NCBI GenBank assembly: GCA_020744425.1
Contig: JAGMUV010000016.1
Location: forward strand, 372,001 to 436,000
From: Dactylonectria macrodidyma
Taxonomy: Eukaryota; Ascomycota; Sordariomycetes; Hypocreales; Nectriaceae
Length of the DNA: 64,000 nucleotides
Direction: 5' to 3'
Position 1 is the stretch's first letter. The number at the start of each line of letters is the position of its first letter. Under the pieces are notes generated by a model. It saw only the letters and a list, made by a program, of their open reading frames with translations. It was not told where the DNA came from and made no database searches. The translations under genes and the position numbers were made by a program. This document shows positions 1-64,000 of this stretch, piece by piece.

Positions 1-1170
1 CGAAGCCCCGCTGAGCTCGGTCTCGAGCGCGTTGGCGGTCTAGATCTTCCAGCGTTCGGCGAATCTCTTCAAGCGGAACCGTCACTGGCTCTGGTCGAGG
101 CATGGCGTAAGCGGGAATAGTAGGATATGTGTTGCATCTAGCAGATGGAAGTGATCATATGTGTGAGAAGCTCTTGCTATTCTTCCTATCTAATGAGGGT
201 CTTTGGGTCAGTCTTATAGACGAAGAGACTGATGATGACCTCGGATGACCTCGGATAGCCGAGACGGTCCGGATGCTACGGGCTATTTGACTTTATCTAG
301 CTATTCACCTGATCAGAGGAAAAGCTAGGCTTGTGATGAGGCTGATGACGAGGCCGGTGACGAGGCAAGTGGCTGTGGAACCTTATAATGAAAGACAGAA
401 AGCTTGACTGCTGTCATAGCCGCAGGAATCTGATATCCCGATATGTGACAATATGCTTGTGTGAAGAGTGAAAAAGAATAGGTAGAGAAAAGGGTGCCAT
501 GGCGGACCGATAGGGGGCCAAGGGGTCCGAACGGGAGAAATAAGCGTGTCCATCATCGAAGAAACTGGTCTTGAGAGCCCAAGAGAGGCACGAGGGAAGG
601 GTCAATGCACCGTTGTAGCTCGTTCTATCACAGCAGCAGTTTCCTGGAGCTGGCAACTGCGCAAAGCGTGGCCCGTCAAAGATCAGGTCGCTCATTCGTA
701 GTGTCACACGGATAGGGCCTATCCGAGCCGGAAAGAGGCTATCCGAAGGATCAAACACATAGCAGTCTCAGCTCTGGCAGCCAGCACTCCGAACAACTCA
801 ATTTAACTCAATTTCAGGGTAAATTGAATTGAATTAAGGGCATAATACGGTAAAATTGAGTTGGATTGAATTGTGTCAATCCGATTCAATTCTATTCAAT
901 CTGTAGGTAAGTCAGATAAACCCCTAAGCAAATATCCTGCTTCAAGAGCTCCGGTTTTCCAGCCAATACTTCAAAGCTCGAAATCGATGAGGAATCGCCA
1001 GATGAGGCTTACTAGGCACTGGATGTGATAACCTCGGCAGCCCCGGCGATAGTGGTGGCACAAATTGTGGCTCAAGGCGCCAACCGCCTCAAAGATGGCG
1101 CATGGGTTATGGCGCATGCGTGGCGGAAAAGAAGGGGCTAATACGAAGGCTGAGTTAGGTGGCGCGAGGA
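1..1170. other. No gene recognised; AATTGA-rich patch
   Basis: I see no convincing coding region here. The open frame at 414-758 on the minus strand has no recognisable domain and no good leader. Positions about 784-905 are dense in AATTGA/TCAATT words on both strands, a self-similar A+T-rich patch like the ones near 11.74-11.85 kb and inside the MITE at 26.5 kb. It is probably a decayed non-autonomous transposon. Confidence 0.5.
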
Positions 1171-1171
1171 T

Positions 1172-1480
1172 CTGTGGTGCAGCTCGCACGGATCGATTCG
1201 GGGCCCGAGTTTACGAAGGAGGGCGCGGAAGAAAGAACCTTTTCGTTCCTCAAAGGCATACAACTATCATACAGGAGACCGGTCCCCTACGGGGCCCGCC
1301 AATGCCTTTCGGAACGAGGCTGAGAAAAGTGGCGCGGCGAGTGGCGCGGCGATTGTGGTGCAGCTCGAGGCTGAGGGAAGTGGCGCGGCGATTTGTGGTG
1401 CAGCTCGCACGGACCGCTTGGTGGACCGAGTTTACGAAGGAGGGCGCGGAAGAAAGAACCTTTCGTTCCGAAAGGCATGG
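1172..1480. repeat. Short duplicated module, about 220 bp apart
   Basis: A block of about 45 bp (grammar: GAGTTTACGAAGGAGG followed by GCGCGGAAGAAAGAACC) occurs at about 1208-1248 and again at about 1429-1470. The phrase TGTGGTGCAGCTCGCACGGA flanks both copies, and GTGGCGCGGCGA is repeated in tandem near 1329-1350. The overlapping open frames on both strands are by-products of the duplication. It lies just upstream of the piggyBac remnant and may be part of the same dead element. Confidence 0.6.
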
Positions 1481-2007
1481 GGGCTGTTGACGTCGGAGAC
1501 CAGCTTCGAGCCTCATACGCATGGCGTCATAGGTGGAAAAGGGCACCATGGCAGCCATTAGGCTGGGGCTTCTTGCTGGGAACTGTGCTTGTCAATGCTT
1601 ATAAGCTGGATAGTGAGCACGGCAACTGGAGGACCTCCAGAGGTAGTCATCTTGGATGGCGAAAAGCGCTCGTTAAGCAGCTATTTGAGCGATACACGCC
1701 ATTAACTTCATCTCGAAAGCGAGGACGAACAGGCGTCTTCATCGACCTTCGTAATATGCAGCTTTCGCCACAAAAACATCGTCAAGGCAAAAGAGGCAAA
1801 AAGGCTGCATGTAAGGTCTGCGTGGTTGCAGACGTAAGGTCTAAGAAAAAGGTGAAAGTAAGACAGCCTTTAGGTGAGTTGGACACAAACTCGGTATCAA
1901 AAGCTCCGCCGAAGACCTTTTGGGGCTGTCTTGACTGCGATGTGGCTCTTTGCAAAGGCGTACTGTGCTGGAACATGTTTCACAATACAAATTTGGGTGT
2001 GGTTTGA
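1480..2007 (+). pseudogene. PiggyBac-like transposase, C-terminal fragment
   Basis: This is the C-terminal part of a piggyBac-type (DDE_Tnp_1_7) transposase. The frame shows the conserved tail of the catalytic domain (VDVGDQLRASY, then a tryptophan-rich stretch and FLLGTVLVNAYKL). A 'RKALVKQLFERYTP' segment follows, and then a cysteine-rich C-terminal region with C-x2-C, CLDC and LCKGVLCW...FH, the zinc-binding tail typical of the family. The N-terminal domain and the catalytic aspartates are missing, so it is a remnant. The frame runs in from the duplicated region upstream without a credible start codon. Family assignment rests on motif spacing; I am fairly sure of piggyBac. Confidence 0.72.
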
Positions 2008-2680
2008 TGTATTTGTAGAGGAGCGATTTTTATTGGTCAATCAAAGTCTTGGCATGTACTGTACAAAAAATCGCACCATCTGCCAGCTAAGGGGATACAC
2101 AGGGGATTGCGCACGTTGGAAGTTGGAAGCTGGGCGTGGTGGGCAAGTTGGCGGCGCCTTCGTCAGGCTGACGGACAATCTCAAGAAAGCCCATGATATG
2201 ATCGGACGCACGCTGGATCCCGCTCCTAAATTCAAGGGCTGGCTGGAGACGACGGGCTTCTGTCACATTACGGAGCGAAAACTCAAGCTTCCCGTAAGCA
2301 TGCGGCCCAAGGACAGGCGACTGAAAGAGATCGGGGCCTGCTTTAGAACGTTCGCGTTTTACTTAAACTTTGGTTAATTGCAGTACTATACTAGACCCCT
2401 CCGCATTTGCGTTGCGGCATTGGGAAAACCCAAAGGGAAAACCAACGCCGAGGGAGAAACAGATTCAAGAAACCAGGGCCATGCCCAATGTGAAATGACC
2501 AACCATCGCCGAACCAGAAACCTCATAGAAAGGAGTGGTTATGTTCTCAAGTGCCCCAAAGGCTCACACAATATAAAACCCAAGTAGCCCTGAAGTCAAT
2601 TTCCCAACATCCTCACTGCTTGCCACTCCTGTCCAAGTCGACAAGATCCTAGTCAAAAAGATTACACGCTCCGACGCCGA
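2008..2680. other. No gene recognised
   Basis: Several short open frames occur here but none has a recognisable domain or a good start. Part of it may be the 3' flank of the piggyBac remnant. Confidence 0.4.
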
Positions 2681-2872
2681 TTACGACATCGCCCTGGCCC
2701 CCCGCGTTACTATCCGGGAAACGGAAGTCCGCAAAGAAAAGAAAGAACTTACGGGACCAACGCAGCACGTCTTCTCGGAACGGCCGCCGCCGCGAGCCTC
2801 AATATCATCAGCTGGAGCGGCAATGGCAATGACAGCCATGGTGAGGGCGGAGAGAGCAACAGAGGCCTTCAT
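2681..2872 (-). CDS. Small secreted protein, 3' end uncertain
   Basis: The 63-residue frame opens with a textbook secretion signal (hydrophobic run about residues 3-18 ending in AIAAPA). A Kex2-like EAR site follows, then a glycine/arginine stretch and a CC pair (KTCCVGP). The start is well supported: a TATA box lies about 115 bp upstream, the leader is CT-rich, and CAATCAAA precedes the ATG. A consensus donor (GTAAGT) falls directly after the CCVGP codons. The residues after VGP in the unspliced frame are therefore probably intron, and a short second exon lies beyond an acceptor near 2650 or 2635. The family is not recognised; hydrophobin-like or effector-like proteins have similar starts. 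The 3' side merges into repeat-like DNA, so the gene may be truncated. Confidence 0.5.
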   Translation of the reverse strand: MKASVALSALTMAVIAIAAPADDIEARGGGRSEKTCCVGPVSSFFSLRTSVSRIVTRGARAMS

Positions 2873-2985
2873 TTTGATTGTAAGAGGTTGGTTTGGTAAA
2901 AATTTGTTGGGGGATTGGAGCTTGTGGAGGATGCTGTGGATGCTGGTGAAGTGAAAGTTGGAGTCAAGGTGGGAGTCGAAGGGGG

Positions 2986-2994
2986 TTTATATAG
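2986..2994 (-). promoter_or_regulatory. TATA box of the small secreted-protein gene
   Basis: On the minus strand the sequence reads CTATATAAACCCCC. It is followed by a pyrimidine- and CA-rich leader of about 115 bases leading to the ATG at 2872, a normal fungal core promoter. Confidence 0.6.
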
Positions 2995-3120
2995 ACGAAG
3001 TCGAGTACGATCAATACAGGTTTATGTCCACCATGCAAGTGCTGGAGTTACATCACATGCTGGCAGCTATGCCAATGAGGCCATAAAAGCTCAATGTTAC
3101 AGTGGCTTGGCAATTTGAAA

Positions 3121-3885
3121 AATGTCTTCAAGAGTTTAAGAATCTGGGAAAGATCTACATTCAGAACGCATCCTTGAACCTAACTTTGGAGGACTAAAAA
3201 GGTTGACTCGAAAACTTGTTATCGTGGCTTGCGATATGAAATAATACAACTATCCCATATCCATAAACTGCTCGGTAAACTCCGCCGACTTACCTATGCA
3301 TGCATTAGTTAGACATCAGCCACTACAACATTGTTCCCACGCATATACCGGATATAGGAAAAGCCAACGCGGCAGCAGTCGCTGCTAATTACCAAGCAAG
3401 TTTCCCAACGTCGAACCTGTCCTCATAGAGCATCAGCGGCGCTATTCCCTTCGACCCCAAAAGCAAGGAGATCATTCTCGGCAACGTCATCATTAGCATT
3501 GACGCCGTTCAGTATAATCTTGGATGGCAGTTATTGGAGGCTTTTCTCCGGCAAGATTTGCTGTTACTCTTTACGGCTCAAACGGTACTAGCGCAATTGA
3601 AAAGCTTTCGTGGCCAGCCGCTGAATAGAAGATGATAACGCAGGAAGCAGAAGAGATATTGAAAAAGATACTAAACGCACGTATAGCCAAGAACCAATAT
3701 TAGAAGGCAAGAATGGAATATTACGTCAAGTAGAAAGACTACCCTCCTTTGTGGTGGCCTCAATTGGACCTAATACCTGGCAGTAAGGCATTGCTCTATG
3801 AATTCCATAACCATAACCCAGATCGGCAATTACCATTATAGCGTCATAGGAGATCCTAGCTACGTAGGTGGGGTGTATCGACGAC
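3121..3885. other. No gene recognised
   Basis: A+T-rich intergenic DNA with no open frame of note and no recognisable repeat boundary. Confidence 0.5.
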
Positions 3886-4125
3886 CCTCAATGTAGCACC
3901 CAACGAACTCCCCAGTCCAGTATCTCCTGTGCCCCCCTTGTTCATCCATTTTAGCCCGGCGCCACCCGGATCATCGGCGACTAACGGCGGGACGGGCCAA
4001 GGAGGGATCAAGAATATACGGTCCAACTTATGGAAATGCACGGCAAAGGAGCCAACTACATGGGATTTGTAAACTTTCCGTTGGTGGTATCTACCAGTAA
4101 ATATGCACAACAGTCGTAGGAGAGG
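3886..4125. repeat. Diverged repeat, partner at 12535-12745
   Basis: The segment 3890-4015, read in reverse complement, matches 12610-12745 (shared words include GGCGCCG, ACAAGGGG, GGAGATACTGGAC). The flanking segment 4060-4125 matches 12530-12580 in the same orientation (AAACTTTCCGTT, GTAAATAT). Most differences are transitions. The two copies therefore differ by an internal flip as well as by base changes. Confidence 0.55.
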
Positions 4126-4417
4126 GGCTTTTTCATGACCTACGAAGCGAAGTGAAGGAGGCGATAACCCTTCCCTTTGCTGAGATAATATTTCTATGAC
4201 GGTTATAACTAGCCTAGTCTAGAAAGATGGTGTATTTTGAATCCTCTTACACCTCAATGATGGGATAACCGATCCCATAAAAAGCAATGATTATCGCTTC
4301 CTACAGCTCGCATGTGATGAAAGGCTGCAATCTCCACAAGCATAACGTAGTCCCAAATACTAGCTGCAGGTCCAGGCTACCGGTATGTAATCTGATTCCC
4401 TGTTGGGATCCAGATGA
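4126..4417. other. Intergenic, target of pogo insertion
   Basis: No coding potential seen. It ends at the TA dinucleotide (4418-4419) duplicated by insertion of the pogo-like element. Confidence 0.5.
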
Positions 4418-4724
4418 TACCATCCGGCACCACCTAATGGACACCCCCACCTAATGCACCACCAAAAATTTGACCCTCCCATACAAAATCCAAATTTTCA
4501 ATTGCACCGCATTCAGACAAAAATAAAGGTACTCTCAAACTAAGGCCTGTACTATATTGCTTTTTTCATGCAATTTTAGTATCGGCCTTACTTTTTCCCG
4601 TCCCGTCTCGTGGCCTGATTCTCTAGCCCTTTGAATTTTTTCGCATTTCACCTCATCCACCCTAGTCGACTCCATCTACTCAAGCCGAGTTTTCACCTAA
4701 GTTGCTGTCGGAACTCCTTCTGCA

Positions 4725-7700
4725 ATGGTTCACCGTAATTATACCGAAGATGACGTAGCTGAGGCTATATTCGATATCACTGATAGAGGCCTATCACAGA
4801 CAGGAGCGGCCGAGAAACGTGGAGTGCCTCGGTCAACCATTTCTAGAAGACTTTCCGGTCAAGCGAGCAGGAATGAACGTGTCCAGGCCCACCAGCGTAT
4901 TTCAAAGAGCCAAGAGGAGATCCTCGTTCGTTGGGTGCTGCGGCAAGAGTCTCTGGGCTATGCTCCCTCGCACAGCCAACTCCGCGCCTGTGTCGAGGCC
5001 CTCCTTCAACAACAAGGCGATAACAAGCCATTGGGTAAAAACTGGACCTCCAGGTTCATCAAGCGACACTCAAAACTATCTACCAAGCTTGGAAACCGTC
5101 AGGAAGCCGCCAGATTTAACGGTTTTACACCAAAGGCGGTCAATTGGTACTTCGATATCCGGGAGACGGAATACGGCTGGATCAAGCCTGAGAACACAGT
5201 TAACGTAGACGAGGGCGGCATAATGGCGGGTTTCGGTAAGTCCTCTATAAGTTCCCTATGGGTTTTTGTAGGTCATAACTAATTGGTTGTCCATAAGGCT
5301 TGGACAGCCTCGTAATCGGGAGCTCTGACCCGAAGAAGAAGGCGATGTTGAAAGGCACCCAGTCGCGCACTTGGACCTCGTTCATTGAGGCTGTCACCGC
5401 AACTGGTCGCGCTTTGAAACCGGGAATTATCTTTAAAGGAAAAGAGCTGCAGAAGCAGTGGTTTCTTAACGAATTCGAATTGATAGCGGACTGGCACTAC
5501 ATCACATCACCGAACGGCTGGACCGACAACCATATAGCTCTCGAGTGGTTGAAGGACGTTTATCTACCTCAAACAGAGCCTCGTGATGCATCGGATGCGA
5601 GACTTATTATCCTTGACGGTCACGGGAGCCATGCGCAGGTGAGCCTTTTGGGGTTTTCGCCACGGAGTCACCCGCTATAGGGTCGCTAACGAGCAGGCAG
5701 GCAAGGCTCGAACCCACTACACTGTAAATCCACGTGGACCACATATAAGTGGCCCATCTCTATTACATCCACTTGTCGGCGCTCAGATTACGTAATAATC
5801 CACTACACTTGGACCGGAAAGTGGATGTAATGGAGTGGATTTAGGTGGATTTAGGTACAGTGGGATATTCCCTGACCTGTACGGTTCAGAGTACTTATTT
5901 TTGTATATAATTGCCTATTAAATCGAGGTACCTGGACCCAAGTTAGCCGAGGTCGATCACCCCTACAGCTAATCTTATAACATTAGACGAGAAAATACCC
6001 CTATTGAGCGCGTTTTCTACAGATTTCCTGCTTTGTTTTGCCAAAAAAAAAAAAATTGATGTCAGCCAACCAGCCAGGCCAACCAAGCCAACAGCAGCAG
6101 CTCGAAGACCGTCTTTTTTGCCATTTCAGAGGCTGGAATTGGTCAGAACGCGCTCGTGATACTAGCTCTTGGCTGTGGGACTTTGGCTATGATATTCAAC
6201 GTCATGGCTTACGCAAATGGGCTTGCAAGGACTGTATCCTCGGAAATCGTCCCATTATCGCGAGTTTTACCTCTTCAGGTCTCCAGAACGCGGCAAATCA
6301 TCTATGGCGTGAGCACAAAACACCAGCACCAGAGGGAGAGAAAAAGAGCACAGCACAGCTCAAATCCGAAGGCGCACTGAAATCGAACCAGCTGACTATT
6401 GCCTCTGTTTTGAAACTGGACGTCAACAAGCCTGCGGAACAGAATATCGCGAATAGCTTCATCTCACACTTTGATAAGCAACACTTTCAGCGTATGCTAG
6501 TCGAGTTAATCGTCAGTAGCAACCAGTCATTTTCCTTCGCCGAGAACCCCATCCTCCGCGAAATCTTCGACTATTTGAGTCCCTCCGTTTCCATCCAACA
6601 CGCCAACTTGACTGCCACGGCTGTCCGATATAAGATCATTCAAGAGTATAACCGCCATAAGCAGACGGTTATCGAGGTGCTGAGGAACTCCCCTGGAGCC
6701 CTTCATATTTCATTTGATGGCTGGACGTCTCGAAATAAGCTTGCCCTCTACGGTATTGCTTGTTTTTTCAGAGACGAGAAGAATCGGCCATGCAAAATCA
6801 TGATTGGAGTTCCAGAGGCTCATCGTCACTTCGGCTCAACGATCGGTGGGGAGGTTCTCGACGTCCTACACACTCTTGGCGTGGGTCCAGAGAAGGTTGG
6901 CTATTTCACGCTCGACAATGCAGAAAACAACGATACTGCCATGGAGGTCATTGGTGCTGAACTTGGGTTCGATGGCCGACTGCGCCGAGGACGCTGTATT
7001 GGCCACACAATTAACTTGTCAGCCAAGGCGATCTTATTTGGCAAAAACGCCGACGCGTTCGAGAAGCAATTGTCAGGCGCAGAAGCGTTATCTGATACTG
7101 AATACGCTCAATGGCGCAAAAAAGGACCAGTTGGCAAGTTACACAATATCGTAGTTGATGTGCGTATTAGCCACCGGCTGATTTACTTGTTCAAGGAGGT
7201 CCAGAGGGTAAGCGGTTTAACTAAATCCTATTCGTCTCATATTAACTCGGTATATCTAACAGGACGAAATTAATCGCGCCACCACCCTTAAACTCCGATC
7301 GAAGAAACCACTCAAGCTAATTATCGACAACGACACGCGTTGGCTGTCACAACTCTACATGATCCGCAGGGCTCTACGGTTGAAAACCTCTATCGAACTC
7401 CTACTGATCAAGTATAAGGCGCAATGGGAGGACGAAAATCAGTCTAAAAAGACTGGCCAAGTGACACAAGCCAAGTTGGCGAAAAAACCACGCATCCTCC
7501 GAGACGAGAATCAGCTAACGGACAAAGACTGGGAGGTTCTTTACCATTTGGAGGCTATTCTGACTGTTTTTGAGACCGTGGTAAAGACGCTTGAGGGTGA
7601 TGGACACATCCGCAGGCGTAAGCAAGGCTGGACTGGCTCCTATGGCAATATCTGGGACGTGGTGCTTGGCTATGAGTTGCTGCTTAACACACTGGAAGAA

Positions 7701-9520
7701 TATAACCAGCTTGCTGCTGATTTTCCTGATCCAGAGCACTTCCGCATCGGAATCAACCTTGCTTGGGATAAGCTGGATGAATATTATCGGCGGCTGGACG
7801 AGACGCCCATCTACTATACGGCTATGGCGCTCCATCCAGCTTATCGTTGGGACTGGTTTGATGAAACGTGGGCTCATAAGCCTAGCTGGGTTGAAAAGGC
7901 AAAAGAGATGGTTGCCGACGTCTGGCTGTCCGATTACGCTCGTCTCGAGGTTAGAACCAGCAGCAGCAGAGGCGACGACGAGCCACCAGCAAAAAGACCT
8001 CGATTTTTCAATCCCTTCGAGAAGAACAGTCGTCTGCCAAGCTCAATACCAGCCTACGCAGCAGCTATTGTGGGTGACGAGTACCAAGCGTGGCAGACGG
8101 ATCGTGACGACAGCGACGGCAACGTTCGTGATCCAATTGGTTACTGGATCACTAAGCAAGGCAGATATCCTCGGTTATCCAGGATGGCCTTGGACTTCCT
8201 GACGATCCAGCCGATGTCAGCCGAGTGTGAGAGGTTATTTTCAGCTGCTGGCAAGATGGTCTCGGGGTTGCGTACGAACCTAGATGCTGAGATTATCGCC
8301 ATTTGTCAGGTCTTACGCTCTTGGTACCGTGCTGGCCTTATCAAGGACCTGGATCCATTGCTTAAGTCACACCTTGAAAGTAAGCTGGATGCCGGCTGTG
8401 GGACTCTAAGCGACGACGAGCTGGCTCTTGCTGAGTCAAAATGGCTATTCGAGGGCGAGGACAGCGCCAGCGAGGTTGACGATTCATCACAGCAGCAAGA
8501 GGCTGAAGAGTTAGTGTCAACCTCTGAAAGTGAGGCTGAATAGGCGTCGACGAGGTTGTGAATAGCCTCAAAAGTCCACTTACAAAAATCCACTTATAAA
8601 TCCACGTGTACATCCATTCCACTCCGGTCGAAAGTGTGCCACATCCACTTTGTAATTGCCTAAAAATGGTCCATCCACTCTACTTGGTCCAAAAGTGGAG
8701 TGGATGTAGTGGTTTCGAGCCTTGCAGGCAGGACGAGTGGATGGCCACGTGCTTTCTGAACAATGTCTACTGCTGTTACCTACCAGCACATTGTTCCCAT
8801 GGTTTGCAACCGTTAGATAATGGAATTTTTAATGTCATCAAAGGTGCGTATCGGAAAGAACTCCAAAAGCTGGCTAGTTTGACCGATTCTGCACCAGTTG
8901 ACAAAGTCAACTTTATTCGGGCATACGCGAAAGCCAGGGAGGCGGGCATGAGGAAGGAGATTATCTTGTCCGGCTGGAGGTTTACTGGAAATTGGCCTAT
9001 AAACCGTCACAAAGCTTTAACACATCCGGAAATTCAACCGGACAAAGAAAAACTGCTGGAAGAGTTCAAGACGCCGAGCCCTACTCAACTGCACTCAGAT
9101 GATACGCCGAAAACGAGCCGGCAAGTGAGGGATATGGCCAAACACCGAAGTCGACCGACCAGACGGAAGTACAGTAAGATCGCAAAGGGGCTGGAAGCTT
9201 TAGAGATGAAGGTGGCCGTTCAGAATTCGCGGATTACTGGCCTCGAAGAGCAGATGGCCCAGGTGCGGCGAGGGAAGAAAAGAAAGGCGGTACCGAACCC
9301 GAACCGACGATTCATGGCTCTAGCGGAGGCTCTAGCGGCTGGAGAAGCTCTTCATGACTCAAAGGAGGCAGAAATAGAGGTGGATGTGGATGAGGAGGTC
9401 GAGTCGGTGATTGAGGTGGGTGTCAGATCAGAGGACGAAAATGAGGACTTTATGGTCGTAACAAAGCACTGCCAGCGCACACGGAGCGGTCGGGAGGTCA
9501 AAAAACCACGCAGAGAGTAA
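4725..9520 (+). CDS. Pogo-like transposase (CENPB HTH, DDE_1), split by a hAT in intron 2
   Basis: Coding exons are 4725-5235, 5298-5638 and 8732-9520, giving about 546 residues. The first exon carries a psq-type helix-turn-helix (IFDITDRGLSQTGAAEKRGV) and a CENPB-like DNA-binding domain (about residues 65-130). The catalytic DDE_1 domain follows, with NVDEGG (first Asp), LDGHGSH (second Asp) and HGLQPLDNGIFN (third Asp). The C-terminus is basic and then acidic. Intron 1 (62 bp) joins G to GC to make glycine in MAGFGLDS. Intron 2 starts GTGAGC at 5639 and would end at CAG 8729-8731. It has been enlarged from about 60 bp to 3.1 kb by the hAT insertion. No stop or frameshift is visible in the exons. 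Whether a 3-kb intron is still spliced is unknown. The transposase would cut and paste copies of its own family. Confidence 0.88.
5702..8724 (+). mobile_element. Complete hAT transposon nested in the pogo intron
   Basis: The ends are CAAGGCTCGAA...TTCGAGCCTTG, flanked by a perfect 8-bp duplication CAGGCAGG (5694-5701 and 8725-8732), the hAT hallmark. The uninterrupted pogo copy at 60555-60562 shows the empty site (CAGTCAGG). Both subterminal regions (about 5730-5880 and 8570-8710) are crowded with TCCACTT/AAGTGGA words in both orientations, the kind of array bound by hAT transposases. The element holds one two-exon transposase gene with no visible damage, so it may be autonomous or recently so. 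Confidence 0.95.
6059..8543 (+). CDS. hAT transposase (BED finger, RNase H-like core, hAT dimerisation domain)
   Basis: The exons are 6059-7207 and 7263-8543, about 809 residues. The open frame extends 5' to a TTG at 6038, but the first ATG is at 6059. The 55-bp intron has GTAAGC and CTAACAG and joins VQR to DEINR in phase 0. The N-terminus contains a BED-like zinc finger (W-C-x2-C near residues 50-60, then a His pair in HLWREH near residue 90). The RNase H-like core shows ISFDGWTS and FTLDNAENND, then LIIDNDTRWLSQLYMI after the intron. The C-terminus is the hAT dimerisation domain (LTIQPMSAECERLFSAAGK, SGLRTNLDAEII). It is full length for the family with no frame damage. A diverged broken relative lies at 57868-58824. 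Confidence 0.92.
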
Positions 9521-9676
9521 AATTTGATTAAATTTCTAGAAGCCTTCTCCAAAGCATCGTTTATTGATTGAGGATTGGGCCTGTTTTTGTGTACATCAAA
9601 AATTGGATTTTGTATGGGAGGGTCAAATTTTTGGTGGTGCATTAGGTGGGGGTGTCCATTAGGTGGTGCCGGATGG

Positions 9677-9852
9677 TAGAACAACACGATTTTCTCTTCG
9701 GAATGTGTGCCTTGGCATTACATTGACACAATCTGCCCTCAATTGGCGCATACATACTGTTACTCAAAATAATAACTTTTGTCACAGCAGAGGTGTGCCC
9801 TTTGGAATCAGAGTGACTTGATCATTGGGGAGGTAGGGCTTCCCAGAGAAGC
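9677..9852. other. Short intergenic spacer
   Basis: It separates the pogo element from the solo LTR. No feature is seen beyond the TA and GAAGC target duplications at its two ends. Confidence 0.5.
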
Positions 9853-10068
9853 TGTAACGGGTCAGGCCCACTTGGCTGGCGGCTCTGCCGCCAAGCCCGA
9901 ATCCTTCTCCACAGCGCCATCGAGTTGATTCTCGAATCTTCTATATTAAAGAAGATATAACGCGTCTTCATGCACCCAGTTTGTATTTAGATTCTTTCCT
10001 CTCTTCATCTTGAAAGTAAACAGCATAGGGACTAGTTAGTTGAATCAACTCGCTAGAGGCCTTTCACA
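9853..10068 (+). mobile_element. Solo LTR (216 bp) with 5-bp target duplication
   Basis: It begins TGTAACGGGTCAGG and ends CTTTCACA, flanked by GAAGC on both sides (9848-9852 and 10069-10073). A near-identical copy lies in reverse orientation at 56222-56434. There is no internal retrotransposon sequence, so this is an LTR left by recombination. The centre contains a GGCGGCTCTGCCGCC palindrome-like stretch. Confidence 0.9.
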
Positions 10069-10074
10069 GAAGCC

Positions 10075-10270
10075 AATAAGGAGCGTATTGTAGGGCCGGT
10101 TGCAGTAGCAATCCTGTTTCAAGGCAGCCCTGTGGTTGGGAACGAGTTTTCAACATCCCAGCCAAGATGCTGAACCAAATCTCAACGTTCAACTGATTGC
10201 TGTGGTTGGTTCGGAAAGTGCCGTTGCAATGCCGATGGCTTGCTGGCGAATTCGTGCATGCCGTCAGACA
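10075..10270 (-). repeat. Arm 1 of a diverged inverted repeat
   Basis: Its reverse complement aligns with 12105-12300. Shared blocks are AACGGCACTTTCCGAA, GTTGA-AACTCGTTC, ACCAC and TACTG-AACCGGC, at about 70% identity by eye. Differences such as GCTACTGCAACC against GTTACTGTAACC are C-to-T, as expected from RIP. The arms enclose about 1.9 kb with no recognisable gene. Confidence 0.6.
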
Positions 10271-12104
10271 CAAGTCCTTCAGCGGCGGCACGTGCCGACC
10301 GCCTCAGTGCCTGACTACTGGTCAGCTCCGGTAGCCAACATCCAATCATAATTTTTTTGTCTCAGCCTCAACACCAAAACTATTCAAACCTTAACCTCAT
10401 GCCTGCTTCGTCCACGACGATCGACTCACCCACGGAATTATCCTGCGTCGTGGCTTGTCTCAAGTCTTTAAGTTGCCAGGCCAGCGCATGCTATGCCGAA
10501 AGGTGCCCGCAAGATTCTGATGATTTGTGACTTCGCGAATCCATTAGTGAATGATCTCCAATTTACTCTACCCTGTTGCATTCGTCATTCATTTCTGCGA
10601 GCGCATTCAGGCTGGCCGAAGGCAGGCGGGCGCCTCCGTGGAATATGTCTTTCGGAATGGTGTTCGTGGAAGCCGACCTCGCCAGACCTGGCAAGGTCGC
10701 CTGTACAGGTCCGAAAACTCAGTGATAGTAAGTTCCCGCGCGAATTGCATGGACGAGGATCACAGGCGATGGCACGGAGGTCAGACATGCTCAACAAAGT
10801 TCATGTGCTTTCTCGTGTACGGCAACCTCCGTACGCCACCGAAGGACTAGCTCCCCCAGTAATCTCCCAGAAAATGGGAACTATTAGTGCGATGATCGTA
10901 CGCTTCCTCCCAGCCTAGTGCGACAAAGGTTTAGGTCCCTGCCTGCCTACGACTCCATCCGCTCCCCCGCAGTCAACCTCCCTGTTGCGTTGCGCTTTAT
11001 CACGCTAAACTCAGCGGTACTTGGGACTTTATGCGTATTGGCATTGTGTGCACCTCGCAAAATTTGCGAGAGTCGAGCTTGCGTTTCAACAGCTTGTGTG
11101 GTGAGGGGAGAGGGAACTGCGGAAGGATCCTGAGGGTGAGTGCCGAAGAGGCTCCGCATGTTGCAGCGCGGCTGTGTTGTGGCTTAGACTTCCACTGAGA
11201 TGAGGGCCGCAGCCAGAGACGCTTTCGTGCATTTCGAAAGGATTGGTGTGATACAGTGCATCCATATTTTGGGAGACAAGCAACGGTTGATCGGTATCAA
11301 TTTCCGCTACCAGCAGCGGTCTTCCATGGCCGCTGATGTGGGACGCACCAAGCCACGGACGCGTTGGCGCTGGGGCGACAATGCTTGCTAACCGGTGGGC
11401 AACTATTGTGAAAGGGCACAGCGGGACAGGTGTTAATAGTGCGCAAGGGACGGGCCGCACGGCCCTGCTATCTATTCGTCAGTATTGCGTTCTGTGACGG
11501 AAGAGGCTGAAGACGGCATCACATTCATCACGAATTTGCACAAAAACAGGATGAAAGAGATTTGTGGGCCTATGGCCTGGATTCGCATGTGATTCTAACA
11601 TCTCACCGAGGAGACACGAGTCTTGCGGCTATCGGAAGTTGCCGTGCGGTCTCTTCTTCACGCACGTTCACAGACACGGAAGTGATCGACGGGACGAGAG
11701 CTCCTGGGCTACGTCTGACGACATCAGCGCAGGCCACAATTCAAGTCGCAGTTCAATTCGACTCAATTCAACTTAATTCGGCGCCGACCGGCTCAACGCA
11801 ATTCAATCTGTGAATAGCTTTAAATTGAACTCGATTGAGGTCTAGAATAACTCAATCTTCCAGCTTAGAGTGGCTGATATGAGGCTCAATGTCCCGCCTT
11901 GCTTGACCTCCAGGGCCAAACTACGACCAATTCGGCACTTCTGCCACTTGTGCCCCCTTTACCGTCGAGTGGAACCCCGAACGGGACCCTGAGCCCCATC
12001 CCCTGGGGAGGATTTTCTAACCAATAAGGTTGATTGTCATGCGGAAGGTTGTTTTGTGGAAAGACGCCAGCCCCCAAGCATGAGCCGGGGTGCACGGAAC
12101 TTTC
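10271..12104. other. No gene recognised between inverted-repeat arms; AATTGA patch
   Basis: Open frames such as 10493-10918 have no domain that I recognise. Positions 11745-11850 form an AATTGA/TCAATT-rich patch resembling the one at 784-905. The whole span may be the degraded inside of one element bounded by the inverted repeat. Confidence 0.45.
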
Positions 12105-12300
12105 CATCTGCACGATTTGATTGGCAAGCTGTCACTCATATGACAACGGCACTTTCCGAAGCAAGCGCAGAGCACGGAAGTTAGCTGATATGTTACGATT
12201 GGTTCAGTGTATTGCCAGAGGTGTTGACAACTCGTTCCTGACCACTAGACTACCTGGGACCAAGATTGTTACTGTAACCGGCTTCATGCAGTCAAAATAC
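12105..12300 (+). repeat. Arm 2 of the diverged inverted repeat
   Basis: This is the partner of 10075-10270 in opposite orientation. It shows the T-rich versions of several shared words, consistent with C-to-T mutation of this arm. Confidence 0.6.
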
Positions 12301-12534
12301 ACTCGTCATCGAGATTCTCCAAGAAGCCCTACTTACCTAGTTTTGCTCGTGGAGACGGCTGTCTCGGTGAGCAGCCTCTCTATCACATGCAAGCTGCAGG
12401 AGGAAGTGATAATTATTGGCTTTGCTGGGATAGTTTTATGATGATGATAGCTCGACTGCTCTCTGTGGAGATAGAGGATGTTAGATGATCGACGTGTTAA
12501 GATCTAATTACATAAGATCTGCAAACTTTCCGTT

Positions 12535-12745
12535 AGTCTGCTGGTAAATATACATAACTGTCAATAAGAGAGGAGCTCCCGTGTGGTGCATTTCTGTAAT
12601 GTCAAGTCGAGCCGTGTAACCTTAATCCCTCTTCCGCCTTGGCCGGCCCCGTCGCTAGCTTGCCGGCGATCCGACTGGCGCCGCGTTAAAACAGATCAAC
12701 AAGGGGCGCTCGGGAGATACTGGACCGAAACTAGTAAGCCTGGTT
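12535..12745. repeat. Diverged repeat, partner of 3886-4125
   Basis: The matches are described at 3886-4125. The 12610-12745 part is inverted relative to the partner, while the 12530-12580 part is not. Confidence 0.55.
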
Positions 12746-13018
12746 TAAAGTTTCTTCAGACTTCAGCTTTGCACAATTAATGCTGCGTACAAAGTGTAGT
12801 CACATAGTCTTCGATAGAAACTTGATCGTATTCAAAGTAATCAGGATCTCTAGCATTGAAGAGAAAAGAGCCATCTTTCGATCCCGGTTGGATATGACGT
12901 CAAGTTCCACTGGCGCGCCTGCGATTTGAGTTCACCACCTTGTGTCACGCCGGAGTTTGCCGAGAGCTCATGTATGCAGGGGCATCGAGCTAGTGCGAAC
13001 CGCAGCACTGCCCTCAAA

Positions 13019-13099
13019 TCAATCAAATCAAATCCCGAGTCATATTTGGAATATTTGATTTGATTAAATATTCCAAACAACAATCAAATATTTCAAATG
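13019..13099. repeat. Self-similar TCAAATATTTGA palindromic patch
   Basis: The words CAAATCAA, AATATTTGATTTGATT, AAATATTCCAAA and CAAATATTTCAAAT follow each other and can fold back on themselves. No protein is implied. It is probably a MITE relic, though no target duplication was found. Confidence 0.5.
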
Positions 13100-13271
13100 C
13101 CAACATCTGTGCTCTCCATACTGCTCCCCATGTTTCTTGGCATCCTCCGGACGGATGGGGTGGCTTAGACACTGCGGCCAAACCTGGCGATACTAATCTG
13201 GTGGTTGGGATATTTGATCGGGTATCTTCATCGAGACTCTTCCGTTCCGCCAAGTCTCGGGATTCCTCCAC

Positions 13272-13296
13272 TTCCTTCCCTTCCCTTCCCTTCCCT
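13272..13296. repeat. TTCCC microsatellite
   Basis: About five tandem copies of the pentamer CCCTT/TTCCC lie just beyond the 3' end of the small gene at 13301-13591. Confidence 0.8.
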
Positions 13297-13300
13297 TCGT

Positions 13301-13591
13301 TCACAGTGACTTATTCTTTATGTGACTTGTCCTATCTCGAGTGGTGTTTCCGCAAGTATTCTGACTTCTTGACTTCTCGCCATCTTCGCTCCCGCTGCTC
13401 AGACGCCGACGCTCCTCCTCGTACCAAGTACTTAGGGCCTTGCCGTCGAACATTACTTCGTCGTCTTCGATGGCGGTGGGTTGGATCCAAGTGTAGGCGT
13501 CTAGGTCGACTTCTGGGACAGAGGGGTCTAGGGCTTGGAGACCTGGGAAGAGGTAGCAAGTTGTTTCTGGTTCTGAAGGTGGAGGAGTCAT
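13301..13591 (-). CDS. Small conserved-looking hypothetical protein
   Basis: The 96-residue product begins MTPPPSEPETTCYLFPGLQ and contains a segment with LDAYTWIQPTAIEDDEVMF and FDGKALSTWYEEERRRLSSG. The C-terminus is serine-rich and polar. The composition is that of a real acidic, proline-starting cytosolic protein rather than a chance frame. The start sits in good context (GTCGCCATGA) after a leader free of long competing frames. I do not know a function; I have an impression that short proteins with this WIQP/WYEE core exist in other Sordariomycetes, but cannot check it. No intron is needed. Confidence 0.55.
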   Translation of the reverse strand: MTPPPSEPETTCYLFPGLQALDPSVPEVDLDAYTWIQPTAIEDDEVMFDGKALSTWYEEERRRLSSGSEDGEKSRSQNTCGNTTRDRTSHIKNKSL

Positions 13592-13802
13592 GGCGACGGT
13601 AGATATGTGGAGTCGATTCAGGATGATGTTCGAAGTGGTGAAGATGTTGACTGAAGGAAGATCATGCTGTTTAGGAAATGTGCTGTGGGGTTGGCGTTTT
13701 GCTTCTTTTAATCCTAGGTCTGACCTGCGCGAGATATGGAGTTCGTCGTCGAGTATGCAGCCTTTGGGACGAGGAACAAAGGATCAGACGATCAGAGGAT
13801 GA

Positions 13803-14429
13803 CTGAAGAGAGCGTGTCAAGATCAGGTTTTTTTTATTTTTAATCCTGTGTCTGGAACTAGGATGGATATCTAATGTTGGCCTGGTGACTTCATCAACTC
13901 GCTGTGCCTTGTATTATCTGAAAACCTTTTTTCTTTTTTGACCTCCTTCGTTTTGATGTTTATAGTGGCGATTTACTGTGGATATGTATAGACTAACATC
14001 CCCTGTTCTACAAAACCGCGTTTTGTGCATGTGTTTGCCACAGTTCTTGATGTAAATTGGGGCATCATGTAGGCTAGGTGGCTTGCATCATCAGACCAGA
14101 CTTGGGACGGTGGGTGTGTGGCCAAAGTGGTGACGGAATACTGTGTTTAACTACAGTTCTGATCTAACGGATTTAAATCTTGGCGTCTGAGGGATACGAT
14201 GCAGATATCCATCCCGTGCCGCTGCTCGATCTTTAGAGGTAACAATATGATTGGCTGCATTTAGGTGATGACGTAACCTCGTTGAACTGCCGATATGGCT
14301 GGTGTTGCCAAGATGCGACAGAGGCTAGCTAGAGGAAGACTCTTGACGACGGGGAATCGCTCGTCGATGCGGTCGAGCGACTTGGGGAGGGTTGAGGAAC
14401 TGCTTCACCACGCAACTGAGCATATGTAC
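13803..14429. other. No gene recognised
   Basis: This is intergenic DNA, part of it upstream of the minus-strand small gene. No repeat boundary is seen before 14430. Confidence 0.5.
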
Positions 14430-14693
14430 CCTGTCGCACGACAAGATTGTTTGGATGACTGAACAACGATCGGGAAGAAGATGCCCTGTGAATCGGGCAA
14501 CGAAAGACTCTTGATTTTCTATCTAATTAAAGGAGCGACGAAGGTCGGTCTCTTATACCCATGTTCAATCTGCCGATATCATAGGCAGCAGGCTGCTGCC
14601 TGATGCTAGTTGTGGTCGTTCACTCTCATCGTGAACAAGTTCACGATGATCGTGATTTCTTGCCTCATTTTGTGAGCGAGCGACTTGATATTG
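14430..14693. repeat. 264-bp palindrome-rich module, second copy at 39785-40044
   Basis: It begins CCTGTCGCACGACA and ends CGACTTGATATTG, about 95% identical by eye to 39785-40044. It contains two strong palindromes: GGCAGCAG-G-CTGCTGCC, and CATCGTGAAC-AA-GTTCACGATG. At 39.4-40.0 kb the same module is one arm of an inverted repeat around a transposase fragment. It is therefore a terminal region of a Tc1/mariner-like family, and this is a solo end. Confidence 0.75.
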
Positions 14694-14936
14694 GGTCCGG
14701 CGGTTAGATGCCTCAGGCAACAACTCGAGATCCGTCGGGAAAACCCGGAAATGCCTCGTCAGATAGGGGGATCTTCCGGAATACAGACAAGATCAAGGAG
14801 ATAGTAATAATAGCGTGCTAGCTGATCAATTTGACGATTGCCTCATAACAGGCTACATCATTATTATCACTTTATCTGCATAGTTGCACTACATCAGGCC
14901 GGCCGTACGACCGTCTCGCCGCTGGTCACGAATCCG

Positions 14937-15771
14937 GTTACCTCAGCAAGCTCAGACCCACGGCGATCCATAGACACAGCCGGCTTACCTCAGGCACTCA
15001 GGCCCACTGGGCGCGCTTAACAGCGCGAAGCCTTCCCTAAAGGGGTAATGGCTCCCAGAGGGCCTGAGCCCACAACTTTAAATTTGTATGGAATAATGCT
15101 TCGTCACCGTGACTACACCTACAACGCTGCGTATTATTTAGAACGTGCCACGCTGCCAGTTGAAAGCATCAACTCCCCTGAACGACACCGCGATCCAACA
15201 TCCTGTGATCCACAAGATGTCTAGCACCATCAATACGTGAGTGTCGACTCGAACAGGGTTGGAAGGATGAATTAAACGCATAGGCTCGTTGTCAGCAGAC
15301 TTCGCGTCCTTCTGTGCAGTCAGCATTGATGTCAATTAAACCAACGCGGATGAGGAAATTGCGGTACCAACGGGTCGTGGTCACTTGTTGCTGCAGGAGA
15401 TTTCGCGACGCGACTGCCCTAGACGGCTACAACTCCACAGCAACACGTCGCAAGGGAACAAAAGCTGGATCAATGGATATTTGAGGCTTGTAGGATCCTC
15501 CTAGTATAATTATCTTAGAGATTTGTGTTGAATTGAAGCTTTTATGACGTGATGTAATTGGTAGGGTTGGGGGTCGACCCTGCGAAACATTATGGTTACC
15601 GCAAAATTGTATGGGAGCGAAGCATCATCTCACCCAATTGCCAAGTTTTGGTCTCAGGCCCACTCACAGAACCACGTGATCCGCGCGTCTGTTCGCTTAG
15701 TGAGTGGGTCTGAGTGCCTGAGGTAAGCTGCCGCAGGCACGAGCCACAATGGCCTGAGCTTGCTGAGGTAA
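14937..15771. repeat. Element with about 170-bp imperfect terminal inverted repeats
   Basis: The left arm 14937-15110 starts TTACCTCAGCAAGCTCAG. The right arm 15600-15771 ends with its complement. The arms also share CTTACCTCAGGCACTCAG, GGGCCTGAG and ATGCTTCG blocks. About 490 bp lie between the arms with no significant frame. It is a degraded non-autonomous transposon. Confidence 0.6.
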
Positions 15772-16223
15772 ATTGAAGCCTAAAAGAGCAATGCTCTAGA
15801 CCTAAGGTCCTATTCGCCGCCAAACCGCCCCTTCCTACTCACCCTACGATAGCTCTAGTTGTCACGAGATATAGGCAGAGACTCCGTCGTCATATTTCCC
15901 ATCTTTAGAATCATGTCATGCCGTTGGGCCGCACCATCTTGAAGTTGGGCAATCTGGTGAGGGGTTCAGGTGGATGATGCATGTGTGCCCGAAGACAACC
16001 GACGCAGCATGATATCACCTTTGACGAATTGACTACAGCCACGCACAGTCACCCCCGAATACCCTAAAGATGGGCTGGTTTTACCCAGAATACTGCAGTG
16101 CGTGGCAGAATAAAGAGCTGCTTTTCGCAAGTTGCTTTTTGAAGTCCTACGAAATGAACGACAATTTCTACAGACTCTGTGTCCTAATAATCCACTGACA
16201 CGCTGTCAGAAAAGCCACTAAGA
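15772..16223. promoter_or_regulatory. Upstream region of the HeLo-pseudokinase gene
   Basis: Intergenic DNA of about 450 bp containing the presumed promoter. No clear TATA box is seen close to the start. Confidence 0.35.
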
Positions 16224-18207
16224 ATGGATCCGGCATCCGCGGTCGGTCTTGCGGTCGGGGTTGCCTCCTTGGCATTTGATGTGTTTGACAATTCTATCAA
16301 ACGTAAGTTGAGGAGGATTCTGGATCGAGTGATTGAGTAACTGACGGACCATAGTTTTTAAATTTTTCTCGGCTATGGTAGACATGCCGAAAGATTGTGA
16401 GCAATGTCGCCTCCAGCTCATGATCGAATACAATCGTCTTTTGGCCTGGGGCGAGTCGGTGGGCTTGATGAACGCTCAGCAAGGATCGCATGTGGCTGTC
16501 AATTTAGGAACGAATGCAATCGAGCTGTGCAGCATCGTATCTCGCATAGGCTGGCTCCTTGGAGAATTTCGAGATATGAACGCCCGATGGAAGAACGAGC
16601 TGCTAGTGTCGCAAGACGACGATGAACTGATGAGCAAGCAAGGCTACGAGGACTTCGATTTGGCAAAGGAAGTCTCGAATCTCGCAATCACCTACGAGGA
16701 AACCAAACAAGCACGCAAATATCTTCGAGGGACCAACCATGTGATTAGATGGTTCTCGAAGGGAGCTGGGACTGCTAAGGAGATCGTTACGCACCCTTCT
16801 CGAGTTCGATGGGTGATGGTGGATAAAGGGGCATTCGAAGCACTTCTGGAAGATCTCCATTTCCTCACCGAGCGTATGCATGAACTCATGGAGGATTATC
16901 GTAGAGACCGTATGGAAAACACCACCTCTAAGATCTACCGCGAGATGGTTCTGGCGCGGAACGATATCAGCGATCTCAGAAACCTGCTGGATGCTGTTAC
17001 GAGCCTGCTCAAGACCACCAGGGAAAACACAGACGCAACACACCACAGCGAGAATGACGAAACACTTCAAGATCTTCTACGGCTGAAAAAGATCAACTGC
17101 GTCTCAAATGAGCTTCTACTAAAAATAGAGGACGAGCAGATCTTTGATATAGAAAGATATTTGCAAGACTTGATCAGTGTGCATCGATACAACGGCTCGA
17201 CATTGAGCGACTCCTTCTCCTACACAAAGCACGACAACATTTCAAGAGCTACTGGACCACCTCGGCCGAGAGGGACTCTGAGCCACGTTGGTGAGGAGAT
17301 TCAGGTTTGGATCGAGTGGAAGACAACAGGCGACATTCCCAAAGGACCCCTCGAGGACAACGAATCCAAGTTGCGAACCGCAACTCTTGCGCAGATGCTT
17401 CATACCAAGAAGCCTCGGCACCTTTATTCACCTACCTGCATTGGGTACATCGACGATTGTGCAGAGAACCGTCGATACGGATGGATTTTTCGAATGCCTG
17501 ATGGCTCAACCGAGGCCACAGTGCTGAAAACACTCCACGAAATTCTAGGCCAGAACCAGTATAAGCCAACACTTACCCAACGAACGGCCCTCGCTTGGAG
17601 GCTAGCATCTTCACTGCTCTATGTACACGCTACGAACTGGCTGCATAAAGGGGTTCATAGTGGTAACGTAGTCTTCACGTTCGACGGAGATTACTACAAT
17701 CCCGAGAATCCTATCCTCTCAGGATTCGAATATTCACGTCCGACGAGCAATAAAACGACGGGTCGAAGTCTTGACCCGAAGTGGGACATCTATCGCTGGC
17801 CGCGTGTTCAGAACGAAGTACCACAGGCGGCAAACTCTCGCAAGACGTACGATATCTACAGTCTAGGCCTGGTTCTGCTCGAAATCGCCCACTGGAAGCC
17901 GTTGCATAAGATTATGTGCCTGAAAAGGTGGCCAGAGCCCTCCTCTCAAGACCCGAGGATTCGTGGCTGGCTGTTGGGACAGGAGCGTCGTCCGCCGTTC
18001 AAAGATACAAATCCTCTTGTCGAGCTACGTGATATCGCCGGGGACAAGTATTGGAGAGCGATCTGCCGTTGTCTTGTAGCTCATGGTGACGAAGGAATGA
18101 GCGTCGATGAGAACTCAGATCAATCACAATGCTCCGGGACTGGAATCAGACTCCAAAGCGCGTTTACTGAGTTTGTGCTTGAGGAGCTTAAGAGTGTTTC
18201 GATTTGA
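16224..18207 (+). CDS. HeLo-domain pseudokinase (MLKL-like architecture)
   Basis: The exons are 16224-16302 and 16355-18207 (52-bp intron, GTAAGT/CATAG), about 643 residues. The start MDPASAVGLAVGVASLAFDV is a glycine/alanine hydrophobic helix. After the intron come FKFFSAMVDMPKDCEQC and QLMIEYNRLLAWGESVGL, the signature of the fungal HeLo (prion-inhibition) domain, which permeabilises membranes in HET-S. A helical linker follows to about residue 330, then a kinase-like fold to the C-terminus. The kinase is dead on inspection: the catalytic loop reads LHKGVHSGNVV instead of HRDxKxxN, and the DFG site reads LSGFEYS. A later YDIYSLGLVLLEIA matches kinase helix F. The gene is convergent with an ankyrin-kinase gene 118 bp away. 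A role in regulated cell death or heterokaryon incompatibility is inferred from the domains only. Confidence 0.85.
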
Positions 18208-18325
18208 TCAAGTTCAAGTATGGAGGATTTTATATCCTAAGCAACGAGGCGGCCCTTTCTTATGCTTTTTTCCCCGGTTACCCATTTAGCAGATCTTTTC
18301 GGCAACAAAGTACATTCTCTACCGG

Positions 18326-19753
18326 CTAGTCATTACGCTCAAAGAAAGAATCCAACAAGCTCGCCACACCACAATGATGCCTCCTTTCTGCGAAATCCAA
18401 CGCTATGTTCCCATCGAGATCTTCTGCCTCAGTATCAGCTCCCGAGTCTAGGAGCATCCGGACAATTCTCGTGTGGCCTTGTCCTGATGCACCATGCAGT
18501 GCGGTTTGCTCGTTCTCGTCCTTGATGTTGACATCAGCACCATTCTCCAACAAAAACTGAACAACAGGCTCGGAACCACTACGAGCGGCACATTGCAGCG
18601 CTGTCTGCCCTGTCGGATTAGCGGCGTTGATATCAGCACCGTGGTCTAGCAGAGCCTTCACGATGGGCACATGCCCACCCGCCGCAGCAAAGTGGATTGC
18701 GCTTGTGGCATTCGGATTTGCCCCCTCATTCAGTGCTTGTTTGACGGCATCCCCGGACCGTTCTCTACAAGCCACGACCAACTTGTCGTTCTCCGATAGG
18801 GCCAAGTTCTTGGCACATCTACACGCCATAGATTCATCTGTAGTCAACAAAGACGATATATCCAACTCGATGTTTGCTGCGTCTGGGCGCTGGAGTCGAT
18901 CCTGGTGCAACATCTTTTTGCAAAGGCAAAGAACCTCATATTGCCAGCCGACCAGGTGAACCTTTTTCGTGATCCATGCATGAACTTCATCAATATGCTT
19001 TGCGTATGACGCTCCATTATGAGACGGCGACTCTAGCACTCTCTGCAACTCTTTGAAACCATCTGGGTAAGAATAAGCGAGAAGCATTTCGAGAAAGACA
19101 GCCCCTAGGGAGAAAATATCTGCCGATCGACCACGAGTACTACCTCTATCCACTTCCGGAGCGCAATACTCCCGTGTTCGCGCAGCGTTGCGATGCTCGT
19201 ATGTAGTTGGCAGTGTCTTTCCAAGGCCCATCTGGGAGATGCCAAAGTCAGCCAGCAACGGCTTGTCGCCTTTAATCAAAATGTTCGATGGCTTGACATC
19301 TCGATGTCGGATGCCCAGTAGGTGAATATGGGAAATGGCGTTGACCAAGCAACCAAACCATCGCTCCTTTGGGGGGTTTTTTGGCTTGAGATAATCGTGG
19401 AGGTTCGCATCTGCTCGATCCATGACGATTGAAAAGTGGATCTGGTCTTCCGTGCTGTCCACAAAATAGGTGTGGATCAATTGAACAACATGATGATGCC
19501 TGGCCAAGTGAAGAATCTTGGCTTCTTGCACAAGTTTGCGTCTTTTCTTTCCTAGTAAAAACTCATCTGTTTCCGTAGGGTCGATGATGGTTTTCTGGAC
19601 GCATTTGAGGCCTTGAAAACGGCCCGAGATCCCTTTAACCTTGATGACAGAATGAGAGATGAACGGGTAATTGCCATCAGGTGCGAACGGAATCTCAGCA
19701 TCTTTCTTGTAAACACATGGCAAATAAGGTTCGGCGGTATCTTGACAGTCCAT
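18326..19753 (-). CDS. Ser/Thr protein kinase with C-terminal ankyrin repeats
   Basis: From the ATG at 19753 the product has about 475 residues; the open frame continues 5' to 19774 and may have an upstream exon. The kinase domain (about residues 30-310) has a beta-3 lysine candidate (GLKCVQK), a C-helix glutamate (LVQEAKIL), HRDVKPSN, ADFG, CAPE in the activation segment and ADIFSLGAVFLEML. All catalytic motifs are present; only the glycine loop is loose. The C-terminal part (about residues 330-475) has four to five ankyrin repeats (AIHFAAAGGHVPIVKALLDH, GADINAANPTGQTALQCAA and similar). The kinase-then-ankyrin order is that of animal RIPK4 and ANKK1. Because it is convergent with the HeLo-pseudokinase gene, it may phosphorylate or signal to that protein. 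This is inference. Confidence 0.85.
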   Translation of the reverse strand: MDCQDTAEPYLPCVYKKDAEIPFAPDGNYPFISHSVIKVKGISGRFQGLKCVQKTIIDPTETDEFLLGKKRRKLVQEAKILHLARHHHVVQLIHTYFVDSTEDQIHFSIVMDRADANLHDYLKPKNPPKERWFGCLVNAISHIHLLGIRHRDVKPSNILIKGDKPLLADFGISQMGLGKTLPTTYEHRNAARTREYCAPEVDRGSTRGRSADIFSLGAVFLEMLLAYSYPDGFKELQRVLESPSHNGASYAKHIDEVHAWITKKVHLVGWQYEVLCLCKKMLHQDRLQRPDAANIELDISSLLTTDESMACRCAKNLALSENDKLVVACRERSGDAVKQALNEGANPNATSAIHFAAAGGHVPIVKALLDHGADINAANPTGQTALQCAARSGSEPVVQFLLENGADVNIKDENEQTALHGASGQGHTRIVRMLLDSGADTEAEDLDGNIALDFAERRHHCGVASLLDSFFERND

Positions 19754-19774
19754 CGTCTGGAACTGGCAACTCAA

Positions 19775-20873
19775 GTTTTTGCGGCGGGGTCTTGAATAAA
19801 CCTGAGGCCACAGTTTTCGAAGGTGATAGTGTCGGGCTTATGGTTCCTCCGAGCCCCGAATGTGGCAAGGGGCTTTTCTTTAGTCTGATGACGCCATTCG
19901 AACTCGTGGGCAGTCCGATCCGGTTCCGGGTAACCTCGTGGAGGCTGGCTTGGGACATGCTACCTCGCCATCACAGAGAGCATGGCTGAAGAATATGTAA
20001 AAATAGTATACAACTTGGTGAATCTGTAAAGTATAGGCAAAATTGGTTAACCTTTGGTCTAGATACCGATGGACAGTAAACCGAGCAGGAATACAGGCAG
20101 AATAGGGGCATTCGCAGTGAAATGAGGGCCCGATGCTGGATCTGCTTGGATGCATTTGGTCAAGTCTTCCAAATGCTTTCTCACATATCGGTGACTACGG
20201 GGGTACCTGAGGCCTGGTCAGCATACCTATTTTGTAACAACGATCTGTTCACAATCGTCCATACCTCTGGACTCGGCATCGGAGATAGATGATTGCGGTG
20301 AGAGGCCAGGCATAAGGTGTCCTTTCGATCATCTTCGTGGCCGGGTCAATAATAGGCTCGGCTAGCCCAGTGGGTCTCAGCTCATACAAGAGCTGAAGTA
20401 TTTTCTTGATGTTGAAAGGTGGAAAATGCCTTGCAAAAGCAGCAACGTGGTCGCGGCCCAATAGGGCTAGCCGGGCCCGGTCGGTGCGTGAAGGTGGGCA
20501 AATACTTGTTGCCCCCCCCCCCACTGTAGCTTGCTGCCACTGTCAGTACCAGCGCAGCCGAGGTTCCAATTTCTAAACGCCTCAAACTACTTCTCATCAT
20601 TCTGCCGAATAGCAATATCCAGCTCTACAACCGCATTAGGTGCCTCGGGGACATCAAGTACGGTACCCATACAATGTGCATTGCTTACCTAGCCAGAAGC
20701 TTGCTGCAGAGAGTTGCCAGGATCAGTACAAGGCCAATGTTGCACTGAAATCATATGGTAAGCTCGGTGGACACAATCACTTGTAGATAACGAGCGTCTG
20801 GGCACCTTTTATAACGAGCTGTGGTTTCTCACTCTTGGAAACTCGGAAAAATCCAGGTCATGTTTGAAACCTT
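19775..20873. other. Upstream of the ankyrin-kinase; no other gene recognised
   Basis: A minus-strand frame at 19695-19958 (87 residues) overlaps the kinase start in another phase and could be an extra 5' exon. Positions 20511-20521 are a poly-C run. Nothing else is supported. Confidence 0.4.
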
Positions 20874-21298
20874 TATCCCCTCGAGTGTGGAAAGCCTTCG
20901 CGTACCTGGCCCCACAACACCCCTGTCATATGACCAGTACATGAGGAAACCCCAGGTTGCATCATTAACTATTCTCACCAAAATCATCATACAAATCATT
21001 TTGCAACCATCTATGAGCTCTCAATCAATTCCTGCAGAGGCCCTTAACGACATTAACGACCGTGGCTTTTTCAAGGAGCTCAAGGCGAGTGTTGGCGCCG
21101 ATCAGCAGCAATAAAAGGGCTGCGGCGCCGGCAATCAAGAAAGGGAGGTGATGTCGCACTTTGTAACTCAAAATATTGGTGGGACTTCTATCACGGGCTA
21201 ATTTATGTGGAGAGAAATGTACCTTTTATGCTTAGATTTTAATTGGCTAGAACCCCCTGTAGTGACGGCGTTCAAGGCTTTCCACACTCGAGGGGATA
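20874..21298. repeat. Element bounded by a perfect 25-bp inverted repeat
   Basis: 20874-20898 and 21274-21298 are exact reverse complements (TATCCCCTCGAG... through CCTT). The 375 bp between them holds a 33-codon frame starting at the ATG at 21013 (MSSQSIPAEALNDINDRGFF...). No clear target duplication was found. It may be a small MITE, or an inverted repeat able to form a long transcript hairpin. Confidence 0.65.
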
Positions 21299-21394
21299 GC
21301 TAGCCGTAACGTTCCTCTTACACACTGTGTCACAGATCCACTTCGTGTGACGGTCAAGGTTCCCAACGTAGTAAACCGTAACCTGATTGGTTTA

Positions 21395-21862
21395 TGTTGG
21401 CAGTTGCAACGGGGCGTAGCGTGCTGAGCGCAGGGTTGCGTATCACGTCTGATAATGTCAAGAAGTATTCTTGAGTAATCAAATTGTATTGAAAAGCTGG
21501 AGAGCTATCTGGACATAGGGAAGTGGGAATGAGTGAAGCTATATATACTATTCTGGTCTGCTTGGTCGATCGTGGCCGAACGTGCTCTTGTTCGACCTGT
21601 TCGACCATTTAAGGTTAAGGTTTCAATGGGAGCGATGGAGCGCGAGGAGCGTTGCTCCCTCGTTCCCATCGCTCCTGTCGCTCCATCGCTCCTGTCGCTC
21701 CATCGCTCCTGTCGCTCCATCGCTCCTGTCGCTCCATCGCTCCTTCCCTGATTCGCCCGTGAGGCTGACTCATCAGCCTCGCCGCTTGGTTCTCAACAGG
21801 TCCAAGGGTTTTGCCACCCTTCGCCACTTGGTCCCTTGGACGCCTTAGCTTGGGTCGTGACA
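21395..21862 (-). mobile_element. LTR of a retrotransposon (468 bp) with adjoining internal start
   Basis: On the minus strand it reads TGTCACGACCC ... CTGCCAACA. Inside are a TATATATAG core promoter and a downstream R-like region. The bases beyond its 3' end (21394 downward) would be the primer-binding region, but no polyprotein follows, so the element is truncated. A 17-bp tandem array lies inside. Confidence 0.7.
21670..21742. repeat. 17-bp tandem repeat, about 4.3 copies
   Basis: The unit is CGCTCCTGTCGCTCCAT, repeated perfectly. It sits in the upstream part of the LTR, where repeats often act as transcription-factor sites. 17 is not a multiple of three, so this is not a coding repeat. 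Confidence 0.85.
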
Positions 21863-22090
21863 TGAAGCTATATATACTATTCTGATTTGCTTGGTCGATC
21901 GTGGTCGAATGCGCTCTTGTTCGACCTGTTCGACCATTTAAGGTTAAGGTTTCACTTTTGGTCGAACTTGGTCGAACGCGCTCTCGTTCGATCAGTTCGA
22001 CCACACACCACTTCCACCGGGGTCTGTTTGTTCCGTTCCGAGCTCCGCCGTTTCCCGTTCGTACCTGGTTGATCTCCCTGGGTCGTAACA
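21863..22090 (-). mobile_element. Second, partial LTR of the same family
   Basis: Its first 95 bp (plus view) repeat 21535-21630 almost exactly, including TATATATAC and the TTCGACC-rich stretch. The far end GGGTCGTAACA matches the terminus of the first LTR. It lacks the R/U5-like part, so the two LTRs are joined head to tail by nesting or recombination. Confidence 0.7.
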
Positions 22091-23460
22091 CCTCCGTACA
22101 GATTACTAGAATCGGCTTCTTTTAGGAGTGTGGGGCCGACTTCGCAAACATGGATACAGGCATCCTCACGACCTCAATGACCTAGACCCCTGCGCTAGTT
22201 CATACGTATATCTGGGACCAGTTGTGTCAATATTCCATGGCCTTTTGCCGACGAGAGGTCTTTGGTTTGCGAGGACAATCGGCGAGAAGGGTCGAGAAAC
22301 AGTTCGTATCCTCGTCGGCGGGATATTTAGGTTGTCAGATGATTGCTTTGCCTTTGTCGTCTTGTGATATTTCGGCGCTCATTCCGAATGGAGTTTGCCG
22401 TTTATGCATCAAGGAGCCCTGGCGAAGGAGGCAGAGCTGCGACAGGGAGTCCCCTTGCTACGAGTGTCTGTGCAAGGATGCAGTGTTTATATTAGGCGGA
22501 AAATGATCCACTTGTCACCCTGTCTTTTTATATCCGAGTCCCAAGCTCCCAAGAACCCTGCCTCGCAAGGTACCCCGAACACAACTCATGGGCCAAAAGC
22601 GGGCCTTAGACCCCCCGGCCTGGACGGTGGGTGGTATGATGACCAGGTTGCGAGAATGGCATTGATCTGAATCCGGGCATGGCTACCCCGTCAGTGCGCA
22701 ATACGAACAGCTATGCCTGAGCTCGTCCCCAGACAGTTCGTATCGAAGACGGGCTCACGAGAGTCCGGTACCAGTCCATCAAAGTCCCCAAACTCTCCCG
22801 CTCCAAGTCCAACAACCAGAGGGTCCGACACAGAAGACATGCCCTTGGGATTACAGTTAGAGAGCTCTTCGTAACCTCTTATATGCTAAAAAGTCGACAT
22901 TCCCATCCTCCATGATGAGCACTTATATTTCCATTCGGTTCTTGAGCCTCGTAGGGAGCAAAGGAATACCCACAGGAGAGTAGTATAAATGGCGAACAAA
23001 CACGATTCAGTTCCCCCCACGCCCTAAAATTTAAGCTTGTGTTCTCCACTATGCGCTGGACGAAGCCCACAGTTTCACTATCTTGTCATGTTCAGACGAA
23101 AGTAGCGTCTCTCCCCGACACGCATAACCTTGGCGGCTAATGCTGTATAACGGCATGTCCGTGAGTGATCTACCTCCTTGGCTCAGCCTCCCAGGCCTTG
23201 TCCAACATCCAGCCAAGAGACTTGCTCATGTTTCATCAGGTTGCGATAATCCACCGACCTCCATGGATAGCCTTTGGAGCTGGGCGTTGACTAGCACGAG
23301 GCTGCGATGTAGGGGCTTGTCGGTACCCATGGGATCAGCAATGCCGTCCCCCATCAAGGGTCTGGCTCTACCCGTGATCCGATTCTATGCTGTTCGGCAG
23401 ACCCGACTTACGAACTCCTGAGTTCAAGATAGCATCTAGGATGGATGAAGTGTCGTCCAC
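22091..23460. other. No gene recognised
   Basis: Short frames only. It includes upstream DNA of the secreted-protein gene at 23689. Confidence 0.45.
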
Positions 23461-23462
23461 CG

Positions 23463-23470
23463 TATAAAAA
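23463..23470 (+). promoter_or_regulatory. TATA box of the secreted DUF7029/7223-like gene
   Basis: GTATAAAAAG followed by a strongly pyrimidine-rich leader of about 215 bases (many CTCC and TTCC runs) ending CGCAACC before the ATG. This is typical of a highly expressed fungal gene. Confidence 0.65.
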
Positions 23471-23688
23471 GTCTAGCCATTCGGCCTCAGTCCTATCCCA
23501 TCCATTCCTCACGATCCCTGTGGCCATTCATTCTCTTCTAACTCCTCTCCCTTCACCATTTTCAGTTGTTGTCACCTTCATCCTCTCCGGCGCTCGCTGA
23601 TTCGCCCTCCTGATCATATTCAACATCCGTCCCTTCTTGATATTTATCCGAGTATCCCACTCTTTACAATCATTCGCTCTTCGCAACC

Positions 23689-25125
23689 ATGAAGGCCACT
23701 ATCTCTTCGCTTCTCTGCTTGCGAGCGATTGCGGGCGTTACGTCTGCCGCCGCTCTGCCCCAGGACACCAACAAGATCATACTCCATCCCGTTCCTCGTC
23801 CTTCCCAGTCCATCACTGGGCTCGACCACTCCCTTGAGGCGAGGCAGGCTGAGGCGTCTCCTGATCCTCTCATCCTTAAGCCCGTCCGCAGGCCTTTAGT
23901 TGATCTTGAGGCCAGACAGGAGACCCCTGTCGTCCCCAGCAAGGACATCTTCCTGGGCTATGCCGCCAGCGACATCACGGCTTCGGTCAACCTAGCAGTC
24001 AAGCGCCCCGCCGTCGTCCTCGAGGATGTCGCCGGCCTCAGCTCCGTCGAGTGCTCGGGTTCGGGCATTTCCATGACCTTTACCGATGCCGATGCCCTCA
24101 AATCCGCCTCCGCTGCCTGGCCGGCGGCTGAGGACTTCATCATGATCACCTATGCGCCGGAAAGCGGCTGTAACACTCCAGATCAGCGCGGCTTTTGGAA
24201 CGTCGGCGACCTCACCTTTGATGAAGCGGCCCTGGTTGCTAAAGTGACTGCTACCCGCTCTGCGCTTGATAAGGAGTCTGAGGATGCTGCTGTTGAGTTC
24301 GATACCGCCGCCCCCGCCTCTAAGCGCGACATCAGCGCCTCCGTCAGCGTCGATCTTGCCGCTCCCCTTCTCGAGACAGACAACTTCAAGCTAGCTGTGG
24401 ACCAAGCCATGTTCCAGAGCAACATCCGCATTAAAGGCAGCTTCCGCTTTAATTTCCTCAAGTTCAAGCCCAGCCGCGCCACCCTGGACGTCGACTACTC
24501 CGGGTCCGTGAGCCTCAACATGTCGGCCACCGTTAAGGCAGCGTACGACAGCGAGTTGCTCAACATCAAGCCCCAGTCCTTCTCCGTCTCCCCTTTCACC
24601 ATCCCGGGCATCATCGACGTCGGTCCCAGGGCCGAGTTTGGCGTGGGCGTTGAGTTCGGCGCTTCCGGCTCCCTGACTGCTGGCGTAGGCGTCCATAGCG
24701 AGATCGCCAACGGTCAGACTCACTTCGACCTCCTCGACTCAGCCCAGACCACCAGCAGCGGCTGGAAGCCCAAGACAAGCGTCAGCTCCAACATCAATGC
24801 CCAGGTGTCCCTACAGGTCAACCCCTACATTGACCTGATCCTAGCCATGGGCGTCAATCTCTTCAATGGCGCCCTTGATCTGTCGGCCGGCTTAGAAGCC
24901 AAGCCCACGATCGTGAACGTCTTCTCCGCCTCGCTTGACTTGGCCTTCACCAGCCAGTCCGGCATTACCTTTACCCAGCCGGCACCTGACACCTGCCCTA
25001 ACGGCGCCTGGTTTGCCAGCAAGTTCAACATGGACATTGACGCCTTCATTGGCACTCTGTACCGGAAGACGCTATTCAATGTTAACGCTCCCATCTTTGA
25101 GACCCAGTGCTGGAGATTCGCATAA
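23689..25125 (+). CDS. Secreted protein of the DUF7029/DUF7223 type
   Basis: An intronless frame of 478 residues. Residues 1-20 are a signal peptide (MKATISSLLCL...TSAAA). The next 70 residues are a pro-region with repeated LEARQ and KPVRRPLV motifs that look like Kex2 processing sites. An N-terminal beta-rich domain (about 95-200) contains paired cysteines (SSVECSGSG, ESGCNTPDQ). A SKR site near residue 210 separates it from a long beta-rich C-terminal domain (PGIIDVGPRAEFGVGVEFG, QVSLQVNPYIDLILAMGVNL) ending in a CPNGAW...ETQCWRFA cysteine pair. This two-domain layout is that of secreted ascomycete proteins annotated DUF7029 and DUF7223, of unknown function. High G+C at third positions and the strong leader argue for a live, well-expressed gene. 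An extracellular or cell-wall location is inferred. Confidence 0.8.
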   Translation: MKATISSLLCLRAIAGVTSAAALPQDTNKIILHPVPRPSQSITGLDHSLEARQAEASPDPLILKPVRRPLVDLEARQETPVVPSKDIFLGYAASDITASVNLAVKRPAVVLEDVAGLSSVECSGSGISMTFTDADALKSASAAWPAAEDFIMITYAPESGCNTPDQRGFWNVGDLTFDEAALVAKVTATRSALDKESEDAAVEFDTAAPASKRDISASVSVDLAAPLLETDNFKLAVDQAMFQSNIRIKGSFRFNFLKFKPSRATLDVDYSGSVSLNMSATVKAAYDSELLNIKPQSFSVSPFTIPGIIDVGPRAEFGVGVEFGASGSLTAGVGVHSEIANGQTHFDLLDSAQTTSSGWKPKTSVSSNINAQVSLQVNPYIDLILAMGVNLFNGALDLSAGLEAKPTIVNVFSASLDLAFTSQSGITFTQPAPDTCPNGAWFASKFNMDIDAFIGTLYRKTLFNVNAPIFETQCWRFA

Positions 25126-25137
25126 GGGGCTGGTCTC

Positions 25138-25192
25138 TGTATTGGACGATATATATTGGACGATATATATTGGACGATATATATTGGATAGT
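25138..25192. repeat. 14-bp tandem repeat just 3' of the secreted-protein gene
   Basis: Three and a half copies of ATTGGACGATATAT begin 13 bp after the stop codon, so they lie in the 3' untranslated region or terminator zone. Confidence 0.85.
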
Positions 25193-25199
25193 AAATATC

Positions 25200-25640
25200 A
25201 ATGAATATGACGGGATCTTTATGCTTTGGGCTTCATTAACATGGTTGGATGCAGGATCGGTATAGAACAGGCAGCGAACATTAGACATTTCGTTTTGTAT
25301 AAGTTTAAAAAAGCAAACTAGGCATAGACTTGATTGAAGGCAACAATCAAACCTCGAATATAGCACTTCTCATCTACGACTATCGATTTCTCCCGTTATG
25401 ATCGTTCCATCAATCTGTGCCCCGATGTAAAAGCCTCTACTCTTCACGTAAGTCCATATAGGCTAGTTGATCCCGTCGCTGTTAATGGCCGACTCAACGT
25501 AAACTCCAGTACCAACCGGCCCAGCTGTAACAGGCATCTCACCACCCAAGGAAATCCTTGGTTTAGTGAATGCAGCGACTGCTTCGGGAGTCCGCAATCG
25601 TATATATCCATAGCGAACATGAAGCCAACGCTGAGAGTGT
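25200..25640. other. No gene recognised
   Basis: Intergenic; no domain-bearing frame. Confidence 0.5.
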
Positions 25641-25649
25641 TGACCAGGG

Positions 25650-25825
25650 TCAGACATCGAACGAACGGGAATCGAATCGATAGGTTCGTTCGATGCCAAG
25701 TCTTACGAATGTCGAATCGAATGGGGTGTGCGCCGTTCGACATACGAATCGAACAGGGCGCATTTCATTCGACACCGAATCGAACGGCGCCAAGCATTCG
25801 ATCGAATCGATCGAACAAACCAGCG
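25650..25825. repeat. CGAATCGA-rich self-similar patch
   Basis: The words TTCGATTCG and CGAATCGAA occur repeatedly on both strands across about 170 bp, with many small palindromes (TCGATCGAATCGATCGA). It resembles the other single-motif patches in the window and is probably a non-autonomous element; no terminal duplication was identified. Confidence 0.55.
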
Positions 25826-25934
25826 CGATGTGCGGAAACTTTGCCAGAGGCTGGTTTCGCGTGACTGATTGACGCGTTGGAAACCGCTTGTAAGCGATCT
25901 TCAACGAGACGCGTGTGATTCGTTCCCCGCCAGT

Positions 25935-27721
25935 CAGGCTCCTACGATGGGACAACTGACCTTACTCGACTCCGGAAAGCCTACACGTACTGGAGAAACC
26001 TGGCGAGGGCACAGCGGCGGGCAGGCCATAGACAGGAAAACCTAGAGAGCCGGGCGAAGGTAGCATCCAAAGTGTACCACGACACCATCAGAAGACAGAA
26101 GAAGGCCCACTGGGACGACTTCCTCGCAGACAGGGCCAATATTGGCAAGCGGCCAAATACCTCAAACCCGGTGCGACAAGGTCGGCGACAAAATCCCCAA
26201 GCTGAAAAGGGCGGAAGGGACGACAACGCAGGACAAGGCGGAACAGGCAGAAGAACTGCTAACGACATTCTTCCCACCGCTACCAGCAACCATCGAAGAC
26301 GAAGGTCCACGGCCGCGGCGGAGAGAAGTGGCCATGCCGGATTTGACGTTGGAGGAGGTGGAAGAAAAGGTCATGGCAGCCAAGGCGTGGAAAGCACCCG
26401 GAGAAGACGGCCTGCCGGCGATGGTGTGGAAGCAACTGTGGCCGGTGGTCAAGCAACCAGCGATGCTATCAATTCAATTCAAGTAATAAAAAAGCAAAAA
26501 GCCCTGTATTTTAATTGGATAACTTGAATTGAATTGGGTAACCAATTCAAGTTCTCCAATCAGATAGCCGCTTTTTTTGCTTTTGTGTTACTTGAATTGA
26601 ATTGATAGCAGCGCTGCAAGGAACGCGTGATGCATCTGTTCCGCACCTCACTGAATGAAGGACAGCTACCAGTCCAGTGGAGGAGTGCCAAGATCATCCC
26701 GCTCAAGAAGCCGGACAAGGCCGACTACGCGGTCGCAAAGGCCTGGAGACCCATCTCGCTGCTGTCGACGCTGGGCAAGGTGCTCGAAGCAGTGGTAGCG
26801 GACAGGATCTCGTACGTCGCCGAGACGTTTGGGCTCCTGCCCCCAAACCACTTTGGGGCAAGGAAGCGGCGGTCGGCAGAGCAGGCCTTGCTGCTCTTCC
26901 AAGAACATGTGTACAAAGCGTGGCGGAACCGCAGGGTAGTCAGCCTAGTCAGCTTCGACATCAAGGGCGCCTACAACGGCTTGTTCAAGGACAGACTACT
27001 ACAGAGGTTGAAAGCAAGAGGCATCCCCGAGAAGCTGGTGCAATGGATAAGCGCGTTCTGCTCCAATCGCACAGCCAGCATCATGGTGAACGACTACACG
27101 TCAGAGCAACGGGAGATACCAAAAGCCGGCCTTCCTCAGGGATCGCCGCTTTCGCCTGTGCTTTTCCTGTTCTTCAACGCAGACCTTACACAAAGTAAAA
27201 TTGACTCGAAAGGGGGATCAATAGCCTTTGTCGACGACTACTCAGCCTGGGTCACGGGGCCGACGGCGGAGGCGAACAGGGACAGCATACAGGCCATCAT
27301 CGACCGGGCACTGGCGTGGGGGAAACGCAGTGGAGCGACATTTGAGCATGACAAGACAACAATTGTCCACTTCACGCGCGTAGCTGAACGCACCAGCGAG
27401 GCGCCGTTCATGATCAATGGAGAGGAAGTCAAGCCAAAGGCGAATGCCAAACCCTTAGGGGTAATCATGGACACGGAGCTCAGGTTCAAAGAACACATAG
27501 CCAAGGCCGCCACGAAAGGTCTCTTGGCAGCCACGTGTCTAAGGAGACTCAGGATGCTGCCACCACAAGCGGCCAGACAACTCTTCGTCGCAACCGTTGC
27601 CCCAGCCATGGACTACGCGTCTGTCGTGTGGTCGCATGCGCGCGGCGAAAGGGAATTGAAAGAGTTCAACGTGCCGCCGGGTAAAGGGATGGTATACCAA
27701 ATATTGATCCCTGGCTTCTGA
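25935..27721 (+). pseudogene. Tad-type non-LTR retrotransposon (LINE) fragment, broken
   Basis: The pieces read as one reverse-transcriptase ORF with damage. A first part (about 25960-26150) has SKVYHDTIRRQKKAHWDDFL. After a frameshift near 26150 a second part (26142-26460) has AKAWKAPGEDGLPAMVWKQLW. A MITE insertion at 26465-26609 follows, then the RT core (26627-27721) with SAKIIPLKKP, RPISLLSTLGKVLE, SFDIKGAYN, GLPQGSPLSPVLFLFFN and the catalytic box AFVDDYS. It stops in the thumb/linker region; no RNase H or endonuclease domain is left. The element is dead because of the frameshift, the insertion and both truncations. Confidence 0.88.
26465..26609. mobile_element. 145-bp MITE inside the LINE
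   Basis: A perfect 22-bp terminal inverted repeat (GCTATCAATTCAATTCAAGTAA), continued by an imperfect AAAAAGCAAAA stem, bounds 145 bp. It interrupts an otherwise continuous LINE reading region between VVKQPA and KERVMHLFR. No unambiguous target duplication is visible (AGCG occurs on both sides). Confidence 0.85.
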
Positions 27722-28026
27722 CGATTCTAAAAATATATATACTTTCTTGTTGGAACATCGCGGCCAAGATACATACAAGCAGCAGATGGGATGCGGCAGG
27801 TGGTATGTGCGCCCACCTGGAAGCGATAACGGGACTGTCTTATCGGCCTATGGGGCACATGATCCATATCTCCTCACTTCGCACCTGCTGGCTAGTTAGA
27901 TGATACAACAACAGAAGATCCATCAATACGAAGCCTAAATACAGCACTATTTCGGCTTCAACCAGTGGTTCGAACCCTACCCTTGTGAAACCTACATTTC
28001 TATTTTCCTGTATTGTACGTTGAGAA
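27722..28026. other. No gene recognised
   Basis: Spacer between the LINE remnant and the hairpin element. Confidence 0.5.
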
Positions 28027-28239
28027 ATACCGTATCGACTCAAAAGATTCGGATTGCCCCGTGGGTCCAGATACCCCTGTTCTGCAGCATCTAATTGGCT
28101 TATAAGCCAGCTGCAATGCTTGACAGTTGTGCGTCAATCCGGATAACCCCATAAAATTGGCATACTAGCCAATCAATGGGGGTTTGCAAGGGTACTCAGA
28201 CCTACGGGGCAATCCGAATCTTTTGAGTCGATACGGTAT
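28027..28239. repeat. Hairpin element with about 53-bp inverted repeats
   Basis: 28027-28079 (ATACCGTATCGACTCAAAAG...) and 28187-28239 are reverse complements with about four mismatches, enclosing about 107 bp. The size and symmetry suggest a MITE. A TA target is possible, but the ends are palindromic and so not resolvable. Confidence 0.75.
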
Positions 28240-28727
28240 GTATCTTTATTGGGGTGTGACCGCGCAGGAAGGTGGTCATTTTGGGCTTTTGACAGACTTT
28301 TGGAGTGGAGCTTTAAAGTATGCGTTTATCCGACAGCAACGCCCGAGGCGGTCGCAGACACTATCCTGCAAACCCATTGTGGTCAGGATTGAAGTGGTGA
28401 CGGATCCGCTACGGACAATTCAATCAAATGGATAGGGATCAATACGGTGATGATGATGTTGATGATTACTTCTGCCGGTCATCCGGATCAGTCGGAAGAG
28501 GGGTTTTCATACCCCCCCCTTCTGACTAAGGTCAGGATATCAATCTATCCGAGGTTTCGTTATACAGGGTCATCATCCAACAAGTGGCAGAAATGTAAAT
28601 AGTGTTGGATTCACCAGCTGCGCCATTTTGGGCAAAAGTTTAGGGTACCCCGCTTATTATTACAGCTTGGAATTATCCAGTATATAACCCAACAAATAGC
28701 ATAGCGAGTTCCATGGCCCTATGAGAT
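28240..28727. other. No gene recognised
   Basis: Intergenic, with a short poly-C run near 28514. Confidence 0.5.
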
Positions 28728-28880
28728 TGTTGGAGATCACAAGTGTGAGGCGACCAAGTCGGTGGCAAAGTGTGGAAGAAGGAGGAACATTCTACAAGAG
28801 ATCGTGCCTGTATATAAACAGTGGTTCACCTACTGCACTTTTAGTATGAATTAAGCAACTTGAATCTTCCTATTTCAACA
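28728..28880 (+). mobile_element. Solo LTR, 153 bp, with GAGAT target duplication
   Basis: It starts TGTTGGAGATC, ends CTATTTCAACA, contains TATATAAAC, and is flanked by GAGAT at 28723-28727 and 28881-28885. These are the TG..CA ends and 5-bp duplication of an LTR retrotransposon. The family differs from the other LTRs in the window. Confidence 0.85.
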
Positions 28881-28885
28881 GAGAT

Positions 28886-29339
28886 CCGTTCTCCCGGGCG
28901 TAATAAAGCTACTACTATCCTGCAACCCCACGGGTCCACGGGTCTCCAGTCTTCCGCCTACGCCCAGCCTATCCCAACTGCCGTCGCCCCTGAACGGTAT
29001 CCTCGCAAAGGTCCAGCGACGAGATACGATCACCCAAAGAATCTTTTAACCTCGTTGCACCAGCATCGCGGGCTGCCTGCAATGACAAGGAAAAACCAAT
29101 GGCCCGGGGAATTATTGGATTTGCGTCTTTCTCAACACCCAGTTTATTACCAAGATAGTGTTGTTGGATTGCGCAGGAATGCTGAGTGCACCTTTTTTGA
29201 GAATGTAGTTCTTATTGTGATTGTTCTTCTTGCAATCGAAGGACCTTTAAGACCTTATATCTTCGAGTGGTCCCTTCTAGGACTTGAGTCCTAGAAAGTC
29301 CTACGATCAAGTCCTACGATCTAAGTTTTAGGACTTCAA
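28886..29339. other. No gene recognised; AGTCCTACGATC direct repeat
   Basis: The frame 28860-29294 has no recognised domain. At 29280-29330 the words AGTCCTA(C)GA and TAGGACTT are repeated. This is next to the truncated end of the Helitron. Confidence 0.4.
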
Positions 29340-32300
29340 ACCTTAACTTTAATCCTGAAGTTGAGGGGGAATCCTCAGTTCTTCCAACATTAACACGAGC
29401 TTTCTTGCTATAGATACGAAGAGCAGCGTCAAACGTATCTACCTCGCGCTGGCTTAGCTTGACCTGCACACGCTGGCTCAGAAGTTTCCATGATTCGATG
29501 GATAACTTCAGACCACGTAATTCTTCAAGCGTAATACGAAAGCCAGCCTGGTCGTCGCCCTGTTGCCGCTGGACCTTCTTCAAGCAGACAGTGTGGTTAA
29601 ACGCCCTATATGCCGCCTGGCCAGAGATCTCTTGCAGGTCTTTGAGTGGCCCATCAAAGTAGAGGGGCTTGTTCGCAATCGGCGGGAGCTGGAAGAAGTC
29701 ACCAACGAGGATAATACTTATGCCGCCAAAGAATTCGGTTGCTCTGCCAGGAAAGACTTGGCGGAGGCGTTTGTCGATCCACGAAAGCTGACGCAGACCT
29801 AGCATACTTTTCTCATCAATCACAAGATACCTAACGTCCCGTAGCTTCTTCTGAAGAGCATTAGCATCTGCAGGGGATAGCTCTGTAAAAGCCCTATCCA
29901 TAGGTAGCCGCAGGAGAGAGTGTATTGTTGTCCCCATTATCTGGTTGCTTGCAACACCCGTGGGTGCAGCTCTCCGGATTGGACTGGGCCGGTTACCAGC
30001 GAGTCTCTGAAGATGCGAAGACAGGACTTTGATCATGTAGGACTTGCCTGTCCCGCCACCACCGTCAACATGGAGTAGAATCTGCTCCCCGCTACCGCAT
30101 TGGAAGTGTCCAATAAACGTATCATATACTGCTCTGGATTGAGAGTATCGCGGACCTCTAAAGGCAGGTCTTCAACATCCATATAGAGACGATTCTGCTC
30201 AAAGCGCTGGCGCCAATAATCGCCTTGAACGATTCCTGGGTCAGCGTAGCGGCCGACGTGGGGTGTCCAATCGTATTGGATATCGATATCCCGTCGACCC
30301 AGGAGATCCATTACCTCTTGGCTTGGTGGACAGTCGGGAAGCTGGCGGGCAAGCTCAAGCCAGTCCTCCTCCAGAAGGTCAGGCTCGTGAAATTCGTCCT
30401 CAAACTCATCCGGATCTGGTCGACGTTCTTCGGCGTTAGGAGTGCCATAGTAATCATCAGGGTGCCAGTGGGTCCCATAACAGAATTCGGCGGCAGATGC
30501 ATACGAGTCATACTCGACACCGTCGATCTTGCGTAGTTCGTTGGGATCGCGATGTGGATGAGCCAGCATTAGCTTCACACGACAAAAATCATCATATTGG
30601 TGATGCTGCGGGTTGGACTTATACCGCGGGAAGTAGTATAGAACACGAGGCCTAGCTTGACGGCCCCATCGTGTCCACTTTCTCCCATCCCTCTTGCTAG
30701 TATTCCAGTTGGCTAGGAAGTCAAAGTAAGTAAGTTCTTCATGAAGGGGAGGGCGAGAAAGATACTTCTCATATATCCCAACGACCTCAGCATCGTCATG
30801 ATCACCTTGGAGGCGAAGAGACCGTCTCTGTTGCTCGTAGGGACGGCAATCAACGGCTCTTATAACACGGGTACCCTCCTGCAGCTCGCAGTTGAGCAAG
30901 ACATGGCAGATCTCTTGCCCCGAGAAGTCTCTCTCAGCAAGCAACTTGTTCATTAGACGCGAGGCAAAAGATAGAAGTGGGTTCTGGTGGGAGACATAGG
31001 GCAAGATTTGCCGCCCCAGGCTGGCATAACTGTCAGTCCGCTTCTCCATCTTACTGCAATACTTGGCTGCATAATTAATCACAGCTTGAAGGCTGGTACA
31101 GGGGGAGATATCAATGTTGGCTAACCAGCCAAGACTGAGACACCGGTTATAGTGGTTCATAAGGCTGTCATTCCTGGCCGCCTCGAAGGAGAAGTAGGAT
31201 TGTCCTTGTCGTCGAACAACGTCAGCCGTATCCCTCGTATCCCGTGGGAAGGAAAAGCGGCAAGAAATCTCTTCTGAACCCTTCTTCTTTCGTAGGCAGT
31301 ATGTTTCACTGCAATGGTGGCGTTGGCAGCGGTTCAGAACCTGTGAGAGCCATTGGAACGTCAAGGGATGCTGCAAGGGATTTACAGCCAAGGGATTACC
31401 TTCTCCTTGCTGTTGGACTCGAGCTGGCTCAGGATTGAAAGCTGTGACGTGGAATCTCCAGATACGGGCGAACTCCTTACGTACATGCTCATTTTCCAAG
31501 TCAACACTGGGCGCACCGTCCATCCAGAATAGGCCGTGGCAATGGCTACTTCCGCGACCCTGCCATTCATACCTGTTCCAAAAATCAGTGACGTTGAATT
31601 TCTGCTTCAGAACGATATCTCTGAATAAGCCAAACCGCTTGTAGAAATGCCAGGCTGCAATATGTGGGTTGTCCCTGAGAAGTTTGCTAGACATGCCCAT
31701 TCGTTGTTGCTCGGGCAACTCTTGCCAGTCTTGAAACTGGGGCAAATGTTGGTAGAGGCTCCTCCAGTGCAAGTCTGCCGGGCTGAATGTAATAAAAGCA
31801 CCAGGACAGTCAAGGTTGTAGGCATAAGATTCAAGCTCTCGACGCTTTCGGTACCAATAAGGGTGTGTCCCGCGAAGCTGTGCTGTCTGGCGGTTGATCG
31901 AGTTGAGCAACTGCTGGGCTTCTGCAGATTCAGGTTTCTGGAAAGCCTCTAGTAGATCATCTCGAGTTATTAGACCCTGCCATTGTTGGTATTGCTTGAC
32001 GAAATAGCTGCTTTTCGCCCGTGCCTGTGCTCGCATCAGCGTGTTGAAAACCACAAACCGGAAAGTGGGATGGCGGGCAAATCTGCCATCATGCCATCGA
32101 AGGGCATGCTGAATGTAGTCCGCATACTTGATAGGCCGTAACCTTGGCTCCACGAAATCAGCTTGACCACGAGGGTATAGTGTTGGAAAGGCTAGGGACA
32201 GGAGTGCTTGTGATTGGTTGAACTCATTTATCGGTGTTCTCCGAATATCTGGCATTTCAAGCTGATGTTGTGTCGATGGTCGTACATGAAGCTGTTCATC

Positions 32301-33398
32301 GCGCTCTTCGCCAAGAACGTGCGAGTGTAATGCTTCCATCTCTGTATCCTCTGGTAGTAGATCTGGTACTGCAGACTGGTCAACCTCATCTGGCTCAACG
32401 TCGTCATTCTCGATGTTACCCAAATTAGCTGAAAGAGGATCGGTGACTTCCGCAGTAGCAACCTGATCAAGTACATCGCCATCTTCAGGCAGCACTGACA
32501 TACGCTTCTGGCAGACAGTAATATCTCGGTAGCCCGGGTGGTTATTAGACAGGAAATCCAGCCACTCCTGAAAGACAACGACGGCGTACGCGGAACTGGC
32601 GTCTGAATTGGCGGTTAAGGTGGGCATGTTCTCTTGCATTAGGAGGACGTAGCAGGATAACATCTAACTCAGCGGGTAAAAGGGGAAGTTGGCGATACAC
32701 CTTGCCAACATCGCGGAGAAAGTGCACAATATGGCCACGATACTTATATTGCTGCCCTCGAACCTGCATGACGTTCACGAACACATGAACAGGAGCAATT
32801 AGCATCTCTTCTACTATTGTCAATTGGGGGAGGAACGCAGGGATTAAGCCAAAATCTAAGTGATTTTCGGCTGAAAAAACCAAGGCTCATCCTCCTTTTG
32901 GTTCTTGTCCCTGGCAATGCAACGCTTGCAAATACCATCTTTCAAGCCCATATCAAACCATGTCTCCTGACAGCGAGCGCAGTGTTCCATTCGGTCGTTT
33001 TCCAGCTCCGTCCAGAACTTCTCCAGGAGCTCCTTATCTCTATCAGACAACGGGCAATGCGACAGATCACGCATCCAGTCACGATCCGGAAGCTCGAAAT
33101 CTCGACGTTCCATGACCGGGCGTTCGATAGCCGACTGCTGCAGCTGCAGAGGTGGGCGGAAATATCTTCCCCGGGCTGGTCTCGGCCAAATAGAATGACT
33201 CGATAACGGAGATTCGATCGGCGTTCCAAGCCGTACGCCTTCTTGAGAAGCAATCGAGGGACCTGGTGGGGAAGTAATCGGCGCGCCTGCTCGTGTTGAC
33301 GTAGCAATTTGTGTTCCCAGCAGAATAGATTCTTGTGGGTTAATTGGTATACGTAATTGCAAGTCTATCTCCTCTGACGACAAATCTGACGTGGACAA
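29340..33398 (-). pseudogene. Helitron Rep-helicase, frameshifted and 3'-truncated
   Basis: Read on the minus strand, four overlapping frames form one Helitron protein. 33398-32856 is a Ser/Pro-rich N-terminus with a zinc-binding motif (CARCQETWFD...GICKRC). 32883-32545 is the region before Rep (FLPQLTIVEEMLIAPVHVFV). 32663-30033 is the Rep domain with the HUH motif SSHCHGLFW and the tyrosine motif INYAAKYCSK. 30036-29314 is a Pif1-type helicase with YLVIDEKSMLG and LVGDFFQLPP. The Walker A (GGGGTGKS) is encoded across the last junction near 30040-30060. Frame changes occur near 32880, 32600 and 30130. The helicase stops before motifs V and VI. A separate Helitron helicase C-terminus lies at 47935-48480. 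The catalytic residues survive but the gene is broken. Confidence 0.9.
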
Positions 33399-33399
33399 C

Positions 33400-35250
33400 G
33401 GTTCATACGAGCTGGAGGTGAGTGAGTGGCACGCAGACGACTCACTCCGTTCAATCTTGGCGATTGCGTCGTCAATCGCTACCGCACGACAAAATCACAC
33501 AGAGGACGCGGGTAAGCAGTGGCAAGGCCACACGGTTGGGCAAAGTGGTAACAAATCTGTCAAGAGAGCCCAGCTGAGGTGATGGGTGATGCTGAGATTG
33601 CCGGCAACACCGATGGCTTGGTCTCTTCGCCCACGGATCAACTTAGTCGACCAGCTAGAACGAACCCTGTACCTTCCACTTCAGCCGCAAGCAGCTCTGC
33701 CAGCTCCGCGCCACCCCGGCATCCCTCGATACAGCCTGTATCTGTCCTGTCACCAGAGAATGAAGTCCGCAAGCGGCTTCGTACGTCCTTCGCGATCGCA
33801 AAGCCCAAGCACGCCGCCGCTGAATCGGTAATTCCGAGGACGGCTACCTAAGTATTGGAGCTTCACGAAGCGACAGCGGCTTGGGCGGTGCCACTCGGTC
33901 TGCCCCTGCCCAAATGTCTACAACGGAATCCAGTTGCCCAGCTCTTGCTCAAGGAAGCTTGAATGACGATGACCAGCAGCACCGAGCAGTGGATGATATT
34001 ACCCCACTCGCTTCTTCCCCAATCTCGCTGCCGAGTGGGCAGACACATAACTGCGGGCGCTGTCGTTCGTGTTCTGAAACTGTAATCGCAGAGGCCAGGA
34101 TTGGCTGCTGAACCCCCTGCATCCCCTGTGAACTTTGATAGAACAGGGCATTTTATTAGGGGTGCCCTTCTGTTGTTTCACAGTCTGAGGCTCTGTGGGT
34201 GGCGCCCCCAACGCACGCGGTGTGGCTGGCTGGCGCTGGCTGCACAGTGAGAGACGGGCCGGGACAACGGACGTGCGCCCGTGGAAAGGCCCGGGAAGGG
34301 TTGTGCCTGCCCTCCACACCACCAAATCCCCAACCACCATTCGTCCGCTTCCATGATTTTGACATTCCGTAGCGGAATTTTCCTCATGGCCAAGAGACAG
34401 GGGACGCACCTAGCCGAGGACCATTGGGCCCGTTGCTACTCGCTAGGTTGACAGACAGCCATCATTTCTGCTCGGTGACGTCATGGTCTGATGCTCCGGT
34501 GGTCAAGGTGGATGATTCCTCGGCGGGAAAAGATTTGCGCTTGGCAAATCTCGATGTGCTCGGCGACGAGGGCTTATCGGGGGTTACAACCAAGATTCGC
34601 CTCTGACATATCCGTGTGCGCGTCCCAGGTCCCCTTTGTGTCTCGGAAGCACGCCAGCACAGCGTTGGATCCAGCCAGTCCCTCGTCCTCTTCTTCACGG
34701 ATCCGCAGCCGAGACGCATGCGAACGTTTGCGATATACGCTCTTGTGTGATTTAATGACACCGTACAACGCGGGCGGATGCGAGTCGCTTCGGCAGCTTG
34801 AAGCGTGGACGACAGACGAACAGCCTTGGACCAGCGGCGGCTCTCTCGGAACTTCCACCTTGGGCGTTCCATGATGGGTTCCACGGGGCCCACTGCGCTT
34901 CATGGTTTCACCTCCACCCGGCCCAAGATCCCCTGTCGTCGATGATGCTTGTGGTGGTTAAAGACGCGGCCGTGGAGCTGGTGGCTTGTCTTGGCTCTTG
35001 GCCGACTCCACCAGCATGCTTTGGGGGCCACACCAGCACGTCCATGCTGCTATCGAGGATGATGGAGGGTGGAGGACCAGTCGACGCAATCATGTCTGTG
35101 CGTCGTATCAAGAGAAAATTAAACTGGCACTCTGGCGATGGGATGGGGAAACTGTGGATACTTCGATTCATTCCCTGCTTTGCCTGAGCCAAGTTTATCT
35201 GGACCCAGTCTTCTCTCGCCTCCTGGTCGCCTGAGACCGGCTCTTAATAA
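33400..35250. other. No confident gene
   Basis: A plus-strand frame at 33579-33851 (Ser/Pro-rich, with ENEVRKRLRTSF) followed by 33881-34111 (ending CGRCRSCSE) could be a spliced accessory ORF, divergent from the Helitron. I cannot settle a splice that gives a clear product. The remaining frames up to 35250 show no domain. Confidence 0.3.
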
Positions 35251-35717
35251 AAGTTGGGAGACTCCCAGTCACCCGCGAAACAATCACACGCTCGTTCACT
35301 CATCCTGAGTCTGCCTCTTCCAACAATCGACAGTACGCATTGTGCCGACAGGGATTGCAGGTCAATACCAACACACATGGGATATGAACCTGAAGTCACC
35401 TCCACCACGACACACAATCAGGACCCATTCACGAGACCACTCATTTGTACACTGATCATCGCCGTCATCACCAAGGCGTTTTGTTGGCCCTTTTTTTTTT
35501 TTTAACCTTCTCTATCGTTTACTCTCTCTTGCATACTGGCTGTTGAGTGGGTATGATCACTCTCTCCTCGACTACGTTGCCCGGATAGAAGCTCAAGGGC
35601 CAATTCTCGACGGTCGGACTTGGTTCTTGCTGAGGAGTATCTCATTCGACAGTTGTTCTACCTATTGACAGTCTCCATACACCATCTGAGTTTCAGTTTC
35701 GAATCGTGGCAGCCACG
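35251..35717 (+). promoter_or_regulatory. Upstream region and leader of the MscS gene
   Basis: A 14-base T run at about 35490-35503 and a pyrimidine-rich leader precede the start. No clear TATA box is seen. Confidence 0.4.
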
Positions 35718-38207
35718 ATGGCGGGCACAACTGATCCGCAACCTCACCGTGCGTCGGTCGAACCCGAAGGCCAGCCACAGGTTTCTCCTGACAGGTCCAT
35801 CAACGAAAAGCAACCAGCACCATCGCTTGACACCTTCAACACTCTTACGGCCAACCACAATACCAACGGTTCACACAATCTGGTATCGCCTTCTGAGCAG
35901 CGCGCCAACGCTACCCGTTTCAACGATGACCTCGAGCTGCTCCGCATTGAGCGTGCCGTATCTGAAGAGCAGGATGGCCACTCCAAACGCCCTCATCATG
36001 TGGAGCCTGAAGACGCCTTCAATCAGCCCATGCCCTCCGAGACGTTCCATGCGGAAAAGAAGAAGGATAATAATGCCACTTTTGTCAAGTTTTGGGCATT
36101 TCTTCGCAAGTTTCCTCGGTTCCTTCGCTACCTACTATACCTCATCCCGGGCGCTGCTCTGCTTTTGGTCCCGGTTCTTCTGGGTGCGCTTGCATTCAAC
36201 AACACGGATCGGGCTGTAGGGGGCCGCGGAGGCGTTTATATCATGTGGTTCGGCATTTGGCTTGAAATCCTTTGGGGCTCGGCTTGGGTGTCGCGGATGA
36301 TTACCAGCCTGATGCCATGGACCTTTCAGGCCATTGCCAAGCTCTTTGGATCAACGACATCCAAGAAGTGGAGAGATATTGGTTCCGAGCTTGATCTCCA
36401 TACGGCTCTCTTCCTCTGGATGCTTGCTGCCCTTGTCTCGTTTATGCCCACAATCAACGACCACCGAGTCCCTACTGACCCAGAAGTTAGACAAGGGTGG
36501 ATTGGCATTGTCAACAAGGTCCTCATCGCGTTTTTCATTCTAGCCGCTCTCAATTTCGTGGAAAAGATCATGATCCAATGGATTGCCACCTCATTCCACC
36601 AGCGCACCTACGCTACCCGTATCGACAACAACAAGGGCGACATCAGCCAACTCATCCAACTCTTTGAGAACGCCAAGGCTCAAAGTGAGGAGACTGACTA
36701 CTTCTGGCAACGCGGCAACAGCACGTTGGCCCGTGGTGCTCAGACTCCGATGCAGGCTTTGCAAGACAACGCACGGCACGCATTGAGTAAAGTCGGCTAC
36801 GTCGCTGGTCGTGTTGGTAACGATTTGATCGGTCGCAAGGTCAACAACAACCACCCTCGAAAGGTCGTCTCTGAGTTGCTTCGCACAACCGCATCAGCTC
36901 AGACTCTTGCCAGGCTTATCTACAGGAGCGTCGTGAAAGACGGCCGTGAGCTTGTCTACCTGGAGGATCTGCAGGCTATTTTCTCGACCGAAGAAGAGGC
37001 TGAGTGCGCGTTCTACATGTTCGACAAGGATCTGAACGGCGACATCTCCTTGGAAGAGTTCGAGGCCGTGTGCAACGAGATCCACCTCGAGAAGAAGGCG
37101 ATTGCAGCTTCATTGAAAGATCTCGACTCGGTCATTAAGAAGCTTGACAAAGTTTTCCTCTTCATCATCTTCGTCATCACCATCATCGTGTTCATTTCCA
37201 TCATTTCGGGCTCCGCTGCCGCCGCTCTTGGTTCAGCAGGCACCGTGGTCTTGGGCCTCGCCTGGATGCTGCAAGCCACGGCGCAAGAGTTTCTTCAGTC
37301 CATCATCTTCGTTTTCGTCAAACATCCTTTCGATGTCGGCGATCGCGTTACAGTTTATGGCTCCACCGGAGCTACTATGATGGGCGACGACTATTATGTC
37401 ACGGAGATCTCTCTACTGTACACCGAGTTCAAGAAGATGGAGGGCCACATTGTGCAGGCCCCCAACTCCCTTCTCAACACTCTTTTCATTCTAAACCAGC
37501 GAAGATCCAACGGTTTGGCCGATCCAATCCAACTCAAGATGCGATTTGGAACCCCTGCCCACATGATTGATGAGCTCAAGGCCCGGATGCTTGACTTCTG
37601 CTTGGCCAACAAGCGCGACTACCAGCCCCGCATCATCAGCGAGATGAGAACCCTCGACGAGGTCCGGTCATGCACCATGAACATCATCTTTTTTCACAAG
37701 AGTAACTTCCAGAACGAGTTGCTGCGCCTTAACCGCCATAACAAATTCTGTACGGAGCTCATGACGCAGATGGTGGATATCGGAATCCAGGCACCCTACC
37801 GAGTTGACCCAGGCGGCAGCCGCGAGCATCCTATGTACTGGACGGGCCACCAACCGCCACCCGCATATGGAAAGGAACAGGACCATGACAACTCCGAGGT
37901 GCCACAGGTCACTCGTTCGAAGTCGACATACAATCACAATCGCGTTGAACGAGCGGAGAGAGCTGCGATGGACACGAGTATGGACTTCCAGGACGTATTC
38001 GAAACGCGAAAAGAGCAGGTCCAGGCACACCGCCTGGCATCTATTAGGGAAAAGGACCATGCTATGCAGGCGGAGAAGGAGGCGTCACCGCGTGCGAGCT
38101 CGTCGGGCATCGAACGTGTGCGTACTTCACAGGAGAGTCGATCGCGGGTGTTCAGTGGCCGTTTGCGAAGCATGTCGAGAAGCCAGAAGCCGGGTGACAT
38201 TGTCTGA
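35718..38207 (+). CDS. MscS-family mechanosensitive channel with EF-hand
   Basis: An intronless gene of 829 residues. The longer open frame begins with GTG at 35706; the first ATG is 35718 (MAGTTDPQ). A disordered polar N-terminus (1-130) precedes membrane segments at about 135-165 (FLRYLLYLIPGAALLLVPVLL), 180-205, 230-255 and 265-290. A canonical EF-hand (DKDLNGDISLEE) lies at about 440. Further membrane helices with a small-residue pore segment (FISIISGSAAAALGSAGTVV) follow, then the MscS beta domain signature HPFDVGDRV. The tail (670-829) is charged and serine-rich. The order, membrane part then EF-hand then MscS pore, is that of fungal Msy1/Msy2-type channels of the endoplasmic reticulum, which regulate calcium on hypo-osmotic shock. 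It would release ions under membrane tension. No defect is visible. Confidence 0.93.
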   Translation: MAGTTDPQPHRASVEPEGQPQVSPDRSINEKQPAPSLDTFNTLTANHNTNGSHNLVSPSEQRANATRFNDDLELLRIERAVSEEQDGHSKRPHHVEPEDAFNQPMPSETFHAEKKKDNNATFVKFWAFLRKFPRFLRYLLYLIPGAALLLVPVLLGALAFNNTDRAVGGRGGVYIMWFGIWLEILWGSAWVSRMITSLMPWTFQAIAKLFGSTTSKKWRDIGSELDLHTALFLWMLAALVSFMPTINDHRVPTDPEVRQGWIGIVNKVLIAFFILAALNFVEKIMIQWIATSFHQRTYATRIDNNKGDISQLIQLFENAKAQSEETDYFWQRGNSTLARGAQTPMQALQDNARHALSKVGYVAGRVGNDLIGRKVNNNHPRKVVSELLRTTASAQTLARLIYRSVVKDGRELVYLEDLQAIFSTEEEAECAFYMFDKDLNGDISLEEFEAVCNEIHLEKKAIAASLKDLDSVIKKLDKVFLFIIFVITIIVFISIISGSAAAALGSAGTVVLGLAWMLQATAQEFLQSIIFVFVKHPFDVGDRVTVYGSTGATMMGDDYYVTEISLLYTEFKKMEGHIVQAPNSLLNTLFILNQRRSNGLADPIQLKMRFGTPAHMIDELKARMLDFCLANKRDYQPRIISEMRTLDEVRSCTMNIIFFHKSNFQNELLRLNRHNKFCTELMTQMVDIGIQAPYRVDPGGSREHPMYWTGHQPPPAYGKEQDHDNSEVPQVTRSKSTYNHNRVERAERAAMDTSMDFQDVFETRKEQVQAHRLASIREKDHAMQAEKEASPRASSSGIERVRTSQESRSRVFSGRLRSMSRSQKPGDIV

Positions 38208-39298
38208 GAATAGAGACGAAAGATTACGACACGTTACGATCATTTTAGAAGAACGAGGCATATTAGAAGTTTGACTTGAATATTGAGATAAATTGTTTTA
38301 AATTGTCTACTTTTGCCATGTCGTTTTTGGCATGACACGCCACCCCCTTTAACCGAACCGAAGACTGGAGCTGTTTTCATGATTCTCCGAGACTCTAATT
38401 GCCGGGGGCTTTTCTCTTGTCGAGGGCTTTTCTCTTGTCGACAACTGTATCTTCTGATAGGCGGGATATCTTGACTGGACATGAAAACTGAATTTGATGG
38501 AATTGACAGACTCTCCTTATGGCAGTCTTATTCTTGACAAGCGAGATTTGGCATTTGTGAAAGTGAAGCTAATGCACGATGTCAGGTGAATGTGGACCGA
38601 AAACAGGGAGGATTCTGAAGGATTCTGAGTGACGCGGCGGCGGTATAGCCTGTGAGCCATTGTGATATGTCTACTTTGACACTGAATGCAGGAAAGACAT
38701 GTAAGTTACAACGAGTAAATGCAGTCAGTGAATGGCGAGTTTGCGAGCACTGCCACTGGAATCCTGGATCATGGGCCCAGAAAGCTTGGATGAAACATGG
38801 ACAAGGATGGAGGCTGGAGAAGCAGGGGCAGGTTAAATGTAACCCTATAGTACATGCCTGATAGAGCCTCGACTTTACGGGCTTAGTAGCAGTACTGGAT
38901 GCCACGGATAGAGTCATTTTGTAGTGTCTATGTGTGAGTTGAGATCGATATGCTCTTCGACAACTCGAGCTAGGCATCATGTCAGCGTTCGTTAGGCTTA
39001 CTAATGGCAGGATCTAGAGAACAACGGTAGAAATCATTCGGGACCCAAGTTTCTACTTTTGTCTCCCGTCCTTGCGGTCGCACATTACCACATGGGTGAC
39101 ATAACCCTTTTTGGAGCCTCAACCATGTTGAAATACTTAGTAATTTTGTGCCCCTTGCAAGACTACAGTACCGCACACTATCCGGATGGTATCTCTTCAT
39201 TTAGATGGCATCTCCACCAGGGAATATGTGATAATTCCTGGTGACGCGTCACAATTCTTCCACTCACACATCCACACTGTCCATACATGGGCACTTTC
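38208..39298. other. No gene recognised
   Basis: 3' flank of the MscS gene and intergenic DNA. A direct repeat GGGCTTTTCTCTTGTCGA occurs twice at 38406-38442. Confidence 0.5.
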
Positions 39299-39400
39299 GT
39301 TCGTTCGTTCGTTCCGTTTAAAACGTTTATGCTTGTTAAATTGTTTAACCGTTTAAGAGCATCCTAAAACCGTTTGAACGGTTAAACGATTTTCCAGCCC
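39299..39400. repeat. AAACGTTT/GTTTAA-rich patch
   Basis: It starts with a CGTT tetramer run, then GTTTAAAACGTTT, GTTTAACCGTTTAA and CCGTTTGAACGGTTAAACG. The palindromic words dominate 100 bp, another single-motif patch like those listed elsewhere. Confidence 0.55.
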
Positions 39401-39430
39401 TGGCACTCGAAAAATCTTTCAAAATGTCAA

Positions 39431-40044
39431 GCTCCGGAGACCTTCGCTTAGGTCAAGGGCAAGGATCACGACCATCGTGAATAGCTTCACGGTCAGCGTG
39501 AACGCTACACCATACCTAGCGTCAGGTAACAGCCTGCTGCCTATGAGATCGGCAGACTGAACACAGGTATAAGAGACAGACTCTCGTCGCTCCTTAGATA
39601 GAAGAAATGGTCCTCAATCTACACTGATCTTTTGTTCAATGTCTGCATTCGTGTATCGGTGCTACAACTCAGGCATTTCCGCTGCCAGGATCGCACGCGA
39701 CGAGGGGGTGAGTCAGCACGCGATTTACGGCATCGTCAGACGGTACCGCGATCAACAGAGTGGTCAAGATTAACCTAAGCCCGGCCTGTCGCACGACACG
39801 ATTGTTTGGATGACTGAACAACGATCGGGAAGAAGATCCCCTGTGAATCGGGCAACGAAAGACTCTTGATTTTCTATCTAAAGGAGCGATGAAGGTCGGT
39901 CTCTTATACCTATGTTCAATCTGCCGATATCATAGGCAGCAGGCTGCTGCCTGATGCTAGTGGTGGTCGTTCACTCTCATCGTGAACTTGTTCACGATGA
40001 TCGTGATTTCTTGCCTCATTTTGTGAACGAGCGACTTGATATTG
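39431..40044. mobile_element. Tc1/mariner-like deletion derivative with long inverted ends
   Basis: The left arm (about 39431-39610) is a diverged reverse complement of the right arm 39785-40044: ATCACGA, CATCGTGAA, CAGCCTGCTGCC, GATCGGCAGA-TGAACA and GGTATAAGAGAC are shared. Between the arms is the N-terminal helix-turn-helix of a transposase (from the ATG at 39641: MSAFVYRCYNSGISAARIAR), cut off after about 44 codons. The right arm is nearly identical to 14430-14693. Confidence 0.65.
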
Positions 40045-40132
40045 ACACGGCCGGCCGCGCAAGATAGGAGACTGGGAAAAAAGACAGATAATGCGAATAA
40101 TAGGTTAAGACTCTCATATCCAGATATAGGAA

Positions 40133-40977
40133 TTGATTGAAAAGGCTAATTTAAACTGCTGCAAGCAGACTTTAGTCACATTCCTTCAAAAGGAAGGGAT
40201 CATGCACTATAAGTCACTTCTTAGACCGTTACTTAGTGAGGAAACAGCCAGAAAACGCCTACGCTTTGCAAGGCGATATGTTCACATGTCAACTGACTTT
40301 TGGGAGAAATGGACCTCTTCTGATAAAGTTGCTGTGGCTCGAGGTGAAGGCAAGAGACGCACTTGGTGTTTCTGCAAGCCGGTGCGTTTTCTCAGTGCAA
40401 TTGCGACTTTTCTGACAGACCCTAGCACGAGAGACTATTCAGAAAGAACGTACAGACCCATGTCACACCGACAAAGCATTCGCAGATGTTCTTCAGTGCC
40501 TTCAACGCAGTCAGACAGCTTCCAAAGTGCCCTCTTTAGGGGGATCCAGAATCCGAACGCCGCGGCGTTACGGCGCGAGTTCTGCTTGAATGCCTGTAGC
40601 AATACCTCCCTCAAATAGTGACCAGAAACAGCATCTTTTAGCACGATAATTCGAGCCTTTATACGTCACGTTTGATGAGAAGCTGGCTTCTAGAATGGTG
40701 TGAGAACAGGAGGGCGGAGGTAGTCGCATGGCCGCCCTACAGCCCGGATCTCAACCCCATAGAAAACCTATGGGCAATACTCAAAACAAGGATCTGTGAG
40801 CGATATCCTGAACTTGCTTACATGCCAAAAAACGACGAATCAAAATTGAGGCTCACAGAAGCCGCGATCGAGCTATGGCAAGAGATTAAGCCGGAGGTGC
40901 TGTCAAACCTGATCTTTTCAATGAAGCACAGGATGCAGGCTGTTGTGCGGTCACGCGGGTGGTACACTATATATTAA
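40133..40977 (+). pseudogene. Tc1/mariner-like transposase (DDE_3) fragment
   Basis: Two frames (40133-40618 and 40672-40977) carry a Tc1-type core: SEETARKRLRFARRYVHM, then DKVAVARGEG/KRRTWCF. After a frame change comes the typical end WPPYSPDLNPIENLWAILK, which contains the second Asp and, with the Glu, the DD34E-type triad end. The N-terminus is missing or is the piece at 39641-39772. At least one frameshift lies between 40618 and 40672, so it is inactive. Confidence 0.8.
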
Positions 40978-41059
40978 TGTCACCATTGAGAACTCCATTC
41001 AAAATGCTACAGATTGATATACATCGATATTTAATTGACATTTATTTAGGCGCGTAATA

Positions 41060-41865
41060 AGGGGTTGAAAATAAGGGCTTCATGTGGTGGAGGTAGAGGT
41101 ACACCGGGTTGACCCCGGATGTGTCGTAACTTTTTCGCCCCCACTGTGGCTACTTCTAGAACCCTCCTCCCTCCTCAGCATCCTCCCCATCATTTAGAGG
41201 CAGAGCTAGTCTGGAATTTGCTTACTCTCATCCGTACATCTATTCTAGGTTCAAAAGGTGTGCCGGAAGCTTTTGGCAGACACATTCTTGTTTTGGCATC
41301 GAGCAACTTCTCCCACACGGCGTTCGAACCTCGTGTCCCCTTGTCTGTCCTACTTGCATCGGCTCGATCTAGCAAGTGGACGTGTGGACTCGCTCGCCCC
41401 ACCATGAGTCCCAGTGATGTATCCGAATGTGGCTTTCTCGATATCACCCAATGAGAGATACGACATGCCATTATCCCAGAAGAGGTGGTGTAAGTGGTAC
41501 CCCAGTTGCGCCACCACCTTTTCAACTAGCCAAATTTCCTTTAGTTCTAGCCGATCATTGCATCAGGCTCTTCATCACCTTGCCGATCAATAGGTCTAGG
41601 CCAATCTATTGAGTTGCTTAATGCAACTCAGAAGGCAGTATGGCCTGATTTTGCGCATCACTGCCTACTAAGTCGGGGCAAGTTTAGGGAATCTGATCGA
41701 TCTATTGAGCAGTTGTCATGCCGTGGGCAGTCGCCAATTACTACGTAGTACGTTGGTCCCTCCGATAAGCTCCGAATAGGACATGCCGGTGTGCTGTTGT
41801 GTCGGACGGTGGTGCGGCGGCGTCAGGACTAGTTCACCGACCATCGGTGTCGGGATGATAGCGCC
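41060..41865. other. No gene recognised
   Basis: A plus-strand frame at 41119-41454 has no identifiable domain. No terminal repeats were recognised. Confidence 0.4.
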
Positions 41866-42330
41866 ATACCGGTGACCGCGATCTTCATATTCGTCCCTGG
41901 CATGCCCGTCGTCGTGAACTCGAACATCCACCAAGGCTTGAAGCTGGTCAACGGTGCCAGCTACACGGTATTGGACGTTATTCTCGGTAAGGCTCACTCG
42001 GGCTATCGTATGGACGCCAACACCATCCTCCACTTCGGCCCGCCGGCGAGGATCCTGCTCATGGCGGAGACAACGGAGGACTTCCACTTCGTCGGCATGC
42101 CGACCGGCACCACCCATCCTGCTGACGCCCATAAGCACCAAAATAGAGTGTCAGAAGAAGCGGCCATGGCAGCGGAGTGGCGTTATCCGCAGGGGATTAC
42201 CTGCGCAAGACGCGTTCGCCTGCACGGAATAAGCTGCAGGGCGGGAAGTTAGGCCGGGTGGCCTTGGAACCGCGAGGGACCGGGATGAGTGCGACCCTGA
42301 CAGAGGAAGAGGAAGAGGGGCAGACAGCAT
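41866..42330 (+). pseudogene. Degenerate DNA-helicase C-terminal fragment
   Basis: The frame from about 41872 reads VPGMPVVVNSNIHQGLKLV, NGASYTVLDVI and TTEDFHFVGMP. After a +1 shift near 42115, ILLTPISTKIECQKKRPWQR continues in another frame. This order, a pore-loop-like PGMPVVV segment then a nucleic-acid-binding OB-like piece, is that of the C-terminal part of fungal transposon-associated Pif1/RecD-type helicases. No ATPase motifs remain and it is frameshifted. Confidence 0.55.
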
Positions 42331-42499
42331 CAATCAGGTGGTCCATGCACAGGATCATGACTTTCCCCAAGTACCACAATATCCTTGCTCGGTGGCTGAT
42401 GATTACTCCGTACGGTAATGGGATACACTCTGACAGCCAGGGTTTCTAGCTACTAATTTTGGCGCTATTATTTTCAGCTCAGCCCGAGCTGAGTTTGAG
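42331..42499. other. Spacer
   Basis: No feature seen between the helicase fragment and the bHLH locus. Confidence 0.4.
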
Positions 42500-42675
42500 G
42501 TGTTCAGGGCGTCCTCAAATGCCCCAGCGACCCCTTTCGACCTCGAGATGTCTTCTCCAGATACCATCTCCCTTTCCCCGATGCCAACTCGTTTCGTCCC
42601 GCATCCGACCGTTCCTCGGGACCTCCAAAGCTACCGAGACTTGGATAGACCGACGCCATTGTCACTTCTTCCAGC

Positions 42676-43091
42676 ATGGTAATCAAGCCCAAGTCTCCTC
42701 CCGCACCGGCACGCAACTCTGGTCGCCACAAACCATCGGAAGCCTCGCCCACGCGCACAATCGAGAAGCGCCACTCCACGCAGTTAAATGCTGCATTTAC
42801 CGAACTACGGAATAGTATCCCTAGTATGAGAGTTGTCATGGCAAAGGAAGGAGAGGAGAATGCAACGAAGGATCCGCAAGAAGGAACGCCTAAAACAAGA
42901 GTGGATAAGGTTAGTTAGTTAACACCCAACTGATGATTCAACGATTCTTACCTAGAATACAGGAGGCCATTATGTATATAGCGATGGAGTATATTGCGAT
43001 CCTTGAGGAGAGAAATAGATCTCTCCTAGAAGAGCGCATAGCACTGCAGTCGAAAATCGCTGCGTTTGAGATGTTATTTCCACGTTACTGA
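42676..43091 (+). CDS. bHLH protein (SREBP-like basic region), possibly N-terminally damaged
   Basis: Exons 42676-42909 and 42963-43091 (53-bp intron, GTTAGT/ACAG) encode about 120 residues. The basic helix is TRTIEKRHSTQLNAAFTEL, followed by RNSIPSMRVV, a polar loop of about 25 residues, TPKTRVDK, and helix 2 across the splice (EAIMYIAMEYIAILEERNRSL). A leucine-rich coiled end follows. The EKR-H-x-x-LN arrangement resembles SREBP-type factors, with His where they carry Tyr. A frame just upstream (42500-42682; SSPDTISLSPMPTRFVP...) has the composition of a transcription-factor N-terminus. It ends in a stop 1 nt out of phase, so a frameshift or unseen intron separates them. It lies among transposons and could be a fragment of a larger gene. 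Confidence 0.6.
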
Positions 43092-43550
43092 TCTTCCTAT
43101 ACATGTTTTGCCGCACACCGGGCTTGATGAGGCATCGATATGATCGGTTTTCACGTGGACGTCGCGGCGGGTATTGAGGGACCTCCAGGGCCGCCAGGCT
43201 ATTGGGGACCGCCTGGGCAAGAGGGAGGGTCAAAGAGAACTCTATCATCAAAAGTGTCATATTTCGTCTACGTATTGTTATAAAGTCTTGCGGCCTGAAC
43301 GATGACAGACCAAGCTTACCTCTTTGCCCAAAAAACGTGACAGAACGAATGGGAATTTTGCTGGACCCAGCGCCTAATGCGTAGATCACAGAGTCACAGC
43401 ACACGAGGACCCTGAGATCTCAACCGCCTGGGAACCAGCCCAAAGCCAGCCAGGGTCCTGGGGTTGGCTTCGTGTAGTGTACCCGGCACGAAGTACCTGA
43501 TGCGGCTGGTGACAGTCCACCCTCTCCACTCGCTCACCAAACAACCCCTA
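43092..43550. other. No gene recognised
   Basis: Includes a very short GPPGPPG-coding stretch (about 43168-43220) too small to call. The rest is upstream DNA of the RGS gene. Confidence 0.4.
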
Positions 43551-43992
43551 AAAGGTGCCCTCCCGTCCCTTCAGTGGCCCCTTCCAGCGGCTCCAGCGGT
43601 CCCCTAGCAGCACTGGCACCCCCTGTTACACCACTAGGCCAAGTACCCGCGACCTGCCCGGGGTCCCTGCTGGCTTTGCCCTGCCCGCTCGTCTCAGTGC
43701 CTGTCCACCAGCCTGGTGTTTCCTACCCCTACACTCTCCTCTCACACCCAAGAAACCCCCGTCATCAAATCCCCTTATGGCCTTTCCATTCCCGTTAGAT
43801 GGCCACTGTCTGTCGCATCATCCTCAGCCCACGGTTCACCACGCTGTCCCTCCCTCGAATACCCTCGAGCAGCCCCCCACTCACTCCCGCTCCTCCCTTT
43901 CGGAACGGTCTCATGTCGCCGCTGCTGCCGCCATACCGGCTCCGTCTCCCAGACTCGACCAGCGTTCGTCGAGCGCCATCCTCGCCCTGGCC

Positions 43993-46024
43993 ATGGCCGC
44001 CTTGGACAGGACCCAGAGCGCCATCGCCACCATCTCGGAGCCCGTGATCCGCCCTCGGCACTCCAACGGTACCCTCGAGACTCTCCCTCCTCCCCAGCTC
44101 GACACCCGCCTCGGAGCCCTCCAGCTCGGACAAGAACCACCGGCCCAGGAGTGCCTCGAGCCAGTCCCCTGTTGTCCAGTATCAACCTGGACAGCGCCGT
44201 CGCTACCCAAGCTGCTTCGGCGAACCACCCGCTGTCCCAGCCTCACTCGGCCACAGAACCCAACCGACCACCTCCCGCCAAGTCTACCGTCACGGCAAAC
44301 AAGATGCACCAAACATCCTCGCGCTTGCTGCGCATGACGGATGACAACCAGCCGTTCACGAGGGTATGTGCTATGGTTCTACTTACTTCCACCTGCCGCT
44401 TCGCATGGCGTGCGCCATTGTGCGGCGTTCCGCGCGGGCCATGCGGAGCCCCCCCTATGAAACGCCACCTCCAGAACCCCTTCTCGCCAGAGCATTGGCT
44501 GACTTTGGTAGTACAATAGGACTTCGAGGATCTCTTCTCCACCCTCGTCGTAAGTCTTCTGCCGCTCTCGGCCCACCGCGTCCGATTGACCAAGATCGAG
44601 TACACTTTCCTCTCCGAGGATGCCATCAACAACCTCGGATCCCTCAAGTTCTCCCAGTCGAATCGTATACCAGACCCTAAAGACCCCTCTCGCATCGTCA
44701 CCACCACCACAACCACCACCTTCTCCATGGGCAAGGACATGGCCCGGTCCATCTGCCAACGCTTCGTCGAGGCCCGTTTCATTGAATCGGCCGACGGCAA
44801 GTATCAGCAGGTGTACAACATGAAGGGATCGGTCTGGCAGCTGACGCCTAAGGGAATCACCGTGCTGGACAGGTTCTGCTCGAGGAGCGGTATCCAGCAG
44901 AAGCAGGTGTCGGAGCTGGTCAACCTGGGGGCAACCCAGCTCGTCCTGCTGGAGAGGGACTCCCAGAGCGATAAGCTTCTCCATGACCAGGGCACCCTTG
45001 AGGTCATTTTGCGCCGGTTCGTGGGTGCCGAACACCGGAACATCAAGCCGACCGTCAATGCAGCCGATTCGGACTCGTTGCACGATTACAAGGATGGTCT
45101 GACCGGTGTCAAGGTGGCAGCCGAGCGCAAGGTCAACGGCAAGACGTATCGAGATACCTTCACTGGCAAGGCCACAGCCGACTGGTTGATGGACTGCTCC
45201 ACGATGATTGACAAGCGAGAAACCGTCGAGGTCGCCACCCTCTTTGTCGAGTACGATCTGATGGAGCCCGTCGCTCAAGACCGAGCCTACATGTCCCAGA
45301 ACCCGGGTTGCAACTTGTTCCAGCCCACCAAGTATGCCATCTATCAGATTTCCCAACGGGGCAAGGATCTCATCAACGGTTCCGGCTGGAGGGGACGAGA
45401 GTCGGAGAGCGAGGGCGGTGCGGCTTCTCAGCGAAATAGCATCATCAGGGACTCCAACACCCAGCGGCTCGACAAGATCCTCAACGATCCTGCGCTCCGT
45501 CTTCTCTTCCGGGAGAATCTGCGCGACACGCACTGCGAGGAGAACCTGTCCTTCTACCAAGACGTAGACGAGTTTGTCCGCAACTGCAAGGCCGTCACCC
45601 GCACGGCTCAAAAGAACCCCAACAACACCTCGATGGACGGGGTCAAGGAGATCATGGCCCAGGCGTATGGAATTTACAACGCTTTCCTTGCCCCCGTATC
45701 TCCTCGTGAGCTCAACATCGACCACCAGCTCCGCAACAGCCTGGCCACTCGGATGACCAAGGCCGTCGGCCAAGACGTGGCCATGATCGACACTCTCCAG
45801 GGAATAACGTCCCTCTTTGAGGACACCCAGAACGCCGTCGTCGAGCTGATGGCTAGTGTGAGTTTCACTAACCCCCAAACTTCGGCGAGGCCGACGGCGC
45901 TGACGCACAGCAGGATTCGGTGCCAAAATTCCTGAGCAGCCCCAAGTATGAGCAGCAATTGCGGAATTACGAGTTGGACCTCGTCGGACGAGGCCCTGAG
46001 TCCCAAGCCAAGCTTTACCCGTGA
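43993..46024 (+). CDS. DEP-DEP-RGS regulator of G-protein signalling (FlbA type), 5' end damaged or unresolved
   Basis: Confident exons: one ending at 44363 (...RLLRMTDDNQPFTR), 44520-45857, and 45914-46024 ending GRGPESQAKLYP. The 44520 exon opens DFEDLFSTLVVSLLPLSAHRV and contains two DEP domains (about 44570-44900 and 45090-45370; the second with TFTGKATADWLMDC). An RGS domain follows (45450-45857; LRLLFRENLRDTHCEENLSFY, IDHQLRNSLATRM). FlbA-type proteins speed GTP hydrolysis on a G-alpha subunit and thereby favour conidiation over growth. The first exon region is Ser/Pro-rich and changes frame twice (near 44072 and 44165) if read as one protein. I chose the ATG at 43993 provisionally. Either introns are missed or the 5' part has indels. 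The C-terminus runs straight into a 14-3-3 fragment. Confidence 0.75.
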
Positions 46025-46333
46025 ACCGTGTAGTAGCGACTTCGCCAAGGACATTTTAGAGCTGCTCGATAAGAGACTGATCCACAATGCGACTGCAGGC
46101 ATGTCCAAGGTATCCTACCACAAGATGTATGCTTATTTTAAACCGCTTCTCGGACGCGTATTTACTTACCGTGCTTTAGGAAAGGTGACTACAGTCGTTA
46201 TCTGGCGGAATTCGGGTCGGCCGAGAAGCGCAACACTGCTATTATCTCTACCCAAGAGGTCTACAAAGTAGCTTCCAAGTGCATGATCCGATTTACTCAA
46301 CGCTGTCGGAGATACTTATATATTCCTCTTTAG
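46025..46333 (+). pseudogene. 14-3-3 protein fragment, two exons
   Basis: A frame different from the RGS end reads FAKDILELLDKRLIHNATAG, then SKVSYHKM. An intron at 46127-46179 (GTATGC/TTTAG) follows, then KGDYSRYLAEFGSAEKRN and EVYKVASK. This is the central part of a 14-3-3 protein (compare SKVFYYKMKGDYxRYLAEF of the family), including one arginine-tyrosine pair of the phosphopeptide groove. The N-terminal helices and the C-terminal half (the PIRLGLALN helix onward) are missing; it stops after CRRYLYIPL. It abuts, and slightly overlaps in frame with, the RGS 3' end, so it arose by a rearrangement. A read-through fusion would need one extra base change. Confidence 0.78.
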
Positions 46334-46567
46334 ACAGGGTGAGACGTGGCTTGGTCGTTCAATAATAATTGCGGCTCTAAAAAGGTAGTTGGGATTGTTG
46401 AATGAGCGGTCAAGATGCATTGTATGATGTACGTTCTGTGATTGGTACGTCTGCAGCCATTGCCTCTTCACAGACATGAGGCTAGCTTTAGGTGCGCCTT
46501 TCGGGGGGGGGGGACTTGTAATATGTACCGTCCATTTTTGCCGGAATTAGCAGCGTGACCACTGTAT
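46334..46567. other. Spacer with a poly-G run
   Basis: A 12-base G run ends near 46514. No gene. Confidence 0.5.
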
Positions 46568-47129
46568 CTATCTCCTTGACCTCGAAATTATTACGTTTTT
46601 CAGCCACAAGGCTTGGGGCCAATCAGATGGGCCATAATCCTTGTCATAGACCCACCGGTACAAAAAGGTACATACAACCACAAGCCAAACACGAGTGAAA
46701 GTCAACCTTCCGAATGCCATTGATTCTAACAGTTCCTCTTCGAATTACTACTACACAACGCGACGCCGCATTCTTGGCACCCCGTAATAACAAAGTGTTT
46801 CTGAGATGGTCGTTTTACTAGTTGTGGTTGATTTATTGACATGTTTTGTCATTTTGAAGAGCAGAAGGCACAAAAGCCACGTTTTCGTGAGATGTACTCT
46901 CAAGTGGGTTAAGTTCTGTGAAGGGGTAGATTCTCTAGGGCCTGCCAGCCCGCTGTTTCGAAGCGCTACCTGCCGACCGAACCCCTCGAAGATCTCGAAA
47001 TACAGGCACTTTCGAAATCTATTCTGACTCGTTGTTGGTTTATCCCAGCCATGACACTGAAAGGGTCATGTACCGAAAGTCAAAAGTGGGTCCGCTAAAA
47101 ACGTAATAATTTCGAGGTCAAGGAGATAG
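46568..47129. repeat. 562-bp element with perfect 33-bp inverted repeat
   Basis: 46568-46600 and 47097-47129 are exact reverse complements (CTATCTCCTTGACCTCG...). The interior has no domain-bearing frame. A perfect 33-bp match implies a young insertion or gene conversion; it is probably a MITE. Confidence 0.8.
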
Positions 47130-47559
47130 GATGGAACTTCTCCAGTAGCGAAAGTACGAAGTAATAAATAGTAATAGGAAAAAAGCCAATGCCCCTATCC
47201 TCTATACACTCCCATGCCCATTCATGCTTTATGCTTCTGATCCTCTGCCGAATTCTGAGGGGTTCTCTAGTGGATAGATGGCCCGGTACGAAGGTCAGGG
47301 GATGGCCGATTTTGAGAACCCCCCAAGTCGCTAGGTCAGACTGTCTCTTTATGATGCCCGGAATGCTCTCGATATCTGTTGCCGCTTTTGCGCCGCTCTG
47401 CTGGTGCCAGATCTCCGATGTCATTCAGCCGAAGGCGTACAAAGAGACCTGGCCTCAGCTGCCGCTCTTTGTAGCACTTTCCATAAAAACCCCAACGCAC
47501 TCTGCCATTAGCCAAGTATGCCATTCATAGGCTAGCCTGGATTCTGTGATCGGCAAGGC
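47130..47559. other. No gene recognised
   Basis: Intergenic. It ends at the TA target (47560-47561) of the next transposon. Confidence 0.5.
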
Positions 47560-47934
47560 TACTAGGGGGGTCTCGTCAATTCTTTTCAGCTCAACCCCCC
47601 GTTCGTCCCTCACGGGGGGTACGTTGACTAGCCAAAAGTTCGGCGACTCACCGAGCTAAGAAAGATACCTAGAAAATAGCTGTGCGCCCTAGTAAAATTA
47701 AGTACCAATGTTTAATCGAATAACTCCTTTACATACAAGGCGTATGCACAACCCCGCGCTGTGACACATCTGCAACACCAACCCCGCATCACCACATCCT
47801 CAAATTGGTAGCATTCACTAAAACGCTAAAATACTACGTCACCCCATGCACATTGGAGCGGCGATGGGGTGCATGGGGTAGCCTCAGCCGAAGGCTGTGT
47901 GTCCGCGACCCGGGAAGCTATTACTACTACTGCA

Positions 47935-48480
47935 CTATCTACGTAATGATCCATTGCCATGGCCATTCTTGGTATTAAGTGACATGTACGGATTCCGTGT
48001 GAGCACCTGTCGTTTCCTAAGCTCCTGATCCCTCATCTTCATCTTCATGCCATCCAAGAAAGACCCGTAGATCAGGTGATTACGATCAAATGGTGCATCA
48101 AACATCAAACCCTCGAGCGTCTTCACACGAGAGATAGCCACGTAGCTTAACCCAGTCTGGAAATCCCGGCAGGAGAGATCGGAAACGATCATATCTTCTG
48201 TGATGCTTTGTGGCTTATAAACGGTAATAGCGTAGCATATGATCAGGGGGAACTGGGTGAGAGTGCAGAGAGTGGCTCCGATGAGGAAGCCCCTCTCTAT
48301 AAGGAGAATCGGGACAATCTTCCTGCCACCAGGGGTAGTTAGGAACACTAGTCTAATGTACTTATTAAACTCTATTATGATAACATGAGGGTCTCGGATG
48401 CTTCCCGGCCCTGTGGAACCTAGCAGCCAAGTAAGAGTAATCCAAACCAGTTGTGCTGCTTCGGGCAGTAGATGGGTCAG
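47935..48480 (-). pseudogene. Helitron/Pif1 helicase C-terminal fragment inside the transposon
   Basis: The minus-strand frame, open from about 48480, reads GPGSIRDPHVIIIEFNKYIR, then TTPGGRKIVPI and LTQFPLIICYAITVYKPQSI (helicase motif V region). It ends with TGLSYVAISRVKTLEGLMFD (motif VI) and a short basic tail. It lacks the ATP-binding half, so it is not a helicase by itself. The first ATG of the open frame is well inside the domain. It may be a captured fragment or an older insertion; it is uninterrupted by stops over about 180 codons, which is unusual for a dead passenger. Confidence 0.75.
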
Positions 48481-48556
48481 AATGTGAGGCGATTGGATGG
48501 GTCGTTAGCTACACGAGAGGTAAGGAAGCTAGAGCACGGAAATGCCGCATACTTTA

Positions 48557-49105
48557 TTAAGTTAGTGGAAATGGCGTCCCCAGCACAACGTGCAGCTGGC
48601 TAAGTGACTTTCGGAATAGCCTCCTAGCTGTATAAATTTGCTGTAGTTTCTCTAGCGACGTAAGCTGAATTCTGGATCTCTCGTTAGGAGGCAATAAGCC
48701 AGCATCTCCGGCGGTTCTCTTCGGGGCACGTCTCTTAGCTAAGGCTAGGTTCCTCAGCGTCAAGGTCGCGTCTCTGGATCTGGAATACTTCATTTAGTTA
48801 GTATTGGTCTTACAGAGTGGGGAGACAGAGCTGACATGAGAATCGTTCTTATTACGACAATCAAGGCGGTTCTTCGTATTCCCAGCAGACTTCCTTTTGC
48901 TGACGAAGTCACCCGCCGGTCTCTCCTCGCGACAGCGGGCACAGACAACGGAAATTATATCCATTATAGAGCTCCCGGGAAGTAGATTTAGGACCCATTG
49001 CCTAACGAAAAGAAGACACGCAGAAGCGTCGAAGCAGACGAAATGGCTATCTTCAGCCAAGTGTAACGTAAACAAATCATCTTCTGAGTAAACAAACGGC
49101 GACAT
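48557..49105 (-). CDS. Accessory ORF with a zinc-ribbon-like motif, probably two exons
   Basis: The first frame (49105-48794) starts MSPFVYSEDDLFTLHL and contains CARCREERPAGDFVSKR and KNRLDCRNKND. This C-x2-C...C arrangement is reminiscent of the zinc-ribbon motif found in transposon-encoded fungal proteins, though only one further cysteine is seen. A second frame (48793-48557) begins KYSRSRDATLTLRNLALAKR and is basic and helical. A possible intron starts GTCAGC at about 48840, contains ACTAAC and ends near 48787, joining NDSH to YSRSRD; the donor is weak. Divergent from the transposase, it would be a DNA- or RNA-binding accessory protein. No known name. Confidence 0.5.
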
Positions 49106-49477
49106 GGTGCAGAGTGGCTTGGACCCACTTATCTGGAGCCGTCAGCCAGTTGCCGAACGATTTGCGGCTGGCAATACAAAACTTGGACCAATCAGAGCTC
49201 GAGAAACTTATTACCCTTGTCTGCACCAAACCCTCATTACTGGGGAGCAGCCGCCACACCGGCTTGCTAGGAAGGCCTCCCGTTAGGAAGCCACATTTTA
49301 TTAGCCAATCAGAAGGTAGATAACTTTGCAACCAATCAGAGGCCAGGGACGGGGGTGTGAAGGGTCGGGCGCGAATAAGAAAGACCTTCCTAACGGAAGG
49401 CATTCTGGAAACTTAAAAACTTAAGAACTGATGTAGAGTCAGCCTTCGGCTGAATAAGTTCAACCCACCACAACATT

Positions 49478-51730
49478 ATGAGTTCTTCGCCAATTCGTGA
49501 TCAGGATGTATCATCTTGTAGCCCAGAACCTCAACTATCTGCAGTGCAAAAATGGATCAATCCCAGCACCGGGAAGCCCAATTTCTCGCGGCATAATGAC
49601 GGCAACCTCGAGCAGCGCACTGTTGCCGCAGCAGAGCTCTTCCACGAGGGTTATTATCGCTCTGTTGCCGCGGCATCGCGAGACTTGAGGGTCCCATATG
49701 ATAGACTCCTGAGCCGTACTAAAGGAGCGAAGCCTACCACCCAAAATGGCGGTAACAACACTCTCTTGACCGACACGCAGGAGCAGGCAGTACTGTGTTG
49801 GGCACATCGCCGGGTCACACAGGGCCACCACATTCAACTTCGGTCTCTTCAACACAACGCAAATGCTATACTGAGAGCTTCCGGCCACTCACGAAAATCT
49901 TCACATAGCTGGGCTAAGCGCTTCATGAAGCGCTGGAAAAGCACCTTTTACGTGAAGCAGTCTATGACCCGTGATGTGAAGCGGAAGGCGATGCAAGACC
50001 GCGCCCACATCGAGGCTTTCTTCTGCGCCTTTGAAGACTTTGTGCGTGAAAATGGCATCAAAGTTGAGAATATCTGGAACTTCGATGAGACGGGCTTCAT
50101 GATCGGATATCTCCAGAAAGGCACCTTCGTATGGACTTTTCGAGAGGTTGAACAGCCTATTCTAACTGATGCACACATCACTATCTCTGTGACCGCGGTT
50201 GAGTCGATTTCGGCTGCTGGTGCTTCTATTCCCCCCTTTATCATCATGCCCGGTATCAACATTCCCGTCAAATGGGTCCAAAATCGCCTCAGTGACGATA
50301 CTACGATTACAACTAGCAGTAAGGGGTATATCAATGACGTCCTAGCTCTCGAGTGGGCTAAGCACTTTGAGCGACTTACACGGCCTTCTAACCCGGAAGA
50401 GAAGCGGCTGCTTCTTATGGATGGGTGCGAGAGCCACTTTACGCATGAAATCTTCTATTTTTGCAGTCAGCATAACATCGAGCTGTTTCCTATGCCTCCG
50501 CATCTTACACATCATCTTCAGCCTCTCGATGTTGGTGTTTTCAATGCATATAAGAAGTGGCATCAGCATATCCTATATAGGGAAATCGCTGACGGTGCTA
50601 ATGACTTCAATAAGACCGACTTCCTATACCACCTCCAAGAGATACGAGAACGGACCTTCCGGAAGAGCACAATTCTCTCTGCTTGGGAGAAATGCGGCCT
50701 GTTTCCTCATAACCCAGCTAAGGTCCTAGATAACCTCAAGGATCCGCTGTCATCACTAACCGCAGATATCTCTGTTGAGAGTCTCCCAGGTCACGTCGAA
50801 GTTGGCTCTTCCTCAGTAATCACAACACCACAACAACAGAGCTATGATAGCTTCATAACCCCTGTGACTCCTCAGAGGGTGCCGTTAGAAGCGTATGACT
50901 GGAGAAGGGCAGCTACACCACCGCTACGAATGAAGGCTATTGAGAAATATCAGGACTACGTGATGCTTCGTATACACACATCAATTACATCAGGGGTGCC
51001 GTTAACCCCGTCAGTCATGCGTGTATTTGAACATGCAGTCACTGCTAGCAACACACTGGCCCTGAATGGTATTACCGCAACTCAGGAGCTACACCGTCTC
51101 AAAGAGAAGGCTACGAGACGGTCAGCCCTCCAAACACAGACGTCAGTCATAGCAAAATACGGCCCAATTAGCGTCGGTGATGCGAGGCTTCGAGTCTTAA
51201 ATGATGAACACAATCGACAAGCTGCACAGGCTGATGAGAAGAAGCGAATTTTACGAAGAGACAGTCAAGATGAAGGTCTCTTTTTACGCCGTTGGATACG
51301 TGATGTCAGGTCACATGTGAGGCCTAGTATCACAGCTGTGAGGGTCGAAGTCATATATAGTAACCCTAGAAGAGCCTGGAAGCCGCTGTATCAGCTACGG
51401 CTAAAACGCAGCAACTGGTGGTCCAAAACTGACCGGCGTTCTCACCTTGCTTCGAGTGAGTGGCTTGCTCAGAAATATGCTCTTCATCGCCAACTTCAGC
51501 AGCTAGGAATAGGTGACGATAGATGGCAAGGAACAGGATCTTGGCCGAGAGACTACGAACCCGAAGTGGTCCAAGAAGCAGTCAACTTTGCTATTCTCAA
51601 CGCACAGGAACGGGCTCTTGGAAGGAAACAGTTGACTTTAGAAGCTGATGGAATTGAGGTTATCACGGAAGAGGTAATTGAGAATAGTCAGGGCGAGTTC
51701 CTGATCCTAAAAGACGAAGAAGATGACTAG
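49478..51730 (+). CDS. Pogo-like transposase, intact (HTH_psq/CENPB + DDE_1)
   Basis: An intronless 750-residue frame with the ATG at 49478. The N-terminus has a psq-like helix-turn-helix (FHEGYYRSVAAASRDLRVPY) and a CENPB-type domain (about residues 85-160; HRRVTQGHHIQLRSLQHNAN, SWAKRFMKRW). The DDE_1 core has IWNFDETGFMIG, LLMDGCESHFTHE and HHLQPLDVGVFNAYK, which supply the three catalytic aspartates. A long C-terminal region (430-750), rich in charged residues and with ALNGITATQELHRLKEKATRR, is typical of long fungal members. No damage is visible. It should mobilise this element, and the high similarity of the two ends suggests that it did so recently. Confidence 0.93.
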   Translation: MSSSPIRDQDVSSCSPEPQLSAVQKWINPSTGKPNFSRHNDGNLEQRTVAAAELFHEGYYRSVAAASRDLRVPYDRLLSRTKGAKPTTQNGGNNTLLTDTQEQAVLCWAHRRVTQGHHIQLRSLQHNANAILRASGHSRKSSHSWAKRFMKRWKSTFYVKQSMTRDVKRKAMQDRAHIEAFFCAFEDFVRENGIKVENIWNFDETGFMIGYLQKGTFVWTFREVEQPILTDAHITISVTAVESISAAGASIPPFIIMPGINIPVKWVQNRLSDDTTITTSSKGYINDVLALEWAKHFERLTRPSNPEEKRLLLMDGCESHFTHEIFYFCSQHNIELFPMPPHLTHHLQPLDVGVFNAYKKWHQHILYREIADGANDFNKTDFLYHLQEIRERTFRKSTILSAWEKCGLFPHNPAKVLDNLKDPLSSLTADISVESLPGHVEVGSSSVITTPQQQSYDSFITPVTPQRVPLEAYDWRRAATPPLRMKAIEKYQDYVMLRIHTSITSGVPLTPSVMRVFEHAVTASNTLALNGITATQELHRLKEKATRRSALQTQTSVIAKYGPISVGDARLRVLNDEHNRQAAQADEKKRILRRDSQDEGLFLRRWIRDVRSHVRPSITAVRVEVIYSNPRRAWKPLYQLRLKRSNWWSKTDRRSHLASSEWLAQKYALHRQLQQLGIGDDRWQGTGSWPRDYEPEVVQEAVNFAILNAQERALGRKQLTLEADGIEVITEEVIENSQGEFLILKDEEDD

Positions 51731-51984
51731 AAATGATGCTAGAAATGAAGAAAATGGCACTTTGGTCAGTCACTTACACCAGCCCGACTTTTCGTTTAGA
51801 ACATACTGATGCAACTGACCCCATGTAATCGCTATAATGAAGGTACCTCGTCTACACCAAGATTTTGGTGTGTATTGAGGTACCTAAATTTGGCTAGTCG
51901 CCGAACTTTTGGCTAGTCAACGTACCCCCCGTGAGGGACGAACGGTGGGTTGAGCTGAAAAGAAATGACGAGACCCCCCTAGTA

Positions 51985-53391
51985 GGCAGGGGGTGGCCGC
52001 GTAAATACGAAATGAAAATAAGACTGCAGCTACTGCCAGTTTTCCTGGCGCCCTCAATCCGTGTCGACCCACTTCGCCAAGCTTCCAAAAAATAACCAGC
52101 GAACCTATGTCCATGATAAGCGAGCGGCGCAGACAAGTGAGTGGCGATCCTCTCCTGATGCAGACACTCTCTCCACTGTTTTCTTCGCGTGAGTTGAGAT
52201 CGGGCGGAGGAGGCCGCATTGAGTGGCGAAGAGGAGTCTGGGCAGCCCTCCCAAGGCGGTCGAGACACCAATTGGACGGTTCACAATAGGCGAGGTGTTT
52301 CGGAGGAGCGCTGCACGAGCTCCTCTGGCAAGATTGGCAGGGGCTCCCAGATGCCATCGCGGCCGCCGAAGGCTGCGTAGAGCGTCGTTGAACGATTTAC
52401 AGTGCACTTGATAAGCGAACGGGTGTAAATTAGACTACTTTCTTAACATTTGCATGCTAAGAAAGTCAGAATACAAGGGAAGGTGGTTGTGTTGAGCCCT
52501 TGTGACAAGTAGTAAGCGGCACAGAGTAGATATTCGTGCATCCACCATGTCGCGGGCCGAACTTGACAGCATCTCGCGTCTCCACCAAACGAATGACTAC
52601 GATTCTACCGTGTGAAGATAGGTACTAGTTTTCTCACACGTACAATAAGACCAATGCTCATGTAAACAATACTGAGGTTCGTTAACCTTTGATCTCGCTC
52701 TGAGGGACTTTGAATCCGTCCTAATCACATCACGATTCGCCTCCCTCTCCTCTATCAGCTTACCGTTGCCGTTTGGCAACAGTCTAGCATCCTTCTTCGC
52801 CCTGGTTGTCTTGGTTTCCGGTTCTAGCGCTTCCACAATTATCGGTTAGCTCTCCAAGCCCCTCATCATTTGTTAGACAGCAGGACGGAATTTAGTTCAT
52901 TCTCTTGACAGCAAAGGCGGGCCAAAGACCGCACCGTACTTTTTCGAATTGACGCAAAGTATAAAACATTATCGCTCCTGGTTATAAAAAAAAAAAAAAG
53001 ACAGATTGGACAGCCAGCTTTCGACTAACCTCATTAGCTATCAGTAGAAGACTTTATGTCAGAATGTGCTATCACCTCATATCGCAAGGCGGGGTCCGCA
53101 TTCAGTCTACCGAAGTGACCATAACAAAGGACGTGAGAAACTGGAAGAAACATCTGACCCTTGTGCGTTAGTTGACATCCTTGCAGAATATCTGATGAGG
53201 TGAGAGAGAACAACGCGGCCCCCCTCGGATTTGATTGGCCCCCGCCCGAGATCGTTAACAAGGGGGGGCTGCGGTATTAAAGCTGGCCGACTCACCCTAC
53301 CTTACTGGAATTATTTGTTCATGATACAACCTCGCTCAATTGACCAAGAAACCCAACACACGTCTTCTGAAAACCATCCAAGAACGGGAAA
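51985..53391. other. No gene recognised
   Basis: Contains a 13-base A run near 52987 and short frames without domains. The last 150 bp are the promoter of the methyltransferase (GGTATTAAAGC near 53271 and an AC-rich leader). Confidence 0.45.
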
Positions 53392-54799
53392 ATGGCAACA
53401 GTTGACGCAGATCCTATCGTGGCTCCCGATGAAGACGTTCGATCCCTCTCCTTGCGTAAGAAAAGCTTGAGCTAACTCTAGGTCCAGGTCGCTGACGATG
53501 GGGACTCCTCACTCGGAGATGTAGGATGGCGTCTTGCTTGTCGTCCTCCAAATAGAGACAAGATCACTGATACAAAGCATGGCGGTAGGACACGGCATCA
53601 TCGACTGATAGCCTAAGAAGTTCTATTCTCGACTACCGACACGAGAACGGGAGAACATATCATCGATACAAGGAAGGAAGTGGGTTACCCGTGACTTCTC
53701 TACTGGTGACCCAGAGAGCTCACAATGACATCTGCTGAGTATAGAATACAACTTTCCCAACGACGACCAAGAAAACGAGAGGCTCGGTATCCTTGCCCAC
53801 CCCGACCGCTACTTGATATTTCTTGCTAAAGGTGTTCAGACCTACAACACAATTTATTCCTCCTAACTTTCGACAATAAGCTTGGTCTTTCGCCCCCGAA
53901 CTTGCCTGATTCCAAGATCAAGCGAGTTCTCGACTTGGGCACTGGCACAGGCATTTGGGCAATTGACTTTGGTGACGAGCATCCTGAGGCCGAGGTAAAA
54001 AAGAATTGTCCCAGAGCTGAAGACTTATGGCTGACCCTACATAACCTAGATTGTCGGTGTCGATCTGTCTCCCAGTCAGCCGAGCTTGTAAACCTGGTTT
54101 GCCCTTTGTGTTCGCCACGGTAACTAATAGCTAAACAGTGTTCCCCCAAATGTCCAGTTCCTCATTGATGACATTGATGAGGAGTGGACTTATTCTAAAC
54201 CATTTGATTACATCCACAGCAGACTGATGAACTTTAGCGTTCAGAACTGGTCTGATTATCAGCACAAAATCTTCCAGTAAGCTTCACTTGAGGCTCCGTA
54301 TTGCCTATATCTCAGCTTTAACTTGGCTAGTTGTCTCGCCCCGGGCGGCTACGTTGAGCTGCAGGAGGTCGACGTTATCATGAAGTCGGATGACGGCACT
54401 CTCACCAAAGACCATACACTCGGCAAATGGACTAAGCTTCTAGAAGAAGCAGCAGCTAAATTAGGCCGGCCTTACGAACAAACCGACAAATTCAAGGAGA
54501 TCATGGCCGAGGTCGGATTCACCGATATCGTCGAAACCCGTTTCAAGTGGCCGACAAACAGTTGGGCCAAGGGCAAGAAATACAAAGCGCTCGGAGCTTG
54601 GAGTAACGAGAACATGAACCTTGCTCTAGAGTCACTGACTATGGCGCCGTTTACGAGGGGCCACGGTTGGTCAAGGGAGGAGGTCCATGTTTTTCTGGTT
54701 GACGTGAAGAGGGAGTTGAACGACCCGAAGATTCATGCCTACTCGCCAATGTACGCATCTTTATCAATTACTTGGTTTCATGCGCTAACGTATCTATAG
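53392..54799 (+). CDS. LaeA-like SAM-dependent methyltransferase, about eight exons
   Basis: Proposed exons: 53392-53418, 53488-53520, 53589-53679, 53745-53786, 53840-53994, 54050-54087, 54139-54276 and 54331-54799, all joining in phase for about 330 residues. The spliced product starts MATVDADPI and includes SSILDYRHENGRTYHRYKEG, NERLDLQHNLFLLTFDNKLG, the SAM-binding motif I VLDLGTGTGIWAIDFGDEHP, IVGVDLSPSQPSFVPPNVQF, then FDYIHSRLMNFSVQNW and LAPGGYVELQEV. This is the order of fungal LaeA/UMTA-type methyltransferases, linked to secondary-metabolite regulation or methylation of small molecules. The first intron donor (GTGGCT) is weak and the last codons may be altered by a further intron (GTACGC at about 54751). 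None of the exons has a stop. A hAT-type MITE sits about 130 bp downstream. Confidence 0.78.
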
Positions 54800-54929
54800 T
54801 TGCTCGGTTTATGGAAGGAAGCCTGAAGCCTGAGGGGAATAGAGTGGTGTACGTAGGACGATAGGGGATACTGTTGCAAAACCCCTGCCAGATTTCCATG
54901 AATGAATGAATGAACTCTATTCCACCCGG

Positions 54930-55341
54930 CAGGCTTTCTATCCATATTCCATACTCCATACAGGCCTGTATGGAATATGGAATATGGAATGCACCTCGTA
55001 TGGAAGCTTATTCCATACGTATGGAATACAAAAAATGACGTCATCTCTCACACTGCTACTATCGTAAAGAATCAGGTTTAGGAGCTCTGCAATTCAGTAA
55101 TTATACAGTGGTTTACCTGCTGTCGGCTGCAGACAGAGCTGAGTTTGAAGTATGAAACAGCATAAACGAGGGGTTTGGGATCACTCTGAAACAGACTGCA
55201 GTAGCGGGGATAATATTTTCCGGAATAATCCATTATTCCATACGTATGGAATACGGACGGCCCGTATGGAATACGGAATATGGAGTATGGAACATTCCAT
55301 ACTCCATCACTTATTCCATACGAGTATGGATAGAAAGCCTG
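54930..55341. mobile_element. 412-bp hAT-type MITE with ATTCCATA repeats
   Basis: The ends are CAGGCTTTCTATCCATA and its complement, flanked by the perfect 8-bp duplication CCACCCGG (54922-54929 and 55342-55349). Both subterminal regions are filled with ATTCCATA/TATGGAAT words in direct and inverted orientation (about twenty). The centre (about 55025-55200) is unrelated and non-coding. The structure is that of a non-autonomous hAT, the repeats being likely transposase-binding sites. Confidence 0.88.
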
Positions 55342-55349
55342 CCACCCGG

Positions 55350-55620
55350 GAGCAGTCAGAATCCCAATTGATGAGACCCGCCGTACTTTGGAAGATCTGG
55401 ACCGGTGACGAGCTCAGAACAGTGTACTTTTTGAATTTACCCATCTGATTCGAGTCCTCCAAGTGTAATATAAGATAGTCTATTCCCCAGGAGACAGGCA
55501 CCCCGAGCAGAGATTGAATTCAATAGCCTTTTCTTGATCTTCGCTGCTGATCGTTTGCATCTTACATAGGCTAGCCCAATGCACTACCTTTAAGATTACC
55601 TCAATCTGGACATAATTCGG
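55350..55620. other. No gene recognised
   Basis: Spacer between the MITE and the truncated end of pogo copy B. Confidence 0.5.
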
Positions 55621-57716
55621 CCAGAGCCATGAATCGTCGGTTCGGGTTCAGTACCGCCTTTCTTTTCGTCCCTTGCCACAGCTAAGCCATCTGCTCCTCG
55701 AGGCCAGTAATCCGGGCACTCTGAACGGCCACCTTCATCTCTAAAGCTTCTTCAAGGTCCTTTGCGATCTTGCTGTACTTCCGCCTGGTCGGACGGCTTC
55801 GGTGTTTGGTCAAATCTCTCACGTGGCGGCTTGTTTCGGCGAATTATCTAAGTGTAGCTGAGGAGGGCTGGGCGTCTTGAAACGTTCTAGTATTTTTTCC
55901 TTTGTCTGGTTGAATTTCTGGATGTGTTAGAGCTTTGTGACGGTTTATTGGCTAATTTCTAGTAAATCTCCAGCCGGATAAGATAATCTTTTCCCTCATG
56001 CTTGCCTCTCTGGCTTTCGCGTATGTCCGTATAAAGTTGACTTTGTCAACCGGCGCAGAATCGGCCAAACTAGGCAGCTTTTGGAGTTCTTTCCGATATG
56101 CACCTTTGATGGCGTTAAAAATTCCCATTATGTAACTGTTACAAACCATGAGAGCAATGCGCTGGTAGATAGCAGCAGTAGACGTTGTTCAGAAAGCACG
56201 TAGCCATCCACTCATCCTGACTGTGAAAGGCTTCTAGCGAGTTGATTCAACTAACTAGTCCCTATGCTGTTTACTTTCAAGGTGAAGAAAGGAAAGAATC
56301 TAAATACAAACTGGGTGCGTGAAGCGTTATATCTTCTTTAATATAGAAGATTCGAGAATCGACTCGATGGCGCTGTGGAGAAGAATTCGGGCTTGGCGGC
56401 AGAGCCGCCAGCCAAGTGGGCCTGACCCGTTACACTGACTGCTCGTTCGCGATCTTATAGCGGGACACTCTGCGGTGAAATCACCAAAACACTCACCTGT
56501 GCATGGCTTCCATGACCGTCAAGGATAATAAGTCTCGCATCTGATGCATAGCGAGGCTCCATTTGAGGTAGATAAACGTCTTTCAACCACTCGAGAGCTA
56601 TATGGTTGTCAGTCCAGCCGTTCGGGGATGTGATGTAGTGCCAGTCCGCTATTAATTCGAACTCGTTAAGAAACCACTGCTTCTGCAGCTCTTTTCGTTT
56701 AAAGATAATTCCCGGTTTCAAAGCACGGCCAGTTGCGGTGACAGCCTCAATCAACGAGGTCCAGGTGCGCGACTGGACGCCTTTTAACAACGCCTTCTTC
56801 TTCGGGTCGGAACTCCCGATTACGAGGCTGTCCAAGCCTTATGGACAACCAATTAGTTATGACCTATAAAAACCCATAGGGAACTTATAGAGGACTTACC
56901 GAAACCCGCCATTATGCCGCCCTCGTCCACGTTAACTGTGTTCTCAGGCTTGATCCAGCCGTATTCCGTCTCCCGGATATCGAAGTACCAATTGACCGCC
57001 TTTGGTGTAAACCCGTCAAATCTGGCGGCTTCCTGACGTTTTCCAAGCTTGGTAGATAGTTTTGAGTGTCGCTTGATGAACCTGGAGGTCCAGTTTTTAC
57101 CCAATGGCTTGTTATCGCCTTGTTGTTGAAGGAGGGCCTCGACACAGGCGCGGAGTTGGCTGTGCGAAGGAGCATAGCCCAGAGACTCTTGTCGCAGCAC
57201 CCAACGAACGAGGATCTCCTCTTGGCTCTTTGAAATACGCTGGTGGGCCTGGACATGTTCATTCCTGCTCGCTTGACCGGAAAGTCTTCTAGAAATGGTT
57301 GACCGAGGCACTCCACGTTTCTCGGCCGCTCCTGTCTGTGAGAGGCCTCTATCAGTGATATCGAATATAGCCTCAGCTACGTCATCTTCGGTGTAATTAC
57401 GATGAACCATTGCAGGAGGAGTTCCGACCGCAACTTAGGTGAAAATTCGGCTTGAGTGGATGGAGTCGCCTAGGGTGGATGAGGTGAAATGCGAAAAAAT
57501 TCAAAGGGCTAGAGATTCAGGCCACGAGGCGGGACGGGGAAAAGTGAGGCCGGTACTAAAATTCCATGAAAAAAGCAATATAGTACAGGCCTTAGTTTGA
57601 GAGTACCTTTATTTCTGGCTGAATGCGGGGCAATTGAAAATTTGGATTTTGTATGGGAAGATTGAAATTTTGGTGATCCATTAGGTGGGGGTGTCCATTA
57701 GGTGGTGCCGGATGGT
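55621..57716 (-). mobile_element. Pogo-like element copy B, truncated and inactivated
   Basis: Same family as 4420-9676, in reverse orientation. The transposase-upstream end is intact (57640-57716, reads GGTGCCGGATGG then TA). The other end is cut within the C-terminal coding region at 55621. The transposase exons are 57410-56900 and 56837-56497, then a solo LTR, then a degenerate exon 3 from 56216. Exon 3 has CAA-to-TAA (stop in HGLQ) and later damage. Exons 1 and 2 remain open and differ from copy A by only a few residues. Confidence 0.9.
56222..56434 (-). mobile_element. Solo LTR inserted at the intron-2 acceptor of pogo copy B
   Basis: TGTGAAAGGC...CCGTTACA in plus view, 213 bp, flanked by CTGAC at 56217-56221 and 56435-56439. 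It is the same LTR family as 9853-10068, in opposite orientation, and nearly identical. Read with the transposase, the duplication is GTCAG, so the CAG acceptor is present on the exon side of the LTR. Confidence 0.92.
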
Positions 57717-57867
57717 ATTGTATAAATAGCTTTAAGTCAGAGCTTTCCTTAGGAATCTCTTTCTCTCCTTGTAAACAATCATGTTGCCCAAGTCGCACTC
57801 GACCTCGTTCGTGCTCTTGTCCCGTCACACTTCCTTCGCCGTTTAGCAACGGGTTCATTTCCTGGGC

Positions 57868-58824
57868 TCAATACCACCTCGAGGTCGCGATATTCGGTCT
57901 CCCATACCTTCTGAACCATCTCTTTCGCAGTTGCGATCTAATCCGGATGTTTTCCCCAGTGTTCTTCGAACCAACCCCATCGATACGCAGGGTGGAGAGC
58001 CAACGCCCACGTAATATATTGGTGTCTCGTCGAGAATTGTGTAGTATTTGTTGAGCTTCTACCACCCTAGGTTGATGTTGATCCTGACGTGTTCGGGATC
58101 AGGATAATCCTCCGCGACTGCCTTGTACTCCCCCAGTTTGCAATTAGGAATTCGAAGCCTTGAATGACATCCCAGATATTTCCGTACGAGCCGACCCACC
58201 CTCTCTTCCGTTTGCGTTGAATACCGTCTCCCTCAAGGGTTTTGACGGTGACCTCGTAGAATCCAAGAATCGTAGCGAGGTGTTCGAGGACGTCCCAGTC
58301 CTTATCTGAAAGCTGGTTTTCGGATAGGCAAATTCGCGGTTGAACAGCCGACCTCCTCATCTGGCCCGTCTTTTTCGACCTATTGTCCTGCTCCCAAGCT
58401 TGTTTGTGTTTAAGAATCATCACATCGAGGTAAGGACGGAGTTTGATCGCGCGGCGGATCATGTAGAGCTGGGACAGCCATCTGGTATCGTTATCGACGA
58501 CGATGTTCAGAGGCTTCCTCGCTCGAACTCTCGGATCGATAGATTGGTCCATATCAGCCTGCTGAACACCTCGAAGAAGGTAACTCAGTAAATCAGATCT
58601 GTTGATGTCAACAACGAGGTTGTGGAGCTTCCCCGCTGGTCCTCTCCTCCAAAGATCGTGTTCAGTTTCAGTACCGCTGCTGCGCCGGAAAGCTGATTCT
58701 CAAATGCCTCTGGATTGGAGCCAGAAAGCAATGCTTTGGCAGAGATGTTGAGTATGTGGCCAAAGCACCGACCTCCGATCACGGCAAGGACGATTTTTGC
58801 AAGGCACATAATCCCAGATAACAC
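57868..58824 (-). pseudogene. Degraded hAT transposase related to the nested one
   Basis: Minus-strand fragments 58824-58585 (HILNISAKALLSGSNPEAFE), 58552-58067 (NIVVDNDTRWLSQLYMIRRA, GWVGSYGNIWDVIQGFEF) and 58065-57868 match the middle of the 6059-8543 transposase in order. They have frameshifts between pieces and lack both the BED finger and the dimerisation domain. The identity is clearly lower than between the pogo copies, so this is an older, different hAT subfamily. Confidence 0.82.
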
Positions 58825-58829
58825 GTGCC

Positions 58830-59448
58830 GATTTCCGGATTCCCATCATCGTCAACAGCAGTGATGGCGTCAGAATCTGATAAAATACTCATCTTGAGCT
58901 AGTTACGCAATGCAACCGGTGTAGCTGTTGAAGTCGATGCGGAAGTTAGAAGAATTGAGGGCACTACAGAGGCATTAAAGGAGGTGGTGGCCAGGGAAAT
59001 TAGGTGATCTGCCGTACGTACAAGCCACACATAGCCTTAGTTACGGGTCGCTGTTAGGATTTATACCAATCCGCAGTTACAGTCACTAACAGTGGCTAGT
59101 AGACCCACTTCATATCCACGAAATCAACGAAATCCACCAATTTCAAGGTAATATTGAGTTGGGCAGCTTACTAATAAAGTCCTCCATTGAGTTGGTTGAG
59201 TTGGCCGTTGATCAACGAGTTGATCAACTAGTTGATTACGTTGAGTTGTTTGTGTCAAAATAAAATGGGTTACACCCTAGAAGACTGTTGAGACCTATAT
59301 TCAACACCCTCACTAGCTCAATAGGCTTCTGGCTCAGCGGCTCTTACTAAAGCTTTTTCTTCTAGAAAACTCGAGTGAGGGGACTTTAGGCTGTCTTTCC
59401 AGGGCGAATGAAATTCTCATTTTAGCAGGTTCTTCGGCGTCAGAAGTG
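58830..59448. other. No gene recognised; GTTGATCAAC-rich patch
   Basis: Positions 59153-59262 are dominated by GAGTTG, GTTGATCAAC and CAACTAGTTGAT words, another single-motif palindromic patch. The remainder shows no gene. Confidence 0.5.
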
Positions 59449-59544
59449 TGGCGTCGACGTGAATCGAACTTGTGACTCCGAGGCATCAACTTCTCGGGCG
59501 AGGCATGAACTTCTCGCTTAAAACCACTAGGCCAACCGGGCTCA
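59449..59544 (-). tRNA. tRNA-like sequence with pol III boxes, probably a pseudogene or SINE head
   Basis: On the minus strand there is an A box (TGGCCTAGTGGTTTTAA) and a B box (GTTCGATTC) about 50 bases apart, as in tRNA genes. Between them a stem-loop (GAGAAGTTCATGCCTCG) occurs twice with one base changed (CAT/GAT). The acceptor ends (GCCCGGT and GTCGACG) do not pair and the T-stem is broken, so it is unlikely to be a working tRNA. It could be the head of a tRNA-derived SINE. Confidence 0.35.
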
Positions 59545-59730
59545 TAACCTGTCAGATATAAATGGAAAGATGTCATGCATGTGAGGGTGGTAGAGAGTCA
59601 AATTGGCCTTGATCATTGCTCAAGTCAAGAGGACGAAGGTCCCAGTTATATACACAACAATGTTGTCCAAGTGGGTCGGGACGCCTCCTCGGCTGGGGCG
59701 GAATATCGTTTGACAGTTTGGGTCTCTGAG

Positions 59731-61505
59731 CAGGAATGAACGGATACATGCCCAGCAGGTATTTCCAAGAGCCAGAAGGAGACTCTCCTTCGTTGGGTGC
59801 TACGGCAAGAGTCTCTGGGCTATGCTCCCTCGCACAGCCAGCTCCGCGCCTGTGTCGTGGCCATCCTTCAACAACAAGGCGATAATATGCCTCTGGGCAA
59901 GCACTGGACCACCAGGTTCGTCAAGTGTCACCCACAACTATCTACGAAGCTTGGAAAACGTCAGGAAGCCGCCAGATTTGACGGGTTTACGCCGAAGGCG
60001 GTCAATTGGTACTTCGATATCCGGGAGAACAAGTACTGCTGGCTCAAGCTTGAGAACACGGTTAACGTGGACGAGGGTGGCATAATGGCGGGTCTCGATA
60101 AGTCCTCTACAAGTCCTCTACGGGCTTTTATAGGGCATAACTAATTGGTTATCCATAAGGCTTGGACAGCCTCGTAATCGGGAGCTCTGACCCGAAGAAG
60201 AAGGCGTTGTTGAAGGGCGTTCAGTCGCGCACTTGGACCTCGTTTATTGAGGCTGTCACGCAACTGACCGCGCTTTAAAACCGGGAATTATCTTTAAACG
60301 AAAAGAGCTGCAGAAGTAGTGGTTTCTTAAGGAATTCGAATTGATAGCGGACTGGCACTACATCACATCCCCGAACGGCTGGACTGACAACCATATAGCT
60401 CTCGAGTGGTTGAAAGACGTTTATCTACCTCAAACGGAGCCTCGCGATGCATCAGATACGAGACTTATTATCCTTGACGGTCACGGGAGCCATGCGCAGG
60501 TGAGCCTTTTGGGGTTTTCGCCGCGGAGTCACCCTCTATGGGGTCGCTAACGAGCAGTCAGGACGAGTGGATGGCGACATGCTTTCTGAACAACGTCTAC
60601 TGCTGTTACCTACCAGCACATTGTTCCCATGGTTTGCAACCGTTAGATAATGGAATTTTTAATGTCCTTAAAGGCGCGTATCGGAAAGAACTCCAAAAGC
60701 TGGCTAGTTTAACCGATTCTGCGCCGGTTGACAAAGTCAACTTTATTCGGGCATACGCGAAAGCCAGAGAGGCGGGCATGAGGAAGGAGATTATCTTATC
60801 CGGCTGGAGATTTACTGGAAATTGGCCTATCAACCGTCACAAAGCTCTAACACATCCGGAAATTCAACCGGACAAAGAAAAACTGCTGGAAGAGTTCAAT
60901 ACGCCGAGCCCTCCTCAACTGCTCTCAGATGATACGCCGAAAACGAGCCGGCAAGTGAGGGATATGGCCAAACACCGAAGTCGTCCGACCAGGCAGAAGT
61001 ACAGTAAGATCGCAAAGGGGTTGGAAGCTTTACAGATGAAGGTGGCCGTTCAGAATGCGCGGATTACTGGCCTCGAAGAGCTGATGGCCCAGCTGCGGCG
61101 AGGGAAGAAAAGAAAGGCGGTACCGAACCCGAACCGACGATTCATGGCTCTAGCGGAGGCTCTCGTGGCTGGAGAAGCTTTTCCTGACTCAAAGAAGGCA
61201 GAAATAGAGGTGGATGTGGATGAGGAGGTTGAGTCGATGATTGAGGTGGGTTTCCGGTTAGAGGACGAAAGTGAGGACTTTATGGTCGTAACAAAGCACT
61301 GCCAGCGCACACGGAGCGGTCGGGAGGTCAAAAAACCACGCAGAGAGTAGAATTTGATCAATTTCTAGACACCTTCTCCAAAGCATCATTTATTAATTGA
61401 GGATTGGGCCTGGTTTTGCGGACATCAAAAATTGGATTTTGCATGGGAGGGTCAAATTTTTGGTGATCCATTAGGTGGGGGTGTCCATTAGGTGGTGCCG
61501 GATGG
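59731..61505 (+). mobile_element. Pogo-like element copy C, 5'-truncated
   Basis: Same family as copies A and B. The left end and the first about 45 transposase codons are missing; the right inverted repeat ends at 61505 and is followed by TA. The intron-2 acceptor (CAG at 60559-60561) is uninterrupted and shows the empty site for the insertions in A and B. Confidence 0.9.
59797..61350 (+). pseudogene. Pogo-like transposase of copy C, frameshifted
   Basis: Exon 1 remnant (59797-60097), exon 2 with a 1-bp deletion near 60258 (GTCACGCAACTG where copy A has GTCACCGCAACTGG) and a CAG-to-TAG stop at about 60317, and a fully open exon 3 from 60562 to 61350 (DEWMATCFLNNVYCC ... KKPRRE). The exon-3 product is about 92% identical to copy A by eye. 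Confidence 0.88.
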
Positions 61506-61531
61506 TATTCATAAAGTGAGACTATTCATAA

Positions 61532-62296
61532 GGGAATTGCTATACGGGCATGACATTTTGGCTACACGGGCATGACTTTTGTAACATCTGATTGGATAGG
61601 ACCCTCTTTTGTTAGCACATTCGGTTCTGCCAACAGCTCTAGTTTGTACCTAGAGTTTTCATCCCTTACTTGACTGACGCGACGCTCTCCATCAGATAAT
61701 TAGCTATGCATTGCTAGTCTCCCAGCCCTCGACGATAAAAACCTTCATTATGTTCCAATCCGAGCCTCCTCATAGCTCAGAGAGCAATTCAAGACGCCGA
61801 ACCCGAAGGCCTGGCCCGAGCGATCAATCACGTCCTCGAAAACGACAGCGACAGATGCGACCGGCCAGGTTCAGCCCACCACTACTTCCGGATAGACCAC
61901 AATCAGCTACCAGCACCGCGACAAGTATCGACGCAACCAAGCATCCGGAGGCGAAGGAGTCGGTGGGAGATGGTTGACAGCGACGAGGAGGTTCTTTCTT
62001 GTGTAACAGTTAGGAAGTAGAGGTGTAGATAGCTGCCTTCGAGGGCGTAATAGAGTTGGCCTTGTTCTGTATGGAAAACCAGACCTTATTCTGACGCCTG
62101 TGCAAGACCTGTTTGGCCGACCTAATTGCTTCTACCCACTGAAAAGGAGACCTTGTTAGCGAAGCTGGTTTCACCGCCTTTGCGGGGATGTATCTATGGG
62201 TCGACGGAAATCTAGCGAATCAGATGTTACAAAAGTCATGCCCGTGTAAGAGTCATGCCCGTGTAGCCAAAATGTCATACCCGTATAGCAATTCCC
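61532..62296. mobile_element. 765-bp non-autonomous element with 8-bp target duplication
   Basis: Inverted repeats of about 60 bp begin GGGAATTGCTATACGGGCATGA. ATTCATAA is duplicated at 61524-61531 and 62297-62304. Inside each arm the word TACACGGGCATGAC is repeated. The interior has one modest plus-strand frame (61711-61977; from the ATG at 61750, MFQSEPPHSSESN, very basic) that is not a transposase. An 8-bp duplication suits hAT, P or Merlin elements; the autonomous partner is unknown. Confidence 0.9.
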
Positions 62297-62304
62297 ATTC
62301 ATAA

Positions 62305-62791
62305 AGTATGAAAGTCACATGATCGTTCCCTCACAGGAAGTAGGTACCAAAATGCCTTCGAGGAATATACTGCGAACAGTCACGATACGAGCCATCAAGC
62401 CAGTTATCAACGCCTACGACCATGCCATCGAGGACGAGGTCTTCTGCGACTCCTGAGTCCCCGAGAGATGAGTACGAGGCGTGCCCAGCCCCTCTAATAA
62501 AACAAGTCAATATAAGCAAGTCAAGTAAACAACGAAGTAGGTACTGTGAGTTTGGATAAACGCTCTGAATGAACAGGCTCAGATAGTACATAGATTTAAT
62601 GCTGCAAGAAACAAAGAACCCTACCTCATGACATATACTCAATAGAGCGGGTTTTTTTTTCAGAATATTAATATGAGTATTGCTATCACGGCTCTATCAT
62701 ATTGCTATCGCGGCTGTATATCCCGCCTACAAAATTCTAACTCCCCAACACCCGCACATCCCAAAAGGTAAATCAGCTGCATCTGCACTAG
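62305..62791. other. 3' flank of the WOPR gene; no other gene
   Basis: A 34-codon plus-strand frame from the ATG at 62351 (MPSRNILRTVTIRAIKPVIN) has no recognised identity. The rest is A+T-rich. Confidence 0.4.
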
Positions 62792-63979
62792 CTACAGCAT
62801 TCGTTGAGGAGGCCACTCCGGTGATGCAACCTGGCGCTGTTGCAATGTGATTAATTGCGTACCAGTGCCGTCAAGCCCGTCGAAACCCCAAGAGCCTTCC
62901 TCAAGCCCATAATGCTGGGAGCCTTCATCAGCTGCCCCTAGGCTATCAGGTTCCATCATTTGCCGAGTGGACGGGAAAGCAGGTTCGTGATTCGAAATGG
63001 TTGACGCTCGATGGGGTATGTAGTATGAGGGATGCAGTGCGTAGTTGCTCTGAGCTGGTGGTGCATCCATGGGGGAGGCGCTGGGAGCCACAGAAGTGGC
63101 GAAAGTATGCTGATGAGGAGGCGGTGGTGGCGGCTGTGGGTGAGATGGCTGAGATGGGAAGCCGTAATGCCCTGGTGCTCCGTACCCCGAGAGCTGGACC
63201 GGTTGGAAGGTCGGCAGTGACATAGCTCGCTGTAGAACGGTCCCATGGCCACCATACTCATGATCAGGCAGAGGTCCATACATGGCGTGTGGACACCCCA
63301 TCCGGTCGCCTGAGCCGCACTCGACTTCATCAACTGGCGCGCGGAAGTTTTGAGACATAATAAGCTCGGAACGGGGGATGACGTTCCGGAGATTGTGGTG
63401 CTTGGTTGGAGTGGTCAAGCGCCCAGACATGACATCGTTGACGTTGTAATAGCTGACCAAGTGATGCGGCACGCCGTGATAGGATACGCTGATGGTCTTC
63501 TTGACAAGGCCGTCGTTCTTGAATGGGTATGAGTCGATTAGAGAGCCGATTAAAGCCCTCTCTGAATCTTTGTCACCAGCGTTCGGGTCCATTGCCGATG
63601 GAAAGCCCATTCGAGGGGCGTTCTCATTTTTGGTCACACCCTGTTGCGGCTTCTTGTTCTTCTTTAGAGCTCGCTTCTTCTCGCCGGGGGGGAAGGGCTT
63701 CTCGAGCTCGCGGTAGATGAGGAAATTGTCCAGGATGCGACTGGGACTCCACGACACGCCATCAGTCCAGCGCTTGATACCTGATGCATGCTCTTCGTAA
63801 ATGAAGACATTACCGCTCTTGATAAGGTCTTGCCGCTCCCGGTCGTACGGCCGACGAGGGACGTGATTTAGCTGACCTGATAGACTGGCCTCGAAAAGGA
63901 TGAGGGCATCAATCGTCGAAGCGATGTAGCCATCAAAGGTGGGATTTAGAGGATTTGATGGACTTGACATGGCCATCAT
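62792..63979 (-). CDS. sge1: WOPR-domain (Gti1/Pac2) transcription factor, SGE1/WOR1/RYP1 type
   Basis: An intronless 395-residue frame. The first WOPR box covers about residues 14-105: FDGYIASTIDALILFEASLS, QLNHVPRRPYDRERQDLIKS, NVFIYEEHASGIKRWTDGVS and WSPSRILDNFLIYRELEKPF. The second box is at about 150-190 (KNDGLVKKTISVSYHGVPHH then LVSYYNVNDV). A Pro/Gln/Ser-rich C-terminus with a seven-proline run follows. WOPR proteins bind DNA through both boxes. Members of this subfamily control morphological switching in yeasts, and effector-gene expression and virulence in plant pathogens. Three ATGs occur in the first four codons (MMAM). It is complete; the promoter lies outside the window. The flank is transposon-rich but the gene is undamaged. 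Confidence 0.92.
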   Translation of the reverse strand: MMAMSSPSNPLNPTFDGYIASTIDALILFEASLSGQLNHVPRRPYDRERQDLIKSGNVFIYEEHASGIKRWTDGVSWSPSRILDNFLIYRELEKPFPPGEKKRALKKNKKPQQGVTKNENAPRMGFPSAMDPNAGDKDSERALIGSLIDSYPFKNDGLVKKTISVSYHGVPHHLVSYYNVNDVMSGRLTTPTKHHNLRNVIPRSELIMSQNFRAPVDEVECGSGDRMGCPHAMYGPLPDHEYGGHGTVLQRAMSLPTFQPVQLSGYGAPGHYGFPSQPSHPQPPPPPPHQHTFATSVAPSASPMDAPPAQSNYALHPSYYIPHRASTISNHEPAFPSTRQMMEPDSLGAADEGSQHYGLEEGSWGFDGLDGTGTQLITLQQRQVASPEWPPQRML

Positions 63980-64000
63980 GAAGTGTGTGGTTGAGGAGGG

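Follow-up and report, generated by a model that had tools for sequence, protein, structure and literature searches.

We describe here a pair of neighbouring genes in a window of 64,000 nucleotides from the root-dwelling fungus Dactylonectria macrodidyma. Gene A encodes a HeLo domain, then a helical linker, then a C-terminal DUF7580 domain, and gene B encodes a kinase domain followed by ankyrin repeats (Table 1). The original prediction, made from the letters of the window, was that a HeLo domain is fused to a kinase fold that has lost the HRD and DFG aspartates, and that its neighbour is a kinase that retains HRDVKPSN and DFG and ends in ankyrin repeats. Pfam, translation and the motifs of homologs bear out the former, Pfam and homolog motifs bear out the latter, and the two genes do converge with 118 bp from stop to stop.

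The A/B pair sits amid transposon genes. Two near-identical ORFs of 185 aa lie in opposite orientation at 4725-5282 (+) and 56853-57410 (-) of the window, the first of which encodes transposase DNA-binding domains of the Tc5/Psq type. Further ORFs, at 26627-32663 and 49478-51730, are of the reverse transcriptase, Helitron-like and DDE_1 transposase types. A Gti1/Pac2 family regulator is encoded at 62792-63979 on the minus strand (E 1.4e-61).

Table 1. Features of the A/B gene pair, in positions of the window.
Feature	Position	Strand	Basis
Gene A, HeLo-pseudokinase, 643 aa	16224..18207	+	splicing and translation; Pfam; homolog list
Gene A, exon 1	16224-16302	+	splicing and translation
Gene A, intron of 52 bp, the sole intron needed	16303-16354	+	splicing and translation
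Gene A, exon 2	16355-18207	+	splicing and translation
HeLo domain of A, residues 8-237	16245..16986 (intron inside span)	+	PF14479, E 1.8e-41
DUF7580 match within the pseudokinase of A, residues 427-615	17554..18120	+	PF24476, E 1e-8
HRD-loop counterpart of A, HKGVHSGN, residues 457-464	17644..17667	+	catalytic Asp replaced
DFG counterpart of A, GFE, residues 483-485	17722..17730	+	Gly at the Asp position
T494-T495, activation-loop counterpart of A, candidate target of B	17755..17760	+	homolog conservation
Gap between the convergent stop codons of A and B, 118 bp	18208..18325	.	ORFs and splicing
Gene B, kinase-ankyrin protein of 475 aa counted from the likely ATG	18326..19753	-	ORF; Pfam; homolog list
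Ankyrin repeats of B	18380..18781	-	PF13637, E 1.4e-28; PF12796, E 2e-28; PF13857, E 6.1e-20
Kinase domain of B (Pfam match)	18869..19558	-	PF00069, E 8.7e-29, profile 42-257 of 263
Catalytic loop of B, HRDVKPSN	19283..19306	-	HRD Asp conserved in homologs

The HeLo domain of A is complete, matching positions 1-205 of the 205 in the Pfam profile and scoring above the cut-off. The most hydrophobic 19-residue window found in a hydropathy analysis of the protein is residues 3-21. A Pfam scan at E 0.1 identified neither a HET-s prion domain nor an NLR domain. The C-terminal domain is rated by Pfam as DUF7580, with 35.6 bits against a cut-off of 27 over a partial profile (135-292 of 319), and its kinase match is weak. 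A kinase fold is predicted for this domain in the model of an A ortholog, P0002, where the executioner domain, linking helices and pseudokinase come in an order that may resemble that of MLKL. A Foldseek search with this model matched full-length MLKL (4btf), but with an rmsd of 14.2. The VIA-align comparison for A returned tied kinases, with approximately residues 292-645 aligned and the HeLo half barely covered.

A profile built from A-type proteins only, when searched against PDB chains, gave weak matches to LIMK1 (1.8e-4), RAF (4.5e-4), HET-s (8.5e-4) and MLKL (0.0021). Strong PDB E-values were obtained only with a diverse family profile, which was made from 18 HeLo-pseudokinases (seven A-type homologs and 11 paralogs from the same genome, the window protein being left out). 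Among the best 60 of its 769 matches the HeLo domain of HET-s ranks first (2wvo, E 5e-17), followed by IRAK4 (2e-9), LIMK1 (4e-9), MLKL (4.7e-8) and RAF. We take the last four to be TKL-type kinases and MLKL to be the best-scoring pseudokinase among these 60 of 769 matches, though it is not the sole relative.

Across the homologs listed (the best 120 of 151 matches for A and the best 120 of 3997 for B), A has lost its catalytic residues and B has retained them. The HRD aspartate is missing and the DFG aspartate is a glycine in all 120 of these A homologs. Fourteen HeLo-pseudokinases of the D. macrodidyma genome were examined, the window included; the glycine is present in every one of them, and the HRD aspartate is missing in 13, the C18 member retaining it. 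If the beta-3 strand (VAIK) has been placed correctly, its lysine is replaced by glutamate in 118/118 A homologs and in 13/13 of the own-genome proteins with letters at this position. In contrast, the B homologs with letters at these sites keep the HRD aspartate in 118/118 cases and the DFG aspartate in 116/118.

The activation-loop counterpart of A hosts two conserved threonines, T494 (119/120) and T495 (111/120 of the best 120 of 151 matches). These are equally conserved in A proteins with no detected partner, and they are not retained in the own-genome paralogs. A nearby serine, S498, is conserved in paired A proteins (0.91) and not in other A proteins (0.22); we rejected it as a pairing-linked site, as species history accounts for the pattern equally well.

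The predicted structure of B has a mean pLDDT of 85.8, and its N-lobe extends further 5′ than the PF00069 match. The Pfam scan of B returned kinase and ankyrin families alone, with no NACHT or NB-ARC. Among solved structures it matches JNK and BRSK kinases best, and there is no RIPK among the best 60 of 1543. Foldseek was uninformative for typing the kinase, since its best 50 rows were ankyrin/DARPin and fusion entries. One B-type kinase, P0194, carries a HeLo-like PF17111 domain and was considered as a fusion clue. As PF17111 is found in none of the 119 other listed hits, this single case is perhaps a gene-model artefact.

The genomic linkage of A and B is strongly supported. We inferred that two homologs share a contig where their contigs are of identical length; the resulting counts are lower bounds, and the listings are without orientation. 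At least 32 of the 120 listed A homologs, our own pair included, have a B homolog on a contig of identical length. The chance expectation, derived from eight length differences of 1-20 bases, is approximately 0.2 such pairs, therefore the adjacency of A and B is not due to chance. Two further same-contig pairs are on large contigs. Twelve of the 32 pairs lie on contigs shorter than 10 kb, which leaves 1.3-6.5 kb for everything else. Seven pairs from six species and five genera have consecutive locus tags: N7497_000945/6 (Penicillium chrysogenum), FSARC_11379/80, FMEXI_11331/2, LTR78_010585/4 and LTR86_011078/9 (both Recurvomyces mirabilis), PISL3812_09757/8 and G7Z17_g4174/3. The absence of synteny in other genomes had been named in advance as grounds for refutation; the outcome is the opposite, with the pair on shared contigs in other fungi. 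The module is real and recurrent, and it has been kept in several fungal genera, including moulds that are only distantly related.

The distances among A proteins and among B proteins are correlated over the 32 pairs (r 0.912, where the best of 2000 shuffles gave 0.343), a parallel divergence that could also come from shared species history alone. A listed B is found on the same contig for 18/31 A homologs of at least 55% identity versus 14/89 below that level, many of the latter from Sordariales. On the tree of A the paired rows are not grouped together, and pairing takes 18-19 changes. Zarea fungicola has one A and two B proteins on separate contigs, and none of the listed A proteins shares a contig with Ilyonectria P0122, the closest listed relative of the window B (83%).

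The D. macrodidyma genome has 56 HeLo matches, 54 once merged, and 34 DUF7580 matches. A kinase gene neighbours 10 of the 14 HeLo-pseudokinase genes: those in the window, C3, C18, C27, C1 (two loci), C2, C7, C43 and C34, nine of which were seen in sequence and C34 by coordinates. The adjacency of a HeLo-pseudokinase gene and a kinase gene is repeated, in other words, at further loci of the same genome. Of the remaining four, C10:134208 is counted as ambiguous because its supposed kinase frame matches the C27 kinase weakly (E 8.8e-6) and belongs to no Pfam family; this frame has neither HxDxKxxN nor the DFG aspartate, although there is an ankyrin frame on its divergent side. C77 and C12 are without a likely partner; the flanks assessed were those of 13 genes, all but C10:319880. 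The full kinase located 3 kb from the C77 gene, which we take to be of the Ark/Prk type, was judged to be an unrelated ordinary kinase. At C12:3734500-3744000 the HeLo-pseudokinase gene adjoins a dual-specificity phosphatase gene, and no kinase was seen nearby.

This arrangement recurs within one genome with different kinases and different sensor parts. The partner at C1:3163283 is a single frame of 1245 aa with kinase and ankyrin parts, and at both C18 and C27 the kinase frame leads directly to an ankyrin frame on the same strand, the two frames being taken as one gene. The kinase frames at C43, C7, C2 and C1:6520163 reach the end of the sequence examined; among the 150 of 1721 candidates scored with the ankyrin profile there is none from these remaining partners, the C termini of which lie beyond that sequence. 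Within C3:217500-227000 the gene after the HeLo-pseudokinase (1739-3593) opens with an HSP70 domain and continues into a B-type kinase (4144-7583), an unusual HSP70-kinase protein. Ten neighbouring kinases were compared, the window B and the C10:134208 frame included, and all but the latter show HxDxKxxN and the DFG aspartate. Among these nine, DFG appears as DFS in three; HGD is found in seven, and HRD in the window B and the C3 kinase.

Some further kinases of this genome deserve mention. The B-type kinase matches listed are on C8, C17 and C3, and there is no HeLo or DUF7580 match near the one on C17. At C5:508427-510598 (minus strand) a kinase match and a DUF7580 match lie 0.8 kb apart and both report the same open frame of 766 aa, a possible natural fusion of kinase and pseudokinase.

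A second type of kinase was explored with the C27 kinase as query, counting as a neighbour any HeLo or DUF7580 match within 4 kb. Ten of the 19 matches (query included) have such a neighbour, nine a HeLo and one a DUF7580 only, and the other nine are unpaired. All ten pairs are divergent (chance 1e-6). Random placement gives 0.97%, and the binomial probability for 9/18 without the query is 3e-14, under a uniform placement model that ignores the clustering of accessory genes. Eight of these pairs are among the 14 HeLo-pseudokinases described above; the other two, C76:1157091 and C10:1417896, were placed by their coordinates alone. The best matches of this kinase type are EGFR, LRRK2 and MAP3K12/MAP3K9 entries. 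As a control, at least 4 of 116 merged PF00069 genes lie equally near (122/368 candidates scored), namely the window B, the kinase of one second-type pair, the C5 frame that holds DUF7580 and the C77 kinase. This control misses some partner kinases, among them the C3 gene, which is just over 4 kb from its HeLo match.

Our main reading, to which we assign a probability of roughly 0.6, is that A and B together make up a conserved module of two genes for cell death or defence, in which the B kinase switches the HeLo executioner A. The HeLo domain of A would be able to attack membranes, and the catalytically dead C-terminal kinase domain would hold it in check. B would serve as the sensor-switch: its ankyrin tail may read a cue, upon which the live kinase would act on its partner, the likeliest way being phosphorylation of the activation-loop counterpart in the pseudokinase of A. 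T494/T495 or nearby residues are the candidate phosphosites, and their phosphorylation would free the HeLo domain. We infer a physical interaction between A and B, phosphorylation in this direction, membrane damage and cell death, and we propose activation of A by B as the most likely mechanism.

The sign of this regulation may be reversed. If B restrains A, then the loss or poisoning of B would release A, in a guard or poison-antidote logic. The tight linkage and co-divergence fit this as well as they fit activation, and the sequence is silent on the sign of regulation. However, some homologs and own-genome paralogs have an A with no detected partner, therefore these fungi and loci seem to tolerate A on its own, and we consider restraint by B to be quite unlikely. 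Alternatively, A and B may be linked in a non-lethal role, e.g. as a membrane signalling pair for hyphal fusion or stress with HeLo as an anchor. The HeLo domain in A is recognised by homology alone, and the evidence for toxicity, in the available text of PMC12881547, rests on few HeLo/HELL proteins. That said, the multi-copy, patchy and sensor-swapping make-up resembles defence pairs more than housekeeping, and a non-lethal pair is in our view rather unlikely.

Might A and B be accessory genes that happen to stay adjacent and do not interact? Several transposon genes are found in the window, and accessory genes can cluster beyond what the uniform placement model allows. However, the same pairing is found in other genera, the second kinase type is paired in 10 of 19 cases against approximately 1% expected and always divergently, and the control kinase genes found likewise near, at least 4 of 116 listed, include two members of such pairs. 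Linkage without interaction is very improbable.

RIPK4 and ANKK1 have a kinase domain first and ankyrin repeats at the C terminus. The likeness of B to these proteins, which was part of the original prediction, is one of architecture, as Pfam also places the kinase of B before its ankyrin repeats; the kinase itself is closest to JNK/BRSK entries by sequence, with no RIPK among the best 60 of 1543. Plant MLKL proteins combine a helical executioner domain with a kinase-like domain. One of these, Pm13, is described as an MLKL protein (PMC10951266), and the available text mentions no adjacent kinase-ankyrin gene.

In the sources available to us, the described fungal HeLo gene pairs are NLR-amyloid pairs. 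HET-S/NWD2 and HELLP/PNT1 are adjacent sensor-executioner pairs with a HeLo or HeLo-like executioner (PMC3321046, PMC7885112, as far as their available text goes). A and B are likewise adjacent genes, one of which encodes a HeLo protein; however, those pairs have an NLR as sensor and signal through an amyloid motif, whereas here a kinase lies beside a pseudokinase. A figure legend of the review PMC12881547 mentions HELL-kinase/pseudokinase proteins, and the available text gives no partner kinase, conserved gene pair or motif survey for these. No description of a kinase-ankyrin/HeLo-pseudokinase pair was found in the open-access literature searched; neither did the accessible text of the kinome and NLR papers hold anything on a kinase/HeLo-pseudokinase pair, nor did a term search of that of PMC2838846 give any match. 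DUF7580 is not mentioned in the literature searched.

A close parallel in logic is RIPK3-MLKL, which also joins a live kinase to an executioner that combines a helical membrane domain with a pseudokinase. The HeLo domain and the helical bundle of MLKL are regarded as related in the sources available. In the accessible text of PMC6013482 and PMC12463104 MLKL has GFE in place of DFG, and its HRD counterpart is given as HGK (PMC6013482) or HRN (PMC12463104); A has GFE for DFG and HKG for HRD. The predicted likeness to MLKL stands in that both profile and fold matches include MLKL, which is among the best 60 of 769 matches of the diverse profile, but it is only one among other kinases there. MLKL keeps the beta-3 lysine, whereas A has a glutamate if the alignment is right. 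Unlike RIPK3 and MLKL, A and B are encoded by adjacent genes, and B bears ankyrin repeats and has no RIPK match among its best 60 of 1543. The resemblance is one of logic and of a TKL-like pseudokinase, judged by sequence, with no orthology implied.

It is about an even chance that filamentous fungi have, alongside the amyloid/NLR pathway, an MLKL-like death pathway triggered by kinases, with many two-gene modules per genome; in each of these a live kinase with an exchangeable sensor (ankyrin, HSP70) would face a HeLo-pseudokinase executioner of its own. The pair offers a testable answer on how far necroptosis extends in fungi, which is raised in the available text of PMC12881547, and the divergent and convergent modules of one genome may serve as natural replicates of kinase-pseudokinase matching. 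According to the same text, NLR receptors switch HeLo executioners through amyloid templating, or the executioner is itself part of an NLR. If our reading is true, the pairing of a kinase with a pseudokinase-HeLo protein would add a further type of switch, one that follows RIPK3-MLKL in its logic but apparently uses different kinases.
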